Shown in pieces: positions 1 to 64,000 of a stretch of DNA of 64,000 nucleotides. The position numbers and the translations under genes are program-made. The notes beneath the pieces were generated by a model. That model had not been told where the DNA came from. It saw only the letters and a list, made by a program, of their open reading frames with translations, and did not search any database. The stretch is taken from assembly GCA_013115135.1 (NCBI GenBank), contig JABANP010000123.1:1-64000 (forward strand). Reading direction: 5' to 3'. The number at the start of each line of letters is the position of its first letter. The first letter of the stretch is position 1. The DNA is from Perkinsus olseni. Its lineage: Eukaryota; Perkinsozoa; Perkinsida; Perkinsidae.

Positions 1-2
1 TA

Positions 3-839
3 AACGTGGTTGAATCTCACCTCGGCCGCGTGACGTGGGCCACACAGTGCTTCACGAGATATCGCTGTCACCTGGCTCCTATATTTGCATGGTTGAAGGC
101 AGTGAAACGTAAGAGGAATGCCGTGTCGAAAGCTCCCATTCGTTCGGCTTTTCTCGGTTCGAATGTCTGCGACAAGATACGTCTTCTGCTGGGGCTGTTG
201 AGGAGCGAGCAGGTGCGGGCGTTCTCATTGCCTGAGATTATCGGGCGTTCAGTCGATGCAGAGTGGGCGGCTTCGAGTTCTACAATTATTACAGACGCTA
301 GCCTGGAGGGGCTCGGAGGTACGATTTGTTCAGTGGGTAACGGGCGTACTCTACGCCTGTGGTTCGCGCTGAATTTCAGACAATCTAGCGACACGGCGCT
401 TCGAAAGTTGATGGGAGACACGTTTGTCTCAGGGGATATTTCGAGGCTGGAACTCTTTGCGATAGTGTTGGGTTTGCTCATTGTGGGCGAGATCCAAAGC
501 GAGTCAGAGGGTGAATGCACTGTCCTAAGCGACAACACGGCGGCGATACATGTAGTAAATAAAGGTTCAAGCAGTGTCCCTCGCATGGCGGAGCTGTGGG
601 CCCGGTTGGTTGCGTGCAGGCGTGTGGGCCGGCAAGTGCGAGCCTTCCATGTGGCGGGCGTGAGTAACGAGATTAGTGATGATTTATCTCGGGGCGTAAG
701 GCCTCGTCAGCGAGTAGCGCGGGCCCTGGGAAGGCGTGTGCCTGTGGCGAAGTTCATCGAGCGCTTGCTAGGTGCTTCTGTGGGCGAGCTACCGGTATAT
801 TTCACGGTTAGTGAGGAGGATGAGCTCCTTGGGCCTTGA
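3..839 (+). CDS. Reverse transcriptase/RNase H, C-terminal part
   Basis: The frame is open to the window start, so this is the 3' end of a longer ORF. It begins in the RT thumb region (LGRVTWATQCFTRYRCHLAP, like the 'LAGRL...LRP' helix of DIRS polymerases). RNase H follows, with the expected acidic series: D in ITDASLEGLGG, E in SRLELFAIV, D in LSDNTAAIH and D in SDDLSRG. In the family it copies element RNA into DNA and degrades the RNA strand. No frameshift or stop interrupts it, so this copy may be fairly young. The stop is TGA at 837-839. Confidence 0.88.
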   Translation, partial: NVVESHLGRVTWATQCFTRYRCHLAPIFAWLKAVKRKRNAVSKAPIRSAFLGSNVCDKIRLLLGLLRSEQVRAFSLPEIIGRSVDAEWAASSSTIITDASLEGLGGTICSVGNGRTLRLWFALNFRQSSDTALRKLMGDTFVSGDISRLELFAIVLGLLIVGEIQSESEGECTVLSDNTAAIHVVNKGSSSVPRMAELWARLVACRRVGRQVRAFHVAGVSNEISDDLSRGVRPRQRVARALGRRVPVAKFIERLLGASVGELPVYFTVSEEDELLGP

Positions 840-1346
840 GTGGAGCTCTACTTGTGCGCTAGGGCAGCCTACTGCGGTCAGTACTAGTGTGGCGAGCTGT
901 TCATCGTAGTTTCTTCCTTATCCCTACGTGGTTGCGTCTGTGTTGATTCCGGGAGTTCTGCGTGAGACCAGGTGTATATCTGGGTAGTCTGTTGGTGTTG
1001 GTTCCAGGGTGCTTTCTATGGATCCGCGCATCGCCGGCAAGGTTGCGCAGATGCTGGAGTCGAGATGCCCGCAGATTTATGGGGGCGCGTCGAGTCGTTT
1101 GGAGCTGGCGGAGACATCGGAGGCGTCTCGCGTAGGCAATCCGTACGTTGTTTCGTTGCAGCAGGTTGTCCTTAGGTACAATCGGTAGCGGTACGGCCGG
1201 CTGTCAGGTCGGGGGGTGCTCTTCGAAGTTCGTTTACCCACTCTCGCCGACGAACTGGTTCCGGGTCGGAGCCATATGCCCTGCGTCCGTCTGTTCGCAT
1301 TGCGGGGTCTAAGTCGAGAGGTATACCTACAGTGAGCACCGATACG

Positions 1347-2288
1347 ATGACTATGGTCCTAGCGGCGGCTCGTGCTCCGTCCACTAATAGGAAATACACT
1401 TGTATTGAAAGGCGCTACACGGACTTGATGGTTCGCATGAATATTCAACCATGGCCGTTATCGGGCCATAGCTTGGTGGCGTATGTCTCGGCCTTGGTCC
1501 GTGAAGGACGGGTTAAAGCGGAGACGGTGGTCGATTATGTGGGAAAGTTGCAGTGCTCTAACAGGAGATATGCTGAGGATATTTCCGGCCCGGCCAAGGA
1601 GATGGTGAGGTTAGCAGTGTTGGGTGCTAATCGGATCTTAGGATGGCAAGAGCCGCTGCGAGCTCGCACTTTGACCAAGTCTGAGATCCGTGTGGTGGCG
1701 TTGTCGCGCCCTGAGTCTGGGAGGCAGGCCGCTCCAGTGGTGTTCTTGGTGGGCGTGTGCGGCTTGTTGAGGTTGCGGGAGTTGGTCGAGCTTGATCGCA
1801 GTAGTGTGACCTGGGTGGATCACGGTGAGCAGAACCGTCCTTATGCTATTCTTTCGATAGTACGGGCGAAGACGGACCAACGAGCCAAAGGCCGAAAAAC
1901 TGTTATAGGCTGTTGTTACGGAGGCGACGGCTCGTGCGACGAAGTTGTCTGTCCCTACCACCGATTGCGAGAATGGTGGTGTGCGACAGAAGGCATGGTT
2001 GGTCCCCTTTTTGCTTCATCTTATGAGGAGTTGGATTTGGATTTGCGGGATCTCATCCAGCGGGCTTCTTCCGGTGAGGGCCGAGGGACTTCCCATTCAA
2101 TGAGAAGAACGGGAACCAATTTAATGTTACATGCTGGGGTGTTGTTAACGGATTTGGTGGATCATGGAAGGTGGTCTACTCCTGCGTGTATCATGACGGC
2201 CTATGGCCGGGATCATAGCGATAGGTTCACACGGTTTGCTTCCTTCGCCTCAGTGTTGACCGATGACCGTGTTTCGCAGGTTACGTAG
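1347..2288 (+). CDS. Tyrosine recombinase of DIRS-type element
   Basis: About 313 aa from the first ATG at 1347; a GTG at 1332 lies in the same frame. The N-terminal core-binding domain carries the 'STNRKYTCIERRY' type start. The catalytic set is visible in order: R in GLLRLRELVEL, K in VRAKTDQ, H and R in SHSMRRTG, H/W in DHGRWSTP, and the nucleophile Y in MTAYGRD. All catalytic residues are present, unlike the copy at 41096-42437. The enzyme would integrate the element by site-specific recombination without an integrase. It is divergent from the second element's recombinase, so the two elements are separate families. Confidence 0.9.
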   Translation: MTMVLAAARAPSTNRKYTCIERRYTDLMVRMNIQPWPLSGHSLVAYVSALVREGRVKAETVVDYVGKLQCSNRRYAEDISGPAKEMVRLAVLGANRILGWQEPLRARTLTKSEIRVVALSRPESGRQAAPVVFLVGVCGLLRLRELVELDRSSVTWVDHGEQNRPYAILSIVRAKTDQRAKGRKTVIGCCYGGDGSCDEVVCPYHRLREWWCATEGMVGPLFASSYEELDLDLRDLIQRASSGEGRGTSHSMRRTGTNLMLHAGVLLTDLVDHGRWSTPACIMTAYGRDHSDRFTRFASFASVLTDDRVSQVT

Positions 2289-3480
2289 TCCTGGGTCATA
2301 TATGTTGTCGTGGTGTCACCATGTTTCTGTGTGCGACTGTTTCGAGGAAGCGTTTTTGAGAGAGGTGTTAGAGTAGGAAGCTGGGGGAGTAAGGGTGAAT
2401 CTTTCATTGCCCGCCTTGCCCCAGCTGAGTTGGGGTGGCAGGTTTTCTGACTGCCTGCCTTCCTCGCGTTTCTCTCTGAAGGCCAGCTGGCGCAGTTTTG
2501 GGCATCCAAAGATTCTCGTGATGGTTTTCTGTATTCTCTTGCGGAGAGGATAGGCGAGGTGAATGACTTTCACGGGAGTGCTGCTTAGGCAGGTCAGGTG
2601 GTGGCCAAGCGTGGTGCTATGTCCATCTGGATTCGGTGCATAGCCTTCATGGAGTGATCGAGGCTCGATCATCGAGCTTGTATTCATGTTGGTAGGGTTT
2701 GCACGAGGGTGCCTACTGTGACTGGAAAGTCTTTGAAGGTATAGGGCGTTGTGGTGTATAGCGGCTGTGGCAGTGGCTACGTGGTAGTCCGTGATTTTGG
2801 CATGCGAGATGAGAAGTGTCTGTTGAGCATGGTGTTCGACGCCGAGTCGAGTCGACTAGGCTTCATGAGTTCTGTTTGGCTGATCGGGTCGTACCCTCGT
2901 GGCGGTCAGCAACAGCAAGAGCAAGCGTTCACTGGTGTCGGAGTTGCCAGTCGGAGATGTTTCTTCCTTTTGTACGACGCTAGAGTTTCTACGAGGTGGG
3001 GGGACCCGGAGTGGCTCGGGGTTTTGGAGTTTGATGGTCTTGACGTAATCTCCTTACCCTAGCTGCTCCCGGGTCTGCATTCGCGAATCCGGTCTCGAGG
3101 AGGTGTCGGACACCTGCTGTCCCCTCTCGCGAGTTCTGGTTTCGCGTATGCCTCTCCCAACCTCAGCGTCTATGGGTTTCCTTCTCTCATTGGCGCTATT
3201 CTTTCTAATGTTGGGCAATTCCATTTTTCTGAGGACTTCCGGTATCCTGAGGGTAGCTTAGGAGCTCGCCTTACACTACTGACCTCTCACACTGCGCGGC
3301 CTTCGGGTTTTAGGTGAAGGTCGCCCGGAGGGCGACCTGAGTCGGGTTTCGGGTTGCCGGGGGTTACGGTCCGCACTCCACTAGGTCTTGGTCTTCTTTT
3401 TTAACGCCAACCAGCCTTACATCCGAGCTACGAACACGCTCGCTCTACAGCCGTGTTAACTTACTAGACTTCCTTATATT
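2289..3480 (+). other. 3' non-coding tail of the DIRS-type element
   Basis: No convincing gene. The tail contains two compact inverted repeats. The one at 3101-3115 has 7-bp arms around a single G. The one at 3319-3337 has 8-bp arms around GGA. They could be RNA end-processing or recombination structures. Short ORFs here lack family signatures. Confidence 0.5.
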
Positions 3481-3561
3481 TATATACGAGGCCGAAGGAA
3501 TTAGCGCCAATATGAGAAAGAATAGCGCCTAGCAGAGAAAGTTTAGCGCCGATGAGAGACA

Positions 3562-3589
3562 AATTCAATTCAATTCAATTCAATTCAAA
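3562..3589. repeat. AATTC pentanucleotide microsatellite
   Basis: About five tandem copies of the 5-bp unit AATTC in a gene-poor stretch between the retroelement and the ATP-grasp gene. Confidence 0.9.
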
Positions 3590-4654
3590 CTTTATTGCCT
3601 GGGCATTACAAGCTCGAAGCTTATCGCCCATCACACGACCCGCGCAAGCGGATCCCGATATGGTTAGACCCAACCATAGAGCCTTGAAACAACAGAGGTT
3701 AATGAATCTCTCATCATCAGCTCGGAGGCTCTTGAGAGGAACTTCGTCACAACTACGTCGTGCAGCCAGGGAAGGCGAGGAGGGAGGCATGCCACACTGG
3801 GCAGCCTATTAGGCATGAGGGAGAAAGAAGGTGAAAAGAGGATTAAGTAGTCCCAGGACCAACAACTGCGATTGCGGAAACCCAGATGATTAGATGGTGA
3901 AAATTTGTGTAGAAAGGGAGGGCCCAACCAATACCGAGTCACCAGCAAGGGGGACGTATGGGTATGGCAGGTTCGATCTCTACTTCGTACCGGGAAAACC
4001 CCGGAGAGACAAATTAGCGCCCGTCCGGAGTACCTGCCGCCGGCCTAGGCTTCTAGCTGGTCAAAATCTTGAAGCTCTTGCGCTTCCTCGAATTTCCTCA
4101 ACGCGATTATCTAACTGTGACAGCGGTTTTACAAGATTCCTCATCCTCAGAGTTGAGGAGAATCCAAAAACCTTCGATCGGACTCCTCGTGTCCGCTACG
4201 AATGCTGCTGCTTTACTGCTTCAGATGAACTCCAGTTTTCACTTGTCAAATCCTGTTGATCTCTCCGCGCGTTCCGTGCTGTTTCCGAAAAGTATTTCTT
4301 CAAAACGCTGGCCTGCGATGATATCGCCATCCGCCGGCCAAGCATTAAGGAAGCGATTTTCCAAAAAAGTATCTTTTCAGAATATTTTCTTTCCGACCTC
4401 TTCTCAGTTCTGTTTTCTGTACTTCCTCCTCATCATTATGGTGATTCCCAGTAGACTCCCTCCGATGGTATCAAGATCTGCTTTCAACCAGTTTTTAATG
4501 CCTCGCCGATCGAAGTTCATATCACTACTGGGCGAGATCGCGTCGGAAGAGAATCTAGCGATGTCGCGATTGTCTATGGACTGGATACTTCAATTCAAAA
4601 CTAGTATTTTCCGAAAATTTCCGATTTTTCCGGAAAATTTCTTTTTTTCCTCAG
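3590..4654. other. Gene-poor stretch, probably 5' end of the ATP-grasp gene
   Basis: A long plus-strand open frame (4069-5028) crosses this stretch, but its right part runs through an intron of the ATP-grasp gene, so it is not itself a protein. The first exon(s) of that gene should lie here, because the first exon I can place begins out of phase at 4655. The A/T-rich GAAAATTTCC-type run at 4610-4650 looks like an intron 3' end. Confidence 0.4.
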
Positions 4655-7600
4655 AAAGTCCACCGTTTCGCCAGACCTCTGTTTTCGGCTACACTTTTGA
4701 TGTAAACACCGCGGCCGCTGTTGAAATATGTAAAGAGAAAAGCGCCACGAGTATCGTCTTGGCTGATCATGGGGTAAGAAGATACCATGCCAACGATCTG
4801 TTCTCTGGAGGTCTTTCGCAAAATCCATTCTCCCCTGCGGTGATCCGCAAGCGTGAGTGGCGCGAGAACAGTATGAAGATGATAGTGAATATCGCTGCTA
4901 CGAGAACGACTTCTGATGTCACCTGCCATCAGCGTGTTACATCACCAATTTTCGAAAGATGTAATTTTCCCTGCTTGGCTGGGATGCGCAACGAGCGTCT
5001 CCAGTCTCATCGTTATGATTGGATTTGAATTTGAACTGGTGTGAGAAAATGATGAGCTAAGCTGCGTGTTGTTGATATCGCAACCTAGAGGGAGACCGAT
5101 TCATTAGTGCAACGAATTTGTTGTTCGATTCGTTGTTTGTGGCTACATCGCTCGGGCTGCGTTGCTGGTGGGCCGCTTCGACCACCTTATATCCTGTCTC
5201 TCAGCGGATAATTTCGTGGCGCGCGGTCGATGGCAGGTACCTAACGTACCACACACTGTTTTCTTGAATCCCTGTTGCTCCGTTGCTAAGGACTATATAC
5301 CCAAGACTCAAAGTGCGGTGGAGCAGGTAGAGTGATGGTATCTTTCTCTCAAGCTTGCATGATACGGAGGAGGTCAGGTGCTGGAGTACTGGAAGAAGGA
5401 GGGGTCGAAGTCTTTGGTGTTGAAACCTTTGAAGGGTACTAACTACACGGGGGCATGCTCACTTGTATCTTACTAGAGTCAACCTAAGATACGCGAGCAA
5501 TCTTATGTATCTTCCATAAGATCCGTATGGCGGAGTGAAATGCTTCGGTCGTGGATGATGTGGGTTCGTTGCCGAGCCGTATGGCCTCAGGCTTTCAATC
5601 ATCATGAAATTTTGTAATGTATAAAAAATTTTTTTCAGAATGGATTTTGAGGAGGTCCTAGTATTGTAGTTGTCAAAGATCTGCTAGCTGTCACTAGCGT
5701 TGATGACAGAAATAAAGATATGCTCGACTTCTATACCGCATGCGAGCGCTATACGAAGCGGTGAGAAATTTTTGTTTTTCTTCATGGGAATTTTGAGGCC
5801 CTGATTTTGAATTTTGAAGGTGCAGTGGTGGGTTGAATTTACCAATTTTCTCGCCTTATTGAGAAAAAACTGAAAATTACTCGACAAATTTTTTCCATAG
5901 AAAACAGTCAGGTACTGGTGGAAATGATGTGATGGTTGCTCACAATGTGAGAGAGGTGGAAGCGGGCGTGATGACCATCTTCAGTCGGGAGTAAGAATCT
6001 TTCAGGAATCTTCAGGTTGATTGATCGACATTAGATACGGTCTAGCGGTTTCACCATTCCTCGATATCATTAACGAGTATCGGGTTGTGTGTACCCATCG
6101 GAAACCCCAGCTGATGTACTCTAAGAAGAGGATGTCCTTGGTGGGCGATGGTGTTAGTACCATAACGGAGCTGTGTGCTGGGAAGCTGACGAAGCAAAGC
6201 GCTAAGGTAAGGATGGCGGGGAGAAAATATTGTTTTTTAGGGCGGGTTAGTTGTGCTGGTGATGATAGTTTTTGTTGTTTTTATGGACGCTTTCTCTTGT
6301 GTAATTTATAGACCTCATCGTGTCACCACAATGGGGTCTTGTCTGTGTTATGATCGCGCTTCGCTCCGCTCAATTAAGGTCCTGTGAATTATTGGGAAAA
6401 GTTATTTTACCAGTGCTCTTATTGAGATATCGTCGTTTTTGGATCGTTCGGAATCCTTGCCTACCGGCGACCGCATCTTGACCAATTGCGCTGAGCAAGC
6501 CCGCGGTCACCGCGGCGCGGTAGGAATTCCGACACACGCATTGACTGGTCGATGACGTTGATTGACAAACACGTCTACGTCGCTTCTGATCGAAGATCGC
6601 TGATCGTGAGGTGCTAGCGAGTGAAGGAAAAGGCCGCTTTGTGGCACGCAATTTTTTTCCGAGAAGTGCTGGCGGGGTTGTTCATACCGCACGTTCGACA
6701 ACTCACAGTACGGGATTCGAGAGATTCTTTGGTTGAGGTAGAGGTTGCGAAAGCATCCTCGAGCTCGATAAAATGATATGCTTTCTTATCGACGACTCCA
6801 TTGCCGAAAATGGAACTCGGCGAGATTTATTGTGTTTTCAATTTTGTTTTTCCGATCAATAATCGGAGAGCTTTCGGGAAATTTTTGCAGGAGAATTCTG
6901 GAAATTTTTTGGCGAAATTTCTCGGGCAAGTTATTTTCACTCCTGTAAATTTTTTATGAACACGGTTATGTTTTCATGGTTATTTCTTGTATTGTTTGCG
7001 TGGTTGTGTAAGTTTCAACTTCAACCCTGACAACCTGGCTCGGCCAGACTAGCACCAGTGCAGCTTTTGGTCAGTTTTTTGGACTAAAATTTTTTCCGTC
7101 ACTCAGGGCATAGCCGATTTGCTAGGGGCGATAGAGAACCCCCGATGGGTGCCGCGGAAAGGGGAGGTCATACCACTCCAATGGAAACACAACTTGGGGC
7201 TAGGGGCCAAGGCTAAGATAGTCGACAAGGATACGGAGTTGTGGGGGAAGGTAGTAATTAGGAAGGGGAAATAGTGGTATTCAGTTTTTTAGCCGTTCTT
7301 GAAGTTGACGCCTGCGAATTTTCCTCCGTTTTAACGGATTTTTCCTCATTTTTTTTATTTTTGAGTATTTTTTACTACTGTTGTATTTGTACGAAGCGTG
7401 TTCGCTCGATCGATTTGCGCTTTTTGTGGTGTATATATTTTTTATTGTGCGTTTCTTTACTCTGACGATTGGGTTTCTCTTCGGCATATCGGAGAATAAA
7501 GTCCTGATTGATGTCGTGATTGAAAAAAAAATGTTCGACTGTATTCTAGGAAACTTCTTTCGCGGTCGGGGCACTGATGTATTTTACTTCCTCACGTGAC

Positions 7601-7991
7601 GCAAGCTGAGCTCTCCTGTCGTGTCGTGTCGAATGAGAAACGGCACCAATAAAATTTGCGGAAAATTTTCGCGGGAAAATTAGGAAATTTTCCGGGAAAT
7701 TTTTGCTTTTGTTTCATCAGATTTCGTCCCTTGCTGTTGATGCTGCAAATGCCATTGGAATCGATTTTTGCAGTGTTGATGTTGTGGAGCTTGCCGATGG
7801 TGACTTCAAGATTCTCGAGGTATCTTAGGGCGGAGCGAAGCGATTTTTATTTGTTATTTTTCCGTTAGGTCAACTGTGGGGTGATGATGGATAACTTTTT
7901 GAGCCAAGATGACGGGGAGTATCGATCGATTGCGAGGGGAATATATAAAGACGCATTGCAGCTAGCGCTTTCGAGGCAATCCGGGCTATGA
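4655..7991 (+). CDS. ATP-grasp ligase (RimK/cyanophycin synthetase-like), multi-exon
   Basis: Exons placed: 4655-4773, 5237-5326, 5378 to about 5464, about 5655-5760, 5901-5990, 6035-6206, 7107-7250, 7721-7819 and 7869-7991 (TGA). Phases agree at all joins from 5760 onward. Family signatures in order: EICKEKSATSIVLADHG, the KP(L)KGTNYTG nucleotide loop, SGTGGNDVM, SPFLDIINEYRVV, LVGDGVSTITEL, then the metal-binding end GIDFCSVDVVE...FKILEVNCGVMM. Known enzymes of this fold join a carboxylate to an amine using ATP; the substrate cannot be read from sequence. One join near 5465-5655 is unresolved (phase conflict; a GC donor is possible). The intron at 6207-7106 is about 900 nt, the others mostly 44-60 nt. 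The N-terminal exon is missing. The last intron (7820-7868) is 49 nt and carries the GCGGAGCGAAGCG motif. Confidence 0.82.
5204..5228 (+). repeat. 25-nt intron 3' module, copy 1
   Basis: Lies just before the acceptor (5235-5236) of an ATP-grasp gene intron. It is identical over 25 nt to 17167-17191 in an intron of the USP7 gene. A third copy, matching over about 21 nt, lies at 14740-14760. The core is ATTTCGTGGCGCGCGGTC. Confidence 0.9.
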
Positions 7992-8304
7992 AGGCCCGCG
8001 CAGGTTCGATCCCGGCGGATGACAGTTTTACGTCTGCTTTAATCGACTGTTTCTGTATGCTCCGATATGCAGTTCGTTTCAGCTTTCGGTTGTCGAGAGT
8101 GCTTGTGTGAGTTGCTGCCAAAGGTCCCCGGTTCAATTCTCGGTAGGGATTCCTTTTTATCCTCGGCATAGAGGAGAGGTCGTTCCGAATAGACCCGGGT
8201 TTAATTCCTGCTCATTGCGATTCGTCGCTGGAGGTGGGAAGTGTCATTTGTAGCGGAGCGAAGCACTTTTATTTTCCCTTGTATTGGTTGTTATCATTTT
8301 TGAA

Positions 8305-11300
8305 ATGTCTATATTGAGCGGTGGAAGGTCGCCCTCGTCCACTGAGCGTCGAGAAGATTCCTCCTCGCCAGACTCGCAGGCCAGCGGGGACGGTCGGAAA
8401 GGGTCTGCTGGGAATGATCATAGTGCTGGTAATAGTGGGAAGGGGAGGGATGGATGATGATGATGGCAGCTTGGGAATCTTAGGTCGACTATTGTGTTTG
8501 ACAGAGAAGGGATGCGTTTACTTCAGGAAAAGTTTTTTTTCGATTTTTTGGGGATCTTTTGCGACTCATCTCACGCCGTAATATCTGATGATAAGTAGTT
8601 TTTTGGCGCGTTGGAATTTTATGCTACTCGCCCGATGTTAATGTGTTTTTGGTTGAATGAGGCCTCCGTAGGCTCCACCAGCGTTCCACGGCGGACGATA
8701 TTTTTTTGGTGATGGCCCGATTTTTCGCGGAACCCCGGTCGATTTACCCGATCCGCTATCCATACCAACTTTTCCGCAGTTAATATACCGCCATGCTCCC
8801 CGAACGAGCTAGAGTTCAAGATCAGTGATATCGGAAAATACCAAGCCCTTGAGCAGATCAGATCGCCTGCTTTGACGGCCGGACCCTTCACTTTTAAGGT
8901 AAAAAGAAAAGGCGGAGCGAAGCGTTTTTTCTATTTTCGCGATCGTGGAATGCGGCTGGTTTTATTGGGTTGGGGTTGATGAAAATTCGGGTTAGGAAAT
9001 TGTGCGGAGTTTTGGTGATTTTTTTGTCACTTACTGGTTTGGTTTTTTACTTTATATTGATGTTGATTAAATTTTGGTAAACTCGTTTTCTATGGGAAGA
9101 AATATTTTTTTCAGTTTGTCATAGTTGAGAAATCTTCGATTATTCTGGTGAGATCGATCGTACTTGAGTCGTATGAATTTAGTCGATATCATATCATGCG
9201 ATAGAAGGTGATGAGTTCTGCTAATTACCATTGACTACTTTATCATTATTAAATCGTCTTTCCGTTCTTGTTGTTGTAGTTGCTGGTCTTCCCTCACGGC
9301 AATCGTGTGCGGCCGCCAGCGTATCTGGCGGCGTACGTAGAGTGTCAGGAGAGGAAGGAAGGTGATAGAGGGGCGGCGGTTAGTGATGGAGGTTGGGGAA
9401 GTTTTGGTATGTATTAGGGCAAACTGTTGTTGGTTTATTCATGTAATTTTGGGTGGCGGGACTCTCGGGAGTGTTTAACAGATTTTCACAAAGTGCGGAG
9501 GGTCTTGGCTCGGGAAAGTGAGTAGCTTCTGACTAAGTGCGGCTCCTCCGTCATAGGGGATCAGCCTTCTCGGCTCTCCATTTCTTGGGATGGTCGCGCC
9601 CCTCTGTCTGTGGAGCTTCCCACTGTCTGGCTTGGGAGTTGGCGAGGTCGTGGGCGGAGTTTTCCTCAGTTTTGGGAGCGCTCCCAGGAGAGAACCTGTG
9701 ACTGGAGAAGTCTTTTGAGCGCGTGAATGATTCGCATACTGTTGTTAAATTATAGAATGTACTGGGAAGATTGTTAGCCGCTTAGTTACCCCCTCGGATA
9801 TTTTGCGCTATCCTGAATTGTGGGCAGAGGCGAAGTATTTTTATTGTTTCTGGGAGTTGTTCGTGCGCGTCTTTTCGGTGGTTTTTCGTTGTTGTTGATG
9901 TATGGTTATCCATCTTATCGAGTTTGTTTCGGGAAAATTTGGTATGGCTCGTGACCTCTATTTTCTGTGGGTTTGGGTGGGGATGACGATTTAATCTCGT
10001 GGCGTGGTGACGGAATCGTCGCTGTTCATGTGCATTGTGGCAGGTATGGATCCTCGGTTCGTGTATGCCGGGGTGAAGTTCCAGATAATAGTCATCAACC
10101 AGATGGACTATCGAAAATCAATTGTAAGCTGGTGGTGATTGGGCGGAGCGAAGCGATGGGAATTGGGGAAAATTTGTTTCTGAATGATCGGTTGTGGCTG
10201 TGAAAGTAGCATAAAAATTTGTTGCCAAGATCGCGCTAGGGGACTCAAGTTGGCGTGTGTGTGAGTTTTAAGTCCAACGCCAAAAACCGGGTTAGTTAGC
10301 AGACTAGCACCTCCGATTTATATTGTTCCGAGAGGGATGGGTTAAGGCGAGTTTCTTGAGCACCGGCAGAGGGCTGGGCAAAACCAAGATACTTTTTTGG
10401 CCATCATTGCTGGTTGCAGGTAAAGTCGGATACGCACAACTTCTGCAAGGCAGAGATCGACAGGGGCTGGCACGATCTGGTCCCGATTGAACGGGTGTTG
10501 GACCCTCGGGAGGGATGGCTTGATAAGGAGGGGAATCTGGTAGTAAAGGGAAGAGCGGGGGGTTGGTGTTCATGCGTATCATAGTGGAGAGGTCGAGGGT
10601 GGAGGATACGGAATAGGTCGGGAGAGTGTTTGGATATTGGATGTGGTTCGCGCGCGCCCGGAGGAGAATGGGGTAATTTAGTCACATGTTGGTAGGCAAG
10701 AAGTGTGTTAAAATTCGGTTTAAAAAAGCGGTCGGGCGAGGTGTGAGGTTCGAACCTGGGTTGGACGAGTGATAAGTTGAAGCTTTAACGATTATGCCAG
10801 GCTTGCTGGCAGCGTTTGGTACGGTTCTACTTTTAGGTGATGAGGGCCTCAGCTTATGCTAGGCAGGCGGAAACGGTGCTGGGAAATGGAACGGACAGGG
10901 AACGAGGAGGGACTGGGTAGCTAGAGATGATCATCTTGCAATCTTGCAATCTTGCATTTCCTCAACAGTTTTGTCGGCCTCCGCAACCACGGCGCGACCT
11001 GCTATTTGAACGGCTTGCTGCAGTCCCTTTACCATTTGGGACGTTTCCGGGAGATCGTGTATTCGGTCGACCCGAAGGCTGAGCGAGAGCGTAAGATACT
11101 CTAGCGCACAGCGAAGGTTTTTTAGGCGTATCTTTGGTTGGTTAGGGTTGGCGAAAGATGAGCTTTCGGGTGGTGATGGTGAGGAGGTTGATAGCCTCGC
11201 TTGCATGAGTCCATCGGGAGGCCGACTTAGTCTGCCGATTGCCTTGCAAAAGGTGAGATTTTCGGAGAATCTTTTTTTCTGTGTTTACCTAGCTCGACAT

Positions 11301-14300
11301 ATATTTATAAAGATACGATATTATAACAATATGGGTATCTTGCACTTCTATTTTGAAACTTATTATTAGAAATTGACGTTAATTAACGCTAAGGAGTGGT
11401 GAGTTCACAGTCCAACGCTTACGGCTCAGTTAGACTCGAAGCTGGGGTGCTCAGTTGGGACGTTTCTGTAGCGTTGACATGCAGTCCAAACAGACGGTTT
11501 GGGAGGAGCTTTACTTGCTTCTGTTTGAGGAATCTTTTTTTCTGTAATGAGCAGAAGTGACCATGCTTAGGTATTTTTGGATCTTCAAACTTCGGATGTA
11601 CCGGTGGCCTGCAGGGACCTCATCAGAGCTTTTGGATGGGACTCGATGGACGCCTTCACTCAGCATGATGTACTAGAAGGGGTATCTTAGGTCGAAGCTG
11701 GCTCGTTATGGGTTGACAAGATTCTCTCTGCGGGATGAACACCCGCCTGGGATCGAACCGGGGACCTTTGGATTACCCACTCTCAGGCCCAAGAGCTGGA
11801 ACGGCTTCTGTGCGATAAATTGGAAGAGAAGTTGAAGGGGACCTCGGTCGACGGAGCGATACAGCAGTTGTTCGAGGGGGAGTTGGAGAACTTCATCGAG
11901 TGTGTGGATATTAGCTATTCTAGCCGACGGTAGTGATCGGGGCACGCGATTTTCTACGGAAAATTTCCGGAAAATTTTGGGGGATTTTCGATTTCGAGTG
12001 GATTTTTGGCGTTTCGCTTTTTGGGAAAAATTCCCAGAGTTTCCAGGATGTTTCGGGAATAATCGGGAAGATTTAGGAGAAGTTTGGGGTTTTCCCCTTT
12101 GAGTACGATGGAATTTGCGACGGTTGGTTTTTTTTCGGGAAAGTCCTGGGAAATTTTTCTTTTTTTGCCAGAAAAACTGAAATATTTCTCATGATCAGGT
12201 TGGAACCGTTTTATGACCTCTCGCTCAACGTGGCCGGGCTGAAGACACTTCAAGAGTCGCTACTCGATTTTACTCAAGTTGAGATGCTCGAGGGAGAGAA
12301 CGCGTATGAGGCAGAGGGTAGTGAAAATGGAGGTGGGGGGATTCGATCCGGGGACCTTTGGGTTGTTAGGTCACGGCAAACAGCGCGCCCGAAAGGGAAT
12401 TCGATTTACGAAGTTTCCGCCAGTTTTGAATATTCAATTGAAAAGATTCAATTTTGACTTCGAACGGATGGACATGGTCAAGCTGTAAGAGTATCTTTCG
12501 GCGTATCTTAATCGATCAGGTGATCGATTTTGTCAGGCATGATCGATTTGAATTCCCAACTCGTTTGAATGTGGATAATCTCTTGCCCGGCACGGGAGAT
12601 TACATACTTCACACAGTTCTGGTAAGTTTAGCGCACTCGAGAGATTCTGCGTATAACAAATATCTTTTTCCCCGTAGCGCGCACGCTTCAACCTTGGATA
12701 CTGAATTAGGTTCATTCTGGAGATGTTAATTCGGGTCACTATTACGCGTTTATCCGACCGAAAGGAGAAGGTAATAGTCTTTCCTTGACGTAAGAAGCGC
12801 GCGCCCAGGTGATCGATTTTCCTGTCAGGTACCGATTGGTTCCGTTTTGATGATGATTCTGTGACTAGAGTATCGGAATATGCGGCGGTGGGTTGTGTCG
12901 GCGGAGCGAAGCGTTTTTTGTTTATCATTTTTCGTGTCTTGGTTCAGGTCGAGGACAATTTTGGCGGTGATGATGTTGTGCCGTGTGATTATTTGACGAG
13001 GGGGTTGAGATCGTCTTCGGAGGTCACCAGGCAGCGGATTTACAGCGCGTAATCGAAAGGTCGTGGGTTCGATCCTCGGTGAGTGGATTTTGCTGTAATT
13101 TTTTTCAGTTATTTATTGGTATATGTGAAAGAATCGGAGTCGGGAAAGATCCTTACGAATCCTTCTTATGAAACTGTAGTATCTTAGGTTGAAGCTGGCG
13201 TTGCACAGAATTTCGATTTAGGTAAAGAATCGTCTTGAACAGGAGTCCAAGAGGGTTGACGATCGTAAGCGAGAGCGGCAGGCGGCGGCCATGCACGTGA
13301 ACGTGAGGGTTGTCACGTCCGCTGATCTTAAACGGGGAGAGGTAAAATGGGCGAAAAATTCCGAGAGTGGGAGAAAATTACCCCGAGGTTGCGGGGTTGA
13401 ATATGTGACGAGGCGTATGCGAAGGACCCGGGTTCGAATCCCGGTGGTGACGAAGTGATTTTCGTTTTGGTTCAAATTTTTGGAAGACTTAGCGGAGCGA
13501 TGAGATTTAGTAGAATTTTTTTATTTTTACTTGGTATCTTTCGAGCTTATCCCAACCGAGAATGTGAAAGATACGCGATTAGACAGGAAGTTTATTGGTA
13601 TCTTAATTTCTGTGAAATGCATGAGTCAACCTCCGGTCGGTGGCCGAGTTAAATTCAATTTTCCATCTCTTCATTTTCAGGGTTTCGGTATGTCCCCCAT
13701 TTCCGATACCGCTGGCACGACCGTACGGATGCTCAGGACGGCAGAGGTACGAATCCCGGTGGAGTCATTTTTCGAGAGTTTTTTCTCCGGAAAAATAACT
13801 TTTTTTCCGATCAGATACCGCAGATTGCTGAGGGTGTGGCCGAAGCTTTGAAGAAAAACAGCGACAACTCGATCGATTTGGATCCGGCCGAACTCGGTCT
13901 GGCGTATCTTAGACGCCGTCGTCTGGACGGGTAGTAGGGGAAAATTTTCCGAAATTTTCTAATTTTCCTCCGTTTTTCGTTTTTTTGAGATATTCTTCCG
14001 GATTTTTTCTATCGTTACGAGTATCGTTGTTTTTCTCGGGAAATTTATGCCGCTGCCGGGAATCGAACCCGCGTCGTTTCCTTCAGAGTAACCCAGATGG
14101 ATTGGTCCCAACTCAAGAGCGATATGATAGTCTCGGAGAGTGCCGAGGAGGACAGCACAGGTGCGGCCGACTGGAACATGTATGGTGACACGAGCAGGGA
14201 CGGTGGTGATGGCCATCATCATCTTCATCGGAATGGTCGTGGGAAGCCGGGAAGGACCCTGGATTCTATGCTTAACGATGCGTAAGTTTACTAGGGTCCT

Positions 14301-17300
14301 CCGGAAAATATTGGAAAATTTATTTTTTTATTGCCGTTGGCTTCAATTGAGAAGAGGTAAAATGCATAGGAAAGTCCAAAAATCCAGTGTATAACCGAAT
14401 GTGAAAGGCGGCGGAAAATAGGAGATTTTTGACTATTTTTTTCCTGGAATATTTTTTGTGCAGGGAGATTTTTCTGCGGAGTAGAATGTAGAAGCGGCTT
14501 GCATCAGGATTTCGGAAATTTTTGTGTATTTTCACAGACGGAAAATAGAATTTCCGGCTGAGAAATTTTCTGATTTTTGGGGATTTTTTACGATAAATTG
14601 CCGCTGTTCGAATATTTTCGATGCTAATTTTACAATTTTCCTATCAGTTTTAAAACGACTGTTGGCAGCCGAACAGCGGGGGAAGGAAGGGAAAGGTCTC
14701 CCGAAGTGGCCGACATTACGGTACTAGAAGCTTCGGTTGAATTTCGTGGCGCGCGGTCATTTCTTCACCGTCAGATACTAGCCGTACCCAGTCATACTCT
14801 GACGGTTCATAAACGATTACACATCGGTCGTGCAAAACCTGAACGGATCGGCGAAATAATTGAGAAAAATCAGGGTAGTCTTAGCGGAGCGAAGCGATTT
14901 TTGTTATGTCGTTTTTTTGTGTGAGGTACTTTGGTCGTATTGAAGTACTATTGTCCGAAGACTCACGCTGTGGTCCAACTCGGGGCGGACTATCTTTCGC
15001 TGACCGGGGCAGCTTCCGGGGCAGCGACGGCGACGTCCCCGACCGTACGATCGGCGTTGGGGTCGAGATTATTGGAGATGGTGGAGAACTGTGGACTACG
15101 GGAGTCGCAGGAAATTGATCAGGATACACTGACTAAGGTGACCTATTTTGTATCTTACTAGCTTGATCCCTGGATACGTGGGAATCGACTCCGTTCAAAT
15201 CCTAGCGGAGCGAAGTTTTTTTTTGGTATTTTTAGTTTGTCTCTGCGTGGTCGTCGGAGCCGGCCTCATCGAAGGAGGGCGGATCAGTTCTCTGCTATGA
15301 AGAAGCGGAGCGACGCACCGGATTGACCTCCGTGAAACTGGACGATCCTCAGGAGCTTGCCAACTTGGTAAGTAGTATCTTGAGTATGTGAATTTCGCTC
15401 GCCCTGATGATCGATTATGTATCAGGTTTCTGTGTGTAATGGTGTTGTACCAGTCTTGGTGTTGCAATATTACGATGGTCCGATGCCGCCAATCCCTGCG
15501 GTGCCGGATCCAAGCTTGATGGAGGTCCCTAGAATAAATGTAAGATACGTCAAGCTGGCATATCATAGGTTAACCTCGGGTGTAAAGATACTCACTGCCT
15601 CGGATTGTTTTGCGAGTATCGTAAATAAGGCGGTGATCACAGTTCACTTGGTGGACCCATCGGAGGAGGTCAGCATTGATGGGATGTAATAATTGGGGGA
15701 ATCTTCTAGCACTAAAACTGCTGGACGGGGCGCTTTGGAAACTCGGTCATGGAAAGGTTGTGGGTTCGAATCCCGCGGGTGTCATTTTTCGCGCAGTAGT
15801 CGATTGGCGGAGAGAATTGTCGTTATTCTCCGCACGGTTTTGGTGCGGCGAGTTTTTGGATGATTTTTTAACGTTTTCGTAACTGTCATGGGTCAAGCTT
15901 GGATACTTCCTTATCCACGCAGAAACTCATCGTGGAGAAGACACTCCACGAGATTTTTCGGTAATTTTCCTGTCCGAATTTTTGTGTTTTTTCAGATGCT
16001 CTCATGACAGTTGGGATCGGCCATTCTCTCGCGGTACGGATTATACGGCAAGCGGCGGCAATACGTCCTCGGCGGCGGCATCGGCTCAGTAAAAAACGGG
16101 GAAAATCGGAAAATTTCCGGAAAATATTATCATTTTTCTTTTCAGTTCGTCGCCGGTTGCGACTATTGCAGCCCACGGTCTTCCGCATCCGACCGAAACG
16201 GTGGAGATGGATTTGAGGTGGAGTCTCGGACAAGTTACTCTAGCGGTCAGGGAGGCCTTCAACATTAGTGATGAGTATGGACTCGGGTTCGATCCTCGGC
16301 GGCGGCATTTTAACTCCATTTTTAGTCAATCGGTGCTTCTGACTGCTGGGGCGACGCCTCCCGCGGCTTGTCGAGAAGAGTTCCTCAACAACGGCCCCGA
16401 GGCGGGGTGCTCTTTTCTGGGAAGCCATCAGAGATTTTTCGTAGGTGTAGGGTGTGGGAATAGAACCTGTGCGGATTGTGATGCGTCTTAGGCGTCTATG
16501 GACGACACCAATTCTGCCATTCACGCTGCAGCGTCGAACGAGAAGTTCTCATTTTTGCAATGGGGACAGCCGCCCCTGCACGAGTGGGCCATGCAGGCCG
16601 TGAGCGTCCCGAAGAGGGTTGCTGAGAATCCAAACGGATGCGCATGCGTACGGGTCCATACCACACCATCCGCAAATCATGACCGGCACGCCAGGTTCGC
16701 TTCTTCGACGAGCATGTGAGGGAGGTCGCCAACGGGCTTATGACGGTCGTGCCGGTGTCAGAGTGCTACCCGACGCAGTCCAAGGCGGAAAAGGAAGACG
16801 AAATTGAAGGTCCCGAGAATAGCACAGGTTCGATCCCGGCACCTTGCATTTTTCTCGCCAGATATTAAACCCTGTCTGACGGTCAACCAACTCTGGCAGC
16901 ACCTCGTCGATGAGAACCCAGCCTTCGTTAGCGACTGCCGGAAGGCTGGTGTAATTCACGAGGGCGAATGTGATGCTAAAGCAGTACCAGTGAGGATGGT
17001 TGTAGCCGATAAGTCCAAGGTTCGAATCCCACGCGCTGCATTTTTCGGCATTTTTTCTGAGTCAGTTGGTGGAGGTCTACGGTGGAGAGGACAACATCTT
17101 CCAAGAGCTGCAGCGCTACAGCACGGCACAGAACAAACTAACCAACGTTTTCTTCGAGTAATCGTGGCGGATAATTTCGTGGCGCGCGGTCATTTTCGCA
17201 TCATCAGTTACATTCGTCTTGAGCGAGATGATGACGATTGTCGTGCTAGAATAATGACCGTCCACTCTCCTGTGGAGGATGGTCAGCCATTGACGGTCTA

Positions 17301-17707
17301 TGTGCAGCATTACGACCGTGGCACGCAGGGAGGGGTCTATTTTGGATTTCCAACGCTCGTCAAGATAATCGTGGTAGGGCTTTCAATTTATGCTACCGCC
17401 ACGACTGTAACCGGTTTTTATCTTTCAGGGCCAAACGACTGGAGCGGAGTTGAAAGAAAAGATTCGACAGAAGCTGCTCGTGCCCGAGCATGTGATGAAT
17501 CGGTGGTGGATGGTGGCCCACTCGAGGCGGCTCAACAGCGCCGGTCGACAGCAGCTCATCCGAGGGGAAGATGTCATCACGAAGGACCTTGTTGGCTACG
17601 ACGCCGACGACTTCGCCGTTAGTTTGGATCATCCTCATCCCCACCCGCCAGCTCGTCTGCCTGGGTCGAGGAACGGCTCGAGGTACCGTCCTTTGACCAT
17701 CAAGTGA
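8305..17707 (+). CDS. USP7-type ubiquitin carboxyl-terminal hydrolase
   Basis: Deubiquitinase removing ubiquitin from substrates; USP7 relatives act mainly in the nucleus. Parts in order: Ser/Gly-rich start (ATG 8305, tentative); MATH domain exons at 8780-8898, 9280-9406, 10044-10123 and from 10420; catalytic Cys box GLRNHGATCYLNGLLQSL (exon 10969-11090); GWDSMDAFTQHD (11571-11669); YDLSLNV (12199-12317); PPVLNIQLKRF (12370-12484); catalytic His in SGHYYAFIR (12710-12770); FDDDSVTRV (12829-12887); then 12948-13048, 13109-13175 and 13222-13341. Ubiquitin-like domains follow (e.g. 14926-15137 and 15426-15685). The C-terminal exon ends with the family-typical SLDHP...SRYRPLTIK before TGA at 17705. 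Phases fit from 10969 to 12770 and again to 13341. Exons between 13342 and 14925 and between 15797 and 16800 are only partly resolved. Introns are 46-640 nt and carry shared modules (see findings). Confidence 0.88.
11670..11786 (-). repeat. Intron with tRNA 3'-half-like module (reverse orientation)
   Basis: 117-nt intron of the USP7 gene between the TQHD exon and the QELERLL exon. Its reverse complement reads like the anticodon arm, variable loop and T arm of a tRNA (AAAGGTCCCCGGTTCGATCC). No matching 5' half or closed acceptor stem is visible, so it is not called as a tRNA gene. Confidence 0.7.
13049..13108 (+). repeat. Intron with tRNA 3'-half-like module
   Basis: 60-nt USP7 intron. It starts GTAATCGAAAGGTCGTGGG and continues into TTCGATCCTCGG, like the 3' half of an Asn-type tRNA, with the splice donor in the anticodon-arm-like part. 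A T-run and acceptor follow. Confidence 0.7.
15686..15796 (+). repeat. Intron with tRNA 3'-half-like module
   Basis: 111-nt USP7 intron. GTGGG-TTCGAAT-CCCGC forms a perfect 5+7+5 T arm, preceded by an anticodon-arm-like CATGGAAAGG and followed by GGGTGTCA and a T-run. The 5' half needed to pair GGGTGTC is absent, so this is a fragment or mimic. Confidence 0.7.
17167..17191 (+). repeat. 25-nt intron 3' module, copy 2
   Basis: Within the short intron running from a GTAATC donor near 17159 to the acceptor at about 17208 of the USP7 gene. Sequence is identical to 5204-5228 in a different gene. Confidence 0.9.
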
Positions 17708-17848
17708 TTGTGGTCGCGATAGTAGCATAAAACTTGCTAGCTTTTTCTGTAACATTAATGAGTTGAGTTACACTAGTAAGAACACAACACGAACGATGAT
17801 AAGTAGTAGTAAGGACAGCGATGGTAGTAATGGTAGAATAATGAGCAG

Positions 17849-19170
17849 CTACGCCTGTCGGCCCCTCTCCTGCTGTGCAGCAGCCGCAGCAGCCGCCGCC
17901 GCTTGCATGACTCTCTGTTGCTGCTTGGCCGCCGTCGTCTCGGGCATGTAGAGATCGAAGTTCGTCTGCAGCGGGAAGGTCACCGGCGCCGCCATCAATT
18001 GATGTTGATGGTCAACTGCTGTTAAGAACTCGTTGGTGTCGATCGCCGCTGAAGAGCCGCTCCAAATTCGATTCTTCCACGCTGAGGGGTCGAAGTAGAC
18101 GTAGTGCTGAGAGCCGTCTTGTTTGATGCTCCTAGAGGGACCGTCACCATTCGCCTTGGCAGCGTCCAGGTCCTCTTGCGTCGCCACTCGGAACCATAAT
18201 TGCAGTTTCCTCTGATATCTCCACCCGCGGGAGTGGAGCTCCATGGCGGCCACAGCCTGCATCTCGTCACCGGCAAGAACGTGGAAGATATAGAAAAGGG
18301 TTTCCGTTTGATACTGCTTGGGGTGACTTGCCTTCACTGCGAATCGAAACTGATGGAAAAATCGTAAAAATGACGACAGTCGCTTCACGAGCACTCACGC
18401 CGGACATGTTCTGGTCATTCTGATCGCCGCCGCCGACGAAGTAGCTGTTGGGCACCCTGTATCTCCTGAGCTTGTCTTTCGATAGACGACCGGTGCCGGG
18501 GGTATCGAAGGGGGCCTCGGGAACTCCGAGGAGGGAGCCAGCATCAAGACCGAGCTGGAGTTGTCTTCGGAACTGGTCGGCTGTGTCGGAGGGCGATACC
18601 GTTACGAGCATACCATCGAGACCGTAACTGAAGAGAATTTTATTTCATACCACACCTTCCCCAAATCACGTACCGGCCGAGATCCTCAAGCTTGTGTGGG
18701 GGTATCACATTGTGAGGCGGAAGCGGCGGTGCCGGGGCCTGAGGAAACCGTCAAACATTCCCTACCAAATTTTCCGCTACCGCCCCGACTACTACCCGTC
18801 CCGAACTACTCCCGTTGTTAACTCCCGTTGGCAACTGCTGCTGGCCGGACGAAGGCGGTGGCTTCGCTACGCCCGCGGCCGCTGCGGCAGAAAATTGGGA
18901 AGCGTTCATGAGCAGCCTGAGAAGAGGAAGATGGCGAGTGGGGGTTGGCGGACTGAAGGGCCTCACTGTTGAACGGCCGAATCGCCGCTGCTACTGTTAC
19001 TCATCAAACGATTGATACCGGCGTATCCGGCGGGGGCCTACGGAAGAAGAGAATGTAATGACGGGTGGATGATGTACTACTACCTGCTGGGGAGAGCCAG
19101 TCATGCCCGGTGGCGGGGGTGGCCGAGAGACGGGTTGTTGTTGCTGATAGGCGGAGCGACTTGTAGCCAT
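17849..19170 (-). CDS. CCR4-NOT complex NOT2/3/5-type subunit
   Basis: Multi-exon minus-strand gene starting at ATG 19168-19170. Exons on the minus strand, with introns of about 46-59 nt: Q/P-rich start; AGYAGINRLMSNSSSG; A/P/Q-rich linker; LPPHNVIPPHKLEDLGR; YGLDGMLVTVSPSDTADQF to GGGDQNDQNMSG; then from 18349 the NOT-box domain ending at TAG 17849. Diagnostic NOT2_3_5 features are the HPKQYQTETLFYIFH start, ELHSRGWRYQRKLQLWFR, and a closing YVYFDPSAWKNRI. A Q/A-rich tail follows. In the family this subunit anchors the mRNA deadenylation complex. The gene is short for NOT2, and its C-terminus converges with the end of USP7 (about 140 bp apart). Confidence 0.82.
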
Positions 19171-19288
19171 TGGCGACTTGTTCTCCAACGGATTAACAAA
19201 GTTAACTCTCGACGATGATGACAACATGACAGAGCACAGCCCAACAATACACATCGTCATTGCTAGTGAAGCTCATGACTGGTCCAAG

Positions 19289-19865
19289 GTGGGGGGGTTG
19301 AAGAAGACTCACCTTGGGTTGGATCCCGCGACCATCCGCATGACGAAGCTGCAATCTTACCAACTCGGCTATCCAAATACTCCTCACTCTTCTCGAACAT
19401 AGTATCGGTTTTCTCTCTCATACTTGAAGATCCCAAGCAGTGGCCCCGACGTCCCCACTGCCGCTATTGTGACACTAACCATGCGAGTACCCCGGGAGAA
19501 TCTCATGACGCGTACAGCACGTTGCACAGAGCGGCCACTAGCAGTGACGGAAAGGTCAGTATTCGAGAGGGGCTTACCATAACTTCACCAACTAACAGCA
19601 GAGGTTTGGGCGTGGCAGCAGCCTGCCTCCCGCTAGTCTACAAAGCTTTAGCAGAATAGTTCACCCGTCAAGAGCAATAGAGGAGGAAATTGATGACCTC
19701 TCCATCTCTACGACAGACCCGACAGTCGAGCGTATAGCAAATACATCGGCCCTCAACGACGACGTACAAATCATCAGCCCAACTCCATCCGCAAAGTCAA
19801 CGGGAAATTGCTCAACTTCCCCGGACTGCTGTGGCAGCAGCAGGCTCGGCGATCTCAAAAACTGA
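19289..19865 (+). CDS. Small two-exon protein, function unknown
   Basis: An open frame runs from about 19289 to 19554. A 47-nt GT-AG intron (19555-19601) joins it in phase to 19602-19865 (TGA). The first part contains PHCRYCDTNH, a possible metal-binding motif. The second is acidic and Ser/Thr-rich (RAIEEEIDDLSISTTDP). The 5' end is unresolved: the frame meets a stop near 19277, and an upstream exon may use ATG 19225. It lies head to head with the NOT2-like gene, within about 120 bp, suggesting a shared promoter region. Confidence 0.45.
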
Positions 19866-20002
19866 TACCCTCCTATTACCCGTTATTACCGATGCCTGCT
19901 TGGCCGAGCGCCAATGGTAAAGCAGAGCCCTTCGGGGTGTCCTTCCGGCCGGGGACGTTTAGGAGCGTCTAAGGCATGTTGTTACCTTGGAAGCAATATC
20001 CA

Positions 20003-21574
20003 TTATTCGGCGCAAATCACTACTTGACCTATTTTGCATCTTTCTATGTTGGACCTAAGATACCCCAAATAACACAAGCATACTTCCTTCGCCCGAGAAA
20101 GGCCATCACCAAAGAGGGCCGATACGGTCGAGGAGAAGGTGATGGCTGGGGTAAGCAAGAGAACGATCACTCCGAGCATGCAGGTGGTGAGGTGGTAGTA
20201 ATGAGTGTCTCCGAGTACCAGCCAGTGAGCCCCTACGATGTCGACCAGCATACAACCGATGACGGCCACAGCGTAGGCGACCATGCGATACAGGAGTGAT
20301 AACTTAACCGGAAATTGAGCAGTTCGGGGACAGATGCTTCGACAGAAACGTCTAGCCAATTTTATTACAACAATGAGAGACAGCAGAGTTCGGCAGGCAT
20401 AGAGCGCTGGCGCGACCATGTCCCTGTGGGCCAGGCCGTAGAGGACGGCGGGTTGGGATACACAGCAAATGTGCAGCATCAGACGGTCGGATGATACCGC
20501 ATCCTTCGCTGCCACGCACATTTTATCTGAGACGTAAGTTTTGAATTTACTAAGACTTCCATACCACTCCTCGATCAAATCAAGGATCATCGCTCGGTCG
20601 GAGGGCTCGGTGCATTGCACGGTGTTGAAGTCAATCTCGGAGAGAGAGTACCGCATCTTGATCCTGGATGTGATATCACCGAGAAAAACGTATCGAACTT
20701 GAACCATGCACATGACGATGTCGATCGGGAGCTGGGCACAGGAGGGGACCACAGATAGCAGCAACCAGTAGACAGTAGTGGTGAGCAGGCAACGATAGAC
20801 TGTCTTTTGTATCGGCATCATAAACAGCTTCAACGGCCGTTGCTTAGCCATCCTCTCCGACCCCTTGAGGAAGCATGCTAATTCAAAGACGCACCAAAGC
20901 CGTTGAAAATAATCGTCACTCCATAGTAACAGGAAAGTGTCACATTTGTTAAGGTAGGCCCCGATGCTTCTGATGCCGGCAGCCTTACGTACCGGATCGA
21001 CCTGGTCAATGCAGCACCGATCGAAGAAGACCTTCGCTTCTGAGTGTCTCCTGACTCCCGGTATTTTCAAGGGGATTTCGTGCCCTCTGGCGAGGACCGT
21101 GACGTAGATAAGGATGCCCAAGATAGTGCTCAATCCAGGGCTCATCCGAAGGCCCCAAGAAAACAGTATGGTACAAATGACGCTGATGGTGACGGCCAAC
21201 CAGAAATTAACCCGCAAGTGCATCGTCCACAGGACGACGTTTGGATCAGCGTTCCAGGAGTGCGAGATGAACTCATCCAGTTCGTCCACCGGCTCCGAGA
21301 GCGCATAGAGGAGCTCGCTCTCACGTCTCTTGTGAATACGAAAATTCGAAGTATTATTTTTGTAGTAAAAAGCTTCGCCGTTGTTGCTGAGTAGTTTTGC
21401 AAGGGTAACGCCGTGCAGAGGGACTAGGGCAGTATCAGGAGGCGTGGAGATTGGGGATGATGTTGTTGTACTGGTGGTAGTATCATCGGAGCTGAGGTGC
21501 TCCAATGGAGGCGGAGATAAGCTGTCGTCAAACATTGATGACAACATCAACTGAAGAACAACAATATCAACCAT
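20003..21574 (-). CDS. TIR-like multi-membrane protein
   Basis: Single-exon 523-aa ORF. The N-terminal 55 residues are Ser/Thr/Pro-rich. A TIR-like core is split by membrane segments: DEFISHSWNADP, then two hydrophobic helices (about residues 121-160), then VFFDRCCIDQVDP and CDTFLLLWSDDYFQRLWCVF. Further hydrophobic segments lie near residues 255-290 and, toward the C-terminus, in three more stretches. HSW, DxxCIDQ and LWCVFE are hallmarks of a TIR-type family known from alveolate protists; I infer sensing or NAD-related function only weakly. ATG at 21572-21574. The tandem repeat at 21742-23138 lies directly upstream. Confidence 0.8.
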   Translation of the reverse strand: MVDIVVLQLMLSSMFDDSLSPPPLEHLSSDDTTTSTTTSSPISTPPDTALVPLHGVTLAKLLSNNGEAFYYKNNTSNFRIHKRRESELLYALSEPVDELDEFISHSWNADPNVVLWTMHLRVNFWLAVTISVICTILFSWGLRMSPGLSTILGILIYVTVLARGHEIPLKIPGVRRHSEAKVFFDRCCIDQVDPVRKAAGIRSIGAYLNKCDTFLLLWSDDYFQRLWCVFELACFLKGSERMAKQRPLKLFMMPIQKTVYRCLLTTTVYWLLLSVVPSCAQLPIDIVMCMVQVRYVFLGDITSRIKMRYSLSEIDFNTVQCTEPSDRAMILDLIEEWYGSLSKFKTYVSDKMCVAAKDAVSSDRLMLHICCVSQPAVLYGLAHRDMVAPALYACRTLLSLIVVIKLARRFCRSICPRTAQFPVKLSLLYRMVAYAVAVIGCMLVDIVGAHWLVLGDTHYYHLTTCMLGVIVLLLTPAITFSSTVSALFGDGLSRAKEVCLCYLGYLRSNIERCKIGQVVICAE

Positions 21575-21741
21575 CCCGTTACTGCCGCTCGCTAAGCGCG
21601 CGCCCCGGGCAAATGCTTAAAATACCCTAAGAGTTCAAGAATATCCCCGCAGTTTCTACCAGGATACCCGATTTTTATGATTCCCTCCCCTTTCGCTTCT
21701 CGAAACACGCTAGGAGCTCGCGTCTCTCATATCGTGGACAG

Positions 21742-23138
21742 CTTCTGTAATCAGTACTACTAGAACCACTATGATCTCAACTTTACCTCCTTCGGCGCCG
21801 AGGACCCTTGTAACCAGCATCACTACAACTAATATTCCTCATCTTCAATTACGTTTGCTTCGAGGGCTCTTGTGACCCTTTAACTAGAATTACGATGACC
21901 TCAACTTCAACTACGTTGGCGCCGAGGACCCTTGCAACCAGTACTACTAGGACTAATATGCCTCATCTTCAACTACGTTGGCGCCGAGGACCCTTGCAAC
22001 CAGTACTACTAGGACTAATATGCCTCATCTTCAACTAAGTTGGCGCCGAGGACCCTTGCAACCAGTACTACTAGGACTAATATGCCTCATCTTCAACTAC
22101 GTTGGCGCCGAGGACCCTTGCAACCAGTACTACTAGGACTAATATGCCTCATCTTCAACTACGTTGGCGCCGAGGACCCTTGCAACCAGTACTACTAGGA
22201 CTAATATGCCTCATCTTCAACTGCGTTGGCGCCGAGGACCCTTGCAACCAGTACTACTAGGACTAATATGCCTCATCTTCAACTACGTTGGCGCCGAGGA
22301 CCCTTGCAACCAGTACTACTAGGACTAATATGCCTCATCTTCAACCACGTTGGCGCCGAGGACCCTTGCAACCAGTACTACTAGGACTAATATGCCTCAT
22401 CTTCAACTACGTTGGCGCCGAGGACCCTTGCAACCAGTACTACTAGGACTAATATGCCTCATCTTCAACTAAGTTGGCGCCGAGGACCCTTGCAACCAGT
22501 ACTACTAGGACTAATATGCCTCATCTTCAACTACGTTGGCGCCGAGGACCCTTGCAACCAGTACTACTAGGACTAATATGCCTCATCTTCAACCACGTTG
22601 GCGCCGAGGACCCTTGCAACCAGTACTACTAGGACTAATATGCCTCATCTTCAACTACGTTGGCGCCGAGGACCCTTGCAACCAGTACTACTAGGACTAA
22701 TATGCCTCATCTTCAACCACGTTGGCGCCGAGGACCCTTGCAACCAGTACTACTAGGACTAATATGCCTCATCTTCAACTACGTTGGCGCCGAGGACCCT
22801 TGCAACCAGTACTACTAGGACTAATATGCCTCATCTTCAACTAAGTTGGCGCCGAGGACCCTTGCAACCAGTACTACTAGGACTAATATGCCTCATCTTC
22901 AACTACGTTGGCGCCGAGGACCCTTGCAACCAGTACTACTAGGACTAATATGCCTCATCTTCAACTACGTTGGCGCCGAGGACCCTTGCAACCAGTACTA
23001 CTAGGACTAATATGCCTCATCTTCAACTGCGTTGGCGCCGAGGACCCTTGCAACCAGTACTACTAGGACTAATATGCCTCATCTTCAACTGCGTTGGCGC
23101 CGAGGACCCTTGCAACCAGTACTACTAGGACTAATATG
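21742..23138. repeat. 62-bp tandem repeat, about 20 clean copies
   Basis: The unit (TTGGCGCCGAGGACCCTTGC in its centre) recurs every 62 bp, e.g. starting at 21911 and 21973, with about 20 near-identical copies and about two degraded ones at the left edge. Variation is concentrated at three bases before the TTGGCGCC core (TAC, TAA, TGC or CAC), suggesting recent homogenisation. No frame stays open, so it is non-coding. It sits 170 bp upstream of the TIR-like gene start. Confidence 0.97.
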
Positions 23139-23793
23139 GCATAAACCACAACTACCCTCAAATTTCATCTTTCATCATATGAAACTTTCATCATAAAACG
23201 CGACAAATGTGCCTTGAAAGGGGCTGCTGCACAGAGCAAAGCATCGTGTATAGTGCTGTGTTAATTGACTAGGTTGATTAAGAGCGATTCATGTATGTCC
23301 ACTCGCCATGATGCAGACGATCATAGTCTGGCCTTCGCCCTTTACGGAGTCGCCGCTTCAGAGGCGGCGTGCTGGCTTCGCTACCTGCGGATGATGGAAT
23401 CTTCGCTCGAATTTGAGGTAAAGAGAGCTCGTGGAGACGCTAGCTACTGAGCTTACCCCTGCATTCATCTTCGCGGCCTCTTTTCAGGTTTTCGCTGTGG
23501 CTTGGCTCCCGAACTGTGTCCACCATCGAAGCGCTCGAATCCGAGGCCGGATGTACCTTAGTGTGAGTGTGTTCTCAATGTTGTGGTAGGAGCTTGTTCA
23601 CCTCTCGAGTATGGCCTTCAGGGCTCCCACATGAAGGCCGTTGATTTGTTGTGGCCGAGGAAGGCGCACAACCTAACAACTGTGATGTAAGAGTCTTCAA
23701 TAGGACCCCGTGATGAGTGAATTCGCGATGAGTGCTCAGTAGTTATCAATCTAAGATTTACTGCTTGGTTGTCCTTGATCAGGTTCTAGCATC
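23139..23793. other. Intergenic, no supported gene
   Basis: Only short open frames. A stretch near 23330-23430 (plus strand, 61 codons) could be an exon but has no family signature. Confidence 0.4.
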
Positions 23794-24460
23794 TCAATCG
23801 GTGGCAACATGTCCTGGTGAGAGACAACACATACATACTAGCTTCTTCGCTAGTCTTACATCGGGCAATTCTGCATCCTCCTCGTCCGAACAATCCTCCG
23901 CCGAGCGGTTTTGTGCTGTTGCGGGAAGTTCCTCGCCGCCACATGAATGTGCCTCTGTGGTCTTAGGTAATTCTGCCGCCTTTACTGACTCACCCATGAA
24001 GAGACGCCGAGGTACAGGCCAACCAGGCTTCGGCGGTCTGGAGCGCTGTTGACCTCGCACATCTGGTTTGTTACTGGACTCCTGCGGTGGTGATCCTATG
24101 ACCCTCGCCGCTTGTGGTAAGGCCAGCCTCGGAGGGTCCTGCCGGACCAGTGATGCCACGAGTTCTTGATTGCGCTTAGCATATGACTTGTCAATCTCTC
24201 TGGCCGATGTTCGTGTGTACCTGAATGCCGTAAGTGCTCGCAGTCGACTGAGGAGTTTTATCTGGTCCTTTTTTATCTGCTTGCACGAGTTTCTTAGTAC
24301 GTGTATGGCATTAGTATAGTGGAGCGGATAGTCATTGGGGGTCATAAAGAAGTTCAGTCTTCTCACAAGAACAATTCGTGCATGTTCAACATTCTTATCC
24401 TAGGTACATCACCGGATCCCATTATTACTGTGGTAGACCTCTTGGAGCTCCTCCCGGTAT
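23794..24460 (-). CDS. Unidentified protein, at least two exons
   Basis: The main exon (24361 to 23794, TGA) encodes about 189 aa: a basic helical start (KKDQIKLLSRLRALTAF), then a Pro/Ser/Glu-rich region ending LVCMCCLSPGHVATD. An upstream exon (YREELQEVYHSNNGIR, from 24413 upward) joins in phase across a 51-nt intron (24362-24412). The true start is not found. The opposite strand also shows a donor-like CAGGTAAGT at 24485, so strand choice for the upstream part is open. Confidence 0.5.
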
Positions 24461-24639
24461 CTGCAGCAGCCGCAAGTCGTGACCAGGTAAGTTTGATTCC
24501 ATCAGTAGAACTCCGATAACATGAACGCATTTCCCGCTTCTCCCAGAATAGCAATTGCATTGGTATCTCGGTGTTGATCGTATTTCCTAACGTATTTCCT
24601 AACGTATTCCTTTTTCGTATTTCCTAACCCGAATTTCCT

Positions 24640-25627
24640 CCGTATTTCCTAACACGTAAAAAGATCAATCATGATTGCTTTGTTTCACTTGGCCCACTTG
24701 AGTTTCTCCATCAAATTAAGTCGCACGGGCAACTGAGGTAGAAGAACAATACACATCACGTGATGATCAACGGGAGAAGCCGTACTGGGATAGAAATATA
24801 CACTTGGTTATAGCTGTCGCGCTGCAGTCCAGATTCTGCGAAATATTGCAGTACATCTCGTTTACCACTCGTCTGAAAACTGCAAGATACTTAGTGCGAT
24901 TTGCAGCACTACCAACCTACGCAGTGCAATCCCGCAACCGCATAGGTGTACGGTGTATGCATGAATGCTTCCAATAGTGAGCAATGGCGATAGAGAAGCA
25001 ATTGGAGACTGAGGAAATAAGCAACTGTCGTAACGATGGTGGCCATCGGAAGAACATGTGCACAAAACGATGGTGAAGCAACTACAAGCAGAGCCGATAT
25101 TCGCCGCAGATATTGGAAGAAATAAGATTAGCAACATGATTATCGACGACAGCACATGACATTCACATCGGAAGCTGACTTACTCCTCGCTATACTCCAA
25201 GCTAATACTTCCATCCCCTCCCTTGGCCAGAAGGTGGGGAGTTAGACGAGCTTCGCCGTCGCCCGTCGCACTGAAAGGGGAGCCTTTATGTAACATGATA
25301 CTTCACCAATCAGACTACATGGATACTATGCACGAGGCGTCCTTCAAATTCTCTTACACTCGGTACTCCACATTGTAAACCGATAAACGAACGCCTGTGC
25401 TCTTTTTAGACCCCCCACGCCACCCGAAGGCTCACCTCGGCGACTGCGGTGGTCGAACGTCTCCATGTGTATTGTCGAAATGTTGGCCGAACTAAGAACG
25501 ACGGGATGAGCTTGGACAGGACGTGCTCGCTGGAATGAAAGAGACTCTAGAGGCAAGCCAGAGCAGAGGTACTAGTAGATCGTCACGGGACGGCCCTCAT
25601 AACGAGATACTAACGAGGTGTGTGCCA
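24640..25627. repeat. Segmental duplicate, copy 1
   Basis: Nearly identical to 36052-36930, same orientation. It begins CCGTATTTCCTAACACGTAA and ends at CTAACGAGGTGTGTGC in both. Copy 1 carries about 90 extra bases near 25165-25265. No TIR, LTR or transposase is visible inside. A small ORF (25344-25556, minus) is present in both copies but is probably not a gene. The left edge abuts a short CGTATTTCCTAA run. Confidence 0.9.
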
Positions 25628-25989
25628 CAAAACATGCTTGGTTGAATGCATGCAAACCTAGGCCCGATCGCAGCTTCCCACCCAAAACTCGTCAACTCGA
25701 CTCGTCCCGCCCTGCCGATCAAATCTGGGCCATCGGACAGCCATCCACCGACAGCTGTGGATTGCACGTCCAGATGCAGACAGTAAAACTAACCGGGTGG
25801 CAGAGGGTGGGCAAATTGAGCCAGCACGCTCACCAAACTAACAGATACACACGTACAATGGATGACGCCGCTGGTCACTATAACGGACAGACGATGACAG
25901 ATTACAGACCATATCAGTACGGAGCTAAGGTATAGCTAGGGGTCACTAGCCACCTGGGCGAGCGCGTCACGGACCAATGTTTGCACCAC

Positions 25990-27957
25990 TCTACACTACA
26001 CAAGTTTCGTGTAGGGTATCATGCATTTCTCCCCGTCTGAAACCTCTAGTCGTATTCCGATAACAACAGTGGAACCACTTTCAACCTGTGGTAGGCTGCC
26101 TACCTGCCGGCAAACTTGGTAACTCATCTCCCGATGACGAGCTTCGGTCATGGACCCTGAATCTGCTCCCGAAATATTATCCGCTATGTACAAACACAGT
26201 ATGTCGTCATTCACCTAAGTGTCCTGCAAGGGCAACACAGGCTGCCCACAGATTCGACAACCCACGGTATTGGTGCTCTGCAGCTATTCGATACCTATTT
26301 GGGGGAACTGCGGGCAAGCCCTAAAACTCACGGAGTACATCTTACAGAATGATGGACGCAGGAGTTGTTTTATAATGCCCATAATAATACCTGGTACATT
26401 GAACGGGCGCCTTAACGAACAATTGGGGAGGGGGGCAACCGGTCTACGATCTAGAGAGAGCGCGATTCAATTCTGGAGTGCTCTCTTACACTTCCTTCAT
26501 AGCCTCTCTCTGAAAACCGATCTCAATTCGGCGTTGTTTCGCCTCTGGGGTCGTCCCCGTCCTACCCCTAGGTCGCTTCCCAGCTCGCTCTGAACATGAA
26601 AGGTTCCCCATGGTCAATCACAGAGGCTCTTCGGTAGCTTGCCTCCATCCGAACCAGTTTCGGACCTATGCTCATCTTCGTCGTCATTGTCCTCTGTCAA
26701 TAGCTCTCGTCGGCCGGGAGATCCACCAGTCGATCTTTCAGATCCCAATACGATCTCCGCATCTGAGCTCCAACACCACATCACCGCGCTAAAATGCTAG
26801 CCTGTCAACGTCAACGAACGGATCGCTCTTTGTAGTGCGTTTAGCGGGCATCGCGTTTGTTGTTGTGAGCTAATTCACTTAAGATAATGACCACCTCACC
26901 TTCTTCGTCGTCATCAGGTTCGGGTGGTATACCGGTATCCCCGAGCCTGACACATCCAGCTGATACACAGATGACGGTAATTGAGAGCATTAGAAGGTTA
27001 TCTCAAGCGATTGTTCGCCGCATTGTGCGCATCATGCGCAGCGCATGGAGCAAGCCTACTGGGGATCGGCGAGATCTAACAGAACGCGGAAAAGGCAGGA
27101 TTCCCACCAGTGTGCCTCTACAAGGCAAGCTGGTCAGCTAAGTAGGCGGATGCGCCAAGCTAGTCTGATCGAAATCGGTGAACGGCATGTGTCATGCCGG
27201 ACGTCTCCTGTAATCCACCTCACAGCGAGCAAAGATGTCGTTGAGTTCGACTCACCCCTCTTGATCATCGTCAATAACGATGACACGATTTTGTTTCTCA
27301 TATATGTTGCTCAGATGGATCGGCCTGAGATATTCCACGAGGGGACAACTAATGATCTGACCTGAACCTGGGGGTAGTCGGAGTTCTAAGCTAGAGTTCA
27401 GATCAAGATCATCCACACCCAAGCGAACTAGCAGTCATCGCCAGTCCCACATAGACCCATAAGACCAATTATCTAGTCTTTTCGTATTGCATACCCCAAC
27501 AGAGCACATGCTAACTCTAATGCTGCCGACAGATCCATCCAGGTAGCTCACTATAAAGGCTACTACCCTAACCTGCAAGAACAAGAGCCCTTGGCCCGAC
27601 CTGTGTGAGTCGAAAACGTAGATGACCAAATCATCAGCATTGCCTCCATTTCCAGGAAGCCCACTCTCCTCCAGAATTCCATCCAAATCCTCGAGACAGC
27701 CGCATCCAATCATCACAATCTGAAGGTAAGGACTATCGGAAAGGACTATGTGCTCTGAAGACTATTGGTTATGACAGAAACGACAAAAATTACATCAGGC
27801 CAAGGGTAGCAGACATGATTATCTCCTCCACGTGAGACTGCACGGGGCAGAAGCGGCCTTTATACTTGACCGTACTATGTCGATAGTCAAACTTATGCGA
27901 CACTCCCCAAGTCAGCCCATGTAGTTTGAACTGATACGTAAACGATTGGGCACAGGA
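25990..27957 (-). CDS. CDC45: CDC45 replication initiation factor
   Basis: Part of the CMG replicative helicase. Minus-strand exons: 27794-27957 (tentative); 27601-27719 IVMIGCGCLEDLDGIL...VFDSHR; 27256-27324 PIHLSNIYEKQNRVIVIDDD; acidic linker exons including PPEPDDDEEG and ELLTEDNDDEDEHRSE; basic KRPRGRTGTTPEAKQRRIE; 26346-26410 RYYYGHYKTTPASIIL; 26215-26294 YRIAAEHQYRGLSNLWAAC; then ADNISGADSGSMTEARHREM. The DSHRP signature is split by an intron but rebuilt in phase. Phases also match at 26346/26294 and 26215. The order GCG..., DSHRP, acidic/basic linker, YxxG-Y, LWxA matches CDC45. The C-terminal half of a normal CDC45 is not seen before the duplicated segment starts at 25627, so the gene may be truncated. 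The N-terminal exon is also missing. Confidence 0.78.
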
Positions 27958-27999
27958 CTAGAGTGTAGTCTGCCCTCTTCTATACTACAATACGCCGTC

Positions 28000-29393
28000 A
28001 GCCCCTACTACACTTCGAACATCCCTATGCCTTGTGGCTTCTGCCTGCCCCATGCGGGCTCTAGCGATATCAAAGATAGCCGCTCTCGCCTCGAGCATAT
28101 GGCTGATGGGCTCCACAGCAAACTTCACACCTTCTCGTGTGAGCAGTGACTGAGTAGAACATGGCGTGACAGCCGACGCCCTTTGTGCTGAGAGACGTGG
28201 CGAATATACCATGTACAGCACGATGAATAAGGATAGTTTCAATCGACTGAGTAGAACAGCCGCGAGTGCGATGCTCATCCGTATCCTATACTACAGAGAG
28301 TATTGCAGCTCCGCAAACTCCATCACAATCAATAGCAGTCAATATGAGCGCTGTTGCCCCTGATGGTTGCCGCCGAGCACGGAGCTTCAGGTCGGTGATG
28401 ACTTGAAACTGAAGCGTGAGCAAGATCGGTGCATACAACTTACGTCTTCCAGGAAGATGTAAGTTGTATGCGCTTGAGTTTCAGGAAGATTCTTCCTGCT
28501 AAGTATTGTGATTCCAAACACGCCCGCTGTTGGAAATCATAATGAAGCATTTCTCCCAAACCCCAAGGGGCACCAAGCTCTCGCTACCGCCGTTTTCCGC
28601 CGAGACAGAGCCATAAGCCTCAAAGTGTTCTCGACTTCACTATCAGTTCAATTAACAAGCAACCCAAGTACAAGAAGTCGAGAACAGTCCTCACAGAAAT
28701 ATTTCAGTTACGAACTGGAATTACGATTCTACGAGGATTTGCGGGATGTCGGACTGTTCGTGGTCGACTCACCTACCCGACCTATCGATCATGTTCTACG
28801 AAGCTCTCACCAACTATTACCGCGTAATTGTCATTTCCTGTCTCTGAGTTGATGTTCAATCGTACCATATTATTGGGAGAAGTAACACTGAAATGCAAGA
28901 GGAATACGCAACTCCAGACGGGTTTTCCTTCACTCAATGAAGCTCACGGTGCAAGCAGCTCCCGAACATGCAGACGGGCCGTCTGAGACGGCTCCAAGGC
29001 CAGAGAGTTGAATCCGTCACTCTCAAGGTCCCGTGACTCAAATTAAGTTTCCAGCAACATTCACCACAACGTTGAGAAGAGAGGATTTGCAAAGCCTCGC
29101 AGTGTGAGGCTCACACAGCCTTGAAATACCGGGGCCGATCGACCCACTCAATGCGTAGGACACAACCTCCAATGCGGTGAAGTTCAGTAGTTGCCTGTGC
29201 CACCCCGAGACTCAAGGCTCGAGTGCCCTTCATAACTCCAGGTTGAAGTTTTCGACCGGCAGGGTTCTTAGCCCAACTCGTGAAGCGGTTGCACGCATGC
29301 ACACACGGTGTGTGACGCACCATGTGACGCGCGTGCAGTGAATACAAAGCAATTCTCACAGAGAACAAACTACTGTAGTCTCGAGATACGTAG
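28000..29393. other. Gene-poor stretch with inverted repeats
   Basis: No family match. ORFs at 27985-28278 (-) and 28508-28852 (+) lack signatures. It contains one-base-centred palindromes at 28431-28471, 28483-28499, 28978-28992 and 29103-29117 (the last two positions approximate). Confidence 0.4.
28431..28471. repeat. One-base-centred palindrome, 20-bp arms
   Basis: The 20-nt arm at 28431-28450 is the reverse complement of 28452-28471 with one mismatch, around a single A (28451). A looser outer match (TGAAACTGAAGCG against CGCTTGAGTTTCA) extends the symmetry. Confidence 0.93.
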
Positions 29394-32300
29394 CTTCTGT
29401 AGCGAGAAGGCAGTCAACTGAGACACTACAACTCGACCATAATCAATCATGGGTTCGAGAACTCAAACATATCAACATCTTTGTAACCTACAGGGCTCCG
29501 GGTCATGGTCCGATCTTGAAATCTGTAGTGAGAAGGCAGTCAACTGAGACACTACAACTCGACCATAATCAATCATGGGTTCCAGAACTCAAACATATCA
29601 ACATCTCTGTAACCTACAGGGCTCCGGGTCATGGTTCTATCCGGAAATCTGTGGTGCGAAGGCAGTCAACTGAGACACTACAACACGACCATAAGCACTC
29701 ATGGGTTCGAGAACTCAAACATATGAACATCTCTGTAACCTACAGGGCTCCGGGTCATGGTCCGATCTTGCAATCTGTAGTGAGAAGGCAGTCAACTGAG
29801 ACACTACAACTCGACCATGATCAATCATGGGTTCGAGAACTCAAACATATCAACATCTCTGTGACCTACAGGGATCCGGGTCATGGTCCGATCTTGAAAT
29901 CGGTAGTGAGAAGGCAATCAACTGATACACTAAAACTCGACCATAATCAATCATGGGTTCGAGAACTCAAGCATATCACGGTTCTATCCTGAAATCTGTC
30001 GTGAGAAGGCAGTCAACTGAGACACTACAACTCGACCATAGTCAATCATGGGTTCGAGAACTCAAACATATCAACATCTCTGTTACCTACAGGGATCCGG
30101 GTCATGGTCCGATCTTGAAATCGGTAGTGAGAAGGCAGTCAACTGAGACACTACAACTCGACCATGATCAATCATGGGTTCGAGAACTCAAACATATCAA
30201 CATCTCTGTGACCTACAGGGATCCGGGTCATGGTCCGATCTTGAAATCGGTAGTGAGAAGGCAGTCAACTGAGACACTACAACTCGACCATAGTCAATCA
30301 TGGGTTCGAGAACTCAAACATATCAACATCTCTGTAACCTACAGGGATCCGGGTCACGGTTCTATCCTGAAATCTGTCGTGAGAAGGCAGTCAACTGAGA
30401 CACTACAACTCGACCATAATCAATCGTGGGTTCGAGAACTCAAACATATCAACATCTCTGTAACCTACAGGGATCCGGGTCATGGTCCGATCTTGAAATC
30501 GGTAGTGAGAAGGCAGTCAGCTGATACACTACAACTCGACCATAATCAATCGTGGGTTCGATAACTCAAGCATACCAACACCTCTGTAACCTACAGGGAT
30601 CCGGGTCATGGTCCGATCTTGAAATCGGTAGTGAGAAGGCAGTCAACTGAGACACTACAACTCGACCATGATCAATCATGGGTTCGAGAACTCAAACATA
30701 TCAACATCTCTGTGACCTACAGGGATCCGGGTCATGGTCCGATCTTGAAATCGGTAGTGAGAAGGCAGTCAACTGAGACACTACAACTCGACCATAGTCA
30801 ATCATGGGTTCGAGAACTCAAACATATCAACATCTCTGTAACCTACAGGGATCCGGGTCACGGTTCTATCCTGAAATCTGTCGTGCGAAGGCAGTCAACT
30901 GATACACTACAACTCGACCATAATCAATCATGGGTTCGAGAACTCAAGCATATCAACATCTCTGTAACCTACAGGGATCCGGGTCATGGTTCTATCCTGA
31001 AATCTGTCGTGCGAAGGCAGTCAACTGAGACACTACAACTCGACCATAAGCACTCATGGGTTCGAGAACTCAAACATTACAACATCTCAGTAACCTACAG
31101 GGATCCGGGTCATGGTTCTATCCTGAAATCTGCGGTGCGAAGGCAGTCAACTGATGCACTACAACTCGACCATAATCAATCATGGGTTCGAGAACTCAAG
31201 CATATCAACATCTCTGTAACCTACAGGGATCCGGGTCATGGTCCGATCTTGAAATCGGTAGTGAGAAGGCAGTCAGCTGATACACTACAACTCGACCATG
31301 ATCAATCATGGGTTCGAGAACTCAAACATATCAACATCTCTGTGACCTACAGGGATCCGGGTCATGGTCCGATCTTGAAATCGGTAGTGAGAAGGCAATC
31401 AACTGATACACTAAAACTCGACCATAATCAATCATGGGTTCGAGAACTCAAGCATATCAACATCTCTGTAACCTACAGGGATCCGCGTCATGGTCCGATC
31501 TTGAAATCGGTAGTGAGAAGGCAGTCAACTGAGACACTACAACTCGACCATAGTCAATCATGGGTTCGAGAACTCAAACATATCAACATCTCTGTAACCT
31601 ACAGGGATCCGGGTCACGGTTCTATCCTGAAATCTGTCGTGCGAAGGCAGTCAACTGAGACACTACAACTCGACCATAAGCACTCATGGGTTCGAGAACT
31701 CAAACATTACAACATCTCAGTAACCTACAGGGATCCGGGTCATGGTTCTATCCTGAAATCTGTCGTGCGAAGGCAGTCAACTGATACACTACAACTCGAC
31801 CATAATCAATCATGGGTTCGAGAACTCAAGCATATCAACATCTCTGTAAAGGCAGTCAACTGAGACACTACAACTCGGCCATAATCAATCATGGGTTCGA
31901 TAACTCAAGCATACCAACACCTCTGTAACCTACAGGGATGCGGGTCATAGTTCTATCCTGAAATCAGTGGTGCGAAGGCAGTCAACTGAGACACTACAAC
32001 TCGACCATAATCAATCATGGGTTCGAGAACTCAAACATATCAACATCTCTGTAACCTACAGGGCTCCGGGTCATGGTCCGATCTTGAAATCGGTAGTGAG
32101 AAGGCAGTCAACTGAGACACTACAACTCGACCATAATCAACCATGGGTTCGAGAACTCAAACATATCAACATCTCTGTAACCTACAGGGATCCGGGTCAT
32201 GGTCCGATCTTGAAATCGGTAGTGAGAAGGCAGTCAACTGAGACACTACAACTCGACCATAGTCAATCATGGGTTCGAGAACTCAAACATATCAACATCT

Positions 32301-34390
32301 CTGTAACCTACAGGGATCCGGGTCACGGTTCTATCCTGAAATCTGTCGTGCGAAGGCAGTCAACTGAGACACTACAACTCGACCATAAGCACTCATGGGT
32401 TCGAGAACTCAAACATTACAACATCTCAGTAACCTACAGGGATCCGGGTCAGGGTTCTATCCTGAAATCTGCGGTGCGAAGGCAGTCAACTGATGCACTA
32501 AAACTCGACCATAATCAATCATGGGTTCGAGAACTCAAGCATATCAACATCTCTGTAACCTACAGGGATCCGGGTCATGGTCCGATCTTGAAATCTGTCG
32601 TGCGAAGGCAGTCAACTGAGACACTAAAACTCGACCATAATCAATCATGGGTTCGAGAACTCAAACATATCAGCATCCCTGTAACCTACAGGGATCCGGG
32701 TCATGGTCCGATCTTGAAATCGGTAGTGAGAAGGCAGTCAACTGAGACACTACAACTCGACCATAATTAATCGTGGGTTCGAGAACTCAAACATATCAAC
32801 ATCTCTGTAACCTACAGGGATCCGGGTCACGGTTCTATCCTGAAATCTGTCGTGCGAAGGCAGTCAACTGAGACACTACAACTCGACCATAAGCACTCAT
32901 GGGTTCGAGAACTCAAACATTACAACATCTCAGTAACCTACAGGGATCCGGGTCATGGTTCTATCCTGAAATCTGTCGTGCGAAGGCAGTCAACTGATAC
33001 ACTACAACTCGACCATAATCAATCATGGGTTCGAGAACTCAAGCATATCAACATCTCTGTAACCTACAGCGATCCGGGTCATGGTCCGATCTTGAAATCG
33101 GTAGTGAGAAGGCAGTCAACTGATACACTACAACTCGACCATAATCAATCATGGGTTCGAGAACTCAAACATATCAACATCTCTGTAACCTACAGGGATC
33201 CGGGTCAAGGTCCGATCTTGAAATCGGTAGTGAGAAGGCAGTCAACTGATACACTACAACTTGACCATAATCAATCATGGGTTCGAGAACTCAAACATAT
33301 CAACATCTCTGTAACCTACAGGGATCCGGGTCATGGTCCGATCTTTAAATCGGTAGTGAGAAGGCAGTCAACTGAGACACTACAACTCGACCATGATCAA
33401 TCATGGGTTCGAGAACTCAAACATATCAACATCTCTGTAACCTACAGGGCTCCGGGTCATGGTCCGATCTTGAAATCTGTAGCGCGAAGGCAGTCAGCTG
33501 ATACACTAAAACTCGACCATAATCAATCATGGATTCGAGAACTCAAGCATATCAACATCTCTGTAACCTACAGGGATCCGGGTCATGGTCCGATCTTGAA
33601 ATCGGTAGTGAGAAGGCAGTCAACTGAGACACTACAACTCGACCATAGTCAATCATGGGTTCGAGAACTCAAGCATATCAACATCTCTGTAACCTACAAG
33701 GATCCGGGTCGCGGTTCTATCCCGAAATCTGTCGTGCGAAGGCAGTCAACTGGTACACTACAACTCGACCATAATCAATCGTGGGTTCGATAACTCAAGC
33801 ATACCAACACCTCTGTAACCTACAGGGATCCGGGTCATGGTCCGATCTTGAAATCGGTAGTGAGAAGGCAGTCAACTGAGACACTACAACTCGACCATAG
33901 TCAATCATGGGTTCGAGAACTCAAACATATCAACATCTCTGTTACCTACAGGGATCCGGGTCATGGTCCGATCCTGAAATCTGTCGTGAGAAGGCAGTCA
34001 ACTGAGACACTACAACTCGACCATAATCAATCATGGGTTCGAGAACTCAAACATATCAACATCTCTGTAACTTACAGGGACCCGGGTCATGGTCCGATCT
34101 TGAAATCGGTAGTGAGAAGGCAGTCAACTGAGACACTTCAACTCGACCATAGTCAATCATGGGTTCGAGAACTCAAGCATATCAACATCTCTGTAACCTA
34201 CAAGGATCCGGGTCGCGGTTCTATCCTGAAATCTGTCGTGCGAAGGCAGTCAACTGATACACTACAACTCGACCATAATCAATCATGGGTTCGAGAACTC
34301 AAGCATATCAACATCTCTGTAACCTACAGGGCTCCGGGTTCTAGTTGGATCTTGAAATCTGTAGTGCAAAGGCAGACAACCGAGCCACGA
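29394..34390. repeat. 126-bp satellite, about 39 copies, open in one frame
   Basis: The unit is 126 bp (42 codons), so any copy lacking a stop extends one plus-strand frame; the encoded unit contains VVRRQSTETLQLDHNQSWVR and LKHINISVTYRDPGHGP. The frame is broken by TAA in some units (e.g. TTCGATAAC near 30558, 31888 and 33788, and CATAATTAA near 32764) and by partial units (near 29978 and 31848), giving seven open pieces of 158-414 codons. Differences fall mostly at a few positions (HNQS/HDQS/HSQS/HKHS; GP/GS). HKHS units recur 630 bp apart (31044 and 31674), i.e. 5 units, suggesting higher-order blocks. Most likely a satellite, not a gene; no start, promoter or end domain is seen. Confidence 0.95.
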
Positions 34391-34667
34391 CAGCCGTCAT
34401 TGAGTATCATTCAACATCAGTATCATTCTGTGGCTCCTTGCGAAGGAGACAAGCTCCAAGGAGGAGCTGTTATTGCGACAAGCCACGGCACATGAGAATT
34501 CGGAGAATGCGTTGCAAAGGGTTGAGCTTAGACGGTCGAACTCTAGCCGGTAATCAGGATGAAAAGCGACATAATCAGTGCATGCAAGTAGGTTAACGAC
34601 CCTATAGCTTAGATCTCCGGGCCATAACTCGACGGAAGAATCTGATGAGGAACGATCAGTTTGTATG

Positions 34668-35895
34668 CTAAGCGACAAACCAAAAGGCACCACCTTCATC
34701 GAGCCCATTGCCATGGTCGCCGAGATCTTCTTGCCTGGCGGTAAAGAGCACTTCGCCATTTCTAATCACCAAGGCCATGATCGATATCTAACGCAATATG
34801 TGTACCTCGAAATCCTTTCCTTCCACTTCCACCACGGAAATGTCGAATGCCCTGAATTCTATCATCGCTCCGCTTTCAGTACTTGCATCGTCAAAATGTG
34901 TGGCGAAGCCGCTGAATGTGGCGATACGGAGATACTACACTTGTTTAGATCGTGACATAGGGTTCTTACCTCCTGTCTCTGGTTCCCTTTGATACGCTGG
35001 TGGGCATCTGAAGCGAAACCCAGCGGACCTTCCTCAAACTCGGGACGGGCCTACCACTCCAACACAGAGATAATTCCCTGAGGGTATCCGACAGCAGATG
35101 ATGTAAGGCAGAGGGCTCCTGCCAGCCTCCCGGGACGAGCATTTGTGATGAATTATTTGGAGCACGAATAGCGCTAAGCGACGCAGGACTCCTGCGGAAC
35201 TGATAACAACGACACGGAATTCAGCAGAACAAAAGCATGTTGCTCACTAGATGACAGAGTTGATCACGCCGTGTAGAACAGTGATCCTAAAACTTCCATT
35301 CTCTCCGCATAAGGTATTATACATCTTGCGATCTCGTATGTACTTAGCCTGACGTGAGCAGATACTTGGCCACTAAACGAGGGTAATACTCAACTAACAC
35401 AGGTTCCAACCCAGAACAGCAATGCACCCACCTGAGCTACGACTTGACGGAGCATGTTGAGCCCACGCAATAAGGCAGTTCGAACCCCACCACGATTGTT
35501 GCTGAAATCAAGTTGGCCCGTCATCAATGATGGCACTTTGAAGGTGCCACTTTCGAAACGATATACACTCGAATTACTCACTTCTGGATAATGTCAAGTG
35601 CATCGAAGAACGCCCTGCGACATTGGAAGCTTGTCCGCACACCTTCGTTCTCCTCATTGTCAACTGAAGAAAGGAACATAATAATAATAGTGCCAGAGAG
35701 TGCCGGTGCGATCACACCCATCGGTGACGCTCCTGCTGCAAGCACGGAGGACACAAGAGCTGCCATATCTGAGGCGGATATTTCACTCAGGTTGAGATGA
35801 TCAACTTGACCGGCTGCCGATGGCCCTGAGAGGAGGCTCTTCTCAAGAGCATTCGGTGCCGCAATATGGAGCTCGTGACCTTCACCGCTCAGCAA
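34668..35895 (-). CDS. Unidentified multi-exon protein
   Basis: Exon 1 (35895 to 35582) encodes 104 codons from ATG with a hydrophobic stretch (ALSGTIIIMFLSS). Exon 2 (35501 to 35432, NNRGGVRTALLRGLNMLRQ) joins in phase across an 80-nt GTGAGT...AG intron. Further down, coding-like frames appear (RIATFSGFATHFDDASTESG, about 34800-34950; ALVIRNGEVLFTARQEDLG, ending TAG 34668), but joins between 35431 and 34960 are unresolved. I do not recognise the family. Confidence 0.45.
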
Positions 35896-36051
35896 GAGGC
35901 GCCTTGAAAATCAACCCAAAGCAACGCTACTCAGTCGTTTCTGACGAATCTAAAAGTGTCGGAAGCAGTATCACCTCCATCTTGAATCGCAGCTGAGTTA
36001 TCTCTTCTCAAGAAGTCATAGTGTGTCATCTCGAACAGGCCACGGCAGTTA

Positions 36052-36930
36052 CCGTATTTCCTAACACGTAAAAAGGTCAATCATGATCGCTTTGTTTCAC
36101 TTGGCCCACTTGAGTTTCTCAATTAAATTCAGTCGCACGGGCAACTGAGGTAGAAGAACAATACACATCACGTGATGATCAACGGGAGAAGCCGTACTGG
36201 GATAGAAATATACACTTGGTTATAGCTGTCGCGCTGCAGTCCAGATTCTGCGAAATATTGCAGTACATCTCGTTTACCACTCGCCTGAAAACTTCAAGAT
36301 ACTTAGTGCGATTTGCAGCACTACCAACCTACGCAGTGCAATCCCGCAACCGCATAGGTGTACGGTGTATGCATGAATGCTTCCAATAGTGAGCAATGGC
36401 GATAGAGAAGCAATCGGAGACTGAAGAAGTAAGAGACTGTCAGAACGATGGTGGCCATCCCAAGACTATGGGCACAAGACGACGGTAAAGCAACTGCAAG
36501 CAGAGACGATATTCGCCGCAGATATTGGAAGAAATAAGATTAACAACATAATTATCGACGACAGCACATGACCGTCGCACTGAAAGGGGAACCTTTATGT
36601 AACATGATACTTTACCAATCAGACTACATGGATACTATGCACGAGGTGTCCTTCTAATTCTCTTACACTCGGTACTCCACATTGTAAACCGATAAACGAA
36701 CGCCTGTGCTCTTTTTAGACCCCCACGCAGGTCACCTCGGCGACTGCGGTGGTCGAACGTCTCCATGTGTATTGTCGAAATGTTGGCCGAACTAAGAACG
36801 ACGGGATGAGCTTGGACAGGACGTGCTCGCTGGAATGAAAGGGACTCTAGAGGCAAGCCAGAGCAGAGGTACTAGTAGATCGTCACGAATTGGGACGGCT
36901 CTCATAACGAGGTACTAACGAGGTGTGTGC
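36052..36930. repeat. Segmental duplicate, copy 2
   Basis: Second copy of 24640-25627, about 11.4 kb away, direct orientation, with a roughly 90-bp deletion and a few small indels. Together the two copies bracket CDC45, the 126-bp satellite and the gene at 34668-35895. Confidence 0.9.
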
Positions 36931-37167
36931 AGCTCAATAACATTCAATAATCGAACATTCATTACAAGACATTCATTACAAACATATTACAAGACCCGAA
37001 GTACAGCGGTACACAGTGATGTCTTCCTCTATCGAAAGGAGTCGAGCTGAGAATCACAAGGGGAGCCGCAAAGATTTCTCGGGGAGATTACAGTTTTTTC
37101 GGGTCTGAGAGAAGAATTTAGGGGCGAGCGCGCAGCGCGCCCGGGGCGCGCGGCTAGAAGGCGCGTT
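36931..37167. other. Spacer before DIRS element 2
   Basis: No gene seen. It contains a short repetitive run (ATTCATTACAA twice near 36957-36980) and a very GC-rich patch of CGCGC blocks at 37125-37160. Confidence 0.5.
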
Positions 37168-37208
37168 ACTGAGAACTAGTCGAACGACTAGTGATGTTGT
37201 TTGTGTGA
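37168..37208. repeat. Left 41-bp direct repeat with palindromic core
   Basis: Identical to 42728-42768. The core ACTAGTCGAACGACTAGT is two 8-bp inverted arms around AA, the kind of symmetry used by tyrosine recombinases. Confidence 0.95.
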
Positions 37209-37340
37209 TTGAGAGGAGGTAGACGGCCGAGGCGTGCGCGAAGTGAGTGGCGCTAGGCTAAGCTATGCTTGCGGCACCCATCCGCGTATTGGGAACATCT
37301 TCGTGCGTTGACGTAGTTTGAAACCTTTCCACTTTGCGCA

Positions 37341-38351
37341 ATGGCTGCTGCCCCCGACGCTGCCCTACAAGAGCTCTACCTTTCGTTGGGTACCCCCGAC
37401 GGTGTTCGGACGGCTTTCACCGGGCTTGGTTTGGTTTCGGTGCCGTTGGTCGGCGCAGTTGCCGACGCGGATCTGCAGCAAGCCTTTGCGGATGCTGATG
37501 TTGCGAGCAGGACATCGGCCTTCGCGGCCAAGGCTGCTGCGGTGATAGCCATTAATCGCCAGGACGGTCTTGGCAACGCCACTCAGCAAGATCAACTACT
37601 TCTGCAGGCTATCGAAGGGTCCAGAGTTACTTTCAAGGTCACCCCACCGCCCGAGGCTCTTCCTCTTGCCCGTCATTTTCGGAAACTGCAGTCCAGCCCC
37701 CTCAGCTATGTTGACCTTGGAGAGATGGTGAATTCTTCGGCTTCTATCAAGTACGAGGTGGATTTGAAGGGGTCTTTGGTAGCCGTACAATCCACGACCC
37801 GGCAGGCCAGTATTTCGTCCCCGGCAGACTGGTTCTCGTGTTTTATGAAGTATGCTACGGCTCTTCTGTTGATCGGTTCTCAGCCACGGCCGGATAATTT
37901 CGTCCTGGATCCTTTCTCCGTTTTGGTCTATGCCAACAGGGTGCTACGCTGTATGGCCACACATGGGGTGGCGCTTGGTTACCAGTATGACAAGGCGTAT
38001 CGACAGCGGTTGCAGGGGTGGTTTCTAGAAGCTAACGGGGCGGTTACGCCCTCTGATCTCTTCCGTAGGGATAGAGATCCTTCACTGCTGAGTTACACTA
38101 TCGCTATGCATCCTGTTGCTGATAGTTCTCACCAAGGTGCGGGAGCCTCTACTGGCCAAAGTTCGAAGGTTAATCCGAAGCGTAAGATATGTTACAGTTG
38201 GCGTGATACGAAATCCTGCTCTTACGGTGACAAGTGTATTTTCGCGCATTTGTCTGGTCAAGCTGCGCAGGGACCTAAGAGGAGTTCCCCTCCGGCGTCG
38301 ACCTCTCGAGGTTCTGCAACCTCTTCGGCTCCTCCGAGTGCGTCAAGGTAG
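37341..38351 (+). CDS. ORF1 (gag-like) with CCCH zinc finger
   Basis: 336 aa from ATG 37341. The N-terminal two thirds are helical and Ala/Leu-rich with no clear homology. Near residues 277-299 is CYSWRDTKSCSYGDKCIFAH, a C-x7-C-x5-C-x3-H finger of the RNA-binding CCCH type. A Ser/Pro-rich tail follows. By position it is the nucleic-acid-binding structural protein of the element. No stop or frameshift interrupts it. Confidence 0.8.
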   Translation: MAAAPDAALQELYLSLGTPDGVRTAFTGLGLVSVPLVGAVADADLQQAFADADVASRTSAFAAKAAAVIAINRQDGLGNATQQDQLLLQAIEGSRVTFKVTPPPEALPLARHFRKLQSSPLSYVDLGEMVNSSASIKYEVDLKGSLVAVQSTTRQASISSPADWFSCFMKYATALLLIGSQPRPDNFVLDPFSVLVYANRVLRCMATHGVALGYQYDKAYRQRLQGWFLEANGAVTPSDLFRRDRDPSLLSYTIAMHPVADSSHQGAGASTGQSSKVNPKRKICYSWRDTKSCSYGDKCIFAHLSGQAAQGPKRSSPPASTSRGSATSSAPPSASR

Positions 38352-38788
38352 GTGACGTACATGCTGGTGGTCTGGTCTGGTGGGCCGCAGGTCTGGGACT
38401 CTACCTCCGACTCGGAGCTTCTCGGAGCCTCCGAGAAGCGGTGTCTCTATTTTATGATCTTACTTATGCTTCTACTTGGACAGGAAGCGGCTGGCGGTGG
38501 TTTGGTATCTGTGCTTCGAGTATTCCTGTTCGCGTCTCTCCACTCGTCCGTGTCTTCCCGTTTCTGTTTCCTTTGGCTTTGCGTTGGAAGACTCAGCGGT
38601 TGGTGTCCGACAACCAGGGTGGCACGGTTTTCCGTGGTCGGGGTTGTTCGAGGCGTTAACTTAGCTGAGTATGGTGCGGTCTTAGTGACTGCTGTGGCGG
38701 TTTGTAGGGGCGTCGGTGGCCTACGGGAGTCTGCGTTTGCTTGTTTATCGCTTCCTTTTGCGTCTGTTTTTCCCCCTTTCTTTCACCC

Positions 38789-40981
38789 ATGCCGTCGCGC
38801 GAGCCCCCTAGGCGTCAGAGTAGGCGTGCCAAGAGGGTTCGGGTTGTGGACCCGGCCTCTGGTGACGGTGCCTTGTTCGAGGACCCTGGTCACTTGCGAA
38901 GGGCTTCGGTAGAACGGTTTCGCCGACTGCAAGAGGAGGAGCTTGTGCATTTTCAGGATGGCTCCTCGGTCAACTGTTGGTTACCGGTATTGAACTCTCC
39001 CCTTTTATCCTTGTCGGCGTTCCCGTTGTTGGCGGTTATTCTCTCGTGTGTCGACTCGTCACGGTTGCCTGCCCTATGTGATAGGGTGACGGGGTCGCCG
39101 TCTCCTGCTCAGCAGGTTGGTATAGACGGTGAGGTCGACCAGGTTGTTGCGGAAGTCCTGCGGCGCATGGCAGCGGCCGGAGTGGACGTCTCCACTTCTC
39201 ACGTGGGTGGTACGGTGCGGCCACATATCCTGCAAGCTCTCTTGGAGGAGGTTGGGGATCCTGAGTCTCAGCTTCCTCGGGACCTCTGGTTGGGTCGGGA
39301 ACTGGACGACGGGGTTAACATTGGTTTGCGTTGTCCGATATCGGCGACTGGTCTCTACCCTGTGTTCGCGGGTAAGTCGGTGAAGGACGACCCCTTGAAG
39401 TTGGTGTGGTCTACCTCCAATTACCTGTCCGCTGAAGGGGATCTTGCACCTCTAGTCCATCAAGTCCTTATGCAGGATGTTCAGTCAGGCTTCTTGCGCC
39501 CGGCAGCCCGTGCTGAGGTGAAGCATGTATGTCGTCTGGCGGCGATAAGCAAAGTGGGTGATACGGGCCCGACCGTGCGGCTGATCGAGGATCACCTCAG
39601 GAGTGGGTTGAATGGGTTGTTATCTTGCGACGAGAGCTGTGCTTTGCCGTACCTCAGCGATCTGCACTCTCTGGTGTCGGCGGTGAGGGCGGCTGGTGCC
39701 GGGTTGGCTACCGTGCAACTTGATATTCGACATGCCTTTAGAACCATTCGAGTTCATCCCTGTGATGTTCCGTTGTTGGGTCTTAGCCATTCCGACTCTT
39801 TCTACCTTAATTTATCTCTACCGTTCGGCTTGCGCAGTTCACCTTATTGGTGGACTCGCTTTGCTTCATGTTTGCATCGTATTTCGCATTTTTTGGTCCG
39901 CTTGAGCGCCGGCTCGTTAACTACCCCTGGGTCCTCTGCGGCGCTCCCGCTTGAGGGTGGCCTTGTCTACGTGGACGACGTCACCTACGTTACGTCGGAT
40001 GAGAAGCGGGCGGGGCTCCTGCTCGCTTTGCTGTGTGTCCTGTGGGCGCTGGTCGGTTGTTCGATAGCCTATCACAAGGTGGTGGTCACTAGGTTCTCCC
40101 GAGGGCCGGCGTCGACGAAGATTCTTGGTTTTGCTCTCCAGTCGGATTCCGCGGGTGTGCTATCCCTCGGGATACCTCAGAATAAGTTGGATATGGTATC
40201 GGACCAGCTTCGGCAACTGCTGTCTTCTTCAAAGGTCCCGGTTAGTGTGTTGTCCAAGTTGGCGGGACGTTTACAGTGGATGGGTCAGTTAGCTCCTTTT
40301 ATACGCCCTCTTCTGGCGAGTCTCTACGGTGCGTATGCGGTTGCCCAACGTCGTAACCTCCGCTTCTTCCCTCTGTCGCCGCGGTCGAACTTGTCCACTT
40401 CGGCACGGGAGCTCTCGAGGTACATTGCTAACGATCGGATTCAGAGGGCCATATCGGTGTTCGGCCCAGGTTCCAGTCTAGGGGAGCCTCTGGTGCTTAG
40501 CTGTGATGCTTCAACGGTCGCCTTGGCGGGTTTGATTGTCCTGGAACCGTCGCGAGTGTTCAAGTTCCGGGTGTTTGTGAGAGATTTGCCCTACATCCTA
40601 AGGGCTCACCTCCTTCGGGATGTTGACATTCCGACGTCGCGAGATATATCTCGGTTGGAGGCGTTGGCTGCCGCTATCACTCTTCTTCTCGCTCGGGATT
40701 TGGACCTGCCTGGTGCGAGGCCACTTTTGCTCCGCTGTGACAATGCTGGAGTGGTGCATATGTTGCAGAAGTGTTATTCCCGAGACGAGGCTTTACAACC
40801 ACTCTTTCGTCTGTTGGCCCGTGAAGTCTTTTCGCGTGAGGTAGCAACGATGCACATTCGCACTCAATATAATGTGCTAGCAGATAGACTCAGTCGCGGT
40901 GACGACTCTGTCTGTGGTTCTGTTCTGGGTATCTCGGGGGCCCTTAGCCGCGTCCTTGCAGTCTATACGTCTGAGTCGTAA
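38789..40981 (+). CDS. Reverse transcriptase with RNase H (DIRS-type)
   Basis: 730 aa from ATG 38789 (the frame is open from 38741). The start is basic (RRQSRRAKRVRVVD). RT motifs: motif A LDIRHAFRTIRVHP, the LPFGLRSSPYWW stretch, and the catalytic YVDDVTYV, then a thumb with LAGRLQWMGQLAPF. RNase H residues: D in CDASTVALAG, E in SRLEALAAA, D in CDNAGVVHM, D in LADRLSRG. Everything needed for activity is present and uninterrupted, in contrast to the broken recombinase downstream. Confidence 0.93.
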   Translation: MPSREPPRRQSRRAKRVRVVDPASGDGALFEDPGHLRRASVERFRRLQEEELVHFQDGSSVNCWLPVLNSPLLSLSAFPLLAVILSCVDSSRLPALCDRVTGSPSPAQQVGIDGEVDQVVAEVLRRMAAAGVDVSTSHVGGTVRPHILQALLEEVGDPESQLPRDLWLGRELDDGVNIGLRCPISATGLYPVFAGKSVKDDPLKLVWSTSNYLSAEGDLAPLVHQVLMQDVQSGFLRPAARAEVKHVCRLAAISKVGDTGPTVRLIEDHLRSGLNGLLSCDESCALPYLSDLHSLVSAVRAAGAGLATVQLDIRHAFRTIRVHPCDVPLLGLSHSDSFYLNLSLPFGLRSSPYWWTRFASCLHRISHFLVRLSAGSLTTPGSSAALPLEGGLVYVDDVTYVTSDEKRAGLLLALLCVLWALVGCSIAYHKVVVTRFSRGPASTKILGFALQSDSAGVLSLGIPQNKLDMVSDQLRQLLSSSKVPVSVLSKLAGRLQWMGQLAPFIRPLLASLYGAYAVAQRRNLRFFPLSPRSNLSTSARELSRYIANDRIQRAISVFGPGSSLGEPLVLSCDASTVALAGLIVLEPSRVFKFRVFVRDLPYILRAHLLRDVDIPTSRDISRLEALAAAITLLLARDLDLPGARPLLLRCDNAGVVHMLQKCYSRDEALQPLFRLLAREVFSREVATMHIRTQYNVLADRLSRGDDSVCGSVLGISGALSRVLAVYTSES

Positions 40982-41095
40982 TTTTATGTTGCCTTTCAGT
41001 CTTCAGTTTACCCACTTTGGGGCAGGCGTTGTGTTGCCTGGGTGGGCTTCCGTGTACAGCTTGTTACCCTTAGGGGTTTTGTGATTCGTCTCGCT

Positions 41096-42437
41096 ATGGA
41101 CGATCCTGTCGCCTTCGTCGGACCGCAGTCGGCCCTCGTTGGAGTTCTCGAACGTCACCGTCTCACCACGTGGCGTCTGGTGGCCATGCTTCAACCTGCT
41201 GATGTTCGCTTGGTCTCTTCGGGTTTGTCTGATGCAGATGTTGCGGCATTTGCGCGGCTGTGTGTGACGGCTCGTGCACGAGTTTCGGTTCCGCTTCCTC
41301 CTGGGAGTGATCGTCAGCTTCCAAGCTGTGGCCGTCTGTTGCCTGCTCGTTTCGTGAAGAGTCGTCCTTTGGTACGTTTTCGTAAGCGGGCTCTGGTACC
41401 CCTGGCGGTGAGGGGTGCAGCGCAGTCGGCGGCGCCGAGTGTTGCGGTATCGGGTAGTGAATGTTTGGACCCCGACGTCGCGGATTTCATCACGGCTGGT
41501 CTTGAATGGTCCACTCGCCGAAGTTACGACAATGTGGTGAAGCTTTACAAGTCGTCTTTGTTACCTGGGGATATCGCTTTCCCGTTGAGTGGGAACACTT
41601 TATGTCGTTTTATTTATCGTCTGAGCGAGGCGGGGTATGCGGTGTCGACCATTGAGACTTATGCTCGGTCTATCCAGGCTGTGAATCGCCGTTTCGGTTA
41701 CATCTTTATCCTCTGCTGCTGGTTTCCTGGCCAGCTCGGCTCTTCGTGCTGCCCGGAAGAGGGGTGGTGGCACTGTTGTGCAGGCTCGTGCCTTGACAGC
41801 AGCAGAGTTGGTTAGGCTTGGGCAGTACTCGGGCCCGGTTCCGATTGATATCAAAATAGCGGCCATCTTGGCCATTTTTGGTCTTCTTCGTGTTGATGAA
41901 GTTCTCAGCCTGAACCGTGGAGACCTGGTTTTCTCTGAGAGTGGTACTGCGAATCTCTGCTTGAGAGTTACCCTCCGCAAATCTAAAACGGATGGTACTG
42001 GTAGTTTTGAGGAGATTGCGGAACGTGATGGGACTGTTGTTGTCCTCGGTTGTTCCTCCCCCGGGAAGACTGTGAGGCACCGTTGTGTCCTTATCACAGA
42101 GCTTTTGGGTTTGTTTGGGGACCCTCGAGTCCGGTGAGTCCGGATGAGTCGGCAGGTAAGCCGTTGTTCTGTGGCATTGATGGGTTGCGGTTGCGATATC
42201 CGGCCTTCACGGCGGGACTGAAGACGATGACGGGTGCGGCTGATATCAGCTCTCACAGCTGTCGACGCACTGGCTGCCAGTTGCTGGTATCAGAGTGGTT
42301 GTGATCTATTGAGTTTGAAGGAGTTTGGCCGGTGGCGGTCTTCCGCCGTCAATACTTATTTGGTCGGTGTGACACTGGCGCAGGCCCCGGGGTACTCGAA
42401 GCGAATGATGGCCGTGGTGACTGATGGGGATCGGTGA
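41096..42437 (+). pseudogene. Tyrosine recombinase, broken by frameshifts
   Basis: The frame starts at ATG 41096. The core-binding domain (STRRSYDNVVKLYKSSLLPG) is in one frame, then continues in the next frame with the catalytic Arg (GLLRVDEVLSL) and Lys (RKSKTDG) at 41778-42137. It returns to the first frame for the His/Arg box (SHSCRRTGCQLL, about 42250-42300), then shifts again for FGRWRSS and the nucleophile Tyr (NTYLVG) up to 42437. At least three frameshifts (near 41700-41800, 42110-42140 and 42285) make this copy inactive unless they are sequencing errors. Confidence 0.85.
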
Positions 42438-42727
42438 GCCGCGGCCAGTGTTTGATTTCTGCGGTCGTGTTGGCGCTGAGTTTCTGAATGGGTATTGAAT
42501 GCGATTTTGATAGTTGAATTTGTGTAGGAATGGTGGTCTGTGGTGTTTTAGTTGGGAAGGTGGGACTGGGGCTGGGTGGGAGGAAACCTCAGACTGACAG
42601 CTGTCGGTGACAGCAGGGGCACCGCAGTTTGTGGTGCAGTCAGTTCTCGAGGTTGGGCCAATCCAGGCGTCTCGCGACGCCCTGGTTTGTCAGCCCCAGA
42701 TCCCACCTCCTCTCAGAGCAGCAAACA

Positions 42728-42768
42728 ACTGAGAACTAGTCGAACGACTAGTGATGTTGTTTGTGTGA
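42728..42768. repeat. Right 41-bp direct repeat with palindromic core
   Basis: Identical to 37168-37208; flanking bases differ on both sides, so it marks the element end or a split direct repeat. Confidence 0.95.
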
Positions 42769-43149
42769 CAACAAAGCATCACGGCTATCTCCCGCTGTGC
42801 TGCCATCACGACTGCGCCCCATCTTGACGTCAATTCTAACTCGTGGTATCCCGCGGCATCAAACTAACAGAACCCGCTTGAAGATGGAACACCGAGTTCC
42901 GAACACGGCTGTTGTCAATTGCGTCATAATCCGCTCGCAACGGTCCATCTTCTTCGGCATCTCGCTTTTGGGTTCCCCTGGGCCGGGGCCCCTGGCGCGT
43001 GCTTTATCTGGGACACGTCGCACAGTACGCGTGCGCGCCTTCTCTGTCAAAAAGACCGTGAGATGCTTCAACGTACGAGTGCGCACACGTGCAAGATACG
43101 CACCCCGAGAATCGGACTGTACCGCGGGTGACATCGGGCAGTGCCTGAC

Positions 43150-43216
43150 GGACGCTCTGGCTGCTAAATGAGCGAATGGTCAATGACCACTCGCTCATTT
43201 AGCAGCCAGAGCGTCC
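43150..43216. repeat. One-base-centred palindrome, 33-bp arms
   Basis: Arms 43150-43182 and 43184-43216 are reverse complements with one mismatch about 6 bp from the centre; the centre is a single A. A second one-base-centred palindrome (GATGACCA-C-TGGTCATC) follows at 43222-43238. Confidence 0.95.
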
Positions 43217-43629
43217 ACTGAGATGACCACTGGTCATCGAGCACTAACTGCTCGAAGGAGCCCCTTTGAGACGTAAATTGATGTCACGTCATGGACAAGG
43301 GGTGTTACAGTAGCACACGGAAATTGCATTGCGTGATCAACACAACTTCAAGCTCCATCTCAGAGTGCCCTCATCACTGATACGGTATCATGATACAGGA
43401 CCACCGAACAGGACAGCTGAGTCAGCAGAAGTATGAGTATGAACAAGAACAGCGGGACGAACAGCACCGGCCATGCAGTGGATCCAATTGAATCACACGC
43501 ACACTCCTATACTTCACCACTGAAGTGGTTCACTGATTACGGGTATTATCCCATCATCCTCATCGTCCTCGGTGGACTTGGAGACCCAGGGAACAATGTA
43601 AGCGGCGTGGGTGTGTTCACCATCACCAT

Positions 43630-44517
43630 CTACGGGGATGGATATCCTGTACATGTTCCGATGGTTGCCAGATCACGTACCATAAATATCAAAGCCGGCG
43701 TTCCTATACGCCCCGATAGCGGCCGCATTCTCGTAGCTCACATCCATATATATCCACTTCACTCGAGGTTTCGCGTTCCCAATCTGATCACGATGATGCT
43801 ACTCTCTTATCTCCCCGGAACATTTCCTAGTCGTGTCTAATTTAACAGAGTGGTTACATAGCGGAGCAATCATCTACTATCGAATGCCTCAGAAACTGAT
43901 TCTTTCACATCGTATTGCAACAACCTCCATGAGACCTACGAGTTCAATGAACCTCTTCAGCATCTCTGTGGCGATCCCTCGGCCTCTCCAGCCGTCTCTC
44001 ACTCGAACCCAGGGTATATACACATGATCCGTGCCGGCGATACGGCCAAACTCAACAGACCCGACTACGACCTGAGCACACTCCATCTTAATGTACAGTA
44101 GGATTACTGTTAACCATCGGGAAACTCAAGTCAATGGTTTAGTGGAATCCTGAGATTCTGCCAATAATAACACTAATAAAGTCATCAACTAGCGTCAGGC
44201 TAGGCTTAGGAGCCATAGTTGTGCACTTGCACAACTACAATTACACAGGTCTTATGAGACTCTCATAATGAGAGATATCACCCGAGACAGACCAACAACC
44301 CTACCTTTTTCTCCGGATAAACTGCCACGAAAACCGCAGCATTTTGGTCGGACTTTCCTATAGTGAGCTCATCAGACGAGTTAGCCAATCGATATTCAAG
44401 TTCGGAGGCGTTGGAAATCAACGGTCCTTCCCGGAGGTGAATGGTCAAACCGAAGACCGCCGATGGAAACAACGCAGACGCGATGCAGAAGAGGCGACCG
44501 AGGCTGTTAACAGTCAT
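43630..44517 (-). CDS. GNAT acetyltransferase with probable signal peptide
   Basis: Four exons fit in phase with GT-AG introns: 44517-44305 (71 codons), 44086-43940 (49 codons), 43783-43681 and 43646-43630 (TAG), about 159 aa. The start MTVNSLGRLFCIASALFPSA looks like a signal peptide or anchor; an ATG at 44652 is also in frame. GNAT features: acetyl-CoA loop in WRGRGIATEMLKRF (exon 2) and the C-terminal NAAAIGAYRNAGFDIYG (exon 3). The substrate is unknown. The last intron is only 34 nt. A related first exon sits at 53313-53513. Confidence 0.75.
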
Positions 44518-44659
44518 GAGGATGGTGGCAGCTATAGCTTTGACGATAAGGAATCTGCGGCGCCCCGGGGCGCTCGAGAGGTCCCCGCGCGAAAGATCGG
44601 ATGCGAATCGATTGGAAAGGCAATGAGCTCGTGCGGCCGCCGTTGTTGGCATCGGTAAG

Positions 44660-45693
44660 GCCTCTACAGAAATCGGCCTAAGATCCTTAGGCTAAGAAGC
44701 GATACTCTAAATCATCTGTCGACTGACCGATTTCGGGTCTGGAAACCATGAAGGAAGAAAGCAGAAGTATGATACGATTCGATTAAGTTCACCCGGGGGG
44801 GATGAGCAGTGGCTACCTCATCACCAGCCTGAACCATATGTACTCGGAGACTTGTTTGTCTGATTGCTGACCTGATGGTAGATTAGCGACCCAACCGGGC
44901 ACCATGCTCGCTTTGAGTCTCGCCTGCGCCCTCACCAGTCGTTGTCGTGAAGCAACGGAGCGACTTGGTGTCATGTGCTCGGTTGCTAAAGCTCGCTTTC
45001 GCTCCATGTCTCTGCCGAACAACGCAGCTGGCAGTCTGCAAGCAGTCCCTATTAAGGGAACGGATGCTTCGGGAATCCCGAAGTTTGATGGCAATCCCGG
45101 CCGGAAGCCTGGTAAGCAGGCCCCGGTTTAATGGTGCTCATCTTTTAGTCCTTTCTATGAATGAGAATCTATCTCGTAGCCATCGGTATAACACTGGTTG
45201 GATTGGTTAAGGCTGAATATAAGTATTACTGCGAATTCACGGAGGCTCTGCTCGCGCAGTGTATTGGTAGACGTAAAGGAGGTCTGGTAGATACTCTGTC
45301 ACAGGATGCCATCCTGAGGATGGTGCCTTGACTCATCCAGACCATCCGAATGAAGTTCGGTATGTCTGCGACGTTTGCCACATAAAGGACATTCCTACCA
45401 ATTCCGCGAGTGGTTCCCTTCATGTGATGTCCCACCCGAAATGTACTTGATGAAACAGAATAATACTTGAATGATTGAAACAGATATTGGTGTCGGAGCC
45501 TCGAATTACAATATATCATATGAAAGACAGAGGGGAATTGCCTTCTCTTATATTACAAGCTGCAAAATCAATTTTATACCTGCATACTATTGTCTCACCG
45601 ATGAGCTCACGGGAATGGACTATTTATTCTAAAAGCTAAAGCCGATTGCCCTGCTGTGCCCTCAGTTGCAGAGTGCCTTATCCACGCTAGAAA
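44660..45693. other. Gene-poor stretch with one-base-centred palindromes
   Basis: No supported gene. Palindromes include CTTCGGGA-A-TCCCGAAG (45067-45083) and the chained pair at 45302-45323 (CAGGATG-C-CATCCTG overlapping CCATCCT-G-AGGATGG). Confidence 0.6.
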
Positions 45694-46077
45694 GTGTGGG
45701 CCACAGTCGGCGACCGTCAGTCGCCAGGCGACTTCCGTGAGCCACGGGCCCAGGTATTGGATGGCAAAGTTTGCCAGGCAAACATCACCGAAGAGCTGAG
45801 TCCTGATGGTCCGCGTTGTCGGTTTGGGTTCCAAATGCGAACGGACGGTGGTATGTTGAAGGATTTGACCGTGGTGCAGACTGTTGACCATGTTATGAAG
45901 CTCGAGACAACATCGGGCCACGACGATGGCGACGCTCCTGTGCGAGCGGAAGCATTCGTCTTTCGATTTTTATGCAAGGAAATACCGCATACTGCGGTCA
46001 TGGTCACTTACGACGACGAACCCGTCATCCTATTCCATAAAGGTATGCGACCCAGGCGTTTATCTGAATCCGGGTGA
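45694..46077 (+). CDS. Hypothetical protein
   Basis: 127-codon frame with coding-like composition in its middle and end (CRFGFQMRTDGGMLKDLTVV; AFVFRFLCKEIPHTAVMVTY). I recognise no family. Its 5' part contains two palindromes (AGTCGCC-A-GGCGACT and the chain at 45762-45783), so the start may be altered or the true first exon lies elsewhere. The opposite strand is also open for 96 codons. Confidence 0.35.
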   Translation: MWATVGDRQSPGDFREPRAQVLDGKVCQANITEELSPDGPRCRFGFQMRTDGGMLKDLTVVQTVDHVMKLETTSGHDDGDAPVRAEAFVFRFLCKEIPHTAVMVTYDDEPVILFHKGMRPRRLSESG

Positions 46078-46979
46078 GAGGCAAGGAGGACACCCGCGCT
46101 GTTGAAAACAGAGTTCCTTAGATACTTTCCGTCCACACGATATCCGAGACGCTATAGACAAGCGCAAAAGTGAGTGCGTGACACGTCAATCTCAAAACCG
46201 TGCTGTTATCACAAAACAAATTCGCTATCTCAGACACACGATAGCCTTGCAGCTGCGCCCCCTACCCTTCGGGTGGCAGCTGCTGCGCAGCTGCTCGTAG
46301 AGCGCCGTTTCAACAACAGGTTTCTCAAGCGCATAGCGAGTGAATCTTGTTAAATGCAGCATCTCCATGTGAACCCTATCAACAACTGAGCATGCGATGG
46401 GTAACTTACTCAGAGTGAGAGTCCAAGTTAAGGTGAAATAGATTATCGATAAGCGAGTGCCTATTCTCGTCGGGAATTTCCCGAGCAGTTATCCTTAAGA
46501 CGTTTTCCCGAGCACTACAGAAACCACAACTCGTTGAAAGATGGAAACTACATGCCAATTGTCTGAGATATGTGCTTTAACTCGGGTGCCACATTACTAT
46601 TAGTAATACTGCCTGAGGCTTTCTAGAGCTGATATTCGCCGTAGTCATATCGGCCTTCTACATAAGTGAAGAAATGATTTCTTAGAAATCATGTCGTCGC
46701 TGTACCGATCCTATTCCATGTCTGCATCGGATTCTTGGCCACGATTCCCTGAGATAACGAGTCATTAACTGATGTTCTCCAGCTGCCGGAGGGGGTAGGC
46801 ATGTGCCAATTTATCATTCAGCTGATGGGGCGATAACAGATTGCCTCATATTAGTACCTGCTATGCGACGTCCGGCATTACGCGGGCGATATCTATCTAG
46901 AGCTGGGCCTCTGCGAGACGAAGGACGACCTCTACGGGCGGCCCTTAGCTGGCGTGTTCCCGGATGATACCTGGAGTAT
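46078..46979. other. Gene-poor stretch
   Basis: No supported gene. Palindromes at 46593-46607 (ATTACTA-T-TAGTAAT) and 46674-46692 (ATGATTTCT-T-AGAAATCAT). Confidence 0.55.
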
Positions 46980-48693
46980 TCACGAGTCGAGCCTGTGATT
47001 CGTAGTAGACCATTTGAACGACAGCCGACTTGCATCCAAGAGCTGCTTCACTAACCTGATTTGCGTTCCTATGATGATCTCGACCCCATAACCGTGTCCA
47101 CAACGACCCCAATCTCTCCATTCCTTGCAAGTGCAGACTATCTCTGTTTCGGACGCAGTCAAGAGGTTGAACCTATAGTAGCGAGCCAGAACCTCGTCTA
47201 AGGACATATCTTGACCTACGGAAGGAATGATTTTTCAGCGGGTCGGAGTCGGAAATTGTTTAAGGAATCACCTTCGCGAGGGAATTCTGAAAGTAACAAT
47301 CCTCTCAAATAAGTGTCGATGTCAGCATTAGTGGCTTATGGGAGTGGATGAGGGTAGATCCTTCGCGAATCGACGAGGAAGTAACGAACGCCCGCATCAT
47401 TAGTCGGCCTCCCCATTAGTTCGTTTACGTTTGTGGTAACCTAAGAGCATCCATCTAGTTGATTGAATCAACTTATTGTTCTAAAATAGAAGAGCAGGTG
47501 AATCACCTGAGGTGATAGCTCGACGGACGCCTGGAATGCTCACCTCTTTTAGCGACTCATTCGAGACTAACCGAGTTCCCTTCAGCATCATTTGCGTCTG
47601 ATATTCCACCACGTCGATCGTCTCAGGGCGACGCACGAAATGTTGCGGACTGCTATGTCTAAGAGACCGAAGAATCTGCGCGGAGATCGACAGAAAGTAC
47701 AGTTTGACCGCTCCTCCATTAGAACTATACCTCCAAGATCCTCTCGACGAAAATTGACAGCGGCATATTATTGCGGCCCAACATGCGAGTTACGTTCCGA
47801 TGGAATGCTTGAAGCATTATGCTTCGACAGTGTTGTTCAGAACCTACGGGGGGATTGCTCCCATGTTATCGAAGAGTTCACACCCAAACTCACCTGAGTG
47901 CCCTGTAGTCCTGTACTCGTTAAAGCAACATTAGGAAAGCCATACCGCTCGAAATCTAACGTGTACCGTAGATAGTTCGCTCCACTCGGGTGCTCTTCTT
48001 CAACTTCGTGGATTAAAGCAATGGAGAGGAGGAAGTAGAGGTCGTCGGTAGGACTGGCGTGCAAGGCATACTTGAGATGCTCCACCTGATACGGTTCCAC
48101 GCTCTCTGTAGTTGTAGCCACTCCCCTGTGATCGGGGAGCGGATTGGGAAATTCGAGTCAGATTCTACAGGATTTGGCATTACCATGGCGGCATCAACGC
48201 CGAATTTCGATCTGTTGTCCTTAATATTCTTCGAGAAGTGATAGTAGCAACGTGCTGAATTAGGGAATAGCGGTAAAACGCACCCAGGGACTCTCTCACC
48301 ATTCCTTTTCCCAGGTAAGAGAGCTTCGCAGGCCCTTAAAGCTCCTTGATGCGCGTCATGGACACAGAGGCTTGTTGAATCATTCAAGCCCCGCTCCCCA
48401 TCAGTGAAAAATCTCACGAGGTTGTCCAGCTCAACTAACAGGTGCTCGTATGCGGACTGACATTCTTCATCGATTATTGCCAGCATGAAAGGCACGAATG
48501 TATGGCGGCATTCGTTGCGAGCCGCGTCGAACCTGTCCGAAAGCTACTCAAATAAATGAACGCGTATCATTTGCGCACGGACGCTACTAACCATATCCTG
48601 GTGGTTCCAATCCAAGCCACCTTCAAGCTTCCGAGAATTATTCGGTTCTGGGCATCCATGTAAATAGGAAAGCCATCACCATGGGATTCGAGG
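46980..48693 (-). pseudogene. Mutator-like (MULE) transposase with SWIM finger
   Basis: Pieces on the minus strand in order: FPIYMDAQNRIILG (about 48650), FDAARNECRHTFVPFMLAII and FFTDGERGL (48531-48400), CVHDAHQGALRACEALLPG, ARCYYHFSKNIKDN (MULE C..H region, about 48250), then in another frame HEVEEEHPSGANYLRYTLDF (to 47837), and finally the SWIM finger CTCKEWRDWGRCGHG (about 47100-47140). The order is that of MULE transposases. Frames change between blocks, so introns or decay are present; no terminal inverted repeats were identified. The plus-strand ORF at 47592-47897 overlaps the 3' part and is probably a shadow. Confidence 0.72.
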
Positions 48694-49279
48694 AACCAAT
48701 GCTACGACGAGAGCATACCTTTATACAACGAAATCGTGAACAGCGTTTGTCTCCGAGACGAGGAAGCTCGGATTTCGAACTTACGTCTTACGACGGCCCT
48801 CAGCGGACATCTGCAAGGCCAAGGACGATGCACAAGATGGCTCCGAGGAATTGTGCCGGACCAATCCTGCAACAACGATGGATTCGAACAGGGCATGGGA
48901 AAAGTCCCGAGCCGTCGCCGTCACCTTTCAGAGAGGAACTTCCTCGTGGAACTGAGATCAAACAGACCGTGCTTTTGTCTCAATCGATCTGACCACGAGT
49001 CTGATTCGCAAGAGCCCACTGCTCGACTATATTGTGCGAGTTCTCCGGTTCGCGGGAGCAGCATTGGGTATAGTCTTGGATCGGAGACAGGGAGCAACTG
49101 GAAACGTCCTGTCGCAGTGGCTAGCAGGGAAATCGTCTTCTGGCTAGCCGCTAGCGTAGGGCTACGCTGTTTCGCCAGTTCCCTTGAGCGTTTTTCAGAG
49201 GGAATCTCCCTCACGGAATGCTTCAATCATGTTCCAGAGGGATTAACCCTTCCCAGTTATTGAGTCTTGACCAGTCGCA
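48694..49279. other. No supported gene
   Basis: A plus-strand frame of 175 codons (48736-49263) and an antisense frame are open, with no family signature in either. It may hold the 5' end of the MULE remnant. Confidence 0.35.
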
Positions 49280-50902
49280 ATGATCCGACTAACTATTCTA
49301 TGCATCATTCACGCTGCCCGCTCAGAGTTCACGGGTAGGGCGGCGGTCTTCCATGCCACGACGACGAACCTGTGCAACAGAGATGTAAAGGACGCTCATG
49401 GCAATCCCGTTCCCTGTGGCATATCTCGAGCTAGAGAGACTCTCGGCCTGACGTTGCCTGGTATGGAGGACGGTACCCTCACCACAAGGGAGCATATTAT
49501 TATTACTAAAGACGGCAACGTGAGGGTCAAAGCTATGCCAAGCCGCCCCTATCAGTATTTCATGTACGTCGAGACTCCGAAGAACGTCAAACTTCATCAG
49601 CTGTACAACCACCAAGCCATCCCCCTCGTCGACAGTACGCCTGAGTTCGAAGCGCATCGTCTTTACGGTTCTGGGCTGAAACAAGATGGTTGGACTGACG
49701 AAGGCATGACCAACCTCGACGGCAAGACGTTGCACATGTGGACCAAGCGTGGACCACAGGGCCTCAATAAGACCTCCCGCTTCAACTACACGGCTGTTTA
49801 TCGAACTTGCATGTACTCTGATGTTTGGACGTTCTTTACCGACTCTAATGACTCGAGACCTGTGAAGCTGGTGGGGTCTAACTCGATCTGCAATAAGGCC
49901 TTGCGAGTGACAGAGTACTCTAACTACCGTACCTTGGATGAAAAGCTAACCGTGGAGGACAGTATTCAAGTGTTGTACGAAATGTATGGTATCAAGTCTC
50001 GCATGTTATCTGTTGGAGAGGCCCAGAATGTTCCCAAAGTATGTAAAGACCTGCTAGCTGCCCCCTACGTCTGTGAGGCCGAGCGGGAGTTCTTCGGAGA
50101 CGGCCAAGAGGTCGATTGGACACCCCCCGGAAGGATGATGCGTGGAGCTACAGCAAGCCAGGATATCATCTCGTACTTCGACATCGCCGAGGGCACCGCG
50201 GCTTATACGTTTTTCCATCACCAATATGACAGGCGCCTCCTTCAACTGCTCAAATTTGAGTTCCCTAGCAATTGCAACAAGACCGGTGGGACGTCTACCC
50301 TGAACTTTTGCCTCTTCGTCGCTGTGGATGCAACTATGTCAACCTACTCGCTTGAGGCTGGGCTGACGTTCGTTGATGTAAATGATAAAAGCAAGCAGGC
50401 CCTCCTGTTCATCACGGTTGTCATCGGCAAGAGTCAAGGACAGCATGTTATGAGGCTGGGGGTCGTGGCCATGGGGACAGCTACGGTGTGGCAGATGGGC
50501 GCGGGAGTCAGTCTAAGCATCGACGTCACAGTCGACGGCAAGGTCTCAGGTGATACGGAGAAGGAGGTATTCACAGCTCAAATACAAGTATCGGTTTCAT
50601 TTAATGTTAATCTTCCCGAAGTTGGAAGCATCATGGACTGTACGATATATGCGAAAATTGGTATCACAGCCGCTCTCAACAACGATATCACGGCTTACGG
50701 TGAGATAGGTACGAGCGTATCCCTGCTCATCGCTGGCGCTGGTACTGGGATTAACATCAAGGGGAGCACACTTGACAACCGGCCCGATGTGTGGTCTTTC
50801 AAGTCGGAGGTATTCTTGACCGCGTGGGTGAATATTATTGTATGGAGCGACAGCTGGAGATGGAGCTGGGAAATCTGGCATGCTAGCCCAGTCTATTTCT
50901 GA
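49280..50902 (+). CDS. Secreted protein of unknown family, 540 aa
   Basis: Single-exon ORF with a hydrophobic start (MIRLTILCIIHAARSE) that looks like a signal peptide, then a globular region with paired cysteines (LCNRDVKDAHGNPVPCG; NSICNKALRV; KVCKDLLAAPYVCEAE) and several N-x-S/T sites. The C-terminal third is beta-rich and repetitive in style (VFTAQIQVSVSFNVNLPEVG; AYGEIGTSVSLLIAGAGTGI) and ends in a Trp cluster (WSDSWRWSWEIW). I infer an exported or surface beta-rich protein. The ORF is remarkably clean within a decayed neighbourhood. Confidence 0.8.
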   Translation: MIRLTILCIIHAARSEFTGRAAVFHATTTNLCNRDVKDAHGNPVPCGISRARETLGLTLPGMEDGTLTTREHIIITKDGNVRVKAMPSRPYQYFMYVETPKNVKLHQLYNHQAIPLVDSTPEFEAHRLYGSGLKQDGWTDEGMTNLDGKTLHMWTKRGPQGLNKTSRFNYTAVYRTCMYSDVWTFFTDSNDSRPVKLVGSNSICNKALRVTEYSNYRTLDEKLTVEDSIQVLYEMYGIKSRMLSVGEAQNVPKVCKDLLAAPYVCEAEREFFGDGQEVDWTPPGRMMRGATASQDIISYFDIAEGTAAYTFFHHQYDRRLLQLLKFEFPSNCNKTGGTSTLNFCLFVAVDATMSTYSLEAGLTFVDVNDKSKQALLFITVVIGKSQGQHVMRLGVVAMGTATVWQMGAGVSLSIDVTVDGKVSGDTEKEVFTAQIQVSVSFNVNLPEVGSIMDCTIYAKIGITAALNNDITAYGEIGTSVSLLIAGAGTGINIKGSTLDNRPDVWSFKSEVFLTAWVNIIVWSDSWRWSWEIWHASPVYF

Positions 50903-51589
50903 ATACACGGAGAGCCTCCCTACCGGGAACTCCCCGGCAGGCGAAAGGATATTTCAGGTTCTCTCCGATTCTGATCTCCGCTGCTGCTTTAGAATATTAG
51001 AAGATGCAAACAACTGCTGAAGCCTCCTTGAGTGAGGTTCTTCAGTTCACCGACGCTCTGTAGTCACTTTATTCCGCATTTAATGAGTCTCTGAGGATCG
51101 AGGAATGAGTATTTATTTCCATTGACCTGATTAAGGGCTTCGTGAAGAGAAGCCAGTAATACATGATGCAGGTGAACTATGACAATAATTTTCCTTTATA
51201 TTTCAGTCTGAAATATCTGAAATTTTCAGATAATGCCCCGCGCCGGAGTGACGCCGCCGACGGAGTTCGTCACGATCGTGAGGAATTTCAAATTTTATCG
51301 TTCCGGTCAGTCCGATGGGGTTTATAACCTTGGCAGATCTGCCCATAGAAAGTATTTCAGCCTCTTGCAACAGGCATATTGCTATCCCAATTGTTTTAGT
51401 TATTGGGTTAGAGTAGTCACTCATAGTGACTCACTATGAATAGCCGAGACAGGCACAAGACGTTCTCTAGAAAGTAGCGGTGTCGCTGAAGACTCCAAGC
51501 TCTGGTCCTTCCCAGCAGTTGAGACTGAGCTGCCGCTGATTCTCTGCTGAGTTACAGCCTGTCACTCACTGACAGTGAGTGGCGGGTGA
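50903..51589. other. Gene-poor stretch with palindromes
   Basis: No gene. One-base-centred palindromes at 51207-51221 (ATTTCAG-T-CTGAAAT), 51214-51232 (9-bp arms around T), about 51420-51440 (CATAGTGA-C-TCACTATG) and 51563-51581 (CACTCACTG-A-CAGTGAGTG). Confidence 0.6.
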
Positions 51590-52260
51590 TGGTGTCACAG
51601 ACTGTGACTCACAGTGACTGTACATGTATCCCTTCGATGGGTACCGGGGCACAGTTCCATCAGTGCCAACGAACGGGCCGATGAGCTGGCAGCCAAGGGT
51701 GCCTCCATGAGGGAAGTCTCTGCGGAGACGGAAATCAGTGTGAGGACTCTTCGGCGGTATCAAGGAGAAGCTGGTCGTCTGTCACTGCGCAAGTGGTGGT
51801 CAGACAAGAGAGCCAGCCTGGGCCCTTCTGTCAATGACTTCTTTTACTGCGCTTCACACGCTCGTTTGGGGATCCGCGGGGAAGTCACGGCAGCTAGCAG
51901 TGCCGTTGTATTCGGAAGGGCCCCAGCCCCAGCCCATCTCTATAGATGCGGGGTGGTCAACTCGCCAGAGTGTGACTGTGGGGCGCTGGTGGGGAACACG
52001 CGGCACTACCTCCTCTCCTGTCCGCTCCTGCAGCAGGCTAGGAATAGGGTCAAAGGTGGTGTCCCCTACCATTTATATAAACTAATTGTTGATTTGAAGC
52101 GACGCAAGTCCTTCAATCAACTTTGTTCGGCCCTCATGCAGTATCTCGATGCTCGCAGGGGCTTATTGTAGTGCCGGGCAGGCACAACTTTCTTTCGCCT
52201 CTGTTTTGTACGAAACCCACCATCGAATATTTGCTATCAAAAAAGAAAAAAATAAATAAC
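51590..52260 (+). mobile_element. 5'-truncated LINE with RNase H and A-rich tail
   Basis: Frame 51614-52171 starts inside an RNase H domain (LRWVPGHSSISANERADELA, the typical last RNase H box of non-LTR elements). It continues to a CDCG...HYLLSCPLL zinc-binding end usual for LINE polyproteins. An A-rich tail (AAAAAAGAAAAAAATAAATA) follows near 52240. 5' truncation is normal for LINEs. The upstream junction coincides with a cluster of one-base-centred palindromes. Confidence 0.85.
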
Positions 52261-52439
52261 AGCAGCGGGAGCAAGCGTCGGACGGCTGGCGACTGGGACG
52301 GTGACCGCGAGGATGGAGGAAGATGCAGAAGAAGTCGGTCGAAGCCTCAGAGCAGGAAGACGTGATGACTAATTCATGTATTGCTCGTTATTGAGGAACG
52401 TTTCAATCTGACAGGGACATGCCTAGTAGGCCAGTAGGC

Positions 52440-52462
52440 CGTGCTCTAAACTTTAGAGCACG
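52440..52462. repeat. One-base-centred palindrome, 11-bp arms
   Basis: CGTGCTCTAAA around C, then the exact reverse complement. Another with 9-bp arms around T lies near 52535 (GTGACACAC-T-GTGTGTCAC). Confidence 0.93.
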
Positions 52463-53127
52463 GGATAGTTGTGCTGCTGGACTAAGTCCCTTGGACACTT
52501 AACAAAACGTGAAATGGACATCACACACTGTGACACACTGTGTGTCACACACAGCATACATCGACGTTTACATGCATTCTTCAATCCTATAGATGAGGAT
52601 ACATGAGAGTAGATTCTCATATCATCAAACTAGTAAAAGAAACAGTAGGATCTGTTAAGGCTTTCCGCTGAGAAGAAGGACCCTCTACGGTTCCACACCT
52701 CCATAGTACTCCCTACCTATGGTGGAAGTAAAGCCTGCATCACTGAACATCATGAATCGAGATCTGGGGTGTCCCTCTAGGTAGCTTGCCGAGAGGGATG
52801 CCATTCTGAGGTCGGGCCTGCCTTCGCGGACCTGAGACGAAGCACGATAGTGTTGCTATATCTGGCAGTCACGAGACTTGAGCTCTCTCGGAGGGAGTCT
52901 CCCCATCCCCTTCCTCAACGTATGGAACGAAGTATCGAACTTGTGAGAATCTCAGCTATTCCGAATCTCTCGGATAGCTCATTCGAGAAATGAAGCTTCC
53001 GAGGATGTGCTTCTCGGAAAAGAGGGAAGCATGTTCGAACTTGCATGTTCGATCCTTGTTCCATGTCGCACTCACATGCTCGAATAGCTTGAGAAGCATC
53101 TGAGATCCGACGCTTCTGGAGTCCACA

Positions 53128-53149
53128 TGGAAGGTCCTTCCAGGAAGGA
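53128..53149. repeat. Chained palindrome (word, inverse, word)
   Basis: TGGAAGG-T-CCTTCCA and TCCTTCC-A-GGAAGGA overlap: GGAAGG, its complement, and GGAAGG again, with one base between each. Confidence 0.95.
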
Positions 53150-53169
53150 ACGGAGAAACAATTCTCTAT

Positions 53170-53513
53170 TGCCAGGGTAAGTATCGAACTTGACAAAACC
53201 GGTTACAACCTGAGATTTGACCTTTGACGAATAGCTGTTTACCGTTTAGTCAGTGGGCGATAGTAGGGAGATACGGGCATATGGTGGCCGTCCCTCGGGT
53301 ACCGTTCCTTACGTTCTCCTCAGGGTCAACCGCGACGTAAGTTTTCCCCAACTCCACCACTTCCGCACCACCCAGAACATCAGATGGCTTGGCCATACGA
53401 TATTCCAGCCGAGAAGCATCTGTGTTGTGGTGGAGTTTCAGCTGCTGGCTTGTCAACCCGAAGCCGATCGACGACAGCAAGGTTGACGCGGCGCACGGTG
53501 CACCAAAATTCAA
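53170..53513 (-). pseudogene. GNAT-family first exon, truncated paralogue
   Basis: Exon 53513-53313 (67 codons) is similar to exon 1 of the gene at 43630-44517: both have FGLT, a SRLEYRMAKPSD/SELEYRLANSSD motif, and end VAVDPEE/VAVYPEK at the same phase-0 GT donor. A short second-exon relic (VVTGFVKFD against VVVGSVEFG) lies near 53170-53205. The acetyl-CoA loop is not found further on, so this copy looks truncated. Confidence 0.6.
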
Positions 53514-54317
53514 ATTGCCTCAAGAAAAAAACCGATTATAGATATGTGTAGAACTCATACACGAATTTTCAAGGCTATATTCGCATGCTGTGGCTCACAC
53601 TTTTTGTCATCAGCTTTACGTGTGATTTTGGTACTTCAGTTGCATTTAAACAGGGCAGACGGTTTGAATTGCCCTCAAGGCCGCAACAATGCCTCGCCTC
53701 TTACAATCAAACACGAGACAATTCAGGGCAGAGGAAGATCTCTCTAATGGTGGTATTCGACCTTGCTCCTTGATCTTGAGTAGCTTCTACCGGGGTCATT
53801 TTCGACATTCCACCCTCCGAAACCGAGTCTGGTTCACCCACATCTACGCCGCAATCGTCGTGTGGTCGACATTTCCCATGGTTCTGCCACGCCGTTCTTC
53901 CTATTCTTTGGCTGGGATGATGTGGGTCCACTCGCGCGAGAACTCCAACCTCAATTTGAGGTCCTCAAAGGAAGCAGCTGCCCAGCGACATCCTCAAGGA
54001 AGCCACTCGTGTCCACGAAGCCCGCCGCCGCGCCTTGTATAGCCTCCTCGAACTCCACGACTCCTCTGATAGTGCGGTCGGTCGTCGTCGAGGTTGTCAG
54101 TTCCGTCCGAGTGACCTGGTGATGAAGTACTTCCCCGCCGGTTCTCTCCTACAGTCCAAGTGGGTCGGCCGGGCCGACTCGGCCCATATTCTGTCCAAGC
54201 AGTTCTAGGTCGAGGGACAGTGGTTCTAGGTGATGGCAGCACTGAGGATACCCATAACCTCCGACGTTACTATGGTAATGGTCGAGTCGTCGGGGATGAC
54301 GTCTTCAGGATTGATAA

Positions 54318-54340
54318 GTCTGCAAATTGCAGACTGCAAT
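54318..54340. repeat. Chained one-base-centred palindrome
   Basis: GTCTGCAA-A-TTGCAGAC overlaps ATTGCAG-A-CTGCAAT. Confidence 0.94.
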
Positions 54341-54661
54341 CCCTCCCCCTACCACCAACCAGCTGATGGAGTCCATTGATATTCGGCTATCCACTGAGGA
54401 TGCTCCAGATCCTTCTCTGTCTGCCGCTTTCGCTGTGGGCGACGTCGTTGCCATAAAAGTCATCCACTGCCCGTCTCTCGACGACTCTTTCGTTATCTTC
54501 AATCCTTCTACAAGCACCGCCATTGTGGTCAAGATTGAAATTGAAGAATGAGATGATGCTGATGATGATTTTATTATTTATATTTGTGCATTCTCTAAGA
54601 GGGGCGGAGTGACACTTGCACTCCGCTTTCGGATGTGCAAGGTCATCACCTTGTGCGAGTC

Positions 54662-54688
54662 AATCTCACACTCCGGGAGTGTGAGATT
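54662..54688. repeat. One-base-centred palindrome, 13-bp arms
   Basis: AATCTCACACTCC around G, followed by its exact reverse complement; further matching GTGCGA/CGCAC flanks it after a small indel. Confidence 0.95.
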
Positions 54689-55308
54689 CGCACGCCTCTC
54701 TCTCAGTATCTTTGTATATCGCCCGCCTAAATGTGTAACCGTGAAACCGCCAGATTCCCCATTGTCCCACGGTTACGGATACTAATCCTTTTGCACTTAG
54801 TTGTCCTACTACTGGGCACACTCTGCTGGTCTGTGGCCAGCTACACTCTGTACTCTTTTAATATGACACCTCCGGTTGTGTTCAACACAAGAGCAACACA
54901 ATGTGTTGCTTCATGGCAAGGATATGACAATATCGGCCGGAGTGTTCCTACTCATTAAGCAGGAGACTATTTAGGAGTACGAGCGCCTCGGAGGCACCGC
55001 CTGAGGCGGCGCCTCCCCGAGGTACCAAGCTATCCTTGCATCGGCGTGGTGACCCCGCCGTGGTCCCTATGTTGTTGACAGTGTGGCCGGAAATACTGTC
55101 TTACTCAAAAAGGTTGCTGGTGAGCCGCCCATACTCTCTACCGCTAGGGTCAATGTTGATCATCTAATCCATCTCAACCTGTCCGGCGAGTTCGTCCAGC
55201 AACAGATAACTGCTATGCCATAGCAGCTATGGGCCATAGTCGTGAATCTGCCGGAACATCGTCTGACCCTTCTGCGCCTGCAGACACTTCCTCCGCACTC
55301 CTTGTTCC

Positions 55309-55330
55309 CAAGGAACTTCCTTGAAGGAAG
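55309..55330. repeat. Chained one-base-centred palindrome
   Basis: CAAGGAA-C-TTCCTTG overlapping CTTCCTT-G-AAGGAAG. Confidence 0.95.
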
Positions 55331-55471
55331 CTGACCTACAGTAGAAGCTGCCACCGTCTACAGCTGATGACATCCCGCCACGGACGAGTTTCCCCGAAAG
55401 ACCCACTGATGAGGAGAGGCGATTCGCCCTTATTTATACGAAGAGGGATTCGTTCCCGTTGGTACTAGGGC

Positions 55472-55493
55472 GGAAGGAATCCTTCCGAAGGAT
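55472..55493. repeat. Chained one-base-centred palindrome
   Basis: GGAAGGA-A-TCCTTCC overlapping ATCCTTC-C-GAAGGAT. Confidence 0.95.
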
Positions 55494-55657
55494 AGGATTA
55501 TGATAGAAGCTTCGTTCAACGCCTATGATTCTCCCGATGGTTTGAGTCCCAGAAGTGCGGTCGAGCTCATTATGGATTATCATGGGTATCGAAGGCTTGT
55601 ATTTTATTGAGGTCCACTGGGTATTGGTTATTGTATAGCGGAAGTACTCCGCGATAG

Positions 55658-55765
55658 GCCGGGCGTTGATAGTGAACATTCTGTGCCGGGCATTGATAGT
55701 GAACATTCTGTGCCGGGCGTTGATAGTGAATATGCTGTGCCGGGCCTTGATAGTGAATATGCTGT
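55658..55765. repeat. 27-bp tandem repeat, 4 copies
   Basis: GCCGGGCGTTGATAGTGAAC starts each 27-bp unit; the last two share TATGCTGT where the first two have CATTCTGT. Because the unit is a multiple of 3, both strands stay open through it (plus PGVDSEHSV repeats; minus HSIFTIKAR repeats), which produces a 212-codon minus-strand ORF (55434-56072) that I do not trust as a gene. Confidence 0.95.
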
Positions 55766-57331
55766 GCAGCTCTATCACGTGGATGTGGAAGGTGGCGATA
55801 TCATCCACGAATCCTCGCCATCGCTCCAGCAGTGGGTCAGACCTGCGGACATTTTTTCTCTTTTTGTCGGTTACTCGTGATCGTCTGCCAAGGGATCGTC
55901 TTCGTCTCACTCGCGACTCTTGGCTGAAGCTGGCTAAGTATAACTTCAGTACGGCCGAGTACTCTCCTCCTTCGTCTAGTCCCCTTGAATCACTGCTCTG
56001 ATTCTCCCTACGTCTGGTCATTTGAATCACGGCTATGATTATCTGATTCATATATCTCCCTCTGAAATGCATCTGGGATCTATCAACTATTGAATAGTTG
56101 AATAGCGAATAGTTACTATTCGCGTCATTAGTATCTAATATGTTGTAACTCCAACTGATGGTTGGTGGCAGTGATATTTGGGAACCTGATTACCCCTTAA
56201 GCTCTTGCAGCACCAAAAAATGATAACTTAAAGCCTTCGTGGCACCAAAAAAGTTTGTTGTACTAGTCGATTTGTATTGTCTGAGATAGAGTGATCTATG
56301 CTTAAGGTCGTTACGATAATGTTGGTATGATACATTCTCGTATTGTTCGACTTGTATGGTCGTGACTTCCTATTTCCTGCTGCTGCTCCGCTCGGCATCC
56401 GTTGCAACTCATTATTCTCTGGAAAGGACTAGGATGTAATGGGATTCTGCGCGGATCATCCGCGGCGGATGTTTGTGTATGCGTGCGGTGGCCTTATAGC
56501 TGTGTCGCCAACCAGTCGTTGGGTCGTTCGCTCGGCTAACTCCGTACTCCTCTGATCACTCTCCCCTCTAATTGTCACAAGTACTACTTAAACTCAAGGC
56601 CCTATCTGTAGTGTTCACCAGTGAGTACATCCCCGCACATATCCCTGCATATTTACATGAACCCCGCTACAACCACGCTCCGCCTTGTACATGCGTGCAT
56701 AGCTTATCCCTCGCGAGGTAGTAAGCCCCTGATAGAGATTCTCACACTCCTTCCCTGCCTGCGTTGTCCGTGAACAGCAGTGGAGAAGCAACAGTCGCTT
56801 GGAGACTTTTGCTAGTTGGCAAGACTTGCCAGGCAAGTAAAAGGCGGAGCGACCTGAAATTGGAGGTCCAAACTCGCTTTCTGCATACGTGCTAGAAGCT
56901 TGCACGCATGCAAATGGCGGGTTTGGCTTAGCATAATGATTAGGGTTGGCTGAGCAACAACTCACACAGAACCCTGACAGGTACTTGTTGCGCTCGCAGA
57001 ACCTAATGCTACCTACTACCTTCGCTGCCGCGGATAATCAGGCCATAGGGCTCCCCATTCACTGGATGCTCTTTCGCACTTCAACTTGCGTGCATGTGCA
57101 TGCGCTGTAGATCACGCTAGCAGACATAGCTAGCTTCTCAGCTGACAATGGAGCCGCACTGTGCTTAGCTTTAGTACGTTCAATCAGGGAGACTTAAAGT
57201 GGCCTCAGGCCATCACCAAGCAGGTCATTAGAAGCTGTGGAATGTCACTTGAGACATGCGGCCTTGCTTGGTAAGGCCTCTTTGATCAAGCGGCTCTTGT
57301 TCTCGGTAGTTTTCCGACGCAGCCCCTTCTT
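55766..57331. other. Gene-poor stretch with palindromes
   Basis: No supported gene. One-base-centred palindromes include CAACTATT-G-AATAGTTG and GCGAATAGT-T-ACTATTCGC (about 56086-56125) and the chain at 56817-56838 (TGGCAAG-A-CTTGCCA overlapping ACTTGCC-A-GGCAAGT). Confidence 0.55.
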
Positions 57332-57696
57332 ATGGTTTGCTTTTCCCTGACTTGGTTGATCGCCTCTCAAGCACAAGCATTTTTGACAGCTCCGTACTTC
57401 GGCGTCTTCATTCACCATACGAATTCTTACCAAATGGTTTGAGATGTGAATGAGAAGGGTGAGGTCAACTTGACCTGGTCAAGTATACCACCACTGTATC
57501 CTTGAGTGGTGATATATCGTCGGTCGTCGAGAGTCGCCGATTCCCACTCATGGGTCCTCAAGAGCCTGGCGTTTACACTCTCAACCTCACAGATGATATG
57601 AGCCGACAGTTTGGCTCTTACGTCAAATGTGTCGTTGCCCTTATCCCGGGTGCCGTGTATCACACTCACGACTTCTACGTTCTACGTGCGCCCTGA
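57332..57696 (+). pseudogene. Secreted-protein family, copy 1 (broken)
   Basis: Starts with a signal-like MVCFSLTWLIASQAQAFL followed by TAPYFGVFIHHTNSYQMV, then TGA near 57438. Later coding blocks (FPLMGPQEPGVYTLNLTDD; VVALIPGAVYHTHDFYVL) are in another frame. Two one-base-centred palindromes sit in it: the chain at 57462-57483 and TGCGCCCT-G-AGGGCGCA at the end (about 57686-57703), which creates the final stop. The close copy at 61775-62123 lacks both, so these insertions probably broke this gene. Confidence 0.75.
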
Positions 57697-57943
57697 GGGC
57701 GCATAGATCGTCACGAGGACGCTGCCACTACATGGGGGCAACGCCCTTGGTGCGTCACAGTTTCCAGCCGCATTCCATCGGAATAGGAGGGTAATCTGCT
57801 CTGTCCCCACAGAAGGCCAATTCGAGTTGGGCCTGTTATTAGTCAAGGGCCCTTGACTCAAGGGTCGTTTCGTGAGGCCCCCACGAACCCGTTTTAATTA
57901 GCTAACTCTCATTTAGGCAGTTTATTGGACCAACTCCCTTCTA

Positions 57944-58719
57944 ATGGTTTACCTCCCTCCGACTTGGTTAATCGTGTCTCAAGTCCTAGTGTCTTCGGCA
58001 TTCCAGCCCGTTGGTGACTTCTACTTCGACGATTATGATTATGAGCTAAGTTACGAACTGTCTCGCAATGGCGAAGCCCAGTTGATCTTCTATCATTATG
58101 ATACCGATACGATACTCATGAGCCCTCGACTCCCACTCACCGGCGGGCCTGATGTTTTCCGCATCGCCTCCACAGTTGAGGCTGGTCAAGAGCTTGTTAC
58201 CTTCCTTGGTAGAATAGCTGAGGTGCATCCAGGTGCTGAGTTTGTCTTTGGCGACCTAGCCACTCTCACTTTCAACGACCCTCACTCTTTCTCTACGAGG
58301 TTCCAAGGTCAAACCCTCTTTCTCGAAAGGGGGGGAACGGACGCGCGGAGTACAGGTACGTTCCACTACGAGGAGAATGTGCCCCCTATCGCCAAATAAC
58401 TTTTGATGTTCACGAAGGCGGTAGGGGGGTTGATCGAGCTAAAGACTATGGGTACATAGTCATTCACATGAGTTGCGAGGGGACTCGTGGTGTCAGCGCA
58501 GAATTCGAGATCAATCGATTATTAGAGAATGGCGACGCAGGGGAATATTACCGTACTGTCGGAAAGGCATCTGTGAAAACCTTTCATGATTTCGTAAAGG
58601 AGGGTTACTGCCCGATCAAAGACACGGGTGTGGAGGACTTCCACCAGATACTCTTCGTTAGGGAGGAAACTATCTTTACGTGGTTTGAAGGAGCTCCCTT
58701 ACTTCTCTTCAAGGTTTAA
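57944..58719 (+). CDS. Secreted-protein family, copy 2 (one frameshift)
   Basis: ATG 57944 starts a signal peptide (MVYLPPTWLIVSQVLVSSAF) and a 151-codon frame with DYDYELSYELSRNGEAQL and GDLATLTFNDPHSFSTRF. The family's second half (CAPYRQITFDVHEGGRG, CEGTRGVSAEFEI, GYCPIKDTGVEDFHQILFV) is in the next frame up to the stop at 58719. The shift lies near the G-run at 58330-58336, so either a real frameshift, an unseen intron or a sequencing error separates them. Copy 4 has the same first half. The function is unknown; secretion is inferred. Confidence 0.65.
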
Positions 58720-59416
58720 GAAAGACCGAGACTACTATGCTCTGCGCCATTGACTCCTGTGGTTGGTACTCTCCTACATTGCGATTGGCACCAAATTGTG
58801 GCACTACGACGTCTCGTCTATATTCACCAGTTGCTATTCAGCCTTTACTGCTCCGATGACGCACTCAAATATGTACACAATGAGGCGATTTCTTTGCGGA
58901 TCTATCCTGGTTATCGCGTAGCGGTCATGTCGTAGCCCATTAGGAATTGGATTCTCTGGTATGACCAGACTACTTACCATTTTGTATTCAGTCTCAGGCT
59001 CATTCTGAGATTTGTTTATAGTATTGATGTCGGTGACGCGGCCAGCGCGACTCCGTATTGCTTATGATGAAGCTTGGAACTTCCAGTTCTAGTATCGTCA
59101 TGATGTGCATGTGCTCCACCAGCTCATGTGTTATTCTGTTGTACATTTTGACGAGCCCGGGATGGATGAGGGGTGGTCATCTACACGATTTTTCATTGCT
59201 TTTTTTCCTACTACTCCAACCTTTTCTTTTGCCTTTCATCTTTTTACGCGATTGTTACTTGCAGAGTTTCGATAAGTCGTCTTAACAGAATGAAATCACG
59301 GTTATGAGAGACTTATCAAATAGGCAGCGACTCATTATAGCAATTTTGTATTAAAGCTTTCGCGAGGAATATTAGGGTCGTGTTCCCGGGACGGAGTCAG
59401 GGAATGATCCTGCACC
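58720..59416. other. No supported gene
   Basis: A 61-codon frame at 58750-58935 and a hydrophobic 75-codon frame at 59058-59285 have no support. Confidence 0.4.
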
Positions 59417-59690
59417 TGTTTGGTTCGCCCGGCCGCCTATCAGTGAGAGACTCCCGTTAATTGATCCAACACAACTGAATACATTCCTTATCTGGGTCAA
59501 CTCTAACGTATTATCTGTGTCTCCAGCAGGCTGGCTACTTCCAGCCTCTGGGATCTGCATCATCTGCTATAGACGATCTGTCCAATTATCGTTGAGCTTG
59601 TAGCTCAATATATCGATCACGCTTCAGCGCAATGTCTGCTCGTATCCACGAGGACAGCGCTTGTGTGACGACGGATGCGATCTAGCCAAC
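59417..59690. repeat. Local duplicate, copy 1 (without insertions)
   Basis: Near-identical to 60032-60332 in direct orientation. At 59468-59477 it reads AACACAACTG with no inverted repeat, and at about 59661-59677 TTGTGTGACGACGGATGCG. Confidence 0.93.
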
Positions 59691-60031
59691 ATGCCTCCCC
59701 AGAGAGCCACACAGGCTAGCCATCGAAGTAATCTCTGATATGATACGGGCAGTTTCTATCCGAGGCTGAGTCCCCAATCACGGTACTCAGTTTCTCAGAT
59801 TCAACGCTCCGCTCGGGAAATAGATGAGACTTACAAACCGCTCATCAGCACGTACTCCTGGTACTAAAGGAGTAACTCCCTGGGAGTTAGAACCTCTCGT
59901 CTTGAGAAATGGCGCAAGGCCTCAGGGAAGACCATCTGGTTTTCCCTCTTATAGAGTCTCAGGAACACCTCAGTGATGATCAAAAACGGTCATCTCTCAA
60001 AGCAGTCGAGCCTTCCCCGGACGGTGCACCA

Positions 60032-60332
60032 TGTTTGGTTCGCCCGACCGCCTATCAGTGAGAGACTCTCGTTCATTGATCCAACACAAGTTGTGTTAAA
60101 CAACTGAATACACTCCTTATCTGAGTCAACTCTAACGTATTATCTGTGTCTCCAGCAGGCTGGCTACTTCCAGCCTCTGGGATCTGCATCATCTGCTATA
60201 GACGATCTGTCCAATTATCGTTGAGCTTGTAGCTCAATATATCGATCACGCTTCAGCGCAGTGTCTGCTCGTATCCACGAAGACAGCGCTTGTGTGACGA
60301 GTGTCACTGACGACCGATGCGATCCAGCCAAC
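60032..60332. repeat. Local duplicate, copy 2 (with two insertions)
   Basis: Relative to copy 1 it has 14 extra bases at 60090-60103 and 13 extra bases at 60301-60313. The first makes AACACAA-G-TTGTGTT, then repeats AACAA. The second places GTCAC after GTGAC and repeats TGACGA. Otherwise the two copies differ by only a few substitutions. Confidence 0.93.
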
Positions 60333-61774
60333 ACACCTATAAATATCACCTAGGTATAGGGATTCTTCTAGTCCGAAATTCACGTGTTGTTGCGGCGTAG
60401 CCCCTGTCGCCACATGATGTGGCCCACATGATGTGGGCAACATCTTAAACCGCGAATGGTGTAACTCAAGCGTCTAGGACGCAGCTCGAATAAGTAACGA
60501 TCGTCCTATGCCCTTGATCGACTAACTTATCCAATTTATCGGCATGCCTCCCGTTCTACTAGAACGGTTCTAGGAATGCGGTTTGCTTCAACCCGAGAGC
60601 TAGGCGTTGGGTTGCAAAGGGGTGAACCATCAGTAGCTGCTTTCCATAAGACTAGTCTAAAGGAGCTTACCATATCAAGGTTGATCACACCTTCGACGAA
60701 CATCAACATGTCTGACAGTGATAGACGCATCCACGAGACATCTTCGGAAGCAAGTCGCTGTTACCACTACTACTGTAGTAGTAATACACTAGCGGGAGAT
60801 GATGTAGCCATTGGTTGCGAGTCTCAATTTGATCGGCAAATGGTTGTAGTGGTAGGCTACCACTGGTAGCTGACGAACATTTCATTGATCTTGACGTCCT
60901 GGGTCTGGGCACCAGATGTTGCGGATGCGCTGGAACTGTCCTTGAACAACTGCATCACGGCGCAGAATGGCTAACTTTTGAGCACTGTCTCAAATATCCA
61001 CACTGTACCTAGTCGGAAGTTCCGAATGTTCCGACTCGGAACATTCGGAAGGACCATTTCCGAATGGAGCACTGGGGAATGATGTAGTCTATTTAATACT
61101 CGCCATAACCATTGAGGGAGGTTGTGTCGAGAAAATACACGACTCGGAGTCGGAACACACCGAATTTGATTGTGAAAAGGTTCAAATTGCATAGGGCTTA
61201 TTCAATTGATCTTAACGAAATGTCTAGATTGACGTGGCGTATGTTTTAAAGTTCGTGGTGAATATCAAATTGACCGGATTTCCTTAAATTGATCGAGAAA
61301 AGTTTATAATTGATCGGGAAATGTTGTGAATACTCTCTAGTAGAGTAAATTCAACCCCCATGACGGTGTGGGTGATTTCGCCCTGCGGCCATGTCCCCAA
61401 GTAGGAAAGTGAGTCGATGATGGGTGGAACGTCGAGATGAACAACGGACCGTCATTAACCATAAAAGCAAAAAATGTGGAGGGAAGTTGTGAGGGCCATG
61501 TACTGCTTTCTCTCCGACGTTCATAGTCAACTCCAGATTGGAAGGAATAAATAAAGTGAGCTACTCTACTCTACTCCTAGCTTTAGAGGGAATTTGACCA
61601 TGAACGCATGCACGAGGGGCTAGCGGCTTAGCACAATATGCAACAACGCACGGAGGCTCCGTGACGGAGCACACTGACAACCACTTGCTGTGCTTGGCGA
61701 ACACTGTTCACAGATTCTATTGGTACAACTATCATACATTTCTTTTTGTAGATTTTTCGAGGCAACCCCTTCTA
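60333..61774. other. Gene-poor stretch with palindromes
   Basis: No supported gene. One-base-centred palindromes include GCCCACAT-G-ATGTGGGC (about 60423-60439), CCGTTCTA-C-TAGAACGG (about 60552-60568), ACTACTAC-T-GTAGTAGT (about 60766-60782), AGTGGTAG-G-CTACCACT (about 60848-60864), 61020-61050 and a chain near 61647-61675. Confidence 0.6.
61020..61050. repeat. One-base-centred palindrome, perfect 15-bp arms
   Basis: TTCCGAATGTTCCGA (61020-61034), C (61035), then the exact reverse complement (61036-61050). Confidence 0.97.
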
Positions 61775-62511
61775 ATGGGTCGCCTTCTCCTGGTTGATTG
61801 CTACTCAAGCGCTAGTATCTTCGACAGCTCCGTACTTCGGCCTCTTCCTTCATACTACGGATTCTTACCAAATAGAATGCGATTATGTCAAGTATACCAC
61901 GGTATTCAGCCTGTCGATCCTCGAGAGTCCGCGGTACCCGCTCATGGGTCCTCAAGAGCCTGGCATTTACACTCTCAACCTCACAGATGATATAAACCGA
62001 CAGTTTGACTCTTACGTCAAAAGTATCGTTGCCCTTATTCCGGGTGCCGCGTATCACACTCACGACTTCTACATTCTACGTTACAACGGCTCTTACTATC
62101 TTTCTGCGGAGTTCCAGAAGTAACCACTCACTTTCATCAGGACCTCATACATCCAGGTTCCAGGTGAGTTTAAATATGAGGAGACTAAGGCGCCGTATCG
62201 GCGAATAGTTAGCACTGTGCACTACTCCGACCGTCTTATCGATGGTTTGGATGTCAACATACACGTTAGTTGTGAGAGCGAGCGTGGTACAGACTCTTTC
62301 TTCCCGGCACTGGTCCTGTGCTCGCCTACTTCGCGCAGGGGACCCGACACTTCTCTGTAGAGACCTTTCTTGATGACTCATCAATGATGAGGCGAAAGAG
62401 TTTTATTGCTCAATCGAAGACCCGCCTGTGAGAGACTTCGGCCAGATCGTCTTCGCCACGCAGAGAACGATCTATACGTCCTTTGAAAGGGCCCTCGTGG
62501 CCATCGCTTAG
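61775..62511 (+). pseudogene. Secreted-protein family, copy 3 (broken)
   Basis: ATG 61775 is out of frame with the family body (TAPYFGLFLHTTDSYQIE, PRYPLMGPQEPGIYTLNLTD, IPGAAYHTHDFYILRYNGSY; open 61794-62123). The second half continues in shifting frames (KAPYRRIVSTVHYSDRLIDG, HVSCESERGTDSFFP, YFAQGTRHFSVETFLDD, EFYCSIEDPPVRDFGQIVFA) to TAG 62509-62511. At least three shifts make it a pseudogene. It is very close to copy 1 over about 57350-57690 / 61790-62080, pointing to a recent duplication. Confidence 0.75.
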
Positions 62512-62525
62512 ACTGAGGACGGGTT

Positions 62526-62582
62526 TATCGGGTGTGAACGAACTGCTCCTGGGACCCAGTAGCAGTTCGTTCACACCCGATA
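62526..62582. repeat. One-base-centred palindrome, 28-bp arms
   Basis: The outer 22 bp on each side are perfect, then one mismatch, then CTGGG-A-CCCAG at the centre. It lies 15 bp after the stop of secreted-family copy 3. It could act as a very stable hairpin in RNA. Confidence 0.96.
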
Positions 62583-63569
62583 ATAAAATGTGACATGGTC
62601 ATGGTCTCCAGCAGTGTGACATGGTCAGCAATACATGTGATACACCCTGAGAGCCTCAGGGTCTGAGTCTCTCGATTCGACAGCCACCTGGTACGGTACC
62701 AGTGGTACCCTTCGAGAGTCTCGAAGGGTAAATCACTTCCTTGACCTGATCGTTGGCGGACTCCGACCCAGGTCACGTTTCTCAATGTCCAGAAGAAGCT
62801 CTTCCGGACGTCAGGACACTTTCATGCGTGACAGCGTGCGTCTCAGCCTTCGTCAAGGACTTCACATGGAGTCCCAGGGGTCCGAATTTCTGAACCAAAT
62901 GAGAGGCCGCACGAACAGCGAACACGAAGAGCCTCTTAAGATGGAAGAGGAATCTTCCAGGACTACTGGACCAGGAGGAATCTTCGTCTGCTCGACGTCG
63001 TCTAGCAGCCGCTCGGACCCGACCTATGTCATTCAGCCACTGGCTGAAGTTGCCAGATCGTATCAACGCTTGTGACGAACGTGCATATTGTAATACGCAC
63101 GTGTGATATCCCACGTGTCACCACGTGGCATACTTCAATAACATAGGTATCTTAGCAACATCGCATACTCGTGAACGAAAATTTCACTAGTCTTCAGAGG
63201 ATCTACCAGCTATGGAAGACAGGAAGCCCGCAACGTCTCCAGGGGCGCCCCTGTTCCTGGCTTATTACCCTTCGCCGAAAGGCTTTCGGCGTATCTGGTT
63301 AGACAGCATTAGGCGCGCGCTGATGATCCGATGTCTGGTAGCTAATGTGCTCGTGCGTCAAACACGATGTAAATGAGTTCTGCTCCATAGAATACGCTAC
63401 AGTTCAGGAGCGTCAATATTTCTGAAGCAGAGCAGGGCGCTCAGGCGATCCCTCTCGGAGGACTTCTCTGAGGTATCCTGTGGACTGTGTCGCCAGCCTT
63501 CGTCTGCAATGCAGATCCTGCATGTCTCGTTCATGTTAGTTTATAGAAAGTCTTGTCGATAAACTCCTA
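62583..63569. other. Spacer before secreted-family copy 4
   Basis: A plus-strand frame (62785-63075, 96 codons) and an antisense frame (62782-63114) are both open with no family signature. Palindromes: ACCCTTCGAGA-G-TCTCGAAGGGT (about 62707-62729), GGTACCA-G-TGGTACC (about 62695-62709) and CGCCGAAAG-G-CTTTCGGCG (63273-63291). Confidence 0.5.
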
Positions 63570-64000
63570 ATGATGAACCTCGCTGCAACTTGGGTGATAG
63601 TCGCATTAGTCGTGGTTGTCACGACGGCTCAAGATGTTGGCTCGTTCATTTACCGGGCGGACGGGCTTTATATGACGTACGAGGTTAACGAAGATCATGA
63701 AGTTCAAGTCCGTTGCTTGGTGTACGGCAGACCTGACCGTCCCCCGCGTGCGCCTGTCGATTACCTCTTCGGGCTATACCCTCTGTCGAGGGTTGGAGGA
63801 TTCAGCTATATCATAGAGTTCAAGGAAGGTCTACCCAGCGTCGATGATTGGTACGAGTTCATCGGGACTAATCTAATAGCCGCCGGTTGGATCGAGCCTG
63901 ATGATAGCCACCAGCCCGCTGGTATTTTGCCTGGAGATTTGACGAAGCTAACTTACAAGAGCGGTGACTCCTTCTCCACTAGCTTCAGAAACAAGGAGGT
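63570..64000 (+). CDS. Secreted-protein family, copy 4 (partial, intact so far)
   Basis: ATG 63570 (a second ATG follows at 63573) begins a signal peptide (NLAATWVIVALVVVVTTAQ), then an uninterrupted frame to the window end. Shared with copy 2: a YxxxYEVNxxxE-type strand early on and GDLTKLTYKSGDSFSTSFR near the edge (copy 2: GDLATLTFNDPHSFSTRF). It has no stop and is cut by the window end. It is the only copy without visible damage. Confidence 0.8.
   Translation, partial: MMNLAATWVIVALVVVVTTAQDVGSFIYRADGLYMTYEVNEDHEVQVRCLVYGRPDRPPRAPVDYLFGLYPLSRVGGFSYIIEFKEGLPSVDDWYEFIGTNLIAAGWIEPDDSHQPAGILPGDLTKLTYKSGDSFSTSFRNKE

Follow-up and report, generated by a model that had tools for sequence, protein, structure and literature searches.

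A 917-nt sequence at positions 59417–60333 of the window, by which we mean the whole 64,000-nt stretch of Perkinsus olseni DNA analysed here, starts with TG, ends with CA and is bordered on either side by CACC, a 4-bp target-site duplication (TSD) at 59413–59416 and 60334–60337. Its ends are direct copies of each other on the forward strand, copy 1 at 59417–59691 and copy 2 at 60032–60333, and in a pairwise comparison of the window their ungapped pieces were 95–98% alike. An 890-bp relative (C823) is arranged alike between two GAGG borders, and another locus (L021) presents the empty site. Judged by these sequence features, the two copies are the 5′ and 3′ long terminal repeats (LTRs) of one 917-bp LTR element of ~0.9 kb. 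An element of this type inserts with two identical LTRs, so copy 1 can be read as the 'before' copy and copy 2 as the 'after' copy.

Two insertions set copy 2 apart from copy 1, one of 14 nt at 60090–60103 and one of 13 nt at 60295–60307, and together they account for the 27-nt difference in length between the window element and its C823 relative. Realignment thus bore out the preliminary description, which had reported two near-identical direct duplicates with 14 and 13 extra nucleotides in copy 2 and had taken copy 1, free of either insertion, as the unaltered form; its placing of the 13-nt insertion at 60301–60313 denotes the same gap, which can slide. The anatomy that it gave was also correct: the longer insertion reads AACACAA.G.TTGTGTT, after which the end of the word is repeated, and the shorter one sets GTCAC against GTGAC and then repeats TGACGA, each insertion thus combining an inverted with a direct copy of a nearby word.

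Several other features lie in the same stretch. An open reading frame (ORF) with a CCCH zinc finger is followed by one with a reverse transcriptase domain at 37341–40981, probably a non-LTR retrotransposon, and tandem arrays occupy 29396–34392 (period 126 bp) and 21752–23138 (period 62 bp, 22 copies). The ORF at 49280–50902 encodes a DUF6740 protein of a multi-copy family and matches a Perkinsus olseni protein at 95% identity across 96% of the ORF's length; all of its organism-named matches were from Perkinsus, with one of 21 carrying no name.

Both LTR insertions obey one 8-bp formula, a point absent from the preliminary description. An 8-bp word W (bases w1 to w8) is replaced by W1-7 + rc(W) + W2-8, giving a 22-nt product with a net gain of 14 nt, in which the left palindrome is centred on the complement of w8 and the right one on the complement of w1, w8 and w1 being the two bases that would border an element flanked by W. 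The 14-nt insertion fits with W=AACACAAC at 60083–60104 (site 1; one mismatch, a substitution), and the 13-nt insertion fits with W=GTGACGAC at 60294–60314 (site 2), without mismatch once one missing base is allowed.

We searched for this formula in the window and in a 200-kb sample of its genome composed of 20 ten-kb stretches (264 kb together), three of the stretches (L042, L046 and L047) being sited near earlier matches. In the 200-kb sample, a word length of 8 gave 49 exact matches against 0.0 in 10 shuffles, lengths of 7 and 9–15 gave none, and length 6 gave one against 0.4 expected. The form without base loss, in which both border bases are kept at the junctions, was found 0 times in this sample for every word length from 5 to 15, against the 49 exact matches with both complementary centres. 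The 13-nt analogue with a 5-bp word occurred 14 times in the sample against 2.3 expected (for example at L032:7478 and L033:1189); a few of these are one repeated motif in L047, and the analogues possibly reflect a second element type with 5-bp duplications. Over the full 264 kb, the exact 22-nt form was present 75 times and appeared in none of 10 shuffles. Without L042, L046 and L047, 30 exact copies remained in 170 kb, which extrapolates to roughly 11,000 in the whole assembly of 61.5 Mb in 968 contigs, an estimate with a large variance because three stretches contain 22 of the 30.

Among perfect inverted repeats of the window (arm of at least 7, loop 0–8), the loop was exactly one base in 59 of 104, and five shuffles of the window yielded only 22–35 such repeats in all. 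Direct 6-mer repeats at a spacing of 14 had both complementary centres in 97 of 200 cases against 12.5 expected, and at no other spacing from 8 to 30 did more than 10 have both.

In the window, exact 22-nt products outside the LTR element lie at 2656–2677, 27026–27047, 28971–28992, 44253–44274, 45302–45323, 45762–45783, 46669–46690, 47495–47516, 47804–47825, 51594–51615, 52532–52553, 53128–53149, 53948–53969, 54164–54185, 54319–54340, 55211–55232, 55309–55330, 55472–55493, 56450–56471, 56817–56838, 57462–57483, 60552–60573, 60849–60870, 61649–61670, 62370–62391 and 62688–62709, and products with one mismatch at 3101–3122, 6501–6522, 29095–29116, 29300–29321, 46463–46484, 51416–51437, 60767–60788 and 63268–63289. 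Another product with one mismatch lies within the LTR element at 59867–59888; it was filled in 3/3 spanning paralogue alignments and therefore probably predates the copies. Of the 39 window sites with at most one mismatch, 12.2 would be expected to fall mostly within an ORF of 150 aa or longer, the ORFs being mechanical with introns ignored; only one does, that at 55472–55493.

Comparison with paralogues gave the direction of the change. Site 1 was empty in 9/9 spanning paralogue alignments, the 13 nt of site 2 were absent from every other copy that reached that position in the alignment, and a private 14-nt insertion elsewhere in the LTR of another copy (L008:1651) was likewise empty in 9/9. 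On this sequence comparison, the palindromic insertions are the derived state in multi-copy families, in keeping with the earlier proposals that copy 1 retains the older form and that the insertions vary between copies. An ancestral palindrome followed by precise deletion is ruled out at the two multi-copy sites that were empty in all nine alignments, and it is also disfavoured because both LTRs would have started out identical when the element inserted. The other spanned sites had only one or two empty partners, or every partner was filled. This test left out L004, L005 and L006, which overlap L008, L002 and L003, and its mutual 'filled' rows for L022 and L046 are the same DNA, L022 lying within L046.

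We also aligned the sampled loci with each other and tallied gap lengths blind to their content, a test independent of the formula that included L004–L006 and L022 and excluded L001, which lies inside the window. Gaps of 1 nt (33 rows), 2 nt (16), 4 nt (10), 14 nt (19), 31 nt (25) and 47 nt (14) stood out, all other lengths having fewer than 10 rows; with the duplicates L004–L006 and L022 removed, the counts were 14 at 14 nt, 25 at 31 nt and 14 at 47 nt. All the listed 31-nt gaps lay in the window's 126-bp array, the copies of which differ by gaps of this length. The formula fitted 14 of the 19 rows with a 14-nt gap (11 exactly, 3 with one mismatch), corresponding to 13 distinct sites and to 13 of 16 distinct copies. 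The five rows that did not fit (three distinct copies) represent one shared site, at L002:2016, L003:2016 and window position 59932 compared with L008, where the gap contains a palindrome with a two-base centre.

In a further check, net length differences were read from the match coordinates of a genome search. Across window 53847–54611, which holds the exact products at 53948–53969, 54164–54185 and 54319–54340, copies on C522 and C294 were a net 42 nt shorter, equal to 3×14; as their figures are equal, these two copies are perhaps one duplication. A third C522 copy was a net 26 nt shorter across two exact products, where 28 was expected, and had a further large gap, lacking window 54256–54517 (262 nt plus a 6-nt match overlap), a stretch that the two other copies have and whose edges showed no scar-like palindrome at first look. 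Across the product at 56450, four more distant paralogue matches (77–83% alike) were a net 13, 24, 27 and 34 nt shorter, none by exactly 14.

We also ran a two-hairpin scan of the 264 kb, in which a duplication had to carry both complementary centres and the spacing could take any value from 0 to 79. A TSD of 8 gave 90 sites, 75 of them canonical (14-nt product) and 15 other, and TSDs of 6, 7, 9 and 10 gave 4, 2, 0 and 0 sites, respectively; the means of three shuffles were 0 for TSDs of 7–10 and 5.7 for a TSD of 6. The longer variants keep the 8-bp duplication and have inverted flank on either side of it. Examples in the window are 51200–51230 (W=ATTTCAGA; inverted flank of both sides with a 3-nt overlap), 54605–54682 (W=CGGAGTGT; a 70-nt insertion, 45 nt of whose middle is unexplained by the arms), 54876–54908 (W=TTGTGTTG; a 25-nt insertion), 56085–56121 (W=AACTATTC; an unexplained middle of 3 nt) and 61012–61042 (W=GTCGGAAC; a right palindrome arm of 15 nt and an overlap of 6 nt), and 62669–62725 (W=CTCTCGAA) is a possible sixth, inside which the exact product at 62688–62709 lies. 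We examined 17 long sites: three that came from other loci, and the 15 non-canonical ones except for one whose centres coincide. In six, the insert consisted wholly of inverted left flank and inverted right flank overlapping by 1–6 nt, and in the other 11 the two arms left 1–48 nt of middle sequence unexplained. Counting TSD and centre, the left inverted arm extended as far as 18 nt and the right one as far as 16 nt. Among maximal perfect inverted repeats of the 264 kb (arm of at least 12, loop 0–12), 14 of 19 had a single-base centre, and the remaining five had loops of 6, 10 or 11.

Paralogues that span the long sites lacked the inserted sequence: the 70 nt at 54605–54682 were absent in 3/3, the 25 nt at 54876–54908 in 5/5, and a 24-nt insertion at L024:85 was absent from its paralogue L013. 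The 70-nt and 25-nt values are the sizes given by the 8-bp formula, and the sites had been listed before the paralogues were compared. The expectation that insertions would span 12–60 nt was thus borne out for a minority, such as those of 24, 25 and 70 nt, and failed for the bulk, as 75 of 90 sites are the 14-nt product. Removing a younger product exposed an exact older one at 3 of 114 sites, compared with 15 among 6300 random positions, and therefore one spot may be hit repeatedly. The three nested cases lie at L047:4818, at L047:7831 and at window 60409–60444, where the overlapping registers start at 60409, 60416 and 60423.

An 8-bp duplication whose flanks are inverted about the complement of the bordering base recalls transposons of the hAT superfamily, in whose excision footprints the hairpin-derived additions have as their centre the complement of the base that adjoins the transposon end (PMC5873905; also PMC3499496, PMC1978519). 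The palindrome centres in Perkinsus match this recorded signature. We interpret the palindromic insertions as scars of hAT excision, in which each hairpin would be opened at least 8 nt away from its tip and the ends would be joined through pairing of the two TSD copies, and we give this reading a probability of about 80%. The composition of W is consistent with it. The second base was T or the seventh A in 93 of 232 cases against 56.7 expected (p=1e-7, in a test made after the W logo was seen), and 15 of 116 words matched nTnnnnAn against 6.9 expected, which is the hAT (Hermes) target consensus (PMC10368747, PMC2803484); the Buster consensus nnnTAnnn (PMC3499496) was matched by 2 of 116.

The genome contains hAT elements. 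The hAT domain PF05699 was found at 21 places, and two copies with terminal inverted repeats are flanked by 8-bp TSDs, GTCCGGAG at L012 and GTCTGATG at L010. At L012:1968–1992, to the right of the hAT copy, the target word occurs three times, overlapping or in tandem, and it occurs once on the left. A further candidate at L046:683–1814 was rejected as an element with an 8-bp TSD, as its inverted ends are longer and the apparent TSD belongs to them; the element-like sequence there, with very long inverted ends, spans L046:640–1890 and is possibly Mutator-like. A search of three flanks of the two hAT copies, with two edges read, found no locus at which one copy holds the element and another the scar, and neither edge was an empty allele.

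The proposed footprints of Perkinsus differ from those usual for hAT elements, which are short and mixed (a customary trait and not a strictly diagnostic one), with 28 kinds among 128 in one published set (PMC5873905); here one product makes up 75 of 90 sites. The classical short footprint (16 nt, w1-7 c8 c1 w2-8) was unenriched, with 1 of 115 at a spacing of 8 against 7.2 expected, and tandem 8-mers, as plain TSD–TSD scars would leave, were no commoner at a spacing of 8 than at 9 or 10. This lack of enrichment of the classical form sets the repair outcome apart from the one described in yeasts and plants for maize elements (PMC5873905).

Putting these observations into an order of events, we propose that a hAT-type cut-and-paste transposon would enter an 8-bp word, giving W-element-W, and would later leave. 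Its insertion would duplicate the 8 bp, as the scars and the two hAT copies suggest. Excision would then close each flank into a hairpin with a single unpaired base at its tip; this base would be the complement of the one that bordered the element, as is found at both palindrome centres. The arms of the long scars suggest that these hairpins would be nicked at least 8 nt into the flank, away from the tip, leaving 3′ tails that run into inverted flank; because six of the 17 long inserts are wholly inverted flank, such tails can extend beyond the duplication into unique flank. The tails could pair through the two copies of the 8-bp TSD, the sole complementarity that is guaranteed, whereupon trimming of flaps and filling of gaps would yield W1-7 + rc(W) + W2-8. 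Since the duplication always offers this pairing, the 22-nt product would be the rule, and pairing elsewhere would give longer scars with a 1–6-nt overlap or extra middle sequence. Matches to repair proteins in the genome (one weak Ku fragment with E 4.7e-5, one SNM1/Pso2-type domain and nine of the DNA polymerase A family) do not tell which joining pathway is used. The absence of Ku had been considered as a reason for joining by annealing and was dropped, since the weak fragment is present and points neither way.

Polymerase template switching, in which the growing strand jumps to the opposite strand, is extended backwards along it for a short distance and then returns, was the origin favoured in the preliminary description, in the form of two successive strand switches. 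It yields inverted copies beside their source and makes hairpins in other genomes (PMC8794818). Switching would, however, vary both length and spacing, and what we found is an 8-bp word, a 14-nt gain and a loop of one base, with complement centres at both junctions; the hAT target bias of W, of the kind expected from a transposase, and the retention of the same 8-bp duplication in the long variants speak against it as well, and we consider it extremely unlikely. Another DNA-transposon superfamily with TSDs of about 8 bp (Mutator-like, Merlin or P) might have left the scars instead of hAT. Mutator-like (MULE) domains occur at 38 places in the genome, 32 of them above the cut-off, and the Mutator-like Muta1 has TSDs of 8 or 9 bp; yet duplications of 9 or 10 bp were seen at no site, Muta1 is reported to have no apparent target preference, against the nTnnnnAn of W, and its excision is described as mostly precise when TSDs are present (PMC5225508). 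A search of the genome for P elements gave no match, with a control that also matched nowhere, and so carries no weight either way. We regard this origin as very doubtful.

A break made without any transposon is another possible origin. A hAT-like transposase, perhaps domesticated, would make an 8-nt staggered break, fill-in would duplicate W, and hairpins would be joined likewise. No transposase is known to us that would form hairpins on both flanks of an empty target, which counts against such a break, as does the presence in the genome of elements with the same TSD length. The dominance of one product is compatible with it, and the scars far outnumber the hAT ends, with 49 exact scars in 200 kb against only 15 exact matches in 61 Mb to the one hAT terminal repeat searched. 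Such a disproportion would also be allowed by cut-and-paste transposition, and an origin without a transposon appears unlikely to us.

The joining of antigen-receptor genes offers a parallel, since the P-nucleotides of V(D)J coding joints, which are long in scid mice, arise as the Perkinsus scars are proposed to, from hairpin flanks opened off-tip to give inverted copies; unlike the scars, coding joints have no 8-bp word and no target duplication to pair the ends. The P-nucleotide footprints of hAT elements (Ac/Ds, Tam3, hobo and Hermes) share with the scars the 8-bp duplication, flank hairpins, complement-centred palindromes and joining by microhomology (PMC5873905, PMC1978519, PMC3499496), but the published ones are mixed and mostly short, whereas Perkinsus has one dominant 22-nt form in which the entire TSD is inverted. 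Short template-switch mutations (PMC8794818, PMC7954356) likewise produce local inverted copies in a single event, although a fixed 8-bp geometry and a target motif would not seem to be part of their mechanism. In the introner elements of Amoebophrya (PMC7789003), direct and inverted repeats are also spread across an alveolate genome, but these are retained elements with direct repeats of 3–5 nt, and the Perkinsus scars are element-free.

Footprints of hAT elements are already known, and what appears to be new is a near-uniform footprint with an inverted TSD in, by extrapolation, about ten thousand copies; the near-uniformity of the product and its abundance are the unusual aspects. In the open-licence literature searched, we found no description of a uniform 22-nt product or of such scars in Perkinsus. 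As a speculation that may well prove wrong, we suggest that the sealing of hairpin-ended breaks in Perkinsus is near-deterministic, the flanks staying together until the inverted tails have brought the two TSD copies into pairing, with the result that most departures end in the same 22-nt scar. The genome would then be a readable log of some ten thousand jumps, and the process a leading source of insertions beyond a few bases in non-coding DNA; in the boldest form of this idea, pairing would be directed by the transposase or a dedicated host factor and not by chance annealing.

Cut-and-paste jumps usually leave small, mixed scars, and past activity is counted from surviving copies. In Perkinsus, departure seems to leave a sequence that can be recognised almost without false positives (no exact match in 10 shuffles of the 264 kb) and that holds the target word inside it. 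If this reading is true, jumps of elements no longer present could be counted, dated and mapped, and the genome would supply a large natural data set on the repair of hairpin-ended breaks. It would also explain the origin of many perfect short palindromes in the genome of this parasite, which accordingly need not be regulatory or RNA structures.
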